DNA of 64,000 nt from Cercospora beticola (taxonomy: Eukaryota > Ascomycota > Dothideomycetes > Mycosphaerellales > Mycosphaerellaceae): NCBI RefSeq assembly GCF_033473495.1, contig NC_088938.1:3472001-3536000 (forward strand), given 5' to 3'. Below the pieces are notes generated by a model. The model did no database searches and was not told the DNA's origin. It worked only from the letters and a program-made list of their open reading frames with translations. This document shows, piece by piece, positions 1 through 64,000 of this stretch. Position 1 is the stretch's first letter, and every line of letters starts with the position of its first letter. The translations under genes and the position numbers were made by a program.

Positions 1-1530
1 TAAGAACTCTAATAAAGGACTAGAATAGTACCTTCGTTCGTTCTATAATTATACTTAGATAGACTAGGTAGATTTCCTACCTATAGCCGAGTTTGTAATT
101 AATAACTACGCCTCCGAAGTTACGATAGTCTTACTATTCTTCGCTAACTATAGTTATAATCTACGCCTAGCTAGTAGTACTAACTTAGCTAACACTAAAG
201 CCGCGTATAGGGTAATTCCACTAGGCTAGCTCCGAATCGACTTCGTAGCTACTAATATATATAGTACGTAGCTAAACTAGATCTACGAGTTCGTTCGATA
301 GAATATATACTTAGTATAAGTACTTTAAGCCGATAATACTAACTAATATAGGCTGCCTGCCTCTACTTACTAAGTAGGTAACTTTGTTTATATTAGTACC
401 GAGAATTAGTCGACGTATAGACTCGCTAAGAAACTCGACTTCAAATTCTCTAGGCCGTATAAAGTACTAGAAGTACTTCTACGTAACGCCTACTACGTTA
501 ATCTACTACCTAATATTTAGAAATACCTAGTCTTCTACTCTAACCTCTTATATAAAGCCGATAACGATCCGCTACCGGAGCAAGACTCGCTAGTAGCCGG
601 CCTACTACCGCCGATTAAAGTTATACGAGAAGATAGAATAGAGGAAGAATAGGAGGTTAAAGAGATTACTAATAGTACTATTCGGTAACTAGTACGCGGA
701 TAATAGAGATAGCTAGGCAGAGAGCCGAAGCTAATATTTAAAGTAAAATAGGCGGGTTATACTAAGCTAACTTAGAAGCCTATAGAATCTCTTTAAGGTA
801 TATCCGAAGAACTAGTAGCGTTCTATACGAGGCAACTCGATAGTATATCTATATACTCTAACTCTAACTAGACGATAGAAGCAAAGAAGTTTAGCGAACC
901 TAGTAAGGATTAGTATATTACTCCGAGCGTAGAGGCGCGACGTATAATACGTTCGTCGGCTTTAGCCTCTATACGAGCGAGTACTATCTCGACTCTAGAC
1001 TACGCTATAATACGGGTAAGCTACTTTACGCTAAGGCTCTAAGAGGATTAGTAGGTACCTATACTAAGTTTAGACCTATATAGAAGCGCTAGTTCTTAGA
1101 GTAGTACTTCTAGTACGAGTATACTAGTAGAGACTAGCAGTTGCCTAGTAGAGGCTAGTAACGAGTACGATATAGTAGACTATATATATAAGTACTAGAT
1201 AAGCTAAGTTAGTAATACGCCGGAATAGTAGGACTTAAATTAAGGAGTTTAGATTAGCAAATAAGGCGTTTAGTATAGCTAATAATAAGTTAGAGGTATT
1301 TCTAAGGCTCTAATTAGTTAACCTCTACCTCTAAGGATAGAGATAGGTTTAGAGAGAGGTAGTATTACGACCTCGCCTACGATATAGTAGTAAACGGTCT
1401 TAACGGTACGTAACGCTATATATATATCGTAGTACGGTATATTCTATAATACGCGTTTCTTATATTTAGTCGCGCGTTCTCTCGCGCTCTTCTTAGATAC
1501 CTTATCTTACGACTTCTATTCTACTACGAT
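1..1530 (+). mobile_element. 3' part of a Ty3/gypsy retrotransposon (integrase end), RIP-degraded
   Basis: Reading through the RIP stop codons on the + strand, bases 60-660 give a sequence resembling the C-terminal part of a Ty3/gypsy integrase: a FLPIAEFVIN stretch, then FFANYSYNLR, then a KLDFKFSRPYKVLE stretch and a VFYSNLL segment. These correspond to the usual 'LPIAEFAYN', 'FF..YG..PR', 'KLD.K..GPFKV' and 'VFHVSLL' landmarks. The element begins left of the window. Bases 700-1530 have no motif I recognise and may be the 3' end plus an LTR whose partner is outside. The right limit is set by the drop in CpG and the start of LINE sequence. Confidence 0.7.
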
Positions 1531-1534
1531 ATTA

Positions 1535-3461
1535 TATACTATTATATAAGCTATATAAAAATAGTATAGACCTAGGAATATAAAAATACTATAAAGCTAG
1601 TAAGAAGAAGAAGAAGAGAATAGAGAAACTATAAGATAGAATAGAGCTATAAGCTATATATTAAAGTATTATATATAAGAAGTAAAGTTATAAGAAGAGA
1701 GCAAAACCTAGCTTAGAGAAGACTAATAAAAGAAGTTATAGAGGACTCTAAGAAAATCTAGAAAATAGCTAAATAAACTAGAGAGAGAGCTAACTAAAAA
1801 TACTAGCTACTATATTTCTTAAGCCTAGCTAATATAGAGTATAATAGAGATACTAATAAAAGAAAAGCTATAATCCTAGTAAAATACTTCTTCCTAGACC
1901 TAAAGAAGATAGACCTAAGTAATATCTAATATATCTAAATACTACTCTAATTCTAAATAGAAGTTAAAGTTTAGCTAAAGGAAGTAGAAGGAGTCCTTAG
2001 GAAACTATCTAGTAATAAGACTCTAGGACCTAACTAAATACTAAACCTCTTACTTAAAAAGTATAGAGAATAACTTACTCTAATCCTAGCTAAACTCTTT
2101 ACTATATACCTAAGAATAGTATACTACTCTAAAGCCTTTAAGTACTCTATAATAGTAGTACTTAGGAAACTATAGAAACTAGACTACTTAAAGCTAGGAG
2201 TATATAGACCTATTACTCTACTTAATATAATAGTAAAGGTCCTAGAAGCTATAGTTACTAAGAGGATATCTAAGAAGACTAAAGAAAGAAAGCTCCTTCT
2301 AGAAGAATAAATAGATACTAGGCCTAGTAGGTCTACTATCTTAGTATTAGACCTTATTACTAAATAAGTAAGAACTATCTAGAAAACTAGGCTAGAAGCT
2401 ATAGTATCTATACTCTATCTTAATATCTTAGAAGTATTTAATAAAGTCTTATACTAGAGGCTACTTTATAATATTAGAATAAAAGGTTTCCTAGACTATA
2501 CTATTAGCTTTATCTAATTATTCCTCTAAGATAGAACTACCTACTTAAGACTTAGAGAATTTATAGACTAACTAAGGCTCTAAAATATAGGAATTCTCTA
2601 AGGCTCTACTCTATCTCTAATCCTCTTCCTTTTCTTTACTTCTACTCTACTCCTAATACTATATAAAGGGACTACTTTAGTAATAGAGTTTATAGATAAC
2701 TCTAACGTCCTTATATATAGTATATTAATAGAGGATAACTATAGGCAACTTAAGAAAGCCTACTAGAAATATAAAGAATAGATAAGAAGATATAGAGTAG
2801 AATTTATACTATAGAAATATTAGCTAATCTACTTTACTAGAAGTAGGAAGTATAACCTTAAAGCTATAGTTTAAATCTAGAGATTTAATAGAGAACTACT
2901 ACTATTACTTAGACTCCTAGAAGTATAGATAGATACTAAACTTAAATAGAGCCTATATATTAAATAAGTAGTAGAAAAGGGAGCCTACTAAATATAATTA
3001 CTTTAAAGACTATATAAGTCTATATAGAGAGTATCCTTCTAAAAAGCAAAGTACCTCTATATAGTAGTAGTAAGACTAGCTATTACTTTTAGCTACTAAG
3101 TCTAGTCTAACTTAGAGAGTATATAAGGCTACTATAGGAACTTTACTAAACCTATTAAGAAGATCTAGAGGGAGGCCCTAAGGAATATTATAGGAGTATA
3201 TAAGTTAGTTCTAATAGCTATTCTAGAAAGAGAAGCAAATATTACTCCTTTCTATTTATATACCTAGAACCTAGCTAAGTAAGTATCTAAAAAGCAAGAT
3301 ACCTAACCTATATACTAGTATATTAAAAATAGATATAGAGAGATTAAAAGATAAGTATAAGTAAGAAGGAGAGCTAGGCAACCTATAATACTAATCTAAA
3401 CTAAATAGAAGGAAATCCTCTAGATAGTATAAGGCTAAGAAATAATAATATAAGTATACCT
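1535..3461 (+). mobile_element. 5'-truncated LINE (reverse-transcriptase part), RIP-degraded
   Basis: With RIP stops read through, + strand bases 1750-3350 resemble a non-LTR reverse transcriptase: an LSSNKTLGP block (usual 'KAPGPD'), a YRPITLLN block, a GILQGS block and FIDNSN in the place of the F/Y-A-D-D catalytic box, followed by the C-terminal region. No endonuclease domain precedes it, so the copy is 5'-truncated, as is common for LINEs. It ends in an AAT-rich tail at about 3435-3461, directly against the LTR of the next element. Assignment to a Tad/R1-like clade is an inference. Confidence 0.75.
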
Positions 3462-3691
3462 TATTAATTTATATTCTCGTAGACACTCGTCGGATAGGTA
3501 TAATATAGTAGAAGTAGAGATAATAAGTAGGAACTAACCGAGTTAATTATATTAGTTAGTTATAAGTTATATCTTACTTCTAAGATAGGTATTAGCTAGG
3601 TTATATAACCTAGTATTATATAACCTATATTACCTAATTCTAATCTCTAAAGTATCTCTTAGAATATCTAACTAGACTATACTTTCTAATA
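3462..3691. repeat. LTR of element A, left copy
   Basis: 230 bp, nearly identical to 9127-9356. The differences seen are mostly C/T or G/A. Confidence 0.9.
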
Positions 3692-3729
3692 TATCTAAGC
3701 TATAAGGTATAGTAGGCTAAATACTAGTA

Positions 3730-4390
3730 GGATAGAAAGTAAGAAAGAAATAAAGAAAAGAGAAGAGTAAAAGTAGAAGAGGAATAACTACTAGTATAGA
3801 AAACTACTACCTTCTATATAGTTAGACTAACTCTATATAAAGGACTTACTAGACTAGAAAGTATAATAGTTATACTCTTAAGAATAGAGTATATTAGAAT
3901 AAAGTAATACTTTACTAAAAGGAGAGTCCTAGGATTTATACTAGACTACGAATATAGATAGAGGTATAAGATACTAAAATATATATATATATTCTACCTA
4001 AAATAGAATAAGAGAAGATACCTACTATTCTAGATAGAAGGATCTATAAACTAGAAGAATCTAGCTAATATAAAGAGAGAGCTATATATAGTAGTAAAGT
4101 AGCTTATTTAAGAAGAGGTCCTAGACTAATTCTTACTTATAAGAGAAGAGGTATAGAAGAATAAGAGAAGAGAGAAGAGGAAGAATAGAGCCTAGTAAAA
4201 GGAGGACTTACTAGATACCTAGTATTATCCGAAGGAAAATAGAAGCAAAGGAAGTAGCTATATAGGCTATAAATAAAGAGATATATAAGAGTTTTTCGAA
4301 GACTTTTTCTTCGACCGAAATCTATAGAGTATACTACTTACTCTAGTTAAAAAGAGATAGACTAGCGTATAAGAATTATCTATCTATCTA
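3730..4390 (+). repeat. Left arm of a long diverged inverted repeat
   Basis: In blocks it matches the reverse complement of 8003-8720. The best block is 4321-4389 against 8003-8072 (for example GTA-ACTACTTACTCTAG and TATAAGAATTATCTATCTAT on both arms). Weaker but collinear blocks continue outwards around GATACCTACT and AGATACTAAA. A short hairpin (CTAAAATACTTCT and its near complement) lies just inside at 4418-4452. The family is unknown. Confidence 0.6.
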
Positions 4391-4874
4391 TTAAAGTATA
4401 GATACTTAGTAATACTTCTAAAATACTTCTTCTTATAGAAGTAGTATTTTAGCTTTATATCTTAGATTTCTCTACTCTTAGTAAATATTACTATTTCTTA
4501 TAACTAGTATCTATACTATATTAACTTCTTTACTTTAAGGAGTTAGAGGATTTCTTTAGAGTCTAAGTTCTCCTAAGCTTAAATAGTCTACTTTATACTT
4601 TTATACTTAGCTAGAAGTATAAAGAGTAGATACTTAATCCTTATATTAGAAGTCTTATAGTATAACTCTCTCTAGTTAATTTCTATAATCCTTCTTCTAA
4701 GATTACTAAAGTAGACTTATAATTTCCTAATTATATTTTCTAGTTCTATTTTAAAGGTTATAAATTCTTAGATAATAGCTATTATATATACTTATTAGAC
4801 TTTACTATATTTTATATATAGCTTTATCTAGATATTATATACTCTTATTTTATCTATTACTTTATTTTAGTTAT

Positions 4875-5090
4875 TATTAAATATAGAGGTCTAACCTATC
4901 TAGTTATAGCGGAATAAGGCAAAGTAAAACCCTCTATAGTAAGTAGTTAGAGAGGCTTAGGTTACTATCTACTATAAGCCTATAAAGAAATACTTTCTAC
5001 TAAGAATTCCTAAAGCCTAAGATACTACTTACCTAAGGCCTAACTATTAGATAGAGAGATATAGTATCTATAGAATCTTAAATCGTAATA
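4875..5090. repeat. LTR of element B, left copy
   Basis: 216 bp, near-identical to 6991-7206; preceded by target duplication GTTAT at 4870-4874. Confidence 0.93.
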
Positions 5091-6979
5091 CTCCCTCTAA
5101 TAGCCTATCTCTTAATAGCTAGTACCCTTCCTTAGTCTTATTCTTTATTATAGTAAAGGCTCTAGCTTTACCTATATTTCTAAAAGCTAAGACTATACTT
5201 CTTATAGGTTCTAGATACTAATAGCTTAATAGTAAGTATCTCTTCTCTTAATATAGAGTATACTACCTAGCTTTAAATAACTCTAAGTTATTTGTCCTCT
5301 TTCTCTTTTATTATTATCTCTATATAGCTCTTATAGTATAAGCTAAATACTCTAATTCTCTCTCTAGTTTAGGTTGCCTAGGTATCTCTACTTCTTTCTC
5401 TTCTAGAATAGAAAGGATATTATTAGATAATAAGTATAGTTAGATATCTATAGTATCTCTAATAGATAACTAAGATTTAGGTAGGCTACTAAGCAGAACT
5501 TAGATTCTATTCTTAGGTTTAACTACCTCTACTATTGCTAGCTAGGCCTCCCTTATCTTCTTTCTAAGTAATAGTAAGCTAGACTATACTTATAATATAC
5601 TCTATAAACTTGTTATTTAAAAGGTAAAGTACTACTATACTAGTTTCCTTCCTAATATCTTATTATCCTTATACTTCTTCTTTAGCTCTTACTAGATAGC
5701 CTTTGCTATCTCTTTCTCTAATACTACCTCTTTATTCTCTTTACTAATATAAAGCTAAATCTAGTAGATTGTTTTATAGTTTGCCTTATTAGTTATTAGA
5801 GCAGATATTAAGATCTTAATAGTTAAGTATAGGTCTTCTTCTTTAAGGAATATAGCTATCTTTCTAAACTATTATTCTAAGTTCTCCTTAGAGAGTACTA
5901 GATATAGTCTCTTTACTAAAGTACTATTTATCTTATCTTATTCCTATCTTGTCTTCTAAAGAGTTAACTTTAAGTATATATATTACTAAGTTCTTCTAAC
6001 TATAGCTAAGAAATAAATTTGTTTTATATAGTAAACTAGGACCTATATATCTTAGTATTTAGTTCTTAGTATATATATAGGTAGAAATTCCCTTATACTA
6101 GACTATCTAGTAGAGGATTAACTATACTAAGACTTCTCTCTCTTAGCTAGAGCTTCTAGGACTCTATCTTCTAAGTAGCTCTAGAGTAGGTATTATACTC
6201 TAGGCCTTATATATAGTATATATATTAATAGCTAAAGGAGTATACCTCTCTAGTACTCTCTAGTATAGGAACCTCCTAGTACTACTATATTTATAATAAA
6301 GGTAGGTTTATAACTCTTCTTAATCTTAGGTATATTAGTTTATCTAACTAGGTCTCTAAAGCCTAATTATCTAATCCTCCTTTAGATTCTAGAGATAGTA
6401 AGAGGTTTAGTTAGTCTCTAAAGTATTATTAGCTAATAGTAGGTCTCTCTAGAACTTGCCTTATAACTATTCTAACTAAATATAACCTACCTAGTATAAA
6501 CTAATCCTCTAGCCTTATAAGATCTTCCTTTAAATAGGTAGTAAGTTCTATCTATATAGCTATCTTTAGGAGACTCCTTCTCTCTCTAATAGCCTAACTA
6601 CTCTTCTAACTTTATTCTCTTCTACTTTCTAGTAGTAGGAAATACTAGACTAACTCCTAGTATTATTAGACTATAACTTTTATTTACTAAGTACCTAGCC
6701 TAGGTACCTTATAGAGTTTGTTCTCTATCTTTATATAGCTATATAGTATATTCTTCTACTTAGGACTAATATATATTAGATATTCTATCTACCTATATAT
6801 ACTATTCTTTCTACTATCTAGTTTATACCTATAAGACTACTCCTCTTACTTCTAACTCTTTTATAGCTTTAGATCCTACTATTACTTTTAAGTCTCTTAC
6901 TAGAGTATCTTAACTCCTACCGGGAGTACTTACTATTATATCCTCTAGCTCCTAGCTTTCTAGCTACGATATAAACCTA

Positions 6980-6990
6980 GGCTTATAACC
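6980..6990 (-). other. Primer-binding site of element B (half-tRNA iMet type)
   Basis: The + strand reads GGCTTATAACC, touching the LTR. The anticodon arm of fungal initiator tRNA-Met contains GGCTCATAACC. The only difference is C to T in a CpA context, the RIP mutation. Drosophila copia and yeast Ty5 are known to prime from this internal tRNA region. Confidence 0.75.
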
Positions 6991-7206
6991 TATTAAATAT
7001 AGGAGTCTAACCTATCTAGTTATAGCGGAATAAGGCAAAGTAAAACCCTCTATAGTAAGTAGTTAGAGAGGCTTAGGTTACTATCTACTATAAGCCTATA
7101 AAGAAATACTCTCTACTAAGAATTCCTAAAGTCTAAGGTACTACTTACCTAAGGCCTAACTATTAGATAGAGAGATATAGTATCTATAGAATCTTAAATC
7201 GTAATA
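6991..7206. repeat. LTR of element B, right copy (5' LTR in element orientation)
   Basis: 216 bp, followed by target duplication GTTAT at 7207-7211. Confidence 0.93.
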
Positions 7207-8002
7207 GTTATCTATATAAAGACTTTCTATTAGAATATAGATTACCTTTATATTATTCTTCTACTATTTTAGACTAAACTCTAAAAAGGTAGTATCTTTC
7301 CTTTTACTTAATAAAGTCTTAGATACTTTAGCTAGAGTAGATACTAATAATCTTTTATACTAATAATCTCTTTAAGTCTAAGATTATCTAGAAGATTTCT
7401 TTTCTTCTAAGTATATTTTCTTATAGCTTAAACTATAGTTTCTAGTTCTCTCTTATTAATATTAGTATTCTCCTTCTATTTAATTTACTTATTAAATCTA
7501 TTCTATAAAATTAAATAAATAAACCTAAACTCTAGAAATATAAGCTCTTTTAATCTAATTAGTAGCTTCTAGATTTCTACTTTCTCTAGTTACTAAAACT
7601 TTTCTCTTTTAGCTAAGATATCTAAGAACTCTCTTCTTTTATAGAAGTTAGTTAGATTTTTAAGTAGAGAACTTCTAAAAGATCTACCTTCTTAGAAGAG
7701 TACTACTAGCTAGTTCTAAAGTATTAGTAGTACTTAGTACTTAGGCCTAGTCTTATCTACTTAGGTACTATAGTCTAAAGCTAATTCTTTCCTCTTTATA
7801 CTTCTTTAGTATACCTCTCTTTTAAAGCAAAGTATACTTTACTAGGCTTTTCTCTATCTTACCTACTCTTTAAGGACTTCTAGCTTATAACTAGAATCTT
7901 CTAAAGCTTTAAGATAGTATAGATAAGATATACTTCTAGTCTCTCTTATACTCTTTTCCTACTTCTCTATCTAGTTAATACTATAGGTTCTATAAGAAGT
8001 AA

Positions 8003-8720
8003 TATATAGATAGATAATTCTTATATACTAGTCTACCTCTTTTAACTAGAGTAAGTAGTACGCTCTATATTTTTCGTAGGTAGAAAAGCTCTCGTACTAG
8101 TACTTTAGTAGAAAAACCTTCTCTTATTTTTATATTTTATAGTAAGCTCTATATAGCCTACCGCTTCTATAGTTTCTAGTTCTCCTTAGAATAATTTATA
8201 TTATCTTAATAGTTTAGATCCTTTATAGTAGTTCTTCTTAGTTATTTCTTATATTATTAGTACTTAGGAGCCCGATCCTCTTACTTACTAGCTTAGAGAC
8301 TTAAGCCTATATATATAGTCTTAGTTTCTACGCTAGTATCTATATTAATCCTATATCTAACTCTTTCTTACTAGTTCCTAGAGTAGGTATCTTTCTATAT
8401 AAATTCTACTTAGATTTTAACTTTCTTTAGTATCTAGTTATATAACCTATATCTAGAGAAATTCTAGTTTTTATAGAATATCTAGAATAGTAAGTATCTT
8501 TATAGGTAGCTCTAAGTATAGTATAGAGTTAGATAGCTTATATTAGATACTCTACCTTTAGACTTAAAGTTTCTAGAGAGCTCTAGAGTAGAGAGACTAG
8601 TCTATCTTAGAGTCTTCTATTTAGATAAAAGGCTCCTAGTAGCTAATTATCCTAGTATCTATAGAGGTACTACTATTCCTTTCTTCTATTTCTACTATCC
8701 TTACTCTTTCTTATTAAAGT
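8003..8720 (-). repeat. Right arm of the long diverged inverted repeat
   Basis: Reverse-complement partner of 3730-4390. The two arms may be opposed copies of one transposon, or the ends of a larger element into which B inserted. Confidence 0.55.
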
Positions 8721-9115
8721 CTTCTCTTAAATATACTTAGTTCCTTCTTTTTAGCCTATTTAGAGTCTAGGTTACTACTCTAGCCTCTAGATCTATAGTA
8801 GTATTTACTACTTAGAAGAGCTATCTCGTAGTCGAGTATTAGAATCTTATAGTAGTTATACTACGCTAGCGTCGTCTTCGTATTCTTAGAAGCTCTCTAA
8901 TCTCTTTAAGTCGAAATTCTAGACTTTTTTTTATTACCTTCTTTCTATCTCTATAAGTACCTAGTCGCTCTATACTTTACTAGTATAGCCGAAGCTATCT
9001 ATTTCTACCTACGACTACGTAGAGGTATATAATAGGACTTCGTAGGTAGGTAATATATATTACTTTAAGAATAAGAAAGCTAACTCTTTCTACTTAGAGC
9101 CTCTCTATAAACCTA

Positions 9116-9126
9116 GGCTTATAACC
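9116..9126 (-). other. Primer-binding site of element A (half-tRNA iMet type)
   Basis: The same GGCTTATAACC lies directly inside the right LTR of element A. The preceding bases (TATAAACCTA) are also shared with element B. Confidence 0.75.
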
Positions 9127-9356
9127 TATTAAATTATATTCTCGTAGGTACTCGTTAGATAGGTATAATATAGTAGAAGTAGAGATAATAAGTAGGAACT
9201 AATCGAGTTAATTATATTAATTAGTTATAAGTTATATCTTACTTCTAAGATAGGTATTAGCTAGGTTATATAACCTAGTATTATATAACCTATATTACCT
9301 AATTCTAATCTCTAAAGTATCTCTTAGAATATCTAACTAGACTATACTTTCTAATA
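9127..9356. repeat. LTR of element A, right copy (5' LTR in element orientation)
   Basis: 230-bp partner of 3462-3691. It immediately follows the primer-binding site at 9116-9126. Confidence 0.9.
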
Positions 9357-12300
9357 AAAGAAACTATAACGATATATTTCTAGTAACGCTTCTAGTAATA
9401 GAAAGAGAAACTATACTAGTAATCGCCGAATAAGTAGTAGAAATATAAACCTCTAGTTAATAGTAAGTAGGTCGAAAGTTAGTATATTAGCTCGTTATAT
9501 AGAGTAGCTTATTTCGTAGTAAAGGATATTATACTCTAATAGGAAAATAATATAAATAATAATAGTACTAAAAAGAGTAATAAATATATTTAAGTAGAAA
9601 GTAAGGTCGATATCGAGTAGATCGCGCTAGTCTAGTATAAGACTAGGCTTAATAATATTACTATAGAAGTACTAAGCTTAAAGGTAGAGAGATAGATAGT
9701 AGATAAAAAGAGCTACTAGGTCGTAACGAGAGTACGTAGTAAGAAGATAAATTATATAGTAGCTAAAGCGGTCCGAGGCGCTCGAGTAGTATTTTAGTCT
9801 AACTAGCTAGTTAAAGTATCGAAGAAAAGAAGAACTAAAGAGTAGCTAAGTAAGACTATAAGAGAAAGAATAGTAATAGAGTAGATCTAGAGCTTTAAGA
9901 TACTTATTATCTAGCTTATTAATTAAAATAAGAACTAGTAAAAGAAGGTAGAGAAGTAGAAGTAGGAGATCGATACTTTTTAGAATAAAATCGAGACGAT
10001 ATAGAAGCTCCTCTAGTAGAGTAAACTAGCTAGAGCTACTTATATAATAGCTATAATAATAGATATAAAAGTAGTACTAACAGCCGACGCTACTTAGCCT
10101 CCGAGAGTAGACCGAGTAGTATACTTATAGAGGCTACGAGTCGAAGATAATAGAAGCGTAATTACTATTAATACTATATACTTTAGAAATAAGAAGACGA
10201 ATTTCGCGCTAGTAAGAGTAGGTCTATAATAGGGCAACGATACTACGCTAGTAGTCTAAGAGGTTAAAATTAAGTATTTTTAGTAGCTACTAAGTAAAAG
10301 GATTAATATAGTATTTATAAGTAAAGTAGATATAGTTAAAGCTAAAAAGTACTTAAGCTAGCTAAATATTATAATACTAGAGATCTATATAAAGAGCGAT
10401 ATATAGTATTCTATTAAATATAATATAGTATCGAAGTAAGTAGTTCTCGATATAATAGTTAAAAGAAGTCGTAGCCTCTATAGAGAGATATATATAGAAT
10501 TCGTAGTAGATAATCGGAGAGACGATATAGACTTTATAGCGATAAAGATAAGCTAGCTTAATAAGATAGACTTAAGGAAAAGGACTAGCTCTCTTATTAT
10601 CTAGTTAAAGAATAAAATAGTAGTAGATTATTTACTTAAAGTAAGTTAGGCTCTCTTTAGTAGTAAAGTATATAGAGCTTTCTACTTCTACTACGAACCG
10701 AGTATAGCGAATAAAATATACTTTAACTATAATATATATAGCTATCTCTAAGGAGCGTACTAAAGAGCTATAAGATATAGAAATTATATAGGTTTATATT
10801 AAATATAAAACTACTAGAGTCGGAACTCTCCGAAGTATATAGTATATATAGGCGAGTATCGAAGTTCTAATTAGATATATAAGTAGTACCTCTATTATAG
10901 ATAGTATCTCGCTATCTAAGTATAATAGTTATCGATATATAAAATAATACTTATAGAAGAAATCGAGATAGGAAATATAGTACTAAATTAATAATAGAAT
11001 ATCTATAGGTTCTTTACTATAATATTAGTAGGTAGAAATATATATAGTAGAGTATATTAAGTAACGAGGCGTACTCTTAGTTTATAGTTCTCGTAGTTAT
11101 AGAGCTATATCTATACGTAGATCTAAGTATAGAAGAGATATAGTATTAGAGCTACTAGAAATAGAAGCTACTTACCTTAATAGTATAATAAGAGTATAGC
11201 TCCGGCTAGTTCGTATACTACTCTATACTCTAGGTTAGTACTAGTATACTAGCTATCTAAGTCTCTATACTCTTATATAATATTATAGTAGTAGTAATTA
11301 CTATATCCGAAAGGAAGATACTCGTAGTATTAGCCTATAACTCTAACGAAGAGGATAGCTATATCGAGAAGTATAAAGTAATCTACTAGAAGTTAGTATA
11401 TATCCGCTAGGCTATTAACGAAGCGTAAGCTCGGTAGAGTAAAGTAATCGAGATCTTAATCTACTCTAACTTTAACCGATACTATTCTTTTTAGAAAGAA
11501 GATAAAATCCTTATAAAGTAGAGAAAGATAGAGAGAATACTAATTATATACTTCGCTTAAGAATTCGGCCTATAGTCTATATTACTTATAAGAACTATAT
11601 TACTAGAGAATATATTAGTAAGAACTTATACTCGACGATCGATATTATCTTAGCTAGCTTAGAGCTAGTAGGTTAGCTAATATAGTATTACGCTTATAAG
11701 TATAACTATAGTTCTAACTATAGAGTAATTAAGATCGAATTTACTATACGAGTACTATAACTATAGTCTAGACCGAGTCGCCTACTACTAGAAAAGGTAA
11801 ACTAGTTATAAATCGGCCTAGAAGTAGTATAATAGCTATAGTCGGTCCGCCTACTTATAGTAGCTACGATAGAGATACTAGATAATACTATAGAGCGCTT
11901 TCTCTAGATCGTAAAAGATATTATCTATTAATACGTACTATAGGCGAAGCTATCTCTATATACGAAAAGATAGTAGTTATTCGACTTTATACTATTATAG
12001 AAGACGCTCTTAGTATCTCGTAACTATATAATAACTCTATAGCGATAAGAGGAAAATATATTAGAGATAAGATAAGCTTATTAGAAGTTCTATAAGAAGT
12101 ACTTCTAGTATATAGAGAAGTAGAAGAGAGAATATTAGAAAGAGTTCTTAGTAGAACTCGAATAATATCTAGAAAGTAAATAGCTATACTTATACTATAT
12201 CCTAGGCGAATATAGTTCTAATATTAGTAAAAGATAATACTATAGTAGAGATAGACGAAGCGAAAGCCGATATACTAATAGTAATATTCTTTCCTATTCT

Positions 12301-15096
12301 ACTAGAACTAAAGTCGAGTAGATAGGCGAGTTAGACGCGAATAATAGTATAAAAGCCGAGTATACTTTATAAACTTCTATATATTATATCCGAAGAGATA
12401 TACTAGGCTATCTTCTAGTAGAACTCGAAAAAAGTACTTAGAGAAGACGAGATTATATTCGATATCTAGAGGCGCCTTCTATAGTATATCGGCTTATAGA
12501 TATAATAGATATACTAAATATCGCTAGATCTAGGCTACGTCCTCTATTCGTAGCGGACGACTAGGATTATCGCGCTAAAGAAACCGAGTAAGTCCGACTA
12601 TATAGAATCTAAAGTATATCGACTAATCTTATTATTACTAACGATTAGTAAAGGCCTCGAAGCTATTATTATAGCGAGGCTATTATACTTTATAGAGAGG
12701 TTTATTTTACTACCTACTAATTATTTCGGTATATAGAAGTAGTACTCCTATAAGTAGGCGTTAGACGTTTTAATCGAGAAGATTTATAAAGTATAGAAAG
12801 AGAAGCGTATACTCTCTCTTATAATATTCGATATATAAGGAGCCTTTAATAGAGTATACCTTATAGTCTTAGTATAGTAGTTATAAGAGCGAAGTATTCT
12901 AGATTAGATAGTATAATAGATTCGTAGTTTCTATAAAGATCGGACTAGGAGCGTCGTAATAGGTAACTATACGTCCGAATATATATCTATTAGCTATACT
13001 AGTATACTATAAAAGTCTCTGCTCTCTTCTATTCTATATATATTCTATAACGTAGACTTAGTAGAAAGTAAAATCGATAAGTATAGTAGGTCGCTCGAGT
13101 TTGTCGACGATTTTATAGCGTAGTAGATAGGCGCTAGCTATAAGGAAACTACCGAAAAACTATAGGTAGAAGTATTATAATAGGCAGAGTAGTAGTTAGA
13201 GAATAGTAGAGCGACGTTCGAAGTAAGTAAAACTAGGTTTATCTACTTTAAATAAATAGTATCGGACGTAGTAGCGAATACTATTCTATACTTCTTCGAT
13301 AGCGAGATTCGATCTTAGAATACTATTAAGATCCTAGGAGTTATATTAGATATATAGCTAAATATAATAGTATACTTTAATAGAATTATTATAATAGTAA
13401 CGAAAAAATATCTAGCTATTAGGTAGCTATAGAGTATTCGGCCGAAGTAGGTACGCTAGCTATATCGAGTAGTAATCGATACTATAACTAATTATATAGT
13501 ATCTATATAGTACGCTCTAGGAAAGCTTAGAGTCTAATAGTATATTACTTAGCTCTAAAAGATCTAGTAGATAGATATATAAGCGATTATTAGTACTTTC
13601 TATATAGTCTCTTCTAGTATTCTCTAAAATAAAGTAGTACTAGAAGTAATTAAAATACGACTAGTAAGGAAGATAGCTAAATACGTACTAGATATAAGAG
13701 CGCTACTATAGTAATATCTATTATAGTCTATTATAAACAATATAGAACGAAGGAACGACTAGAGTAAAAGCTTAATATTTACGATCTAGACCTAGTATTA
13801 TAAAGCTATTTAGAGTAAAAAGGAAGTCGGTATTACTCCGAAGCTCGTATATATATTATTACTATAGTATAACGTCTATAACGTCGCGCGAGTATATAAT
13901 AAAGTAGAAGTATACTATATTTATAAGTATCTACTAGTAACTCTATCTCGATACTAGCTATACTATATTAATATATTAGTAAGGAATAGTTAGATAGGTA
14001 TTATAGTTATAAGATATATTTATATATTAGAAAGACTAATATATAAAGTTATATATTAAGAGACTATCGAGTAGGAAACAATATATACTACTACGAGTAT
14101 AGAGATCTATATAATTAAAATAGTACTCGAGTATATTAAAAAGGTAAATACTTTTATATAGATTATATCCGATAGTTAAGAAAGTCTATAGTAGATTAGT
14201 ACTAGTAGCTAATCGAAGAAGTTATAGAAGGTAGTATTAGCTACGTTCTAAGAAATCTAACTTATATAAGAAAGAGGCGTTACTATTAAGTTACTATAGA
14301 TATCTAGATATTATAGTATTATAGAGAATAAGAAAGTATATTATATAGCTTAAGAAACTATATCGATAGAATATATCTTAAGTATAGAACTTAGACGCTA
14401 GATATAGGAATATTCTAAAGCCTTTAGGCTACTTTAATTAGTAATCGAGGCCGACGTACTCTAGAAGATACTAGTATAGAGGAAATATACTTATATAATT
14501 AATAGTACTCTACTCGAGAGATATATACTCTAGCTATATAGAGCGCTAATATATAAAGATATAGGAATACTAGTATAAGTATAAACTAGCTATATCTATT
14601 TATATAAATACCTAGCTTATATATAGTAACTAGAGAGTATAGTCTATAAGTATAGAAGTAGAGTAGAGTCTATTAAGTATATAATTCTATATTATCTATT
14701 ATAGACTTCTTTATAACGAATATTAAAAGAAGTAGTAAGTAATAGATAGAGTAATATATTCTTTCTTTTAGAAAGAAAAAGTTAGAAGAAAGATCTAAGG
14801 ATAAGACTACTAGTTAATAGAAATAGATAGTAGCTAAACGTAGAGATAGTATAAGCTATAATTACGTTCCTTAAAAGTATAAATAGGTTTATACTTTAGA
14901 GCCTAACGTTAGATATCTAATAGTACTCTTACCGAGTAGCTCTTCTAGTTATACTCGTATAAAAACTAATATAGAAATATTTCTAAGTTAAGATAGTAAA
15001 TAAGAGTATAAACGTAAGGTTAATACTTAGGAATAGCTTATACGGATATTAGATCTATATATAGCTAGACTAAATAATATAATATAATATAATATA
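9357..15096 (+). mobile_element. Near-full-length Tad-like LINE, RIP-degraded
   Basis: With RIP stops read through, the + strand shows the expected order. About 10,690-10,900 has tyrosine-rich knuckle-like spacing, as if CCHC cysteines (TGC) had become TAC, so a gag-like ORF1. About 11,450-11,500 gives NFNRYYS in place of the endonuclease GDFN box. About 12,640-13,150 is a reverse transcriptase with FDI-GAFN, an SILYIFYN stretch and FVDDF. About 13,900-14,900 resembles an RNase H and C-terminal region. A TAATA-type simple repeat at 15,072-15,096 is a plausible 3' tail. CpG is well preserved here, unlike in the first LINE. Confidence 0.8.
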
Positions 15097-15270
15097 TTCC
15101 TTACCTACCTCGGTCTATTCCTAGCTATACGTTATATCTCTCGGCTTATACTATAGCTACTCGGCCTTATTCGTATCTATCGGACGCAGTATCGTTCCTA
15201 TCGAGCATTTTCTTATATACGACCTAAGTAGTCCGCGTTAGCCTCGATACTATATAAAGACTATATATTA

Positions 15271-15635
15271 CATCGACCGTATACCTAGTATCGAGGCCGG
15301 CTGCTAGCGGGAAGTGGGAGGCACTTATGTTGTCGCGAGCGCATACAGCTCGATTGAAGGCGGTACATCGGGCAGGAATCAGCCGGCTACTGGACGGAGA
15401 ACAACGGCCTGGACCGGATGATGGCACGACCAGAACGGGAGCGGCTACCCGACTTCAAGCTGTGGTCTTGGCAAGTGGTCTCGGCGGTTCGAGTCATGCA
15501 CTGCAGGCGCTGCTATTCACAACTTACTAAACTGCGTGAAGGCTTCACTTCCACGCGTTGCTCAATATAGGAAATCGTGTAAAGTGTTCTGCGACGAGAA
15601 CGTGGTATACAATCGGGCAGAAGAAGATGAACCTT
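15271..15635. other. Edge of RIP block, no gene seen
   Basis: Dinucleotide use returns to normal here. Short overlapping open frames show no motif or convincing start, and I see no gene. Confidence 0.6.
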
Positions 15636-16010
15636 TCAAGATTCGCCGATCTGGTCTTGCAGCGATGCCATGTAGGCTGCACATGCCTTTGTGGTTGGAT
15701 GTGCTGGGCCTAGAGTTTTAGAGTACCCAGCGCAAGCCTGCTCATAGAGGGGCAGAGCAGCTGCAAAGTCGTGCTTCTGATGAAAGAGATAAGCCAGGCA
15801 GTATACGCTCGTCAGCGTATGGGGATGCTCCGACCCGAGCACTTTCTCCCTTCCCTCCAGCGCTCGCCGGTTCATCTCCTCTGCCGCCTCGTACTTTCCC
15901 TGAGCTCCCAGCACTCCCGCCAGATTGTCTACGCTCGTCAGCGTCTCGGGATGCTCCGCCCCGAGCACTTTCTCCCTGCCCTCCAGCGGTCGCCTGCGTA
16001 CGCATTCCAA
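15636..16010 (-). pseudogene. TPR fragment, C-terminal end of an NLR-type or kinesin-light-chain-like repeat protein
   Basis: About 124 codons hold roughly two and a half 42-residue repeats of the fungal TPR_10/TPR_12 type, with the phrases REKVLGxEHPxTLTSV, QGKYEAAEEMNRRALEG and a divergent C-terminal repeat ending TLGPAHPTTKACAAY. In fungi such repeats usually form the C-terminal sensor of NB-ARC or NACHT proteins. Nothing upstream continues the gene: an in-frame TAA lies about 30 nt before the repeats, and the frame has no ATG before the first repeat (it opens at TTG, 16010). I read it as the remnant of a larger gene truncated next to the transposon block. Partner binding and signalling domains are absent. 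Confidence 0.65.
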
Positions 16011-16667
16011 ACTCTGTTTAGTCCGTCGCGAATCTTATCTTGTAGCTACAGGATCCCATATCCTTTTCCTATTGCCTTGTTTCATGTTAGTCAGCCCACT
16101 AGGCCTACGTCCGCGGACGCTGAAATACCCAAACTGTTATAGGATGATGAAAGGAAGGGACATTGAAGACTGCAGATCATGGTATAGTGATTCTTTCCGA
16201 CCTGAAGACACTCAAACTGGAGTGAGATATGTGATTGAATTGCGTACGTTGGAGTATTGTCCTCTCCAGAGTCCTGTGTGGACTCGGAATCTCTCCCTGC
16301 CACAGATTTACAGTAATGCAGAAGCAACGATGGCGGAGCACGTACGCGTCCTACCCATTCATGGAGGCTTTCGACTGCCGATTTACCCCAGCACAAAGGC
16401 TCTGCATTAGGCAGCGATGCTGAGTGCGACCATGCTCTCTCTTCAAATGGCATATTGTGAAACCAGGTGGGCAAATACTCAAAGCTCGGCGGGAAAGGAA
16501 CAGACTTGACCAGAGTAAGTTTGGTCTTGGGCTCCTCCTCTGTGCAGTTAGCTGTCTAACGCAGGAAATCTGCCAGTGCATGAACGAACTCAATTTCCGC
16601 CCTTGAAAACAGCCTTTGCCCAGCAGAAGTCGTGGATACGAGGCTGCCTTTTCGGAGGGTCAACACA
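16011..16667. other. Intergenic, nothing recognised
   Basis: Short overlapping frames on both strands without domain signatures; probably the 3' flank of the zinc-finger gene. Confidence 0.5.
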
Positions 16668-18152
16668 TCATGATTCCACCCTCGATTTGTCCTGCGCAAG
16701 AAATTCGAGATGATGACTTCTCTTATGTCGATCAAGATGATCCTTGCGTGCAAAGCCTTTTATCAATTCACAGCCCGGGAAGGGACATTTGTATCGCTTG
16801 GAGTCTTGCTGATGAGTCGCTTTATGCCGTGCGAGATCTTTCGGCCAAAAGAACGACTTGCCGCAGGCATCGCATGTCCACTTGCGCTCTCGCTGCATCT
16901 TACGCCCGAGTTGAGGTCCATCAGGATGAATCTGTCTCTCGAACCTCATGTCGAGAGACTTTTGGGAGTGTAACTGCCCGGTTTCATTCGTAGCCTTCGT
17001 TCCTCTCGTGCTGTCCACCTCAGCTGGCGGTCGATTAATGCAGGTGCTAGCAGAAGTTCTTGCGCCTTCGCACATGCTCAGGGAGTCGACGTTCGGTAGA
17101 TTAGATCTTACCGAGCCACGTGAGTCCCATTTGGAGAGGTTCCAAGCTTCGCCAACATCGTAGTCCCATGGATATGAGGCATCTTGCGGTAAATACGACC
17201 GACATTGTTGGGATGTGAGCATGGCTGGAGTATCCTGACTGGCATGTCGGCTGGATGGACCTTGGGAGATTTCGAGAAAGTCATGAGTTGAGCCGCACCA
17301 CCACATACCATGAGCAATGGAATTCATTGTGGGTGCCTCACTATAGCAGCTCCCAGGCATCGGCTCGCTGGCTTGACTGGATGGAGTGTTGGATCTCCAA
17401 GCGTTTGTCGGCGACATACTGGGCTGAGTGAACAGCGAAGCATTGCCTAGCCACTGGGTGTCCAGGTCCCGAAAGTCGAACGCTTGCTCATCATCCCAAG
17501 GTCCAATCGTCTGCGGAGTATCGTCCGTCTGTTTGGGATCTAGATGTGGTCCACTTGTGGCTGTGGTCGACGAAGGTAATAAACCATGAAACGGGAGCCA
17601 TGTGTCCTCCAATGACTGTTCTCCGGACCTTGTTGGCTCAGATCTGTCTTGAATCACATCTTCTGCCTTGTCCATAGCCCAAGACCCAAAGTCCACAAGC
17701 AGGCCTTGCTTATTGATAGTCGACGCCATGTTTTGCTCGTTATGGGCATCCTGATTCTCATATGAGCAAGCAGTATTGTCGACTGAGCTATGACTACTGC
17801 CAAAAGGTGGATCAATCATTTCGGCTCTGGAGGGTTTCTGCTTGGAACCATCATGCGTGCACTGGCTCAGTCAGTCCGCAGGGTCTATCTTGATTTGTAC
17901 CAACCTTACTTTGCGCTTGGTTTCACGGCAATCCGAACATGCTTTGCCCTTCTTCTTCACTCTTCCTGGTCGCTTCCTCGTCGGCAATATGGTATCACCT
18001 ATTGTCACTGGTACCCAAGTATGGGTCCCTTCTGTGATCTGCGTCGACGTGGGGCATCCTCTATCGTGGCGGCCACAATCGTCGATTCTGGGAACCAGTG
18101 CGGGCGGCGGACGCCCGCCAGGAATATGTCGAGCTTTCTGACCTTTATTCAT
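16668..18152 (-). CDS. Two-exon C2H2 zinc-finger transcription factor
   Basis: The long downstream frame ends in two C2H2 fingers: CDACGKSFFWPKDLARHKATH, then a longer one beginning CPFPGCELIKGFARKDHL. They lie after a long acidic, Ser/Thr-rich stretch, as in many fungal C2H2 regulators. An upstream frame from ATG 18152 can be joined by a 72-nt intron (17838-17909; donor GTAAGG, acceptor CAG) in phase 0. The model is complement(join(16668..17837,17910..18152)), about 470 aa. The added exon is basic and ends in ACSDCRETKRK, like half of a Zn2Cys6 motif but without the later cysteines, so I do not call that domain. A shorter protein from ATG 17819 is the alternative. A nuclear DNA-binding role is inferred from the fingers; the target is unknown. 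Confidence 0.75.
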
Positions 18153-18316
18153 GAGCTTGAATTTCTCATTGCTGCACTCCGAAGTGCGGACATGATCCTT
18201 GGGTCATGCACGATGTCCAAGAGCCGGAGATCCGGACGTCATAACATAAGCGACATGGTTTCACGTGATGAATCATGCTGACTGGAATCTCGCTCGGCTA
18301 CATTTTGCAGGGATGA

Positions 18317-19912
18317 CTAAGTCAATACACAGTGTTGCACTGCACTCACGTCTACTCCCTCGCCTTTCATAACTCCATGCACATAACAATGGCCAATAAG
18401 TCTACACTCTGGAACATCTCCGACCGACGCTGTTGACCTTTGCAAGACGAACGGCGCTGTGCCCCCACCAAGAAGCCATATTTCGCTCTCTTTCCCCATG
18501 CCAGCTGGTCCAACACCAATATAACCCTTACGAGTCCGGAATAAGCGACGTTTGAGTACAGCAGCAGTGTGGGAGGTCATCACAGGGTGGTGAAACGCTG
18601 AAGGCTCGCTTAACATTCGGCGGACCTGTGTCTTCCATGCGAACACATCATCAGGAGCTGCTTCTCGCACGCACTGACCTGGCTGGGCAATGCAGCCAGC
18701 TAACATAATGAGCGCAAAATCGTCGTTGAAAGCGATGATTGGACCCCGAACGTCCGGATAACCGAGTCTGTACCAGCTCTCGAGGACTTCGATGTTGTTT
18801 TCAATGCTGTCAAGCTCGAAACTTCTTTCAGCTACCAGATCGACGTGATCAAAGAAGGCACCGCATAAGCGCAATTTTGTCGAACTTAGGTGGTCAAAGT
18901 CCATGCGCAATCCTTTTGCAGCATTGTACATATCCAAGAAGTCGAGACGCATTCTTTGGTAGCTTGGATCTATCGTATCAGCAGAGCGAACAGACCAGTC
19001 GGGCACCCATGACGGGCATCTTTTATCAACGTCAGGCAAATGTATGCAGAGCACAGAAAGTGACTGTTGATCTCTCATCAACCATATGGCTAATTCTGTG
19101 AATGTCTCCTCCTTAGACTTCGAGTAATCCGGGGCAGGTAGATCTTGTTCAGTTGACATGGTGTGTAAACCGCGGAAGGCGAAGAACTTGTCTCTAGGGT
19201 CAGTCGCACTCATCGCTTGATAATGAAGCAACGATCTCGAAATGTGCTGACCGCGTGCAAGCGCCCTCCTGGTATAATTGATACCTTCGAGATGCGAGTA
19301 GATCTGGTAAAGCCAGCTGCGAAGATCAGCCTGCAGTGTGTTGACAACATGCGCGCAGCATCTCGTCCGATGTGTTTGGTACTGGATGAACATGTCGCTC
19401 ATGTCGTCCCAGGAAATGGTACCTCCTTCACAGATGAAAGTCATCTTGCGAGCGAGACACGCCTCTTGAACAGTCCACGCGCGGGTGAACCATGTCGAAG
19501 CGATCAAATTCTGAATCTCGTGGAGTCCTGATGATAGTGTCAATGATGATACTATTGTGTTCTGCGGCACAATTTTGTTGAGGAGATCGAGCTGATCGAG
19601 ATGTTTGCCCGCCAGTAATCCTTGCATGATGTTGCTTGCAGTAGTCCAGCATCCAGGCAAAGCGTGGAGCCCGTTCCCAGGTGGTTCCAGCCCAACTAAA
19701 ACGTTGTTTGCCTGCTTGTACAACTTTGCCATCAGAGCGACCTGGTAGCTTCGCTCAACGCTGTCTTCTTGGTTGATACAGAGAGCATCGATCCAAATGT
19801 CTCCCTGAAAATTCAGCAGACTCAGCCATTTGAGCATGATCCAGAGGTTCCGAGTGACGAGATGTCGGCGCCCATCAATCTTGAATGCCTTGTTGCAGAT
19901 GCTGCAACGCTT
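18317..19912 (-). CDS. HET-domain (heterokaryon incompatibility) protein, N-terminus missing
   Basis: The frame runs from a TAG acceptor-like site (exon start 19912) and contains the second half of a HET domain: RNLWIM, DIWIDALCINQED, then VLVGLEPPG, FTRAWTVQEACLA and a C-terminal GYIGVGPAGMGKESEIWLLGG / LIGHCYVHGVMKGE segment typical of HET proteins. The opening LSYxWG motif is absent, and none is seen in the next 500 bases upstream, so the first exon is lost, unusual, or replaced. HET proteins mediate allorecognition and programmed cell death in fungi; this copy may be inactive. ATG 19837 would start the protein inside the domain and is an unlikely real start. It lies next to a TPR fragment and the RIP block, a typical setting for such genes. 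Confidence 0.78.
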   Translation of the reverse strand, partial: KRCSICNKAFKIDGRRHLVTRNLWIMLKWLSLLNFQGDIWIDALCINQEDSVERSYQVALMAKLYKQANNVLVGLEPPGNGLHALPGCWTTASNIMQGLLAGKHLDQLDLLNKIVPQNTIVSSLTLSSGLHEIQNLIASTWFTRAWTVQEACLARKMTFICEGGTISWDDMSDMFIQYQTHRTRCCAHVVNTLQADLRSWLYQIYSHLEGINYTRRALARGQHISRSLLHYQAMSATDPRDKFFAFRGLHTMSTEQDLPAPDYSKSKEETFTELAIWLMRDQQSLSVLCIHLPDVDKRCPSWVPDWSVRSADTIDPSYQRMRLDFLDMYNAAKGLRMDFDHLSSTKLRLCGAFFDHVDLVAERSFELDSIENNIEVLESWYRLGYPDVRGPIIAFNDDFALIMLAGCIAQPGQCVREAAPDDVFAWKTQVRRMLSEPSAFHHPVMTSHTAAVLKRRLFRTRKGYIGVGPAGMGKESEIWLLGGGTAPFVLQRSTASVGDVPECRLIGHCYVHGVMKGEGVDVSAVQHCVLT

Positions 19913-20900
19913 CTAGAGTCACACAAAAAGGCACCTCAAGCCTAACATCAAGACCAGCTAGGATGCCTCACTACCTCTTACATTCTGCCATTGACGAGGC
20001 TACAGTCCGGCGCGCAGCACGTGCAGTGTTGTCTTGGACCCAATGCGCACAATAGACCTTCCACTTCTGGGAAGCGCGGTACATCTCTGGGCGGATGATT
20101 CGATAATCTTCAATTAGACAGTATGCTTCTACACAAACGGGTGGAGCTGCAGACAGGCAGGGCAACAGAGGGAAGCTCGTTGCTGCGGCTAGTTCAAACA
20201 ATTGGGAGGACCTAGCTAACATTCAAAGAGGCTTGCTCGCTGCCGTCAAATAACTTATCCGGGAAGTAGTGTTAAAGCGATCCTCCCTAGCAAAGGAGGG
20301 AGAGCTCTAGAGATTCGGGATGGAGTTGGCGTAGAGACTTGGTGCAAAGAAGGACTTCTAAAGTACCTATGTTTGTGCAGATAGAGTGCTCCCCCCACGG
20401 CTAGGAAGGCAGGACCTGCAAAGATAAAACGAACGCGGGAGTGTTTTGTAGCCCAGAACGATTCGGCCCAAGCCTTTTCTTTATAGATAGACAGACATAG
20501 TTCACGTCACCTGCTCTAGGTAAAGAATACAGGTCGACAAGAAGAATTCATATATCTAAGTACAAGGGGAATTTCCTTTACCCGGACAGTTGCTCTATTT
20601 TATCTCTATTCTAACAGAGCTGGTCTCTACATACACAGTCAGGTCGGATACACCTTCTCTATTATGTTGTCGGGTCTCAAACAGAGACGGTTTCGTATTT
20701 GGTTAACTCTTGGTCCTAATAGAATTGAAACCGTAACATACACAGGCCTGGACTGTTCTCTATCAGTTTGAAGCAAGAGCCTGGATAATATGCTCGAAAG
20801 CAGTTTCTTGGACAGTTTGAATCAACCCGTAGGACAGGTGATCTGCCGGGAGCTGGCAATCACAAGCTGGGTCAATTGAACAAACAGTATCGTGCTAAAT
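19913..20900. other. Intergenic with an unresolved 5' part of the HET gene
   Basis: An 83-codon frame at 19,971-20,222 (- strand) runs over a possible donor GTAAGA but has no HET signature and does not join the downstream exon in phase. Nothing else is recognised. Confidence 0.45.
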
Positions 20901-21689
20901 TCACGTTAGAAAAAGGTTCTTAACACTTCGCAGATAGCCGCCGCCTACCTCTAGGCAGTAGTCGAGCACTTTGCCGCTTGTATCAAGGTCCAGAGGAAGT
21001 TGCGGGACATTTGATCCGGTAGAAAGGGCAGATACTGCGAAACGACCAATTGTAGCCCGCTTGTCCGGGAGTCCACGACTATTGACGCTAGACTTCTTCT
21101 CCGGGATGCGATAAGGATTTCCGACAAGAATAATGGCTGCGATCGCGTTTGAAATGAATTGGTCAAAACGAGTTGAAGCTTCTAATATAAGACTGGCGCC
21201 TTGGGAGTATCCAAGAATCACGAATTTCTGGCGGGGACAGGCTCTGACTCCAGCTTCAAGTTGGCGCAAGAGGTAACCCTGTCCAGATGTCGTGTTCTGA
21301 TCTGGGTCGGCCGGGTACACTACAGGTTGGCTGTAGCCTCCTGTACGATTGGCCAAGACTTGGGCAATAAGGGATTGAAACATCGAGGACACCCCTTGTG
21401 GTTCGGCGGTGCCTCTGGCATCAAGCAGGCCTGTAGACACTTCCTTAGACACTGATAACATCTTAGCATGAGGCATGATTGACTCACGATAATCAAAACA
21501 TCTGTCCACCGGCTCAGTCTTGGAAATGTTCGTGTGTGGGCTGCTTAAAAATGCGGAGGCACCGCATCTGCAAGTAGGGTCCTGAACGGTGGAAAGAGCG
21601 TTATAGGCGCTCTCATTCGCTGCGGAATTGTGGCATAATACCAGGGCGAACATCAAAGCGCTCGAGAAAAAGGTCCCGGAGCACCACAT
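20901..21689 (-). CDS. Secreted cutinase-family esterase
   Basis: The protein has an N-terminal signal peptide (hydrophobic SSALMFALVL stretch), an LLDARGTAEP segment matching the cutinase 'ARGT.EP' block, the catalytic-serine motif GYSQGA, and a C-terminal YCLEVGGG region where family members carry a Cys/Asp/His arrangement. This is carbohydrate esterase family 5 (cutinase or acetylxylan-esterase type). A 57-nt intron (21431-21487; donor GTGAGT, acceptor CAG) is inferred; spliced, CFDYRLLDARGT fits the family, giving complement(join(20901..21430,21488..21689)), about 243 aa. Because the intron is a multiple of three without a stop, an unspliced 262-aa reading is also open. Function in cutin or plant-polymer ester hydrolysis outside the cell is inferred from family. 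Confidence 0.85.
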   Translation of the reverse strand: MWCSGTFFSSALMFALVLCHNSAANESAYNALSTVQDPTCRCGASAFLSSPHTNISKTEPVDRCFDYRESIMPHAKMLSVSKEVSTGLLDARGTAEPQGVSSMFQSLIAQVLANRTGGYSQPVVYPADPDQNTTSGQGYLLRQLEAGVRACPRQKFVILGYSQGASLILEASTRFDQFISNAIAAIILVGNPYRIPEKKSSVNSRGLPDKRATIGRFAVSALSTGSNVPQLPLDLDTSGKVLDYCLEVGGGYLRSVKNLFLT

Positions 21690-23666
21690 TGTAACAGTCG
21701 TGTGGTATGCTGACTTGCAGTTCGTGGTTCAGAGAAGTTTGGTTGCGAATAATGTGTCGTCTATCGACGGGAGATACTTTCTATACTCACGGATATGATG
21801 CTGTGGCGCGATCACGAGCACTAGGTGATCAGTCATCACAACGCAAATAATTTTCAAGTCTAACTAGACCTGTAGCGCACAAATCAACCCCAGAATGTCA
21901 AATTACGGCAGAACCGGGCCAGCGATTAGCGCGACTGTTTGTGATGGCATCATGCGAAGCGCAACATTTCCGGGTCCACTGCAAGTACGATCCCGCATAC
22001 GAAGCGTTGTCGACGGCCTGCCAGCGTTGCGCCAGGAACGCATCGCTCGATAAAGGTGCTAAAAACCTTACATTCCGATAGCGAAAATGCACAATCGACA
22101 GCGATGGCGTCACTGAACATCCAAGCTGCCAAAGGTGCCAGATTCTTCAATGTGGTGCGTGATTTCACGACCTTATTCAAAGATGCGCGATGCTTCCGCT
22201 CTAATTTTAGAACCTAATATCGGACCTTCTCTTACAAACGCGTGACTCCAGCGAGCCGTTCGTACCTTTCCGAAACACAAATGCACGCTAGTCTGGTTCC
22301 TGCAGCGCTGGCGAAATCCACTTGTATAGATGGTATGATGTTTTCTGCCGAGCATCGTTCGATTTAGCCATTAAAAGCATTGGTCACCTCCCTTTGTCCA
22401 GCACCACACCTGGTAATCCTACCCGGTTCACTTTCTACTCAAGTTTCTTATAGTTCTGCATATATTCAGCATGGCCGGCCTTCTACAACTCGAGAAAGAA
22501 GATAAGCAGTGTGATGCTTTTCGCAGTTTCTTCTAGGGCTGATGGAATGCTCTACATCCTTCTTTTAGGCGCTGATGGAATGCTCTATATCCTTCTTTTC
22601 GGCGCGACGCAGCTTCTCATTGAGCCTGTAATAGAATCCCTCAGCCGGACTCCAGGGACGACCTACCTACACATTGCTAAGATGACGACAAGAAAACTGA
22701 CTGGGGCTATGTGCCGCGGCGTTGCTCATCTTGGTTTCGGTCTTGGACACAAGTTAGTGCGTGACACGCCTCGAGGACTACAGACCGATATCTTGCTCTA
22801 GTATAACTACGGGAACTATCTACGGACCATTAGCCATGCCTCATATTCGCATGGGATGCACACAGGTCGATCGGTGTATGTACGTATCTGCATTCGTGAC
22901 AGGCGCAACAGTAAGCAGCATCGGGTCCGAGGTACCCGAAGACGCAGAAGAAATGTCTCCCAAATGCGGAACGTTTTGAACGGAAGGATGAAAATTGCGG
23001 TCTGTCATTTGCGTAGGATGAATTTGTCGGAGGGACGTAGCTCACGGTCTTATAGGAAGCTGTCGAGACACGAATTCGTCATCGACGAGGAAGGCGAAGT
23101 GAACAGGAGTTCTATCCGACTAAATAACCTGGCCTCCGCAAAGGATACATGAAATTGGGTTTCTCGACCGCTTGATACTATGTTATATATTTCACTCTAG
23201 TGCTTGCATCCAAAAGGTATACAGAACCTCTGCGTTCTGGAGGGAGAGGTGGCATCTTGTCTCTGACGTTACGTGTTGAGGTTGTCTTCCTGGAGTGTGG
23301 TTGATAGCGTTTGGCCTAGGTGTCGAATTGTTGAACCCTCAGCGTTGATGAATCGTGAATAGGCACATGCGGCATCGCAAATGACTGACGAATCCGAGGA
23401 GCTTAGTAATCACAAATCTGCTCAGTCTCTCACGTTCACAAGTGGCCAGGGCTCCGGCAGCCCCCCACCCCCTCGGGTTCCCTCGTATAGCCCATCCATC
23501 GAGTGGTAGGTCTTCCAGGGTAGAGCTCTCCGGCTAGCACGGAAAAATCTCAATTTCGAGACCAACTTACAAAAGTTGAAAAGGGCTAGATACATTCACC
23601 GCGTGCTATAAGAAAGCTTTCACATGTATCGACACCTCAGCAGGAACCTAAGAGTCGGACCTGAAA
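21690..23666. other. Two-kilobase stretch with no recognisable gene
   Basis: Only short unrelated frames occur, on both strands. Apart from the tandem repeat at 22538-22603, nothing is recognised. Confidence 0.5.
22538..22603. repeat. Two tandem copies of a 33-bp unit
   Basis: Copy 1 is 22538-22570 and copy 2 is 22571-22603, with two mismatches. The unit begins GCTGATGGAATGC. It lies in a 96-codon frame (22511-22801) that I do not believe to be a gene. Confidence 0.9.
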
Positions 23667-24290
23667 TTGAGCCTGCCCACGAATTTGCAAAGTTCTGATC
23701 AATCGATCATCATGGCCCCTGCGGAGATCTGTAATCCGCCAGTCCCAATTATGGCTACAGTGTGGCACGCATTTGGGAACGCGGTAAAGAGAAAGCCTCA
23801 ATACAATGCCTACACGATGTGTTATCAGCCGGCGGATCATCTCCAAGAGCTTCGATGCGAACCACACGCGCCTCGAGCAGGCCACCTGAACTGGAACTTT
23901 GCTGATCTGGAGTATGCAACAGTGCGACTGGCTGCTGGCATGCTCGATCGAGGCGTCAAGCGAGGTTCCACCATTGTAACATTCTTACTCAATGGCATCG
24001 AGCGAGAGCTCTGCCTGTGGGTATCTGTCGCCCTGCAACTCACTCTCCTACCCTGTGATCCGGCATTGCTGCTCCCAGGTCGTGAGGAGCAGCTTGAGCA
24101 CTTTCTTACGTCCGTCACACCGGAAGTTATAGTATTGAGTAATGATCAGGCAGCAGCAGCGTGGGAAGAGCGGACCACAGAAGATGATTCGTTCAAGATA
24201 TGTCTGGAGCCCATTTCTCGACCAGGATGGCTCCACTTCTCTGCCCTACCACATCCGCAGCGCGAATATAACGAAGAGTGGAATATTATT
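23667..24290 (+). pseudogene. N-terminal fragment of an adenylate-forming (AMP-binding) enzyme
   Basis: The frame encodes the front third of an AMP-dependent synthetase/ligase-type protein: a FGNAVKRKPQYNAYT opening, then a DLEYATVRLAAGMLDRGVKRGSTI block (usual 'l...s..lA..L...GV.kGD.V') and a VALQLTLLPCDPALL block. The P-loop-like TSGTTGxPK core, the ATP-binding motifs and the whole C-terminal domain are absent. Family similarity stops near 24,290, where the - strand recombinase gene ends; beyond that the + frame is only the antisense of that gene. ATG 23712 (MAPAEICNPP) is a likely original start, ATG 23667 the upstream alternative. This is a broken gene, and no remainder of it is found elsewhere in the window. 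Confidence 0.7.
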
Positions 24291-26044
24291 GACCAGCAAG
24301 ATCCATGCTGCGGGGCTTGTAGACTGGCACACCGTGACTCGCCTCTAGATGGCCCCAGAAGTTGTCGGCATCAATGCGATCCGCGCAAAGCGGGTGTGGA
24401 CAGGTTATAGGCCATTTTGCTGACGTGAGATGGCACTGTGCCAGGTGGGAATAAAGTTTGTGCAGACTCTTGTACTGGAAAAACCTCTTCCTCGGTTTTA
24501 AGGTGTCATCACCCAAGCAAAACACACACTTCGATGCCAGTAGCGTAACTCCTCTCATGGTGCTGTGGCCGCAGTACAAGTCCTTGAGACCTTGAAGGTG
24601 CAGCGAACAATGATGGTCCCATTTAAGTGGGGTGTCAAAGTACCTTTGACACTGGTAGCAGTAGTGCATCTCGGGAAGGGTATCGGGCAGTGGGAGCAAG
24701 TGCAGCTGGAGCATATGCATCTTCAAGTCGGTTGAAGAGGTCGTTTCGTACTCACATAGATCCCAATGACAGCGCCCAGTTGCGGTGACAAGGTGATGCT
24801 GGATGTGCACTGCCAGAGATTCAATGTCAAGCCCATGCAACTTAGCGTTGCACCCTTGCCATTGACAAGAGAGATGCTGTTTGTCAAGTTGTGACTGTAA
24901 CCAAGTCAATGTCCTATGTTGCTGCTGGCGAAGGAAACAGCTAAGCAGGTGATTATTCTGGTGTACCCAGGAACGAGAAAGCCCCAATCCACAGGCAGTG
25001 CAGGAATCTGCAGCCGATACTGCTGTACCAGCGTATCGCCATGGCAGGTGGCCAGCCCGTAGAAGCTCAAGGATGGGATTTATCATCGCCTCTGAGCTAA
25101 ATCTTGGGCAGCTCTGTGTCCCTTGATAAAGCGCGCAGATCTCAGCTCGAGAGGTGTCCCATTGCAGACATGCGACACTTTGTTGACTGGGGCCAGGAGG
25201 TATCACATGTGGGATATTAAGGTAGGGTAGTAGGTCGTCCAAGGCCCGCAAGCTTTCGGCGCAAGGAGCCACTATCTGCGTCGTCAAACACTGTGATGTC
25301 GCCGACTGGAGAAGAGCTACAAGGTACTGTTGGTGGCCTCGTTTGCACTCGAAGCTCGATTGAAGTTCCCGTTTCGTCAATCTCTGCCGAAGAATGGAAA
25401 GATCAAGTCCCTTAGCGAGCCCGGAGCGCTCAACCAATTGTGTTACAAGGTGATCGAAACGCCGTGCTCGCAACGGAACAGGTTCGGTGGCACGATGTCC
25501 TCGGAGAAGTCCGCCTCGGAGAATGGGGATCTCGCCCATTCCCGAGACTACTGGAATACGTTGTATAGCGTGTCCTGGTAGGTGCCGTAAAGATGATATG
25601 TCTTCAATGGAGTGTATGTTTTGCAAAGCACCATCCTGGATTGCCAATGCAAATAGAGCTGCCAATGGACATGTGTCTCGCGGTTCGAGGTCCTCCAGCA
25701 GGGTCAGTGTGTTGCTATCGGACACATTAGTACGCGGAGATCCATTGTCAACTCAAGACTTGCCTCCCATCTGAGTTATCCGGAAGCTCAATGTCGATGC
25801 CTAAACGGCGACCATCGCCGTCTTTTATTGCTAGAAACTTGATATGCTTATAGAGCAGGCCATGGCTCCTGCTAGATCCCACCACCTCGCGTGGCCTAGC
25901 ACCTGTAGAGTAAAGAAGTTGGAACAGTAGGGTAAGCTGAATGCGCTCGCGTGGATGCTCATACTCGTATTCATCCAGCGACCAGAGGTAATGAATCAAG
26001 TGTCGGATCGCTGCGTAAGACTCTTCGGGCAGCATAGTGAAAGT
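24286..26044 (-). CDS. Truncated DUF3435-type tyrosine-recombinase paralogue with zinc fingers (copy 1)
   Basis: A short front exon contains TGARPREVV, the first catalytic Arg motif of DUF3435 tyrosine recombinases. The second exon holds the CPLAALFALAIQDGA block and then many Cys/His modules (for example MHYCYQCQRYF and CPHPLCADRIDADNFWGHL). The two join across a 49-nt GC-AG intron (25715-25763; donor GCAAGT, branch TACTAAT, acceptor TAG) in phase 2, the same position and phase as in the paralogue at 29,055-32,085. From ATG 26035 this gives about 566 aa. Missing compared with copy 2 are the N-terminal core-binding domain and the MGH...HYL segment with the catalytic Tyr; the box-II Tyr is also not conserved. 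Recombinase activity is therefore unlikely, yet 479 codons of the main exon remain open. DNA binding through the fingers remains possible. Confidence 0.75.
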
Positions 26045-26278
26045 CTACAATATCAAGACTCATGTCAGCTTGGAGAATGGCAGTCGTGCACAAGATACAC
26101 ATGTTGCTCCTTGAAACCCTTGGTCAGCATAGCACTAAATCTCGGAAACGGGGAAGTAGTTCGATTGCGGGCCAGAACGAAAGCTGGAAGCTGGAAGTGG
26201 TAACATCAGGAACCAGTCTCTCGTATACTCTGTGCTTTTCTAGGCCTCACTCAACCATAGTACTACTATAGCATCAGA

Positions 26279-26776
26279 ATGGATCGTTGCATAGATATGC
26301 CTGCTAACACTGAGCTCGAATTCCAGAATGCTATTCACAACGGTCAAAGTCTCTCTGGAGAGCTCGAAATATGGATGATCAAGGCGCATGGTGAAAAGGC
26401 GACCAACATTTGGCGGCAGTGCTACGCGGCCTGTCATCTACGAGACGTGAAATGTGAGCACGGTAGTGACCAGGGAGCGGAATCTTGTGCCGCTCGAAGA
26501 AAGGCGCAGCTGCTCGACGCTGCTGTGTACTGGCGAGCGAGTGGAGATGTCGAGAATCAACAGTCAAAAGACGGTCGCCCATATCGCCAATCAGGACAAT
26601 GGCCAGAGCAGGACCAGCAGTTTCTATTCAATTTGAGGCCAGAGTACATTACGGCTGCAAAGATACCGGATGATTTGAAGCAGAAGACGCCGGCTTCCCA
26701 CGCTTATTGGAAGCGAAGACTTCTTGCTGATAAGCTGCGTATGGCACAGATCGCGCAAGCGGAAGGGCCACCTTAG
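26279..26776 (+). CDS. Hypothetical protein, 165 aa
   Basis: An intact frame starting MDRCIDMPANTELEF. I do not recognise it. It is hydrophilic, without signal peptide or membrane segment, with a Cys/His-containing middle (RQCYAACHLRDVKCEH) and a charged C-terminus. It lies between the two recombinase paralogues, divergently oriented from copy 1 about 240 nt away, and could be cargo of the same mobile region or a chance frame. Confidence 0.4.
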   Translation: MDRCIDMPANTELEFQNAIHNGQSLSGELEIWMIKAHGEKATNIWRQCYAACHLRDVKCEHGSDQGAESCAARRKAQLLDAAVYWRASGDVENQQSKDGRPYRQSGQWPEQDQQFLFNLRPEYITAAKIPDDLKQKTPASHAYWKRRLLADKLRMAQIAQAEGPP

Positions 26777-27570
26777 TAATCGGATGGGCTGAGAGCCCTC
26801 TCATAGCTCATCTACTTCTGGAGTTCAGCTGCGTACGCGGATGATGCTTAGTGGAACAGTTCACAAGTGCCTCTAGTGGCAGTCGTCCGATTGGATTGTA
26901 GCACAACATGCACTCCGCAACAGCAATCCACATTTTGTATACATAGAACTACAAGAGCGCGATGTCAACAAACAAGCGATCCACGATGGATTCAACAGCT
27001 TCCTACATGTCAGCGGTACATTGCTAGATTGATGTAATAGCTTAGAATGCAAAAACATCTACGCGCAACTCCTCCGCTAGAACTCCATCCTTTTTTTTGA
27101 TTTCGAGTAGACCTCTCTTGCTTGCATTATAGATCTTTGGACACTTCTGTAGGGGGTTCTCCTCCAAACTTCTGTTTTAGAAGCTCAAGAATATCTTCGA
27201 CAGTATAGCCGGATACAGTAGATTGTTCGATTTTGTCAACACTTTGTAGCGTACACAATCCAACTCATCGCACTGATTATTAGCCCCGAGAAAGTGGCCC
27301 GAAACGAGCGGCGACTGGCCTTAGTCATGCCGTATGGCTCAAACCTCGAGCTTAGAGCTAACCCCGTAGTGCTATGTGGTACAAACAGTTGTTCTTGGCA
27401 AGACATTAGTGAATTTCAGGATCTCGCTTCTAGTGCTTTTCCCGGACGGCCCATGTCTACTAAAAGGTTTCGGAAATTAGGAGCGAGCAGTTCAAATACG
27501 AAGCTACCTACCATTTCACTTAGCTAGGCTTTATCTTATCCACTGGAGACGAAGCTGAACATATACCAAA
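26777..27570. other. Intergenic, nothing recognised
   Basis: No frame with recognisable content; a T-rich run at about 27,090-27,100. Confidence 0.5.
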
Positions 27571-27969
27571 ATGGAGTATCTTAATCGTGCCGGCCCGACC
27601 ACGACCGGAGCTCCTGAACCTGTCGATCAAGCTGAATTTACTCTCTATGCGGAATGCATTTACGATTGCTCCGGACGAGACGAGCAAATAATTGCCGATC
27701 TGTACGACCATGTACGCAAAAAGCTTATAAAGAAAGCGAGACATCTAGCACCCTTAGACAGCCTAGATACTCACTGGGTGGTGCTAAAAGATCAACAACG
27801 CAAATTCATCGCTTCTTTGACATTTCCCGATCAACGCAGGGCATGGTGGGCAATGACATATATGAAGTATATGGGACTGAATCAAGTGTGTTGCGATAAG
27901 CATGGAGCCCGCTACGCAAAGGAAGGATTGCAGAGCATTCCTGCGAAACTCCAAGACAGGCAAAATTAG
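27571..27969 (+). CDS. Hypothetical protein, 132 aa
   Basis: The frame starts MEYLNRAGPTTTG, is soluble and mildly basic, with a RRAWWAMTYMKYMGL stretch. No known family is recognised. It lies in the interval between the two recombinase paralogues. Confidence 0.4.
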   Translation: MEYLNRAGPTTTGAPEPVDQAEFTLYAECIYDCSGRDEQIIADLYDHVRKKLIKKARHLAPLDSLDTHWVVLKDQQRKFIASLTFPDQRRAWWAMTYMKYMGLNQVCCDKHGARYAKEGLQSIPAKLQDRQN

Positions 27970-28152
27970 GCAAGGGATTCGAGTGCTGTAGGAAGCAATT
28001 TACTATGTAGCCACTGTACTTTGATGAACATTATGAATACGCTGCCTTACATCGGTAGCTGTTCGCTCATTTAATTTTCAACCCATAGCACCTGCACGAA
28101 GGTTTAACATAAACACAAATTCGGCTTCAAGTCTGCATCCCGAAAGACATAT

Positions 28153-28608
28153 CTAATGCACAACCGCAAAGCCACATCTCGGACAGTTCCTCCGCCCCGG
28201 TGCTTCGCCCAAGACCTGCAGCTCCTCCTCCTTTTCGATACGTGTCAGAAGCTCGACGCACTGACTGTGGTGTGTGGAATCGTAATCGCGGGAAGCGTGT
28301 CGTTTTTTGTTTTCATAAGCTGCGATCTGATTCTCGCAGGTGCTACGAGCATTCCAGAACGAGTTCACACACACGTGACTAATTGCTACGTCGCCGATGT
28401 CTAGAATCAGATTCGCTACCTTGTATCTCTCGTCACGGATCGCTTGTACTAAGGCTTCTGCTTTGTCTTGGCAGCTGAATATTTTTGTGGTACTGTGTAG
28501 CGCCTGGACCTGTTCGAGATATGATTGAGACTCGTTACGCCTTCGTCCAAGTTTTGTATCAGCTCCAGCCGCAACGTAGCGAGTAACGTCAAACCCGAGG
28601 AGCATCAT
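28153..28608 (-). CDS. Hypothetical protein, 151 aa, with C-terminal Cys pair
   Basis: The frame begins MMLLGFDVTRYVAAGADTK, is largely helical and charged, and ends with NCPRCGFAVVH, a CxxC pair resembling half a zinc ribbon. No family is recognised. It is in the same direction as the recombinase genes, downstream of copy 2. Confidence 0.4.
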   Translation of the reverse strand: MMLLGFDVTRYVAAGADTKLGRRRNESQSYLEQVQALHSTTKIFSCQDKAEALVQAIRDERYKVANLILDIGDVAISHVCVNSFWNARSTCENQIAAYENKKRHASRDYDSTHHSQCVELLTRIEKEEELQVLGEAPGRRNCPRCGFAVVH

Positions 28609-29054
28609 TGCGCACGTTCGACAGGCTAATGGACATGAAGTCCTCCGGTGATTTAATGCTGGAGATTGCTAATAGTTCTGCGTTGACCGAGGTGTAGGCG
28701 CTGCTAGCCACGCGAAAAAAGTACATATACCTTCTGACTGACCAGTTCCGGTAATTGATCCACTGGCAAATACCGTTTCCGTACTACTTGGAATTCTGCG
28801 ACCTGTTCAGCTCAAAGCACTCCGAGTCCGGTCGCCAGCGTAGGACCGGGCTGATCCCGAACATCGAGACTTGGTGAACGTGAATCAGTCTTGGTTCAAT
28901 TGACACTAGTGGAAGACAATTAAAGTAGGTACATAAAGTAGAGGAGAACAACTTCACGGCAATGATCCACGTGGTACAAACACGGTGAAGCTAATGTATT
29001 GACCCGTTAACCCATGAATGCATTGCTCCATCTGTAGATCTAATTTCGACCTAG
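28609..29054. other. Intergenic, nothing recognised
   Basis: Region 3' of the intact recombinase gene, without recognisable features. Confidence 0.5.
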
Positions 29055-32000
29055 CTAGTAGACTCCCGACCAGATGGCGTGTCGGTCCTCTGCAACGCAT
29101 GGCCGCTTCTTTTGACGTCTAACCCTTTGAGTGCTATGGCCTTTGACGCGTGATGACTTTTTGTCGACGGGGTCTTGAGACAATTCCTGCGTTGCAGCCA
29201 ATAAGTGGTTCCTGTGACGTTGCATCGCGGTGCGAGGTAAAGCCGTGCGGGCAGATGGCTCGACCGGTGTCGCTTCTTGCGTGAGATCGATGGTTTCTGT
29301 CCACGTATCTACTGTAGAGCGCTCAAGATCAACCATCCTCTCATCGTTTCTTATATCGTGTTCCAAGCTCGATGTCGTAATTTGGCCGGCAGGCGCACAA
29401 GCACCGCCGGTGAGCATTGCTTGAGTGAGATCAAGATCGATCCTGCTTGGATCTCCACTAACATCACACTCCGGCAATGTCGTGATTGAATCGACAGACG
29501 CACAAGTATCGCTGAGGAGTGATGTTACTGCCAGCAACCGCTCGTATGCCTTTGTATCCTTCTTTGGTCCTTCGATGCCATGCTTTGCGTGAAAGTGGTC
29601 CCAGAACAGCTCAGCAGAAGTGATCTGATATTCGCAGAGAGGATGCGGGCAAGTGAAGGTACATGTGGTGATATTGCCCAGATGGTCGATCAGATGATTA
29701 TAGAAATGTGCTCCGAGTCGGTGGGGCGATGCTCTTTGAGCTGGCGGCAGGGAAACAGCTCCTAGGCAGAATGGACAGCGGCAAGCCACGAGGATCACAT
29801 TTCTCCTGAGGATCTGGCCACAGAACATGCTTGGATCTTCAACATGTTTGCGATTGTGCTCGTCCCACTCCAGTGCCGAGGGAAAGTAAGTTCGGCAATC
29901 GTAACAATAGTGCAACGCTGGTAGCGTGTCGGGGAGCGGCAGGGAATGATGGTGTAGGATGTGGAGGCGGAGCTCGGCAGCCGAACTAGGGGTTGAGAGA
30001 CAGTCCGGCCACAGACACCAAGTGGCGTGTTTTCCGAGGCGTTTCGACTTCTGCTGCCGGAGGCGTTTCGACTCGTGTTTCCTGAGATGCATCGCAATGT
30101 GTTTGGCGATAGATGGAAGAGCTAGCCTCGCGAGATCCCGGCTACATCTCGGCAAAGGACAGACAGCATGAAGCTTCTCGATCCGTCGGGACAATCTCAA
30201 AGTTAGCTCTTCGCTGCGCCTACGCATGTAACAACAGAGCAAGTGGTAATTGAACATAGCAGTGTCTCGCTCCCTGAACTGTCTGTTAGCAAGACGATGA
30301 GTGTACTAATGTTCGGGTTCCATACCTTGACTGGACGATTCCGCACTCACAACCGCCATCTGAGCCAAGGACTGTTTCCGGGTACCTCCATGTACTAGAG
30401 TCGGTGCCAGCGATGGATGTAAGGGGCTCTAGCATGTCTTCCAGCTGCAACCCTTGCTCCGGCTTGCGCTTGTAAAACATCTGGATGATTCTGCTCCGGT
30501 CCGTGTCCCACTGAAGGTATCTGTCGAACACAGCGCTTGGAACAGGACGGCCGCGCGAGACTTCCTGTGCTGCCAGGACATACTCCTTGTCGTGAAGCTC
30601 TGGCCGCGCGACGGCCGTTGCAAATGCTGAAGGCGAGTCAAAGTACTGTTTCCTCTCGTCACGGTGGGCTTGGAGACCTGCCCGCTGATTGTGACGTCCC
30701 GTGTCAGTCAAGGAAGCACCTGCTGGCTCAGGAGCATTCACATCGACACTTGAGGCCATTGAAGCCACACGGTCCAGCACATCTTGCTCCATAGGTCGAC
30801 CCAGGACCATAGACTGCCCATCGATGGTGGAGAACTTATTAAGATAATGCTGGAACGTTTGCGAGTTAGCGTGTCCCATCCTCTGTTGACGTCTAGCGGC
30901 TGACACGGCCCCTGGTACTATTAGCTATCGCTTAATTGACACCGTGATGTTACATACTGTCAAGCAAACCGCCATGACCCCTCCAGATGGTGTACGGTGT
31001 AAAACGTTCGCGATGACCAGCTCGGTGCCCCAGTGCTTCCATTACAGGGCCGAGCTCCTTGCAGGTGGCAATTTTCTCTTGCGAGGTGGCTTTGCCACGT
31101 CCTTCTAGGCGGCGCAGTACTGGAACTTTCTTCATGCTCTCTCGGACGCGGAGACGTTGAAATACATCCGGCGGTGGGGTGGCAATGTTCCTGATATCGG
31201 CGGCGCTGTGGACATCCTCGAAAGCGCCATCCGCAAGTGCTAGCGCGAACAACTGTGCGACTGGGCACAGTTCCGGCCGTTCAAATTCCTGGAGCAACGC
31301 CATGCTGGTGCTAGACTGCGAGTTAGAGTAGCATGGCGCAAGGCTTACGGAAACACCTACTCTTTGACGCGCAAGCCGCGGACCCCCTTACGGTTCCGCA
31401 GCTGCACTTCGATCGCGAAACGACGTCGGCCTTCGTGAAGCAAAACCATGACGTCCAAGTCGCCGTAGAACACACCCTCGTTGCCCCCTGAATGAGACGA
31501 AGATTCGATAAACTCCCCGGGACGGATGCCGAAGTAGAGGAGCAGAGTGATCGAGAACGAAAGTTGCAGTCGCATGCGTGGATGATCGAACTCGTGTTCG
31601 TCGAGCGCCCACAGGAAGTATAGGATGTCGATGACGACCGCGGGCGTTGCTACTGGCCTCGGCATAGCCTCCCGGGAAGCTCCTCTCTGCGCGAGTCCTC
31701 CGTTCACGTAGTTGCGCAGGTTTTCAGAAGTCCTTAGCGAAATTGGGGTTCCACCATGTCTATCGCGGAAGAGCCTTCTCAGCTGAATGAGATACTTCTT
31801 GAACGTCTGGACCGTAAGCTTTCCGCCCAGCTTTCCCTTCCTCTTAAGCAAGCACCATAGGAAGAAGGCCTGTAGTTGAGCCTCGCCCGGAATAGATGAC
31901 CAGGCATCTTCGGTCGCGGATGGGTTGCAGCAGTCCTTGTAGTAGTCCTCCCACGCGCGTCGCACCACTCCAAGGGTATTCTTGTATGCTTGAGAGTCCC

Positions 32001-32085
32001 GCGCCTCCGAGGGGATCGTGTAGTCTGGACACTTGTTTGCCTGGAGACTACGGATCTCCGCCAGCAGTTCTGCGTCGTCAGCCAT
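29055..32085 (-). CDS. Intact DUF3435-type tyrosine recombinase with C-terminal zinc-finger array (copy 2)
   Basis: Four exons are inferred: complement(join(29055..30282,30326..30911,30958..31310,31361..32085)), about 963 aa. Introns are 50 nt (GTAGGT...TAG), 46 nt (GTATGT...CAG) and 43 nt (GTATGG...CAG; this last acceptor is the least certain). Residues 60-140 look like the helical core-binding domain. Visible catalytic candidates are Arg188 (FGIRPGE), Tyr348 and Arg352 (PYTIWRGHG), His373 (RMGHANSQTF) and Tyr382 (QHYLN), followed by the family's VLGRP phrase. From about residue 560 several C2H2/CxxC modules follow (LHYCYDCRTYF, CRCPFCLG, CPHPLCEYQITSAELFWDHF), then a disordered basic tail. 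DUF3435 proteins include the 'captain' recombinases that move Starship giant elements. Whether this one is a captain or a relative is not shown by the sequence alone. Confidence 0.82.
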
Positions 32086-32466
32086 AGTTGTTCACTATGC
32101 TCGTGTGTAAAGTCGTGAGGAACCCATTACTGCCGCGAGCCCCGGCCAGGCGGCCTTCTTGTGGCGGTCTGCCCACGACGTCGCTAGAGTTATGCATAGT
32201 ATGCACAATGCTCCTGGAGAACGCGGATTCCAAGACGCTGGAAACAGGATCAAGAAATCCAAAAAGATGTTCGGATACCCGGTTATCGAATCCTAATAAT
32301 GGGATAGCGCTCGGTTACGGATCCTGGAAGGGGGCACGACGGCCGACCAAAAAGATGATTTGCATCGTCCGTGAATCGCTGGATCGGTATTAGTGGTACA
32401 TCAAGATTGACTCACTCAGCCAATACTTACAACACGGGGCCCGTCGACGCTGCAGCATTAGCGCCG

Positions 32467-32495
32467 AAAAGTTGGCGATTCTGTCTGGCAACGAC
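32467..32495. repeat. 29-bp direct repeat, copy 1
   Basis: Matches 32634-32662 with one mismatch; the shared core is AAAAGTTGGCGA followed by TCTGTCTGGCAACGAC. It is about 380 bp upstream of the intact recombinase start. Confidence 0.9.
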
Positions 32496-32633
32496 GGATT
32501 TTACCACTAAACCAACGATGCTTGATGGTGACCGAAGTTGTAGACAATATATGTTCCCTCAACGCGGCTTGCAGCCAAGACTAGTTCGTAACCAATCAAA
32601 AGAGCCGGCTCCAGACTCAGTGGACCAATGAGA

Positions 32634-32662
32634 AAAAGTTGGCGAATCTGTCTGGCAACGAC
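32634..32662. repeat. 29-bp direct repeat, copy 2
   Basis: Same orientation as copy 1, with the starts 167 bp apart. Similar TTACC-AAACCA bases follow both copies. Confidence 0.9.
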
Positions 32663-33931
32663 AGCCTTACCGAAAAACCACTACATCGCAGCACGAGCGG
32701 AAGCACCGCGCCCCGACGAAGCGATGCCATATTCAGTACTGTACACCGACGGTCAAAGGGACGATACAATTCCATACTTACTGTGTACTTTAAGACAGCA
32801 ACCCTTGGATAACAATCGATTTCCAGACACGTCATGTCGAAAATCTCTTTTCTGTTAGACCCGGGCGAATTTCTTAAAGATGGGTTTGCTCGCATGCCTT
32901 ACGCAGCTCACCGCGTCAATGGAGCTCATTGACTCTTCTTTCCTTGGTCGCCGACGACGAATCTTGCTCTTTTGGAATGCCCGGACATGGAGCGCCACAT
33001 CCTTGTCTATGGAGTGGAGAAATTTCCGGCAACCGGGCTGCTGGAACGTTATCAAAGACTACTGTAACATTACCAAAGACTGCTTAAAGCTTGCCTCAGA
33101 CTGCTAATCATGTTTGACTGGAAGTCGTAGGCATCGATCCCTACAGTCTGTCACTTGCAGTCTGGGAAACCCAAGCGGGACAAACACCTGGCAAAGTGCC
33201 CTGCAAACTCAGTTTGGAGCTCCGCTTATTAATGCATTTGACAGACCGTAGCATGCAGTATGATTGCTCGATCGCGCAGACTTGCTCTGACATGGGTTGA
33301 ATGACTGCACGAGAGCTCGATGTGCTTGATCTCTTCAAAGGCGTTCGATCAGCAAATCAAGGACACTGAACACCCCGGCATAGCTTCGATACTGAGCTCG
33401 ACAGAGCTTGTTTCCCTATCTTGGTGCAATGTGCAACAGGTGAACACCTCTCCGTCATTCTTATGGTATGCAATACCAGCACATTGCCGAAAGCATGTTT
33501 TGCTATGCGATAGAACCCCAGTACTTGCAGCCGCAGGCCCGCAGCCGGGGTTGGACACTGACTTCTAGACGATCATTAGGTATTGCGTCTAACTTAGAGT
33601 CTCTCCGATGCGACCCAGTTGGTGAACACAATGCTTAAGCACATCAGAAGTCGCTAATTGGTCGGCCTTCGACCAAGATCAACTTATGATAGCCCTTCAA
33701 GGGGCCAAGCTTGACCCCAGCTGCGATTGCATGGCCGCAGTATTGGGGCTGCATGCCCACAGCAGCACAGTCAGCGGAGTATAACTGCTGCTCTGATGCA
33801 CTGAAGGCTTTTCACGGTATTGTTGAAGCTTTCTCGTTCTCCAAGGGACGTTTGACATCACTGGAATCTTTGCATACATGGGCCTTTGCATGGTCGACTC
33901 ATCGGCTCCAGACTACGGACAGCGCGCAGAC

Positions 33932-35038
33932 ATGTCGACAACTCCCTCCGTCCGCCGACGACTAGTCCTCCTACGCGAAAGAATGTTGGCATCTGCTGCC
34001 ATGATATTTGCCAGACTGCTGCCCGACTTAAAGCCAGATTCGAAGAACCTCAAAGGCAGAACCGCGATCGTAACGGGCGCCAACACCGGAATTGGGTACA
34101 GCCTCGCACTTCAGCTTGCGGAAATGGGAGCATTGGTTATACTCGCATGTCGCAACGAGCAGAAGGCTTTGCAGGCGAAGAAATCAATGCTCGAGTCCTG
34201 TCATGAGGCGAACATTGAGATCATGTCGCTCGACACCGCTTCGCTCGAGTCTGTCCGCAACTTTGCACAACAGTGGGAGCACGGCGAGGTTGACTTTCTG
34301 TTTCACAATGCCGGCATACTAGCGTGTCCCCCAGGACAGGATTTCACGGCCGACAATTTCGAGCTTGTCTATCAGACCAACTTCCTCGGCCCATTTCTGT
34401 TGACTTATCTTCTACAATCGCACCTGCGTACGACCGCCCGCGTCATCCTCACCTCCAGCTTCGCTAGTTACACTGGACACATAGGAGACCACTTTCCTTT
34501 GGTTAAGACGCAGGGAAAGATTGAGCAGAAAGTCCATACATTGAGTATAGATCCGTCCGGCAGGGTCGATCCATCAAGGTACAACCAGACGAAGCACGTG
34601 CAGACTCTTTTCGCCCGGAGATTACAGCAGCACTTCGCCTGCCACAATGGTGGCCACCGCATGGCCTTCTCTTTCCACCCAGGGCTCGTCAAGACAAACG
34701 TACTCGAGGTTCCGGATCGACCGACCTGGAGAGATCCATTCTACCGGATCCTTCCGATGATGATGTCTCTCGTGGGGATCGGACAGTCTCAGGGTGCGGC
34801 CACGGGAGTGCATTTAGCGACCAGTGATGCTCCACAGGTTCTAGAGAATCGAGGACGCTTCTTCCATCGGATGAAAGCAAGACCGAATCAGGTGGGGTTT
34901 TCGTTCTTTTTTTCACATTTCCCGTTCTTGTGTGTCAATAGCAATGGCTGATGATAGCAGGCCGACTTCGTGTCCCAAGAAGAGCTGGACAAGCTGTGGA
35001 TGAGATGGTGTGCTGACTTGGACATTGCCTGGCCTTGA
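33932..35038 (+). CDS. Short-chain dehydrogenase/reductase (retinol-dehydrogenase-like)
   Basis: A Rossmann-fold SDR with the cofactor motif TGANTGIG (residues 48-55), a HNAGIL segment in place of NNAG, a serine block ILTSSFASY and the catalytic YNQTK. Fungal proteins of this type resemble retinol dehydrogenase/WW-domain oxidoreductase and often use NADP(H); the substrate is unknown. A 69-nt intron (34892-34960) joins ...RPNQ to ADFVSQEELDKLW in phase 0, giving join(33932..34891,34961..35038), 345 aa. In-frame ATGs also occur at 33878 and 33890; I prefer 33932 (MSTTPSV), which gives the usual leader length. It is followed on the same strand by an O-methyltransferase, so a biosynthetic context is possible. 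Confidence 0.85.
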
Positions 35039-35894
35039 TGTTTTATGGCAGCCTGCGAATCAATGTACTGTTGTTCTCTTCTTTCATGGTCAGCCTATGA
35101 TCTACGCTCTGTCGCTTCGTTCAAGTTGCCGGACCTGAAAACCTCCGTCCCCGTCATAAAGATGCCGATTCACGCGTCTGCCACTCATGTCGTGCTTGCG
35201 CAACAATATATCGAGGCTTGCGTTGCCCGTACGACGGTATGGCAGACAGACCAGCGTCCAGAGGATGTATCCTGGAATACTCCACATCACGCTCTGCGCG
35301 TGGAGTTTATCTCTGCGATCGCGAACGCTTCCGTGCCTCCTGAAATGGGCCACGTAGGGACGACAGAGTTCCAAGGCCTTGGCATAGTTCAAACTCTCTA
35401 TTCATATGACAGGGTAGCATGTCCTAGGGCTTTGTGACCTACTACAGTCCATCACATGCGTTATGGAATCGGCAAGCAAGGCCTCTGACTCTATGATCCC
35501 ACTCTCTGCACTGACCGACTTTGGGCACACTAAGCTGTCTGACTGGCAGTGATCCATGCAGAACTGCAGAGTAAATGCCCTGTCCTGTTCCTAGTATCCG
35601 TGTATGCATTTGACGGACTGTATAATCCGATTGACGAAGCTCTGTGGGGAATATGCCGGTGGACGAAGCTGATAAGGTGTCTGGCTTCCAAGGTAGCATA
35701 GAGCAGAATCTGATGCTAGATCGGGAATGGCGATAGGAGGCTTCGGACTTCCGTAGACAGGGTACGTACAACACGCGTTGCGGTCTTCATGGGATGTATC
35801 TTGCTCAGTCGGCGATCTAAGACATATATATACGCCATGTTAGCGCTGGCATGACAATACTTCTATCGCAACGAACCACTCATGTTGCAAAAAG
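35039..35894. other. Intergenic, weak frames only
   Basis: Frames on both strands (130 codons + at 35,045 and 96 codons - at 35,102) lack family signatures. The right end contains the promoter of the methyltransferase. Confidence 0.5.
35825..35832 (+). promoter_or_regulatory. TATA-like box of the O-methyltransferase
   Basis: TATATATA, 63 bp upstream of the ATG at 35895. Confidence 0.4.
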
Positions 35895-37169
35895 ATGGCT
35901 ACTTCAAAGTCGCAAGATAGCGTCGCAGCCTTGGCTCAGTCGCTCTCTGAAAGCGTTGCTTTAATTGCAAAGTATCACGAGGTGAACAAGCTGCCCTCGC
36001 TGAGTCTTGAAGCAGACTCTGCTCAAAATGGTTCCTACCCGCCTCCAGTCGAACAGGCCCGAAATTGTCTCATCAGCGATTGCCAAAACATGCAGCGATT
36101 ATTCACAAGGTCCGAGGACATTTCACATATGCACGGATTCACCCAAACAGCCTTTCTGGGCCTCATGCGATTCATCTTCGAATTCCGAATTGCTCAGCTG
36201 GTCCCTGTTGGTGGCGATGCAAAGATCTCATACGGAGATGTCGCAGAGAAGACTTTGGTCCGGGCGGGAGTTTTACGGCAGATCTTGAGGGCTGCTATTG
36301 CTTTTGGAATGTTTGAAGAAAAACAACAGGGATACATCGCGCATTCCCCAATTACTCGTGCCTGGGTCAACTCGGATCAGATGTCTGACTGGTTCTCGAT
36401 GCTTGAAATAGGCAGCACTGGCCTTAACAATCTTGCGCCTGCACTGCGGAAATGGCCAGAAGCGGACAGTCCAGCGAAATCGGCAATCATGTTCGCTATA
36501 GGCACAGGCGATGCAGACTTCTACCAATACTTGGATCGATCTCCATCCAAGGCCAAGCACTTTGCTGCTGTCATGAGTTTGTACCAGGCCGGCGACGGCT
36601 ACGACCCTCGGCATACAGTCAACAACTTCGATTGGTCGAAGGTCAACCATCTCGTCGACGTGGGTGGATCTACAGGCGAGATTGCCTTTATGCTCAAAAA
36701 ACAATGTCCGGACTTGCAAATCACTGTTCAAGACCTGCCGAGCACGATTCAGGCTGTTCGCAAGCAATCCAACGTTGACCTTCAAGGGGTAAATTTCATG
36801 GAACATGATTTCTTCAAGCCGCAGCCCGTACACAGAGCAGATGTCTATATGCTCAGGTGGATCCTGCATAATTGGTCGGATGCCATGGCTACACGCATAC
36901 TACAGGCACTAATCCCGGGCCTAAAGCCTGGAGCCACGGTGTTGATTGTGGATGAGATTATGCCCGCAATTGGCACCGTGCCCCCGGAGATTGAGAGAAA
37001 CCAGAGGACACTGGATTTGACAATGTTGACACTGTTCAATGCGAAGGTCAGGGAGCTGGAGGACTGGAAGCAGCTCGTTGCCACGGCCGATTCGCGGTTC
37101 CTTATTTCAAATATCACAGAGCCTGAAGGATCGCGTCTAAGCTTGATCGAGCTGCAGTGGCAGGGCTGA
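35895..37169 (+). CDS. SAM-dependent O-methyltransferase (fungal secondary-metabolite type)
   Basis: A single-exon protein of 424 aa with the architecture of plant-type/sterigmatocystin-like O-methyltransferases: an N-terminal dimerisation helix region, an SAM-binding VDVGGSTGE motif at about 254-262, and the C-terminal catalytic block MLRWILHNWSD, with His325 as the expected catalytic base, then ILIVDE-type and LTMLTLFNAK segments. The reaction would be methyl transfer from SAM to a hydroxyl of an aromatic or polyketide acceptor; the substrate is unknown. No polyketide synthase or NRPS core is in the window, only an adenylation-enzyme fragment and dehydrogenases, so it may be an isolated tailoring gene. 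Confidence 0.9.
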   Translation: MATSKSQDSVAALAQSLSESVALIAKYHEVNKLPSLSLEADSAQNGSYPPPVEQARNCLISDCQNMQRLFTRSEDISHMHGFTQTAFLGLMRFIFEFRIAQLVPVGGDAKISYGDVAEKTLVRAGVLRQILRAAIAFGMFEEKQQGYIAHSPITRAWVNSDQMSDWFSMLEIGSTGLNNLAPALRKWPEADSPAKSAIMFAIGTGDADFYQYLDRSPSKAKHFAAVMSLYQAGDGYDPRHTVNNFDWSKVNHLVDVGGSTGEIAFMLKKQCPDLQITVQDLPSTIQAVRKQSNVDLQGVNFMEHDFFKPQPVHRADVYMLRWILHNWSDAMATRILQALIPGLKPGATVLIVDEIMPAIGTVPPEIERNQRTLDLTMLTLFNAKVRELEDWKQLVATADSRFLISNITEPEGSRLSLIELQWQG

Positions 37170-38482
37170 GTCGTGACCTTACTGTCCATGGTCTTATCTG
37201 TCTGTGTAGAAAGTCAAACATGATTGAATAGTGCACCGTTCTCTCCTTCATACCCGACTTCCTTTGTCATTCGTCTTAGTATCTCTGCAAGCAATGCTGA
37301 GTATGAGGAGCGAAAACAATGCAATGAGAGTATCTTCCTACACAAGATCCAGACGTTATTTCAAACCGGGAACAAGAAGACATGCTCAAATAGTCTAGTG
37401 ATGCTGGACGCCTTTACTGTAGCGGCTCCTGATCAAGAAGCGTTGGCACGAGCACAAGACTTGACTTTCGGCAGAAGACTAACTCTCAGCTGGATAGTCT
37501 GCTTGACATTCGACGTTTTCCGCGCCAGGTTGGCCGACTATCTTGGGATCGCCGTGAGTGTTTGGAAGAAATAGGTCCTTGCGCTCGAGACACGAAGAAG
37601 AAGTCGGGACGAGCGGCAGGAGAGAAGCGCATTCGCCGCTTGATCAACACTGCAAGAAGCCTCTGCTCTGAGACCAAGTGTTCTGGTGTCGTCGCCGAAG
37701 CGCAAACAAGATTCCCTCGAAAGGTGTTTCGAAGCAGAAGAAGACCAATTGGGACCATCTGCAGGAATGATTGACGAGAGCTGACACCCAGTTGATGAAG
37801 GAGAATATGGCCTAGATTAACACCAGTCTCGACAGCATTTGCCGTCCTGAGGATTAACGAACCAAGAGCAGGCTCAGCAGGGTGACGGAGCGTAGTGGCG
37901 ACGATGGAACGGGCTCACTCGTTGTTGCTCGGACAGACAATAATCGATGGACACAAATCGGTAGCGAGCGGCATGGTGGACTGACGTTTGTGCCGCAGCT
38001 TGATGCTGAGATGAATAAATCTACCTCAAGGTGATTACATGGGATCGATCGTATCCAGACTCACGCTTCTAATCAAACCCGGTTCGATGCGGCCGCACAC
38101 TCCTCTCCGCTGACTTGTTACTTTGCGGCTATGACAGAGAATCAGCACTGGAAGAAATGGAGAAGTAGAAATAATTTCTCGTCCGAACGGATCACGAATC
38201 AGGCTTCCAGTTATAGGCACATAGTGAGCATCATGTAAAGGGCGTCCTTGTCGTCAGCCGGACCAATTCCATTTCCGGTCCACCAATCAGTGCTGTTGGA
38301 AGCATTTCTTGAAGATGTTGGGCTTCAGATCGATGTTCTTGTTCGTGTTCGGGTCATTCTGGTTGTATTCATGGCTTCGCGCAACAGTCTTTCACCTTGG
38401 CAATGTCTTCGAGTGCAATGGCTAGCACCTCGGCGGGCCAGATTTGATTACTCCTTTAACGGCCGGAAGCCTCAGTCACTTC
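37170..38482. other. Intergenic, nothing recognised
   Basis: Scattered short frames, basic and of low information; no domain seen. Confidence 0.5.
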
Positions 38483-38490
38483 TATAAAAG
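38483..38490 (+). promoter_or_regulatory. TATA box of the small secreted protein gene
   Basis: TATAAAAG, about 94 bp upstream of ATG 38584, well placed for a strong inducible promoter. Confidence 0.55.
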
Positions 38491-38583
38491 AGCCCGCAGC
38501 TGTGCTGAAAGTCGTGCCCAAGCTCGAACAATTTCAACGATCTTGATATCGACTAAGCAGAATAGCATCGCATATCCGCAACC

Positions 38584-39071
38584 ATGAAGATCTCGATCAT
38601 TGCCGGCATCATTGCCTACTCTTCCGCAGCTTTTGCCTCAGCACTGCCGGACCCTGAACTCGAGGAGCGTCAATTGGGGACCACATATGTAAGTGTGAAT
38701 ACACTTTTTCGAGCTAGTGTCGCCGTTCATGCAGGATATCTGCTCATCCGACCTATAGACCTGCGTTATGAATCCACGTGGAAATGGTTATTGCCAAATC
38801 AACAATCCTCCGCCAGTCGATCCTCCGCCTCCAGCAACTCTTGGCTGCCACAAGGTCAGTAGAATAATCATTGATGAAGCCGCATGCTTCCGTCGACTCT
38901 ATACTTATCAACAACGCAGGGACACCGATGCACAAAGACCGGAAAGTATGGTTCATCCGCAATCGCTAGACTAGAACTAACATACGCTAACATTGACTGC
39001 TCAGTCGCTGCAATTACATGGATGGAAAGCACGTTCCTGGCCATAGCCCCTGGTATGGTGTCTGCTACTAG
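38584..39071 (+). CDS. Small cysteine-rich secreted protein, 97 aa, effector candidate
   Basis: Four short exons are inferred: join(38584..38688,38759..38854,38920..38945,39005..39071), with introns of 70, 65 and 59 nt that all start GT (GTAAGT, GTCAGT, GTATGG) and end AG; the exons sum to 98 codons in one frame. The protein has a clear signal peptide (MKISIIAGIIAYSSAAFASA), a short acidic propeptide ending LEERQ, a proline run (PPPVDPPPPA) and six cysteines: TCVM, GYCQ, GCHK, RCTK, RCNY and the penultimate residue (VCY). It resembles small secreted cysteine-rich proteins of plant-associated fungi, many of which are effectors, but no named family is recognised. A TATA box lies about 94 bp upstream. 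Read without splicing it would be misannotated as a 92-aa frame. Confidence 0.75.
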
Positions 39072-39225
39072 TCGCAGGATCTTGGCGGAGCATATGCTTG
39101 AAATGTCTAGCTATATCGATGTATCTCTACGCAGATCAGCATGTAGCAGTCGAAGTCAAGAACGCGGTCTTTGAGGAAATTTCTTGTACCTCGATGAAAG
39201 CTTGTACACCACCTGACACCGTTCA

Positions 39226-40503
39226 TCACTCTTCCAGCAGCCCCTTTCGAAGCACGAAATCGAGCTTCTCTACTTCGATATAATCTGGCTCCCGTCTGGA
39301 TTGCTCGAAGTAGACGCTGCCATCTCTCAACAGCTTCGCAAGCGTATCCTCTCCAGAACCTCCGCCTGCACGTTCCATTTCGTCCCAGAGAGTTCCGAGC
39401 GCTGGCGTAGCAAACAACTTCTTTCCATGGGCGACCTTCTGCATGCTAGCACTGGATAGTAGATCCCAGACCAAATTTTCCGCCTTTTGGTATCGCTCCT
39501 GGTCCGCATCTGCGGCTGGCTTTCGCAGATTCAGTAAATCAAAAAGGTCCTGTCCATTGAACCCAATTAACTTCTCGGCCCTCCAGCATTCGTCAAGCGC
39601 ATCAATCTTCAGAACCTTCTCATGCCAGAACGTCTTGCCATCAAATCCGCTTTCTGGCTCCTGTAGATTTGCCACTCGCCCGAAGCATGAGATATGCGCC
39701 GTATAATCGACGAGTGTCGTCAGAGGGACATTAAATGGCCATTTGAACTTCAGCGCTATGCTTTGGTCAGAAGGTAGACCCGCACGCCAATGCATGAGAG
39801 GGTGTCCAAATAATCCGTCACAGGATGTCCGGCCTTTCCACAGATGCGAGAAGAGCAGTTGCCACTTGAGCAAGAACTCTGTTCCTTTGCGCCCAGCGAT
39901 GAAATGATTTCCAATAAAAGTCTGATTTGACCACGCTGTACACATCTCATAAGGGCTTTCGGGAGAAGACAGTCGGTTCCAGCAAAGCCGGTCAAGGTCC
40001 ATGAAGAGGATGACTCCGACGTCCAGCCACACGCCACCGTACTTCCAGATCAAAGCCACTCTCAGCAAGTCCGCTGAGTGCTGACCAACGTAAGGGCCTG
40101 TCATGGTGTTGTCCACAAAAGCCGGTGGAAGGAGATTCTCAGCGGGTGTAATCCAGTCCAATGCATAGTTCGGCTTGCCCGGGACTTTATGGACGAGACG
40201 GACTGTCCATGTTGAGTCGCAAATGCGTGCCCAATTGAGTACATTGTGACGACACCAATTTGGAAGATTGTCAAGTCCAGAGTCCCAAAAGCACCATATG
40301 TTCTTCTCGGAAGTTACCTCGATGTGTTTGCTGAGTTCAGAGAGGATCTCAGAGTCAGTACGGGGGTCCGGTCGCTGACGCGGAGTAATCTTGTCTTTGT
40401 ACATGGGAGGTACATCGTAACCAGAAACGCCGCTCATCTTGTTTTGGAGAGTGCTGACTTGAGGAGAACTGGGAAGCTTAGCAGAGAGAAAAAGGCCGTT
40501 CAC
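39226..40503 (-). CDS. Glycosyltransferase, capsular-polysaccharide-synthesis/GT32-like
   Basis: A single-exon 425-aa protein. Landmarks are NIWCFWDSGLDNLP (the 'iW.fWdqG...P' opening), SADLLRVALIWKYGGVWLDV (the 'aD..R...L...GGvylD.D' sugar-nucleotide and metal site) and later FIAGRKGTEFLLKW and FGHPLMHW. This matches the Caps_synth/GT32 fold used for sugar transfer in the secretory pathway or cytosol. No membrane segment is evident. ATG 40437 (MSGVSGYDV) is an alternative start 22 codons further in. Donor and acceptor sugars are unknown. Confidence 0.8.
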   Translation of the reverse strand: MNGLFLSAKLPSSPQVSTLQNKMSGVSGYDVPPMYKDKITPRQRPDPRTDSEILSELSKHIEVTSEKNIWCFWDSGLDNLPNWCRHNVLNWARICDSTWTVRLVHKVPGKPNYALDWITPAENLLPPAFVDNTMTGPYVGQHSADLLRVALIWKYGGVWLDVGVILFMDLDRLCWNRLSSPESPYEMCTAWSNQTFIGNHFIAGRKGTEFLLKWQLLFSHLWKGRTSCDGLFGHPLMHWRAGLPSDQSIALKFKWPFNVPLTTLVDYTAHISCFGRVANLQEPESGFDGKTFWHEKVLKIDALDECWRAEKLIGFNGQDLFDLLNLRKPAADADQERYQKAENLVWDLLSSASMQKVAHGKKLFATPALGTLWDEMERAGGGSGEDTLAKLLRDGSVYFEQSRREPDYIEVEKLDFVLRKGLLEE

Positions 40504-40621
40504 AAGTTATGAGAAATTGTGTCTGAAGTGAGATCCAACGTCAGGCTGTAGCATGATCTTGTTTCGAACAGGGATATGCTTACCGTCTTACCGGCTGCTA
40601 CCGGGAGAATCAGCAGCTAAC

Positions 40622-40670
40622 ACTAACGTGTTTGATAAGTATGTGAATCAGATAGGCATGTGCATCAACT
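40622..40670. repeat. Left terminal inverted repeat of the pogo element
   Basis: 49 bp beginning ACTAACGTG; matches the reverse complement of 42412-42460 with two mismatches, both of RIP type. Confidence 0.92.
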
Positions 40671-42411
40671 TTACGAGGTGGATAACTTTGATTCTTAATA
40701 TCTTATGCTATAGGTGTTAGAACTACCTCAAAGATGGATTAATTGAATGCTCAGAAGTTACTCTATCTAATAGACAACCTCTTGAGTTGTGTCCTTGGAT
40801 ACTATACTTGCTGCAGGTTAGTTTAGCTCTTGGCTGTCTCTTAATCTAACTAACTAATTCTATTGCTATTTAAGCCTATAACTATGCTATGTCTCTAGCA
40901 GCTAATTTATTAGTATTAAGGTTAAGTGTTAGCTTGATTTTCTTCCTTAGTGCCCTATAAGACTATAATTCTTTAATTATAGTCTTTATATTATTATGTT
41001 TAGCCTAGAGTAATATTATAGTAGCCTATAACCTTTTAAACCCTCTTAATAACCTATCTACTACCTTAAGGATTAAGGTTAGTAAGCTATTCTAGTAGTT
41101 AATAACTCTATCCTTAATCTTGCTTATTTGCTTCTTAATCTGCCTTAGATTCTAAGAGGTATTCTATATATCTAATAAACAAAGTAGTAGTAGTAGAGTT
41201 AGTGTTTTATAACGTAGTATTAGCTTAGATAATATAGCCTCTAGATCTAGTAGTAATAAGCCTAAGCCTCTAAAGGCTACCTTAATATTCTAAGAAGTAA
41301 ATATAGCCTTATAGGTAGGCTTAATTTAAGGTAAGAAGTCTTCCTTAATTAGGTAGTAATATCTAACTATACTAAGCCTTTAGATTCTAGCTAAATATAC
41401 CTTCTTTAATAGACTAAAATAGCTAATATCTAAAGGCTAGAGTAAGTAAGAAGAATATAGTAGTATATAGAGAGTAATAATACCTTATTCCTTATAGAAT
41501 AACTTAAACTCTAGCACTATATAGCTATTATAGCTATCTAGAATTAAGAGCCTCTTTTAGCTAATAGTTCTATACTTAGTATAGTTATTAAAGTACTAGA
41601 TCTACTAGACTATATAATTATAGGATATCTAGCCTTTTAGACTAACTCTAAGCTTCTAGTTTAGTAGTAGGTATTTGAACTAGGCTCTGTTTATTTCCTT
41701 ACTAGAGAAGATAACGTATAGAGGCACTAACTAGCCTTCTATATTAATATAGGCAATAATAGTCTACTACTACGTTAAATTAGAGACTAAGGCCTTAGGT
41801 CGTTGCCTACGCTCTATAGCAGTTATAACTATAGTATTCTTACTATATCTAAGCCTAAATCCACTCTCGTTAAAGTTATAAATGTCGTATTATATAATTC
41901 TATAGAAGGCTATTATGTTGTAAACGAGCCTAAACTACTCTAAGATAACCTCTAGATCCTTATTCTTTGCCCTTTAGCTTAATAACCTCCGTAATAGCCT
42001 TGTTTCTAAGCCTAGATAACGATTAACAAAGTTATAAGCCTGTCTTTAGCCAACCTCTTGTCTATTCCGTACTTTAGTTATTAAGGACGCCCAGCTTCTA
42101 ATTACAGCCTATGTTGGCGAGTAACTACGTGAATCTAGGTCCAGAATCTTCTGATAAACTACCTCCTCTTTAACCGGAGTTAAGGCTCTGTTCGTTGGCG
42201 GTGTACTAGTCTTTGGAGCCGTACTATAGAGTCTGCGGTTGACAGTAGAATATTTGACTCCGTAGGCGGCTGCAGCGCGTCGCACGCTTGGAAATCGACC
42301 TAACAGGTAATTACGAACAGCATTCTGAATACACTCTTCGTTTGGAGGTGCCATCGCGTAAAATGGTGGAATAATGGACGCGTTTAGTAATAGTGGTGGA
42401 TACGAGATGGA

Positions 42412-42460
42412 AGTTGATGCACATGCCTATCTGATTCACATGCTTATCAAATACGTTAGT
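42412..42460. repeat. Right terminal inverted repeat of the pogo element
   Basis: 49-bp inverted partner of 40622-40670, ending CGTTAGT. Confidence 0.92.
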
Positions 42461-42609
42461 ACCATGCCATTTAATACAGATGTCACTGCCACCTATTGTG
42501 GCTGCGTGACCGACTCTGTCATACATTTGTGACTAACATGATAGGCAACGAGCTTCATGCTTGTGATAGCCCACTAGTCAAAGACTATGTGCCTCACGAA
42601 TCAGGCCTC

Positions 42610-43482
42610 TCAGCACTCTGCCCCGTTCACCTTGATGACTTGTCCTGAGATCCAATTACTTTCTCCTCTCCATAGCAAACTGACGGCATCAGCCACTTCG
42701 CCCACTCTGCCAAGCCTGTTGAAAGGACTGAGTGCTGTCAGAGCCTGCGTATTTTCCTCATTGTTGGCCTGCACAAAGCTCTCCGTCTCGACTGGCCCGG
42801 GCAATACGGCATTGACGCGGATTCCGCGCTTCGCGAGTGCTTGAGCAAGTGACCGCACCATGATATTGAGCGCCGCTTTCGTGGCGATATAGAGAAATAG
42901 CTGTGAGGGAAGGGCGCTAAAGTCGGTGAGGTCGGATGAAATAAAGATTATCCGACTTCCGTTTGCCATGAAAGGGAAAGCCGCCTGTTAATCCATGATT
43001 AGTAGCTCTTCTACGTGGCAAATGATAAGCAGAAATTCAACCTGAGTAAGGAATAGTGGACCTTTCACGTTCAACCCAAATGCAGCATCGAAGTCTGCTT
43101 CCGTTACTGATTCGAATGCGGTTGTAAATGCAGCTGCAGCATTCGCGACTAGCACGTCAATCTTTCCAAAGCGTGCAACTGCTGCTTCGACCAGCCGGGA
43201 CACCTCTGCGGGGACTGCCATGTCTGCCTGCACCGCAATTGCGCGATAGGAGCCAATTTCGGAGACAACATCGTCGGCCCCAGATTTATCTGTTCTGTAG
43301 TTGACGACCACGGAAGCGCCTTCGCTGCCTGCCTTCAGGGCTATGGCTTTGCCAATGCCTTTGGAGGCACCAGAGACCAGGATCACTTGGTTTGCCTGGA
43401 TCATGTTCGACATTTTCGACTTGCTTGCGACTAGCTCAGACGCCAGGGTGTAGCGCCTCAATCTTAAGTGTAGGCTGGCCAT
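42610..43482 (-). CDS. Short-chain dehydrogenase, 3-oxoacyl-ACP-reductase-like
   Basis: A classical SDR with GASKGIG at the cofactor site, a VLVANAAA stretch for the NNAG region, IIFISSD for the catalytic serine and YIATKAA for YxxxK, followed by PGPVET. A 57-nt intron (42985-43041; donor GTTGAA, acceptor CAG) joins ...LFLTQ to AAFPFMANG in phase 0: complement(join(42610..42984,43042..43482)), 271 aa. ATG 43413 (MSNMIQANQ) is the more usual SDR start, since the first 23 residues look like leader. It is an NAD(P)-dependent carbonyl/hydroxyl oxidoreductase of unknown substrate. Confidence 0.87.
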
Positions 43483-44561
43483 GACTTCTCAAGTTACCGC
43501 AAGCGGACATTCGAGTCGTCATGGGAGCGGACATATCGCTATGCCGAGCGGTCCAGTCGTAGGGCACTCAGCGAAAGTAACCCTTCGCTCTCGGCCATTG
43601 TAAAGTGCGAGGTCCAGTTATTTTACGAGAAGTGTTCGGTGGCGCTTTTCCTAGCGATTGTAGGCGCGAAGCTCGGATTCCATCTTCTTTGCCTTGAATC
43701 ATGGCAGACTTTACCCAGTCGGCTAGGGATCAGTCGCTGGTCAATCAGTTCATTCGACATGGTCTGTCAGTTACGAGAGGCGATTGGGAGGCTAGTAGCT
43801 TCGTCCCAATTGTGCACAGGTGGCGATCGAGAGAGTGCCAAAAACACAAAAGGTCTGCATACCACCGGAAGCGTGTGTAGCGGGCTCGGCGACGAATTGC
43901 CTTTCTAGGTCCTGAGTTGGCGAGAGCGAAACGAGCTACCTTCGTTCTTCCAGAGCGCGGTGGAGTGGTACGAACTGCCTGGTCGACCTGTCCCTGGCTT
44001 CGTTTATGGGACGTCCTGGCTGTTGGGCCTTTGGCAACACGCTGCCACGAGCAAATCACGACAACACGTGATGACCGGTCGGAACATGCTGGTCGCAGAG
44101 TCCATTTGCCCTAGCTGCTGCGGTATGCTCTTCAGATCTTCCTGAAAAGGCAATGCATGACAGTGAGACCATGCATGTCAGGTCCGGGAGTCTGGATCAA
44201 TATAGTCTTGCTTGTTGGCAACGAAGCTGAAAATAGCTTGGCAGTCAGATGCAGATGGCTCGAGGTGGCCGGCAGGACGGTGCATCGCGAATTTGGTAGG
44301 TCATGGATACATAGTGATCCGGCAAGAAAGTGCGCCTGATGCTGGGTGAGATCCAACACAGTGTGTGGTCGGAATTTGTGAATTGCAGTGCACACCAATT
44401 CCGCGAAGTCGCGTGTCAGCCATGCGGGCGAGGTCGATCTTTGTGCCGAGGCCCAAGGTAAGCATTGCATACAACAGATCACAACACTTAACACTCTTCA
44501 CTCTTTCATTCTCCCAGCATTCTGTCCGAGAATCTCTAGCTCAAGGAAACGAATCATCATA
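43483..44561. other. Divergent intergenic region between two dehydrogenases
   Basis: No gene is recognised. It presumably holds the promoters of both flanking genes. Confidence 0.5.
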
Positions 44562-45503
44562 ATGGCACACTCATCTGTCAGCGCCAATCTGGCTGTCTCC
44601 AACCTCTTCGATGTCAGCAATCATGTCGTGCTCGTCACTGGTGGCGCTACTGGATTGGGTGAGATGGGAGCCCAGGCCTTCATCCAGAACGGAGCACATG
44701 TGATCATTGCGAGCAGAAAGAAGAGCGAACTCGAAAAGACTTCTGCAAGACTGAACAAGCTCGGCCCGGGAAAGTGTGATTATATTGTCGCGGACTTGAA
44801 GGACAAGGCTGGTGTTCAAGCACTCTGTGCCGAAGTCAAGAAGAAGACTGATAGACTGACTGTTCTGCTGAACAACTCTGGTGCCACATGGGTAGGTTCC
44901 AATTTCCACATCCCGAGAGTGACCTGTTCCTGATGAGTTTCACAGGGCGCGCCATACGACGACTTCCCCGAATCCGGCTGGGACAAACTCATGGCTCTCA
45001 ACGTCAAATCCATCTTCTACACAACTGTTGGTCTCCACGACCTTTTGGTCAAGGGCGCCACAGCAGACAACCCTTCCCGCGTCATCAACATTGCCTCCAT
45101 GGCAGGTATCACAACTGTCGATGTCACGACCGGCGAAGAAGGCGGTCTCGCAGCACCAGGCTCCGGAACATTCTCCTACGGACCCTCCAAGGCTGCCTGC
45201 ATCCATCTCTCGAAGATGCAAGCGAGCAAGCTCATGCCAGATCATGTCACAGTCAACTGTATCTGTCCTGGTGTGTTCCCATCGCGAATGACGGCTTTCG
45301 GAATGGAATCTGCGCTGGACACGCTGGTTTCTGGTCAGCCAAGCGGGAGAGTAGGAAAGCCGGATGATTTTGGTGGATTGGTATTGTTTTTGGCCAGTCG
45401 TGGTGCGGCACACATGACTGGTAATGTGTTGGAGCTGGACGGAGGTGCTACGCAGAGCGGGTTTAGGAGTCGAGGAAAGGGAAAGTCGAAGGAGAAGTTG
45501 TAG
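44562..45503 (+). CDS. Short-chain dehydrogenase (RhlG/gluconate-5-dehydrogenase-like)
   Basis: SDR motifs are TGGATGLG, a NNSGA segment (the NNAG position), INIASMAG for the serine region and SYGPSKAA for YxxxK, then CPGVFPSRM and a C-terminal LELDGGA. A 54-nt intron (44892-44945; GTAGGT...CACAG) joins ...GATW to GAPYDDFPESGW in phase 0: join(44562..44891,44946..45503), 295 aa. The start MAHSSVSANLAVSNLF fits the fungal family that resembles bacterial RhlG 3-oxoacyl reductases, usually NADP(H)-dependent. The C-terminus ends in a basic RSRGKGKSKEKL tail. Confidence 0.88.
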
Positions 45504-45989
45504 ATGAAGAAAAGGCAATGTATGAGAGGTGAGAGTTTCTCTCAATCGTGATGTCTGACACCAGAATGTCATCGCCGCTGCAGCCGGGCTTCCCAGCAGT
45601 AGTCCTAGACTGCATGCAGTACATAGCCGCCATTGTACCTATACTGCTGCCGACGTTGTTGTTGTTGTTGTGTGCTTGGAGAGAGAATGTGAAAGAAGGT
45701 TGCTGATGATCCCTGCCCGGAGGAGCTAGGAGCACTCCACCCCCAAACCACCAAAAAGCACGGCGCGTTGTCGCCCTGTTTCCTCGCGATAACAAGCCGA
45801 TATGACCGCATATGTCCCCACGAGGTGCGGGAGCTTTCGCTGCGACATGACGAGAGCATCTGCATCACCTCGTGAAGACTGCCATCTTGCATGCGCGCCA
45901 GGCTGATCCTCGCAAGCATTCGAAGCTTCTACTCTTGGAGCTCCTTACACAGCCCCGACGATCACGCTGCAGACAACGATACACACAAG
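45504..45989. other. Intergenic with a short GTT microsatellite
   Basis: About five GTT units occur near 45,652-45,670; no gene is seen. Confidence 0.6.
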
Positions 45990-46783
45990 ATGGAGGAGCA
46001 AGTGGCACGTCTGGTCGACAAAGTATGGGACAAGGTACAGGATGTGCCAGCGAGCAAGAGATACATGGTGGCAGTGAGCGGGATACCGGGTTCCGGTCAG
46101 TCCTTTACAATAGTACGACAGCTTGGATGGCATGCAGTGCTCACACGTTTACAGGCAAGACAACATTGGCAGCCAAAGTTGCAGACGCTCTTAATGAACG
46201 CTATCGCTCCGAGACCGCCGCCCGCACGGCCAACTCCCTCCTCGCGACTTTCCTGCCCATGGATGGCTACCACCTCACGCGCGCTCAGCTCTCCGCCCTT
46301 CCCAATCCAGCCAATGCTCACGCCCGTCGAGGCGCAGCCTTCACATTCGATGCTCCCGCTTTCCTCGCTCTCGTGAAAAAGCTTCGCGAACCCATCTGCC
46401 CCGAGACTGGCACAATTTACGCGCCGAGCTTCGATCATGCAGTGAAAGATCCAGTGCCAGATGATATCCCGATTCGAAAAGAGAGTCGAGTGCTGGTCAT
46501 GGAGGGCAACTATCTGAGTTTGGGAGAAGGCGAGTGGAAAGAGGCGGCCGAGTTGATGGACGAGCTGTGGTTTGTGGAGGTGGATGAGAAGGTCGCGAGA
46601 AAGAGGTTGATAAAGAGGCATGTCGAGGCAGGGATTGCGAGCAATGACGAAGAGGCGGGGAGGAGAGCGGACGAAAACGACTTGGTCAATGGGAAGGAGA
46701 TTATCGAAAAGCGGTTGCCGGTGCATGAGGTGATCGTCAGTGAAGAGGATGAGCGGTGGAAGCCGGAGGCGCAGGGTGTGTAA
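45990..46783 (+). CDS. P-loop kinase of the uridine kinase/phosphoribulokinase family (YFH7-like)
   Basis: The Walker A motif GIPGSGKTT is split by a 59-nt intron (46096-46154; GTCAGT...TACAG) after the codon base G of its last glycine, phase 1: join(45990..46095,46155..46783), 244 aa. Further landmarks are FLPMDGYHLTRAQL (the substrate-binding MDGYH of pantothenate/uridine-kinase-like proteins), RRGAAFTFDAPAF, IYAPSFDHAVKDPV and VLVMEGNYL (Walker B-like), and RLIKRHVEAGI (lid). Yeast Yfh7 is an ATP-binding kinase-like protein of unknown substrate, so the function here is only family-level. Confidence 0.85.
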
Positions 46784-47057
46784 GAGCTCTACATTCTTCG
46801 CTACAATAAGAGCTACGTCCGACCATTCGGCTGAATCGCCTCAAGAATGTCCATGACCAGTATCGGAGTTCGAGACAAGTTCGTCGCACTGAGAAGGCGT
46901 GAAACAGCGATGCACGTAGCCGTGCGGAATTTTCTGCGAGTTCTCTCGCTGTTCGAGTTGTCAATGCATTGGCAAGGCAAGTACTCCTACCCACTCTCAA
47001 CACGCGTTTGGTCGCGTCCTTTGCCACATCCACCTCTCAAAACACTCCGCCAGCAGC

Positions 47058-48360
47058 ATGACAGGTATTGCAAGCAATCTCCAAGTCGTTGAAAATGACG
47101 CACAATCTCCTCTCCACGACCTTCCGATCGAGCTTCTGGAATGGATCCTGCCATATCTGGAGTCAGAGGACTTGTTCAACTTGAGACTGGCATCTACGGA
47201 GCTCGCAGCAAAGACTGTAAAATACATGGCAAAAACTTACTTCACGTGGCTACATATTTTCATGTTGGATTCCAGTGGCATATCGAGATTGATCTGGATC
47301 GCCAAACACCCGGTGTACAAGTCAGCGGTCAAAAAGATCGAATTCAACGTTGCGGTCCTGCAAGATCCCGAGGAATATGAACATGACACATGGACGGATC
47401 CGTTGTATCTTACGCCAGAGAAGATTCTCAAGTATCGCAAGCTATATGCCGACCACATGGACTTGCGCGCCCAGGCCCGGCATCGCTTGAAGCTGGTCCT
47501 GAACTTGTTCCACCTTGCTGGCAATGTGCCAGCAATCAGTGCAACAACGTATGGACCGCTTGCGCTGTTCATGGACTGCGGTCATCCAAGTGCCTGGGGA
47601 GTCCATTATCTATTCAGGGAGCATGGGGATAGGGTTGTCGTAAGAGGCAATGGGATTGTGGAGCAGAGCGTGTATGCCGCTCTGTGCTGGGCAATTTTTG
47701 AGTCCGCAGCGCAGATCGGCATCCTTAACCTTGGGGGCCTAGGCCATAGCATTGACCCATGGCTTTTTGGTTACGCAATGCTCGTTTTACCTCATAGTGC
47801 TCCATTCACCCATCTGCGATCCCTGACATTATCCCTGCCTCGACAAAGGTGGTTGAACGGGCTCAAGGGCGCGGACATGAGGGAGAACTATCAGACCATC
47901 GAACTCAACCGCATTGCTCTTCTGACACTCGTATCACAAGCCGAAAAGTTGGAATACTTGGCCCTCACCTGCGACTTGGGTCACGATCTCGAGGGAAATC
48001 GGGAATGCAATGCGATCTTCTTTCGAACGCTCGCCGAAGACCAACTTCCTAAATACGCCAAACCACTCCAGCACATCATCGACATGGAGCTTGAGTGCCA
48101 CGAGATCCCAAAGGCAATGCTCTTGAAATTCCATTCGGAATCACAAAACAACGTTGAGATCGCTGAATCTTGAAGAGATTGATGATGGAGATAGAGACGA
48201 CCCAGACATCAAGCAAGACATATTCGCCGCCGCCCAGGACATTGTCGGTTTCAAGCTCAGGATGAGCGACGTATATGAGGGCGGGCAATTTGTCGCGAAC
48301 CACGAAGACTCGCCTGAATGGGAAACGATCGAATCGTGGAATTGTTCTTCGATCACGTAA
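47058..48360 (+). CDS. F-box protein, apparently frameshifted near its end
   Basis: Near the N-terminus, LHDLPIELLEWILPYLESED forms an F-box, the adaptor that links substrates to SCF ubiquitin ligases through Skp1. The remaining approximately 320 residues are the low-complexity helical region usual for fungal F-box proteins. The first frame stops at 48173. At 48131-48132 a CC doublet seems to carry one extra base, because the next frame continues without stop with RNHKTTLRSLNLEEID, a phrase characteristic of the C-terminus of these proteins, and ends at 48360. Either a real mutation or a sequencing error would explain it. Without correction the protein is 371 aa. Confidence 0.75.
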
Positions 48361-50857
48361 AATCTCCTGGCAGAGCGTGGAAAGTGAGATTTGAGTCCGA
48401 TCGTGTTCAACGCCATTTGGTCTACCTTCCATCACGCTTCACTTGTGCTCAATGGCATCTCCCGATCATGGCTCACAGCGCGAGGAAGGCCTTTGCACGA
48501 AAAATCCATCAGCGGTCGGGTCCTTTCGACACAACCCATAAGACTATTTTGCTCCGATCATCCCCATCTCAATACGACAACGAGAAATGCCGTAAGCCTG
48601 CCTGGCCGCCCGATTCACTTGCGGAAGGTCTCACGTGCTGTGCTCGGCTCCACCTCCTTCCCAGTCAGCCAGGCCATCGATCGTGAGGTATTGACTTCAG
48701 TGGAGCGAGCGAGGCTGCCGTCGTTGGCCTCTGCTACGAATTCGTCGAAACAGCGGTTGGTGATGAGCATGCAATGCGTTTCCATCAATCGTTGACGATC
48801 CGGACGGTTGATGGAAGTACATCAGTATCAATGCAGATGATGTCGTACTGGCGCTAGGGAGCGAAGCTCGCTTCACTAGGCAGCTGATTTACCCTGCGGA
48901 GCTAGAGCATTGAATTCGACGGCGAAGGGATATATTGTGGGAATAGACTGTATCCATTTCTACGGCAACGGTAGCTACCCTGGAGCTGCAATCGTGCATC
49001 CACAGTCGAGCCCAGGAGTATTTTTCGAAAGCCGCATTGGCGGTTCACAAGTCTCCGATGACCTGTCGTCACCTACGCCGACCTCCCTGCTCTTGTGATG
49101 TTTCTGCGATTCAGCGCAGCAGCTTAGGCTTTTGCATCACTCCCGTATGAGGCCGCAGTCCGGAATCTGATACGCGTTCGAAGGCATATTCGTAGTGAGC
49201 GTTGCTTCGGAGTCGACTGGCATGATGAAAAGCTTGCTTTCTCACATGTCCTCATTTCTAACAGCGATGTCTGTATTGTCAGCAGCAAAAGACGAGTATT
49301 GCCCATGCTACAGCAAATCTGTTCGAAAGACTTGCCCTGTCACTCGCGTCACGTGATGGCAGCATCAATTGAATCCCTGGACTCGAGCCTCGTGTGGGAA
49401 CAACTCAACCGACGGGAGCAGTGGTATGTTTTGCGATGGAAGCTGCGTCGGACACAAGTACAAAGGAGGCGTTAGCTTCCAACATGGTAGCTTGCTCGTT
49501 GTGGAAAGTATATTTCGCGAGTAAGAGCGTCAGAGCTAAGGGAGTATCACACAGTCGCTGATTAATCGATAAATCACGCCACTGGGCCAGGCCTGGGGCT
49601 ATATGACCGGTGAAGACAGTCCACCAACTACACACGAGCAAATGAAAAGAATGTTGCAGACGATGCTCGTCAGAACCAGGGGTATCAAGACGGTGGAAAG
49701 GCAACAGCTTACACGCCTACCTGCGAAAACTGTTCAAGCAGACTGACACCTGCAGTCTTATGAGTAATATTAGAGTCGAATTTCCCGACGGGTGAGGCGG
49801 CGGAGAACGAGGAGAAAGTATATTGTGGCTCACCTAGAGTGCTCAAGCGTGTGAAAACTGACATGCGACGAAATGAGGTGATGGTCGATCAACAGAAAGG
49901 TCAACGGCAGCGAGCTTGGCTGCGGAGGAGGATCCGTGCACAGGCCTATTCAAGCGAGGCTTGGCATGCGAGGTGAAGTTGACATCCCCGCTCTTTCTTG
50001 GTCGAGCCACTGTTAGCGCACTTCCTTACCTGTGGCAACACGAAGTATTTGCATTGCGACTCAACGGCATCCGCGCGCATCATCGCAGAGATGGCCTCAT
50101 GCTGCCTGCATCTTGCGTGTTCTGGAGACAATCAATACAGCATGGCTGCCACGCGGAGCACGCAGAGCATGCGAACAGGGCGAATGGCGATCGCACCTTG
50201 CCCGTCGAGTGATTCTTGCACGTGCAAAGACCACGGTGGAAAGCTCATAGCAGACGCAGAGTGATGAACAATTACAGGGATCATGCAGGCAACGACCAGA
50301 CTTTCCAAGCTGTCTGCCGCGTTGTCGCAGCTCTGGAGCTCTTGTTCCTCCGGAAAGCACGAGATCCGAGCGTTGCGGAAGTCAGCCATTCCGTGCTTGG
50401 AGGCCCAAATGAGGAAGCGCTAAGCCATATCTGAAGAATATTGTTGACACGCTTACCGCAAGTAGACTTCCAACAGCACATACCAATCTCCACTCTGAAA
50501 GGATGAGCGCCAAACCATTGGCAGCGCGACAAAGTAGAGACCGGGCCAGAGCGGCTGCTTGGCATCAATCTTGGGCCGTCGTCTTGTACTGGTACTAACC
50601 GCAACCGAACATGTATGCTTAACCTTATTCTCATCTGCACATGGCGGAACTTGCCAACGTGTTTGCAATAATTAAAATTGGTCGATGAGGAGATCTCAAC
50701 CTTCGATGATGATGGCGTCGACTCAGCCGCGGAGTAGCGCGTCCTGCGAGGGGGTACAGAGGTATAACAGCTGGACGGCCCCAACTGAATCGATCTTATC
50801 AAGCACCATCTCATCAGGTTGAATACACTCTTTTCACACCAACCCCCAACCGACAAG
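48361..50857. other. 2.5-kb stretch without recognisable gene
   Basis: Many overlapping short frames in normal-composition DNA and no domain signature. The right end holds the promoter of the ferritin-like protein gene. Confidence 0.5.
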
Positions 50858-52211
50858 ATGCACGCCGCTCTCGCCGCTTCGTTCGCAGCTCTTGCTGCCG
50901 CTGCCCCTGTCGTGCAGCGCCAGGCCGCTCCACCGCCAGCTGGCATTGACGATGCCGTCATCCTCCAGTATGCGCTGTCTCTCGAGCACCTCGAGAACAC
51001 CTTCTACCGCGAGGCTCTTACCAAGTTCACCGCTGCCGACTTCAAGGCCGCTGGCGTGCCATCTGCTGAGGCCTTCTACAACAACCTCCAGCAAATCGCC
51101 AAGGACGAGGAGACCCACGTCAACTTCTTGGAGACTGGTTTGAGGGATGCTGGTGCCACTCCTGTTGCCGAGTGCTCCTACAACTTCGGCTACACCGATG
51201 CGCAGAGCTTCTTGGCTACTGCCAACATCCTCGAGGGTGTCGGTGTCAGCGCCTACCTCGGAGCTGCCAAATACATTAAATCTGCAGACTACCTGACCGC
51301 TGCTGGCGCTATCCTCACTGTCGAGAGCAGGCACTCTTCGTACCTCCGCAACGTGCAGAGCCCTCCACAATCTCCATTCCCAGCACCATTCGACATTCCT
51401 CTCGAATTCAACGAGGTCTACTCTCTGGCCGCCCTCTTCATCACTGGCTGCCCAGACACCCCAGGCACCACTGGTCTTGGCCTCAAGGCCTTCCCAGCCA
51501 TCACCGCTGCCCCAGCTGGCATCTCCAAGGTCGGTGACGTCCTCACCTTCACTGTCGCCCAGGAGGTCGAGGCCACCAACGCCTACTTCATCACCTTCCC
51601 AGGTGGTGCCATCCCAGCCGAGATCACCGGCTCTGGTGCCAACTACCAGGTCACCGTTCCAGCTGCTGCTCAGGCAGGCCAGGCCTACGTTGTCCTCACC
51701 AAGAACGGTGACAAGCCAACTGACGACAACATCGTTGCTGGCCCAGCTGTTCTCCAGATTGCCGACAACGCTGCTGAGTTCCAGGCCCAGAACCCAGGCT
51801 ACGACTACAACCCAAAGGACTGCAAGGATGACAAGCCAGGCCAGTACCCAACAAAGGGTGACTACCCATCGCACCCTGAGGCACCAAAGGACTACCCAGC
51901 TCACCCAGGTAAGTTACACCCATGGTCTTTAACCATGTCGCTGAACGAGTCTCTCGTTCGCCAGCTTCTACTTTGACCAGCTACTAACATGTCAAATAGA
52001 GCAGCCAAAGTCGCCAGAGGCACCAAAGGACTACCCAAAGCATCCTGAGCAGCCAAAGTACGAGCACCAGCCAGAGGCTCCTAAGTACGATGCCCACAAG
52101 CCAGAGCACAAGCCAGAGCACGAGGACAAGCCATCCACCTACCCAGTCAAGAACGGCGAGAAGCCTGAGGAGGACTGCCCTGAGGAGGACAAGCCTAAGA
52201 CTCACTACTAG
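50858..52211 (+). CDS. Secreted ferritin-like (Rds1-type) protein with Pro/Lys/Glu-rich tail
   Basis: A signal peptide (MHAALAASFAALAAAAP) and QRQ are followed by a ferritin-like helical domain with LQYALSLEHLENTFYREAL and KDEETHVNFLETGL, which supply the Glu/His metal-ligand pattern (E..H), and later VESRHSSYLR. This is the fungal Rds1/dessication-related family (stress and sexual-development linked). The distal half is a beta-type segment and then a repetitive tail of YP, HPE, EAPKDYP, KPEHKPEH units. A 91-nt intron (51909-51999; GTAAGT, branch CTACTAAC, acceptor TAG) splits the tail: join(50858..51908,52000..52211), 420 aa. Strong codon bias (mostly C-ending) suggests high expression. Confidence 0.88.
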
Positions 52212-52639
52212 ATGTATTCACCTGAGAAGTGCATAAGAACGTCGACTCATGGGAGTCACGTTTTGAGGTGGATTGATGATACTTAGCGACTGCTCCCGTC
52301 ATCTCGTACTTATATTCTGATAATGTCTACAACTTTATGACACACACTCTTGTGACGAGACTGAATCTCGTCGTCTCGTCGTTTTCTTCACCTCTCAAGA
52401 ATATTTTGTGCTCGTGATCTCAGTCCTGCCCCTGCAATAACCCCAAGTGTGCTGCTGGAGCAGTTTGATTAAGCTCTCGCAGTGTGTTGGTACAGCAATA
52501 GCTGAGCTTCAAGCTTGCATACGTGGGGCCCACTCCAATGCCAACCCGACATCGGTCGCCACATGTGATCCTTAACCTCCCAGAACCATACCGAGCAACA
52601 CTCCTCACACGATTCTACGACGAAGAAATAGCAATCACC
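52212..52639. other. Intergenic
   Basis: 3' flank of the Rds1-like gene and 5' flank of the next F-box gene; nothing else is seen. Confidence 0.5.
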
Positions 52640-53137
52640 ATGTCCCATCTTCCCAACGAACTATGGCTCCACGTCCTCCACTTCTGCTCTCCAATCGACG
52701 CATGGCGAGCTCTCCGCCCTCTGAACCACCAACTCAAGTCCTGCGTAGAGCAACATTTCGAGCGCGAGATTCTCCCCCACATTGATATATCAATGCCCGT
52801 AGCTCTCCCATCATATGATGCTCGAATTCAAACAAAAGGCAGAGCAACCTTTCAGCCTGTTTCTCCTCGTTCTGGACGAGATGCCGAAAGATTACATTTG
52901 GTCTTAACGAGCACGGATCCGGATTATTATCATGCGCATTTCCTGGCACGTTGGAGTGGGATGCGGAATCCGATTGATGGAGCTTTGAGTCCGAATGTGA
53001 AGTGGGATGTTGGGCTGGGGAATTGGGAGAGAAGGATGAGGCTTCTTGGTGCGAGAGCGGAAAATATGATGAAGGAGGATGGGGTTGGGTTGAGTTTTGA
53101 GTGGAAGGGAACGATGACGGGATTGTTTAAGTCATGA
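52640..53137 (+). CDS. Small F-box-like protein, 165 aa
   Basis: It starts MSHLPNELWLHVLHFCSPIDAWRA, an F-box core, followed by a short C-terminal region with no further domain. I chose ATG 52640 because the upstream in-frame ATG (52523) adds 39 residues that look like 5' UTR. Probably an SCF substrate adaptor; the partner is unknown. Confidence 0.65.
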   Translation: MSHLPNELWLHVLHFCSPIDAWRALRPLNHQLKSCVEQHFEREILPHIDISMPVALPSYDARIQTKGRATFQPVSPRSGRDAERLHLVLTSTDPDYYHAHFLARWSGMRNPIDGALSPNVKWDVGLGNWERRMRLLGARAENMMKEDGVGLSFEWKGTMTGLFKS

Positions 53138-53206
53138 GCTCGATCCGAACCCTTTTCCATTTGATTGCTTATTGGATGCATGCCCATATGACAAAAGCTC
53201 TCACGT

Positions 53207-54709
53207 CTAAGAACTCATTGGCGACTCGGCTTCCGACAGGGAGTCTAGCACGGCATCGCGGAAGCACTTCATACCAGCGTCGAATGACTCTTTCGGCGCT
53301 GCAGCGAACGTCAACCGGAATCCGAGCTTTTCACTTTGAGTCGCGGGCTGCACAGCAAACCAGCTTCCTCTGCTCATCTGCAACCCTCGAGCCACTGCCA
53401 GAGCATGTATTGTAGCTTCGACATTGTTTGGCTGCCTTCTCAGATTCTCAGGAGCCTGAGACAAATCAACACCAACCCACACCATCATTCCTGATGTTGG
53501 TACGTTCCAATCGCAACATGAAGGCAGCCATCGCTCGCAAGCTTCGATCAGCGCATCACGAGAGTTGCGATACCCTGAAGAGAGCTTTCGGAGCCAGTCA
53601 ATGAATCCGAGATGTCCCCAACTTTGATCGAGCAACTTGTACATCATGATCTGAGACGGTCCGCTCACAGCTGTTGTACAGAACTCTGTATGGTAGATGA
53701 ATTGATTGATGAGCTGTTCACTGCCTGTGACCCATCCCGCTCGTAGACCTGCAGAGAGAATTTTGGAGGTCGCGTCTAACCGCAGAACTCGTCCGGAGTG
53801 GTCCAGGCTCAAATATGATTTGGGGAGTTTAGCCACATAATCTTCTGCAGTGGCTGGTGGTGCGGAGGTGTGATCACCTAGATTGAGAAAAAAGTAAGGG
53901 TCATCTTCGACGATGATCAAGTCATGCCTTTCAGCGACATCGTATATCGCTTGGCGTCTTTGCAGGCTCTGGGTGGCGCCGGTCGGATTTTGGCCACAAG
54001 GAATTATGTATAGCACAAAGGGTTTGCGGCCAAGTGTATGATCCCAATTCGATAGCTTTTTGTCCAAGACCTCAGGTAAAAGTCCCTCTTCGTCCATGTC
54101 GATGCCAAGAAGCTTGATGCCCATTGGCTTGACCATCTCGAGTGTACCCGGATAGGTGTACTCTTCCGTCAGCAGCCAATCGGCTCGTTCGCACAGCATA
54201 CGCAAAATGATGTCGAGGGCACTGGTATTGCCACAGGACAGTGAAGTTGCCCAGTCTTCGTATTTTGGTTCATGAACCAGATCGACATGCTCAGTGATGA
54301 ATCGTAGGAGTTGCGGCGAACCTGCAGAGTGCCCATAGTTGAGAGCATAGCCAAGATCCCAATCATCTTCGCCATCAAGACACGACATCGCATCGCTGTC
54401 GGCTCTTGATCCACTCCGAGCGTAGTCCTTCAGCGACATGGTCATGGAGCTCCATGGTATCGTGGACGCCACTGGTCGAGCGACCCCAAGGTTGCAAATT
54501 GTGGTGGCGGCTTTTGAGCTTGCAGACGCCTTGAGCGTGGACGCTCCACGGAGGCGTGACTCACTACTGAGTCTATGGGTCAAGTCCTTGGATCGAGGCT
54601 TGTTGTGTAATGATTCTGGCCTGTAGTCCTGGGAGAAAACCTTTGGGGCAATGCCAACGGGAAGTGCTTGGCGGTTTTGTTCGAAGACGGCAAGCTTTTC
54701 CGACAACAT
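53207..54709 (-). CDS. PLP-dependent class I/II aminotransferase, aromatic/2-aminoadipate type (Aro8/Aro9-like)
   Basis: A 500-aa single-exon protein. Fold-type I landmarks are LNYGHSAGSPQLLRFI, CGNTSALDIILRML, the IIPCGQNPTG block with Asn241, EDDPYFFL (Asp269, Tyr272) and the PLP-binding lysine Lys316 in LDATSKILSAGLRAGW, followed by LGFRLTFA with the carboxylate-binding Arg. It matches the KAT/AAA family of fungal aromatic and 2-aminoadipate aminotransferases, which swap an amino group between aromatic amino acids and 2-oxo acids. Its neighbours are a Zn2Cys6 regulator and a pyruvate-decarboxylase-type enzyme. Confidence 0.9.
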   Translation of the reverse strand: MLSEKLAVFEQNRQALPVGIAPKVFSQDYRPESLHNKPRSKDLTHRLSSESRLRGASTLKASASSKAATTICNLGVARPVASTIPWSSMTMSLKDYARSGSRADSDAMSCLDGEDDWDLGYALNYGHSAGSPQLLRFITEHVDLVHEPKYEDWATSLSCGNTSALDIILRMLCERADWLLTEEYTYPGTLEMVKPMGIKLLGIDMDEEGLLPEVLDKKLSNWDHTLGRKPFVLYIIPCGQNPTGATQSLQRRQAIYDVAERHDLIIVEDDPYFFLNLGDHTSAPPATAEDYVAKLPKSYLSLDHSGRVLRLDATSKILSAGLRAGWVTGSEQLINQFIYHTEFCTTAVSGPSQIMMYKLLDQSWGHLGFIDWLRKLSSGYRNSRDALIEACERWLPSCCDWNVPTSGMMVWVGVDLSQAPENLRRQPNNVEATIHALAVARGLQMSRGSWFAVQPATQSEKLGFRLTFAAAPKESFDAGMKCFRDAVLDSLSEAESPMSS

Positions 54710-54955
54710 GATTGAAAGTGGTTTGTATTCAGAAGCTCACACAGTATGAGTGGGTGCAGGTCGAAGCAAAATGAGACCTGGTGCTTTGATATGCATCCTC
54801 GGAGTTTCCTTCGGAGTTGTCGGCGTGTTTCACATAAGTCTTCCCGTCATCGGCGTGCTGCCTTGATAGGCCCACTTTGAGCTACTCGCATGCCGGAGCG
54901 CTGTCGGCCGATCATGTCAGATATCAGATGTTCGACTGACCCGTTGACCTTCTTC

Positions 54956-57301
54956 TTATGTGATATCTTGGAACAAAGCAGGATGCTCAGCCAGATTCGC
55001 CCAGAAATCCGGCGGAAAATCAAAATTATCAATCCCAAATGTCGGCCACTGTTCAACTATGCTCACCTGTTCGTTAGGAGCTAGCGTACTCATCTCGTGC
55101 TGGGAACTCAGTAAACCCAGACTGTGCCGATTGAGCACGCTCTTGATCGTGGCGGTTGCATGTTGCAGCAATGCATAGTTGGGTTGATCAGGGCGAATGA
55201 GAACACCAGCTTCCATATGCGCCACCAGGACATTCATATCCTGGATGGCTTGTGGGATCGAGGGATTGTTTTGAGCAAAACTGTGGGCCCCACTCACTAG
55301 TGCGAGACATATCGCTCCCGCAGCAGGCAGGCCGTATGAAGCAATCTAAAAGTATTAGCCCACATACATTCATTCAGTCTTCCAACTCACCTTCCATATG
55401 AACCCTGTCCCAGAATTTGCGAGAGAGTCCTTGAGCATTGCAACTTCTGCTGCTATTTTCAGCATTGCACCTGACACCATGACAAGCTCGTGACTTGGTA
55501 CAGAAGTTCTTGTCATAGATGGTGTGTGAAGAAGAAATCGAACGTGGAGCAGATTGAGCGCAGCACTTGCAACAAAGTCGCGTTGGATAGCAGTGCCTTC
55601 AAAGTCTTTCAAGTGGTTTTCTAGACGGTAACGCTCTGGTAAGGCGGTCATCAGAGCATCGCATTCCGTCAAGATCACGCTTTAAAAGTCAGCAACGTCC
55701 CAGTTCCCACAGATACGCCCTTGGGCATTTAGGCAGGCTTACTTTGATGCTTGAGTACGAGACATGTGATCATCGTCTCTGAGCAGATCCAGAACGCGCT
55801 CCTTCAAAAGAGCACTGATTGCTGATTGTCAGCAAAGATCAACGACGGACAAGACCCATTCGGCGTACCATGCTACAGTCCATCGGGTTTCGAGCGTGTA
55901 ATCAAATTGGCCTGTTTGCGGGGCTGGGACCGCGTGGAACAACCCTTCAACATCACCGCGAGACATTTTCAGCGCACTTTGCGCACTATGCATCCTGTAA
56001 GGGCGGTCTAGGAAGACGGAAATATTCTTGTCAGCCGAGTATGATCGCGCAACCGTTTGACTTCGAAGACCAGCCAATGTCTGACTTGTCAGGGATGCAA
56101 GATCGACTCTGTCGTGGTGTCCAAGGGCATAGATCGTGCTGATGACATCCCCCAAACGTCTCCAAGAGTGATAACTTTGATCGCCATCGATCCTGTATAC
56201 ACTAGTCAGCGTGGGTGTCAAAAAGACGGAGCAGTGCACAATGGATTTGCTTCGTCCTGTATTGAGCATTGCAGCTCATTTCCTGACCGACGAGGAGAAA
56301 GAAGCAGAAATGTACAGCGAGTTGTGCTTACATGCTGTGCGCAATGAAATTCTCATATTGTAGCAATAGCTGCAAATCGTTCAGACAGTCCAACGACAGA
56401 CAAATGTCCAGACACTGGTCTGAGCAGCGGAGGGCAGTCTTTTGCAAGTGCCTCTGCCCGTTGCGAGTGCTGTAGAGTGCCGGATGGTATGCAGTGTCCT
56501 CTACAGCTCGGCTGAGCCCAACCAAGAAGAGCCCGAGGGTGGCCCAGCCTGGATCGCCACGACAGAAAGTATCGCAAAATGAATTAATACTCATCGTCCC
56601 GTCAGCAGTGAGACGTTCGCGCGAGCTTCGGAAGAGCAAGCTGGCAAGTTCTACTCCAGTTTTGTCTCGGAACAGATCGCAAACGGCTTCAGTGCAAGGC
56701 GTGAGGAGCGGACCAGCGATGGGCAGAGTCACACCCCGAAGATTCCATTGGAAGATAAGCTGGGCGCATGCTTCGAGATCCAGTCGTTTCAGATCATCGA
56801 GGAATTTGGCATGCTGAGCTTTTTCTGAATCTTCGAGCTCTAACATTGCTTCTTGAAGCACCCCTTCCGGTAAAGTGCTGCCGCCGCTGGCCTTGACGGT
56901 ATCGAAAATGGCTGCATGACTTGATCTGCCTTGGTATCCCGGATTGGGATATACATGCGGAGTGGAAGTGGATGTCGAGGGCGAGGCGCTCACAATCGTG
57001 ACTGGCGGTGTGGTGTTTACTGCAATCGTTGCCGACGCACTTGGCCTGACATTCGCTAAGCAAGTGTATCAAGCGCGCCTCGTCCCAGCCCGTGAGAAAT
57101 TCGATGAAGTGCCTACCTGATCAGTCGCTTGCGCTTGAAAGGCCGATCACGATAGCCGCATTTGTCCGATTCATCGTTCTTGCTGCATCGACCACACACT
57201 GGCCTTGCGTGGTCGCAGGACACCTTGGACGCCCTGCACGGGTCACAAGCAGCAAGACGCGTAGGCATTGCGACCGCTTCTGTGTGGTGTGCAGTGTTCA
57301 C
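54956..57301 (-). CDS. Zn2Cys6 transcription factor with fungal-specific TF domain (six exons)
   Basis: The binuclear cluster is Cys19-Cys22-Cys29-Cys36-Cys39-Cys48 (CDPCRASKVSCDHARPVCGRC), followed by the basic linker RPFKRKR. The middle-homology region shows SYHSWRRLGDVISTIYALG and SYSADKNISVFLDRPYRM. The exon model, by splice sites and family continuity, is complement(join(54956..55345,55391..55679,55743..55814,55869..56201,56332..57045,57117..57301)), 660 aa in one frame. Introns are 71, 130, 54, 63 and 45 nt; the 130-nt and 54-nt ones are least certain. ATG 57268 (MPTRLAACDPC) is an alternative start. Its position between the aminotransferase and the decarboxylase suggests a pathway-specific regulator of the Aro80 kind, by inference. 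Confidence 0.85.
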
Positions 57302-57822
57302 GCAGTTGACGCGGACGGCGTGTCGGAGTAAAGAGAAAGAAAGATCTCACGGCGTGAAGTCGGAGCTTCATTGGTTGCCAAGACATGGGTAAAGCCGTCC
57401 ACAGCCGTTCGGCGCGCCGGACTGCGGAGGGCATCGTCCGGCCTCCACGCCTCCAGCCACTAATCAATAATTCAACCCCGAATCCATTAGGAGGTCGACA
57501 TGCGGGGTCATCCCATTCGAAGGTGGCGGTCTGATGCCGACTGAGTAGGCGAGCACGACAGGCGAACTCTTCCAGCATTGAGGCAATTGAACACGTACAG
57601 TAGTCGGCAGATGCATGGGCAGATAGGGTGACTCAGCAATCAGCATTTTGTTCCCACAATAAATAATTGACTGGGAGGCCAAGTCCTCTGCAGCGTCCCG
57701 CCTGGTGCTCATCTACGCCGATCACACTCCGACCTCTATTGATGAGCTTAGCTTAGCTGCTGCTCATCACAAAGACATTGCCTTCCAGGACTCTCAGGAT
57801 TCTGGAGTGATAGTTGCCAGCC
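57302..57822. other. Divergent promoter region between regulator and decarboxylase
   Basis: 521 bp with no gene; presumably controls both neighbours. Confidence 0.6.
57425..57440. promoter_or_regulatory. CGG-N10-CCG palindrome, candidate Zn2Cys6 binding site
   Basis: CGG at 57425-57427 and CCG at 57438-57440, inside the divergent promoter, about 120 bp before the regulator's ATG and 380 bp before the decarboxylase's. Such everted/inverted CGG half-sites are common for this factor class, but chance occurrence is likely too. Confidence 0.25.
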
Positions 57823-59668
<1,846 letters not shown>

Positions 59669-59696
59669 ACAGCATTGGATAGATCATACAGCGGAT

Positions 59697-60976
59697 CTAC
59701 ACATACCAGCCCCGAGCAAGAGGCGGCTCGACAGCTTGCTTCCCATCAGCGATCATACACGAGATATTTCTCTTGCCTTGAGATTCAAGCCTCTGGTGCC
59801 ACAAATCTGGCGTGTCAGCTATGACCCAGTTGAATCCTTGTTGCAGAATCCAATTGAAATCACTGCGGTAATCGTGTCCATCGCTGGAAGTATTCCCGAC
59901 ACGACTGTCGAGGAGGATTGGCGCTCGATTGTCTTGGAAACCGTACGTTGATCCATTTACACGCTCGTCAGCTGGCAGAGAATAGTTTGCAGTGTCGTAG
60001 AAGCTTGTCGAAATGGGTTCGACCAAGTCGCCGATTGCGAAGAAGATTCCTGCAGTGTTGAAAGCGGCACCGTCTTGTTGGGACTGCACAAAATTCAATT
60101 CTGCTTGCAGAGGGCCATCGGTGGAGCGCAATTCGATTTCGGAGCTGATGGTGTAGTTTGTCCTTTGGAACGCTCCCAGCGAAGCCATTGTATCCCATTT
60201 CCACGTATCAGTTGGCTGGTAGACGGGTAGCAATGCGAGGGAGATGTTATTTGCAAAGGCATCTTGGACCCAAGCTTCTGCTTCAAATTCTTGGGGAGTC
60301 TTCCACCAAGTTGCTTGAGTTTTATAGATGCACCACTCGTTGGCTGGGACGCCTGCAGCATTTGTCATTGACTTGAGCGCGTAGTATGCAGGTGCCACGG
60401 CGGCGCGGTCTTTGAAGTCGAGCTGTAAGACTACATTGGCTCCTGTGTCGTGGATACTTTGTATCATTTGTGGGAGTGTAGTCACAGTGTCGATGTGTAC
60501 TCGGCCACCTTCATCGCGAAGGTGCAGATTTTCCATGAAGCCGGTATAATTGGATTTGCTGACTTCAGGATTGTAGCCTTGTCCGGGGAAGGGGTTGTAG
60601 GCTGCCTGGCCGGTGTATTCGCCGACGTCAGTCTCTCGACCAATGCCTTCGTCATGGATCATAACTACATGGCCATCTGCGGACATCCATAGATCGGTTT
60701 CTATGCATTCAATGCCAGCTTGCGTTGCTCGAAAGTAAGCATCGCGGGAGTTCTCCGTTGTGCCGTTCCAGCTGGAAACCTGATTACCTTTCTGCTTTAC
60801 TAGAAAGTAGACTTGGCTCACCGTTGGCCTCGATGCGCGCAGAGAATGACTAGATCATCGCGAGGCTGGCGAAAAGCTTCAATGATTTTGTGTACATCGT
60901 AGGGTTGACGTGCAGCCAACGATTTTTGCGCCAAATAGACGATAGATAAGGCTACCAAACGTGTGAATGAAGTCAT
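59697..60976 (-). CDS. Secreted glycerophosphodiester-phosphodiesterase-type protein
   Basis: A signal peptide (MTSFTRLVALSIVYLAQKSLA) precedes the GDPD core: CAHRGQRWNGTTENSRDAYF (HRG...EN, catalytic His and metal Glu), CIETDLWMSADGHVVMIHDEGIGRETDVG (E-x-D and second catalytic His), and later LQLDFKD. A 50-nt intron (60772-60821; GTGAGC...CCAG) lies inside the HRG block: complement(join(59697..60771,60822..60976)), 409 aa. Several N-glycosylation sites (NYT, NIS, NGS, NTS) fit secretion. The likely activity is hydrolysis of glycerophosphodiesters or related phospholipid products; it could also be a PLC-like phosphodiesterase of the same fold. Confidence 0.85.
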
Positions 60977-61675
60977 GGTTGGGATTTTGTCGTCCTCAGA
61001 GTTAGTGGTTGCGTCCAACAGGCCGTTCACCTGCCACAATATATATTCGATGCCCAGTGGATCAACATAAGTCGTTTCCTCATCCGCGGCAGGTACAGTA
61101 ACAAGCAATAATTCAGTCCACTGGCGCATCGAGCATTTAGGCTGTGTAACGTCGATACGAGCATGATGCTTCCCACGACTCGCCACGTGCTCGGGTGACA
61201 GGTGAGGGGCCGCCAATGGCCAGTTGCGACGACTGAACAGTGCTCGCAGGGTCGTTTGGGCATGCAGGGAATGGCGATTGGAAGGCGAAATGGCGGCAGG
61301 GTTTTTCAGATTGCCAACTGTGTTAGAGAGGCTCTGACAGCAGACGACAGGCTGCGCCAATTGCAGCCCGCTCGACAGTGATGCATGTTGAGCCTGTTTT
61401 CAGTAGTAACGACGAGGAGAGAAATTGGCAAAGCCGGCAACATTCCGAGGCGATTGGCGCGATAGGACAGATACAGGAAGATGGACTGAGCAGACCGTTG
61501 ATGAAGTGCGAACGAGGGCAGAAACCAGCTCGTGACCCAGTCTTGGCGTCGGTGATCGGAGATTCGCTTGTGAGACACATGCAGACGACACGTCGAGCAC
61601 GCGTCTTCTTCGCAACTACATCGACCATCCGACATCTGCCATCAAAACAAGTACAGTGCTATTCAAGATGCCACC
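60977..61675. other. Intergenic, nothing recognised
   Basis: 5' flank of the phosphodiesterase gene and 3' flank of the pepsin-like gene. Open frames reading into it have no domain content. Confidence 0.5.
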
Positions 61676-63543
61676 TCAAGTATTCGGACGACCATCTCCG
61701 CGGCCCCATCCAAGCCTATCGAGTGTGCCGATCGGGACCTGGGTGCCATCAGGCGACTGCTCCCCATCTGGCGCCGATTGTGGTTTGCTTCTGGAAGACC
61801 ATGTCAGCGCGGGTCTGTTCCACTGCTGGAGAAGGGGCACATACATCTCGCTCGCCTCGCCGGAAGCTGGAGCATCCATCTCCTTCGCGGCCTCGTGTCC
61901 GGGTAGTTCATATATTTCATTCGACCCCAGCATTTGAGCCGAATCTCCTCCAAAGAGCTCTGGTCGCTCCGACACGAACACATTGTCCTTCTCTTTATAC
62001 GGCGACGGCATTTCATGTCGATATTCCGCCATCAGCTCTGCTTCGAGCTTGTTAGGGCGAGTGTGACCTGGCAGCTCTGCATCGCCTTCGTATTCGCCAA
62101 TTGGGTCCTTCTTGTCAGGCGGATACATGTCCACTGCAGCTTCGGTTCTAGCCCGAGCCTCAGCGTCGGCAGTTTCGTCCCTCGCACGCTGCTCTCGGCG
62201 CTTCTTGCGTCGGAAAAACCAGATCCCGCCGCAGATCGCGGCTATCAGCAGGACGGCGCCGACTGCAATGCCGGCTATTGCACCTATAGAGATCTTGCTC
62301 GAATTGCTGCTGTTTGTCACAGGCTCAATGGTGACGATGTCGTTCGACACACCCGGTCGATGCAAGGATTGACCAAGTGTAAAATTCTGGCGTTCCCAGT
62401 CGACCACAAGATATGCTTCTTGCAAGAACGTGCGGCCAAGCACAAGTTGGCTCTCGTTTGCAGCTCTTCGGATCGGGAAGTACGTCGTGTCCTCGGTGGA
62501 CCATGGCTGACCGATCTGCTGGTCAAATGCTGCATACGGTAAGACGATGTTTGTCGTCGTGTTCGGCGATCCCGCTGCTGCTAATGTGAAAGTAAACTCC
62601 GGGGCTTGACTAAGAAGACTTTGATGTGCAGTGGAATTTACAAAGTACAGTTCGGTGCTGTTGTCGTACTGAAGACCTAATGCAGCAGAAAGCGTATCAC
62701 AAATCGATCCTGGGAGCCAGATCTGCGCAACGGTCGAGTCTATTGACATATTTAGGCCGCCAGATTCGACAGGAGGTGAGATTGTCCCTTGCAACGTGTT
62801 CGAGATGACCAAATTCTTCAGTCGAGCAGTCAAGGACCTGGAACCAGCGAACGCGAGTGGGAAGTTAAGATTGCTAGGCTCGAATGCGGCGCGATCGTAT
62901 CCACCCATGATGATACTTCCAGGCGCATTTCCTGCCACGAATTAGCTTGCTTGTCCGGAGCACGTCCGACACCTCTGAACTCACGATAAGCCGCGCCAGC
63001 GCTGAATCCATACGAGACGCTAGCAGATAGGTTCTGCTGCTTTGCTGAGCTCAACACCGTTGCAGCAGTGTCTGGCAAATTCGAAAATCTCGCTGGTTGC
63101 GCACCGAGCCCAATGATTCCGAGCCAAAAGTTGTAGCTGGATATGCCGCCGACGATCTGGTTGCTCAGTGAGGCGGCATTGAGAGCACCCAGCGAGACAT
63201 TCTCCAACCCATACAGTGCAGCATCGCCAGAATTCGGGAAGAGAGAGTCGTCTGCGCTGAGGTCGTATATGCCGATTTGTTGCCAACTGCTGGATTCGTT
63301 GGTCTGGAACCCTCTGCTCTGCGCCCCGTCCACAGACTCTATGCCTCTCGAAGTTGCGCAGTTCGGTATCGAAGAGTCGCATCCCTCTGGCACAGGTACC
63401 CAGATCTCGCCATCGGATGTCGCGGGCAGGATGTTGAATCTCTGCGCAGGTGTGCCAACGTCGACTTGGTAAACAGACCACTTGCCATCGTTCCCGCCCC
63501 AGCCTGATGACTGTATTATCAATGGCGATTCTGAACTCGACAT
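61676..63543 (-). CDS. Pepsin-like (A1) membrane-anchored protein with atypical active sites
   Basis: The pepsin fold is suggested by VYQVDVGTPAQRFNILP, then EIWVPVPEGC, FWLGIIGLG, SIIMGGYDRAAF, the second-lobe MSIDSTVAQIWLP and LVLGRTFLQEAYLVVDWE. The first active site reads ATSDGEIW and the second IDST, neither a canonical D-T/S-G, so protease activity is doubtful. After the domain a membrane helix (GAIAGIAVGAVLLIAAICG) and RRKKRRE stop-transfer lead to a long charged cytoplasmic tail. A 53-nt intron (62932-62984) gives complement(join(61676..62931,62985..63543)), 604 aa. No signal peptide is visible at ATG 63543, so a further 5' exon is probable; the tail suggests a sensor or surface role. 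Confidence 0.8.
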
Positions 63544-64000
63544 TTTGTTGCAGAGCCCACCACGAATCAGGTGGGATCCTCAGATTACCTCGTCGACAGG
63601 GCTGAGCAACCAAGGTATCAAGGCGAGTTGCTTCGTGGAGTCACGATGGCCTCGGGAGGCGTCAAGGTGCTCGCTCTACGTGCATGGATGTTGTTCCACG
63701 CTTCGGAGCCGACCTGGAAAGTCAGGTCGGTCTGGCTCGCCTGATCACAACAGGTACAGCCCATCTTGGTCAGTAAGCTGCCGCCACACGCTGTGCTGCG
63801 ATCCAATGAGTCTAACGACCAACCCCATCTATGGTACAAACTTTCGTGCGTACTCAGCACGCTGGTCCGTGGTTCAGAAGTCGTCAAGCGCCACACCTTC
63901 ACATCATTGGTTTTGCTGAGACACTACGCCGAAAACAGTTGCAAAAATGCTTGGCGCTCCGCTGACTGGGCGGAGTCCTGCATGGCTTTGAAGCTTCCAG
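63544..64000. other. Window end, upstream of the pepsin-like gene
   Basis: No signal-peptide exon could be identified here, and nothing else is recognised. Confidence 0.4.

What the first reader, a model, noticed from the sequence alone, without database searches (positions are those of the whole stretch)
29055..32085. Intact DUF3435 tyrosine recombinase fused to a multi-zinc-finger array
Four exons assemble into one approximately 963-aa frame that keeps Arg188, Tyr348/Arg352, His373 and Tyr382, the residues expected of this recombinase family, followed by at least four Cys/His modules. DUF3435 recombinases are known to drive Starship giant mobile elements. A copy carrying its own zinc-finger array could choose targets differently. 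It may be a live mobility gene or a domesticated one.
Basis: partly seen in the sequence, partly recalled or inferred. Interest (0 to 1): 0.85.

Follow-up and report, generated by a model that had tools for sequence, protein, structure and literature searches.

The report
Zinc-finger captain-like recombinase, probably inactive
A leaf-spot fungus carries a gene related to the enzymes that move giant Starship transposons, joined to a zinc-binding array; the gene is real, but a key catalytic residue is replaced, so it is more likely a grounded relic or a DNA-binding leftover than a live mover.

Summary
On the minus strand, 32085 to 29055, four exons give about 960 aa with a strong DUF3435 match (E 3.3e-36) and six Cys/His modules. 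The genome is Cercospora beticola. The public model CB0940_05062 stops before the array because its third intron differs. The fusion also occurs in Aureobasidium pullulans, so it is a small existing subfamily.

'Intact' is probably wrong. By the match to XerA and the published Sanctuary/HhpA/Cre mapping, catalytic Arg-II is position 351: Arg in 8 of 9 aligned sequences, Trp only here.

No Starship was shown: no boundaries found, no DUF3723 match on this contig, no empty site testable. The gene is single copy at DNA level and free of RIP damage, while 19 of 22 DUF3435 loci carry stops. A second, decayed copy of the same architecture lies 3 kb away.

Best reading: a solo captain-like recombinase that has probably lost strand exchange. 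An adjacent tRNA-Gly gene with a spliceosome-like T-loop intron may be the more surprising thing here.

The parts
31361..32085 (-). exon 1, coding from ATG at 32085; holds Arg-I (R188) and K233
   Evidence: identical to P0001
30958..31310 (-). exon 2; holds Y348, W351, R352
   Evidence: identical to P0001
30983..30985 (-). codon of Trp351, the place of catalytic Arg-II
   Evidence: sequence
30326..30911 (-). exon 3; holds H373, Y382, and the first Cys pair of the array at its end
   Evidence: identical to P0001 up to GSDGG
29055..30273 (-). exon 4 with stop codon; zinc array and tail (acceptor 30283 is possible instead)
   Evidence: join inferred
29580..30245 (-). Cys/His array, residues 565-786
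24286..26029 (-). second, decayed copy of the same architecture: part of the recombinase core and the whole array in a 488-codon open frame
   Evidence: tblastn; alignment; single DNA copy
32361..32521 (-). tRNA-Gly(GCC) gene with two introns, just upstream of the recombinase; a neighbour, not a proven part of it

Best explanation
This is a solo, captain-like tyrosine recombinase gene of the DUF3435 family, from a small Cercospora-Aureobasidium subfamily whose members end in a Cys/His array. Shown: the domain, the array, the shared architecture, one DNA copy in this genome, no RIP damage, and Trp at the place of catalytic Arg-II. Inferred: the ancestor bound its target DNA with core and array and exchanged strands through the R-K-YxxR-H-Y active site. 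The present protein has probably lost efficient strand cleavage and rejoining because Arg-II is gone; it may still bind DNA through the array. It stays as a non-moving remnant beside an older, more decayed copy of the same kind.
For: DUF3435 E 3.3e-36. XerA match aligns the family's YxxR with HxxR of XerA, E 0.0059; best Foldseek rows 1-6 are XerH, E from 0.0064, on a weak model. Position 351: Arg in 8 of 9, Trp only here; spacing of Y348 and Y382 (34) equals that of Sanctuary Y424 and Y458. Cre and Flp mutants lacking Arg-I or Arg-II are described as rescuable by charge neutralisation of the phosphate (PMC4499138, abstract and passages). One DNA copy; RIP indices normal. 143 Starships against 10,628 orphan captain-like genes in one survey, so solo genes are the common case (PMC12289983, passages).
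Against: No activity was measured, and Trp at this place is not among the mutants in the passages I saw. P0001 and this genome may be one strain, so Trp may not be fixed in the species.
Confidence: 0.65

Rival explanations
1. Domesticated DNA-binding factor: catalysis was lost and the fungus keeps the gene for DNA binding through the array.
For: Both copies in the window kept the zinc ligands (24 of 24 listed positions in the second copy) while both lost catalytic residues by different routes; both frames are free of RIP damage. Weak fold match of the array to C2H2 DNA-binding arrays: rows 1-22 of 37, best E 0.011, model pLDDT 47.
Against: The array is less conserved than the core to P0003 (29% against 43-44%). 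The gene is only 59% identical to C. kikuchii P0002, whereas a gene 21 kb away is 94% and 89% identical to two other Cercospora. No selection test could be made.
Confidence: 0.17
2. Live captain of an undetected Starship: the Trp is tolerated (for example because R352 takes over) and the element lies leftward of the gene.
For: Open frame, gene reads away from the 32-34 kb flank, no RIP, Y348 and Y382 kept. Relatives were found only in C. kikuchii and A. pullulans, which is patchy.
Against: Arg-II replaced; position 352 is not strictly conserved (His in P0004). No convincing repeats at 15-41.5 kb; DUF3723 matches lie on C2, C3, C8 and C10, none on C4. The far end could lie outside the window.
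Confidence: 0.1
3. The 569-aa public model is right: recombinase and array are not one protein, and the array frame is not joined.
For: P0001 uses donor GTGAGT at 30350 and runs into a stop.
Against: A. pullulans P0003-P0005 hold core and array in one protein. In C. kikuchii P0002 the same donor place was read through (KR|YDIRSL against SR|YGTRTL). The join rebuilds the first Cys/His module. The array frame stays open with its ligands kept.
Confidence: 0.06

Closest known systems
Starship captains (DUF3435 tyrosine recombinases, such as HhpA of Hephaestus and the Sanctuary captain)
   Same: DUF3435 domain; Arg-I, YxxR tyrosine, nucleophile Tyr at the published spacing; a DNA-binding part at the C-terminus
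   Different: Arg-II is Trp; the array has six Cys/His modules; no element, direct repeats or cargo shown
DUF3435-array proteins of Aureobasidium pullulans (P0003-P0006) and the C. kikuchii core P0002
   Same: Same core and, in A. pullulans, the same array in the same order
   Different: They keep Arg at position 351; identity to the window protein only 32% (P0003) and 59% (P0002)
Other open DUF3435 gene of this genome, C4:1341362 (L042)
   Same: DUF3435 E 2.6e-8; open frame of 1147 codons; YSLRR and LMGH...Y motifs; Cys/His motifs near its end by eye
   Different: About 17% identity in the alignment; no clear zinc family (zf-Sec23_Sec24 at E 0.12)
XerA/XerH tyrosine recombinases
   Same: Active-site order by profile match and weak fold match
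   Different: No DUF3435 N-terminal part and no zinc array; HxxR intact in XerA

Membership tests
DUF3435 (PF11917) proteins | Profile match above the curated cut-off | tested here: met
   125.6 bits against 25.8, E 3.3e-36
Catalytically competent tyrosine recombinase / captain | Arg-I, Y/HxxR with Arg-II, His, nucleophile Tyr all present | tested here: not met
   Arg-I, Y348, H373, Y382 present; Arg-II (351) is Trp, Arg in the other 8 of 9
[quoted passage not shown]
   One genome only; no convincing repeat pair in 15-41.5 kb; flanking isolates not held
Starship element | Accessory genes such as DUF3723 nearby (typical, not required) | tested here: not met
   6 DUF3723 matches in the genome, none on contig C4; other accessory families not searched
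Captain with C-terminal DNA-binding part | DNA-binding domain after the recombinase domain | tested here: inconclusive
   Cys/His array conserved, weak fold match to C2H2 arrays, but no Pfam zinc family over its cut-off and intron 3 is inferred
Domesticated host gene | Same locus and purifying selection across relatives | not testable with these tools
   Only protein sequences of relatives could be fetched, so no dN/dS; gene order in C. kikuchii not obtained

The most novel reading that the evidence does not exclude
A DUF3435-zinc-array lineage in Cercospora has been turned from a mobile recombinase into a host DNA-binding protein: two neighbouring copies lost catalysis by different routes while both kept the zinc ligands, so the array, not the recombinase, is what the fungus uses.
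Probability: 0.15. Interest if true: 0.65.

Novelty: new variant of a known kind. Interest (0 to 1): 0.42.

Why it matters
Genome surveys count captain-like genes as signs of Starships. This case suggests that a DUF3435 gene with an open frame can lack the second catalytic arginine, and that a public gene model can hide the array behind a misplaced intron. It offers a test case for what solo captain-like genes do after they stop moving, and whether their C-terminal arrays keep a use.

Tried and rejected
tRNA half-site idea: a 29-bp repeat upstream of the gene matched a tRNA-Gly 5' half and looked like an integration site. Rejected after searches showed a whole tRNA-Gly gene with two introns, and that an apparent distal repeat about 57 kb away (C4:3447460) is a tRNA-like copy with the same kind of intron.

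Structure prediction: both models are weak (pLDDT 49.8 and 47.4), so their fold matches (none at E 0.001 or better) only support.

Gene order in C. kikuchii: I searched a neighbouring aminotransferase hoping for a C. kikuchii locus tag near CKM354_000931700. None of the 18 hits listed was named as C. kikuchii; the search gave only an identity yardstick.

A motif scan of four stop-riddled DUF3435 copies (L043-L046) by regular expression gave nothing usable. A permissive ARAGORN run on the upstream stretch listed ten low-quality tRNAs and did not settle anything. Rfam on 32086-33800 listed one irrelevant match, E 4.7. NCBIfam gave one weak XerA match for P0003, E 0.051, and none for the window pieces. 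Locus-tag search in papers: 0 papers.

Papers: I saw passages only of PMC12506042, PMC12134995, PMC12289983, PMC4499138, PMC8371274, PMC12257634, PMC13041039 and PMC8450103. All others were seen only in search listings, among them the two papers that hold 'DUF3435' and 'zinc finger' and the two. One paper held both 'Cercospora beticola' and 'Starship'; its passages make no claim about this gene. Recalled, from no call: the RIP sequence preference, the role of the B box, and DUF3723 as a usual Starship accessory.

Full report
What it is. The window lies in Cercospora beticola: the first 57% of the protein is 100% identical to CB0940_05062. The own genome held here has 36.07 Mb in 10 contigs; the window is C4:3472001-3536000. 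On the minus strand four exon parts (31361-32085, 30958-31310, 30326-30911, 29055-30273) give a 960-aa frame. Many splice choices leave the frame open (1632 combinations); I chose by splice signals and by relatives. Pfam DUF3435 matches residues 152-448 at E 3.3e-36.

Exons. Introns 1 and 2 agree with the public model P0001. Intron 3 does not: the public model uses the donor at 30350 and ends at 569 aa. Three points favour donor 30325. C. kikuchii P0002 was read straight through the same place (KR|YDIRSL against SR|YGTRTL). A. pullulans P0003-P0005 hold core and array in one protein. The join rebuilds the first Cys/His module. No transcript was available.

Zinc array. In six sequences that cover the array (exon 4 of the window, P0003, P0004, P0005, P0007, second window copy; P0006 dropped because it lacks the first modules) 47 columns are invariant, 23 of them Cys or His; binomial P 1e-7 against the local Cys/His content. 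This test ignores that Cys and His are often conserved in any protein. My grouping, in residues: H565/C569 with a Cys pair at the end of exon 3; C593-C598-H613-H617; C641-C646-H659-H664; C678-C681-H694-H698; C721-C724-H748-H752; C763-C768-H781-H786; C706 and H765 are conserved but unassigned. No Pfam zinc family passes its cut-off in the window protein. A weak model (pLDDT 47) has C2H2 zinc-finger arrays (CTCF, WT1, ZBTB24 and others) in rows 1-22 of 37, best E 0.011, none at 0.001.

Active site. A profile of 8 relatives matches one PDB chain, XerA, E 0.0059. It aligns 'YqGlRPGef' with 'YTGVRVGEL' (Arg-I, a sub-threshold stretch), 'YafrrG' with 'HVLRHT' (HxxR) and 'mGHksddtfqyY' with 'LGHASVATTQIY'. 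So catalytic Arg-II is three residues after Y348, position 351, not R352. PMC12506042 (passages) maps Sanctuary Y424 and R427 to Cre H289 and R292, again spacing three, and cites HhpA Y381 and Y416 as necessary. In the alignment of nine sequences position 351 is Arg in eight and Trp only in the window protein; position 352 is Arg in eight and His in P0004. Arg-I is Arg in 8 of 8 sequences that cover it; the nucleophile Tyr is there in 8 of 8 that cover it, and L049 has a gap. That K233 is the catalytic Lys is my inference; it is Lys in the 6 of 6 subfamily sequences that cover it. [quoted passage not shown] I read this as a defect on normal DNA. Trp was not among the mutants in the passages that I saw. 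Loss of strand exchange is therefore likely but not measured.

Copies and RIP. PF11917 gives 46 matches in this genome, which I merged (gaps under 3 kb) into 22 loci. Nineteen carry 2.5 to 13.9 TAG/TAA stops per 100 codons; three carry none: this gene, the second window copy and C4:1341362. A search with P0003 adds C3 matches with stops and one further open frame at C4:882088, 331 codons, whose nucleophile Tyr is not aligned. This gene has one DNA match in the genome, itself; so has the second copy. RIP index TpA/ApT is 0.66 for the gene and 1.9-2.1 for window 1-12 kb. C4:1341362 keeps YSLRR and has Cys/His motifs near its end by eye; Pfam gives only zf-Sec23_Sec24 at E 0.12.

Second copy. 24286-26029, minus strand, matches residues 144-229, 243-340 and 482-788 at about 32% identity. 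No match to the N-terminal part was listed. In the alignment the YxxR tyrosine is Ser and a stretch before the nucleophile is missing. It keeps 24 of 24 listed Cys/His positions in a 488-codon open frame.

Mobility. I found no element. Repeats in 15-41.5 kb gave no convincing pair around the gene, but an end outside the window was not excluded. DUF3723 has 6 matches in the genome, none on C4. The protein search listed 3 proteins among 7996 scored candidates: itself, C. kikuchii (59%) and A. pullulans (32%); a search from P0003 listed 6, the query included. Both score only candidates sharing exact words, so distant relatives are missed. A gene 21 kb to the right is 94% identical in C. berteroae and 89% in C. 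zeina. The recombinase thus evolves faster than a neighbour or has another history. Cluster members are hidden: the P0001 cluster has 2 members and the second may be another strain or a sister species. Base rate: 143 Starships against 10,628 orphan captain-like genes (PMC12289983, passages).

Verdict. Real gene, likely fusion, known family; 'intact' probably wrong; Starship not shown. Domestication is possible but not shown: the array is less conserved than the core to P0003 (29% against 43-44%).

Beside it. ARAGORN lists no tRNA in the window, yet a tRNA-Gly(GCC) gene lies at 32521-32361, 275 bases upstream of the start codon. It has a 38-nt intron at the usual place and a second intron of 52 nt (32430-32379) in the T-loop: GTGTT|GTAAGT...CACTAATACC...CAG|CGATTC, which splits the B box. 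With the second intron taken out ARAGORN accepts the rest. A split-B-box pattern has 5 matches in the genome, all at tRNA-Gly 3' ends; the pattern read backwards has 3. Three of the five are whole tRNA-Gly genes (window, C2:2130526, C3:1899422); two have no intact 5' half. Two paralogues lack it (C6:2827791, C9:1839007). Of seven other long tRNA matches that I looked at, two (L081, L082) seem by eye to hold a GTAAGT...AG insert elsewhere in the tRNA. Two paper searches listed nothing on this (titles only); the tRNAscan-SE 2.0 passages speak of noncanonical introns only for archaea.

Noticed in passing
window 32361-32521 (-), second intron 32379-32430; also C2:2130526 (L078), C3:1899422 (L079), C9:1839142 (L070), C4:3447471 (L072): A tRNA-Gly(GCC) gene with a second, GT-AG, spliceosome-like intron with a CTAAT/CTAAC-like branch site inside the T-loop, splitting the B box; 5 such sites in the genome, 3 of them whole tRNA-Gly genes, absent from two paralogues. 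ARAGORN misses it. Possibly spliceosomal introns in Pol III genes.
   Followed up: partly
L081 (C5:2081413-2081583) and L082 (C1:2334043-2334210): Two other tRNA genes that by eye hold GTAAGT...AG inserts outside the usual intron place (2 of 7 long tRNA matches looked at).
   Followed up: partly
window 32634-32662 (-): A second, degenerate piece of tRNA-Gly exon 1 and intron 1, 167 bp from the first.
   Followed up: partly
window 24286-26029 (-): Second DUF3435-array copy: core decayed, zinc ligands kept, no RIP.
   Followed up: partly
window 40622-42460: AT-rich 1.8-kb element with 50-nt inverted repeats (96%); four other near full-length copies in the genome at 84-92% and many pieces.
   Followed up: partly
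window 1-15000: Block of about 28% G+C with strong RIP indices and a sharp edge near 15 kb.
   Followed up: no
window 23652-24407 (+): Fragment with a sub-threshold AMP-binding match (E 8.5e-6), overlapping the 3' end of the second copy.
   Followed up: no
P0008, 686 aa: Metagenome protein with the same recombinase core joined to a kinase-like domain (PF01636 precomputed), perhaps a merged gene model.
   Followed up: no
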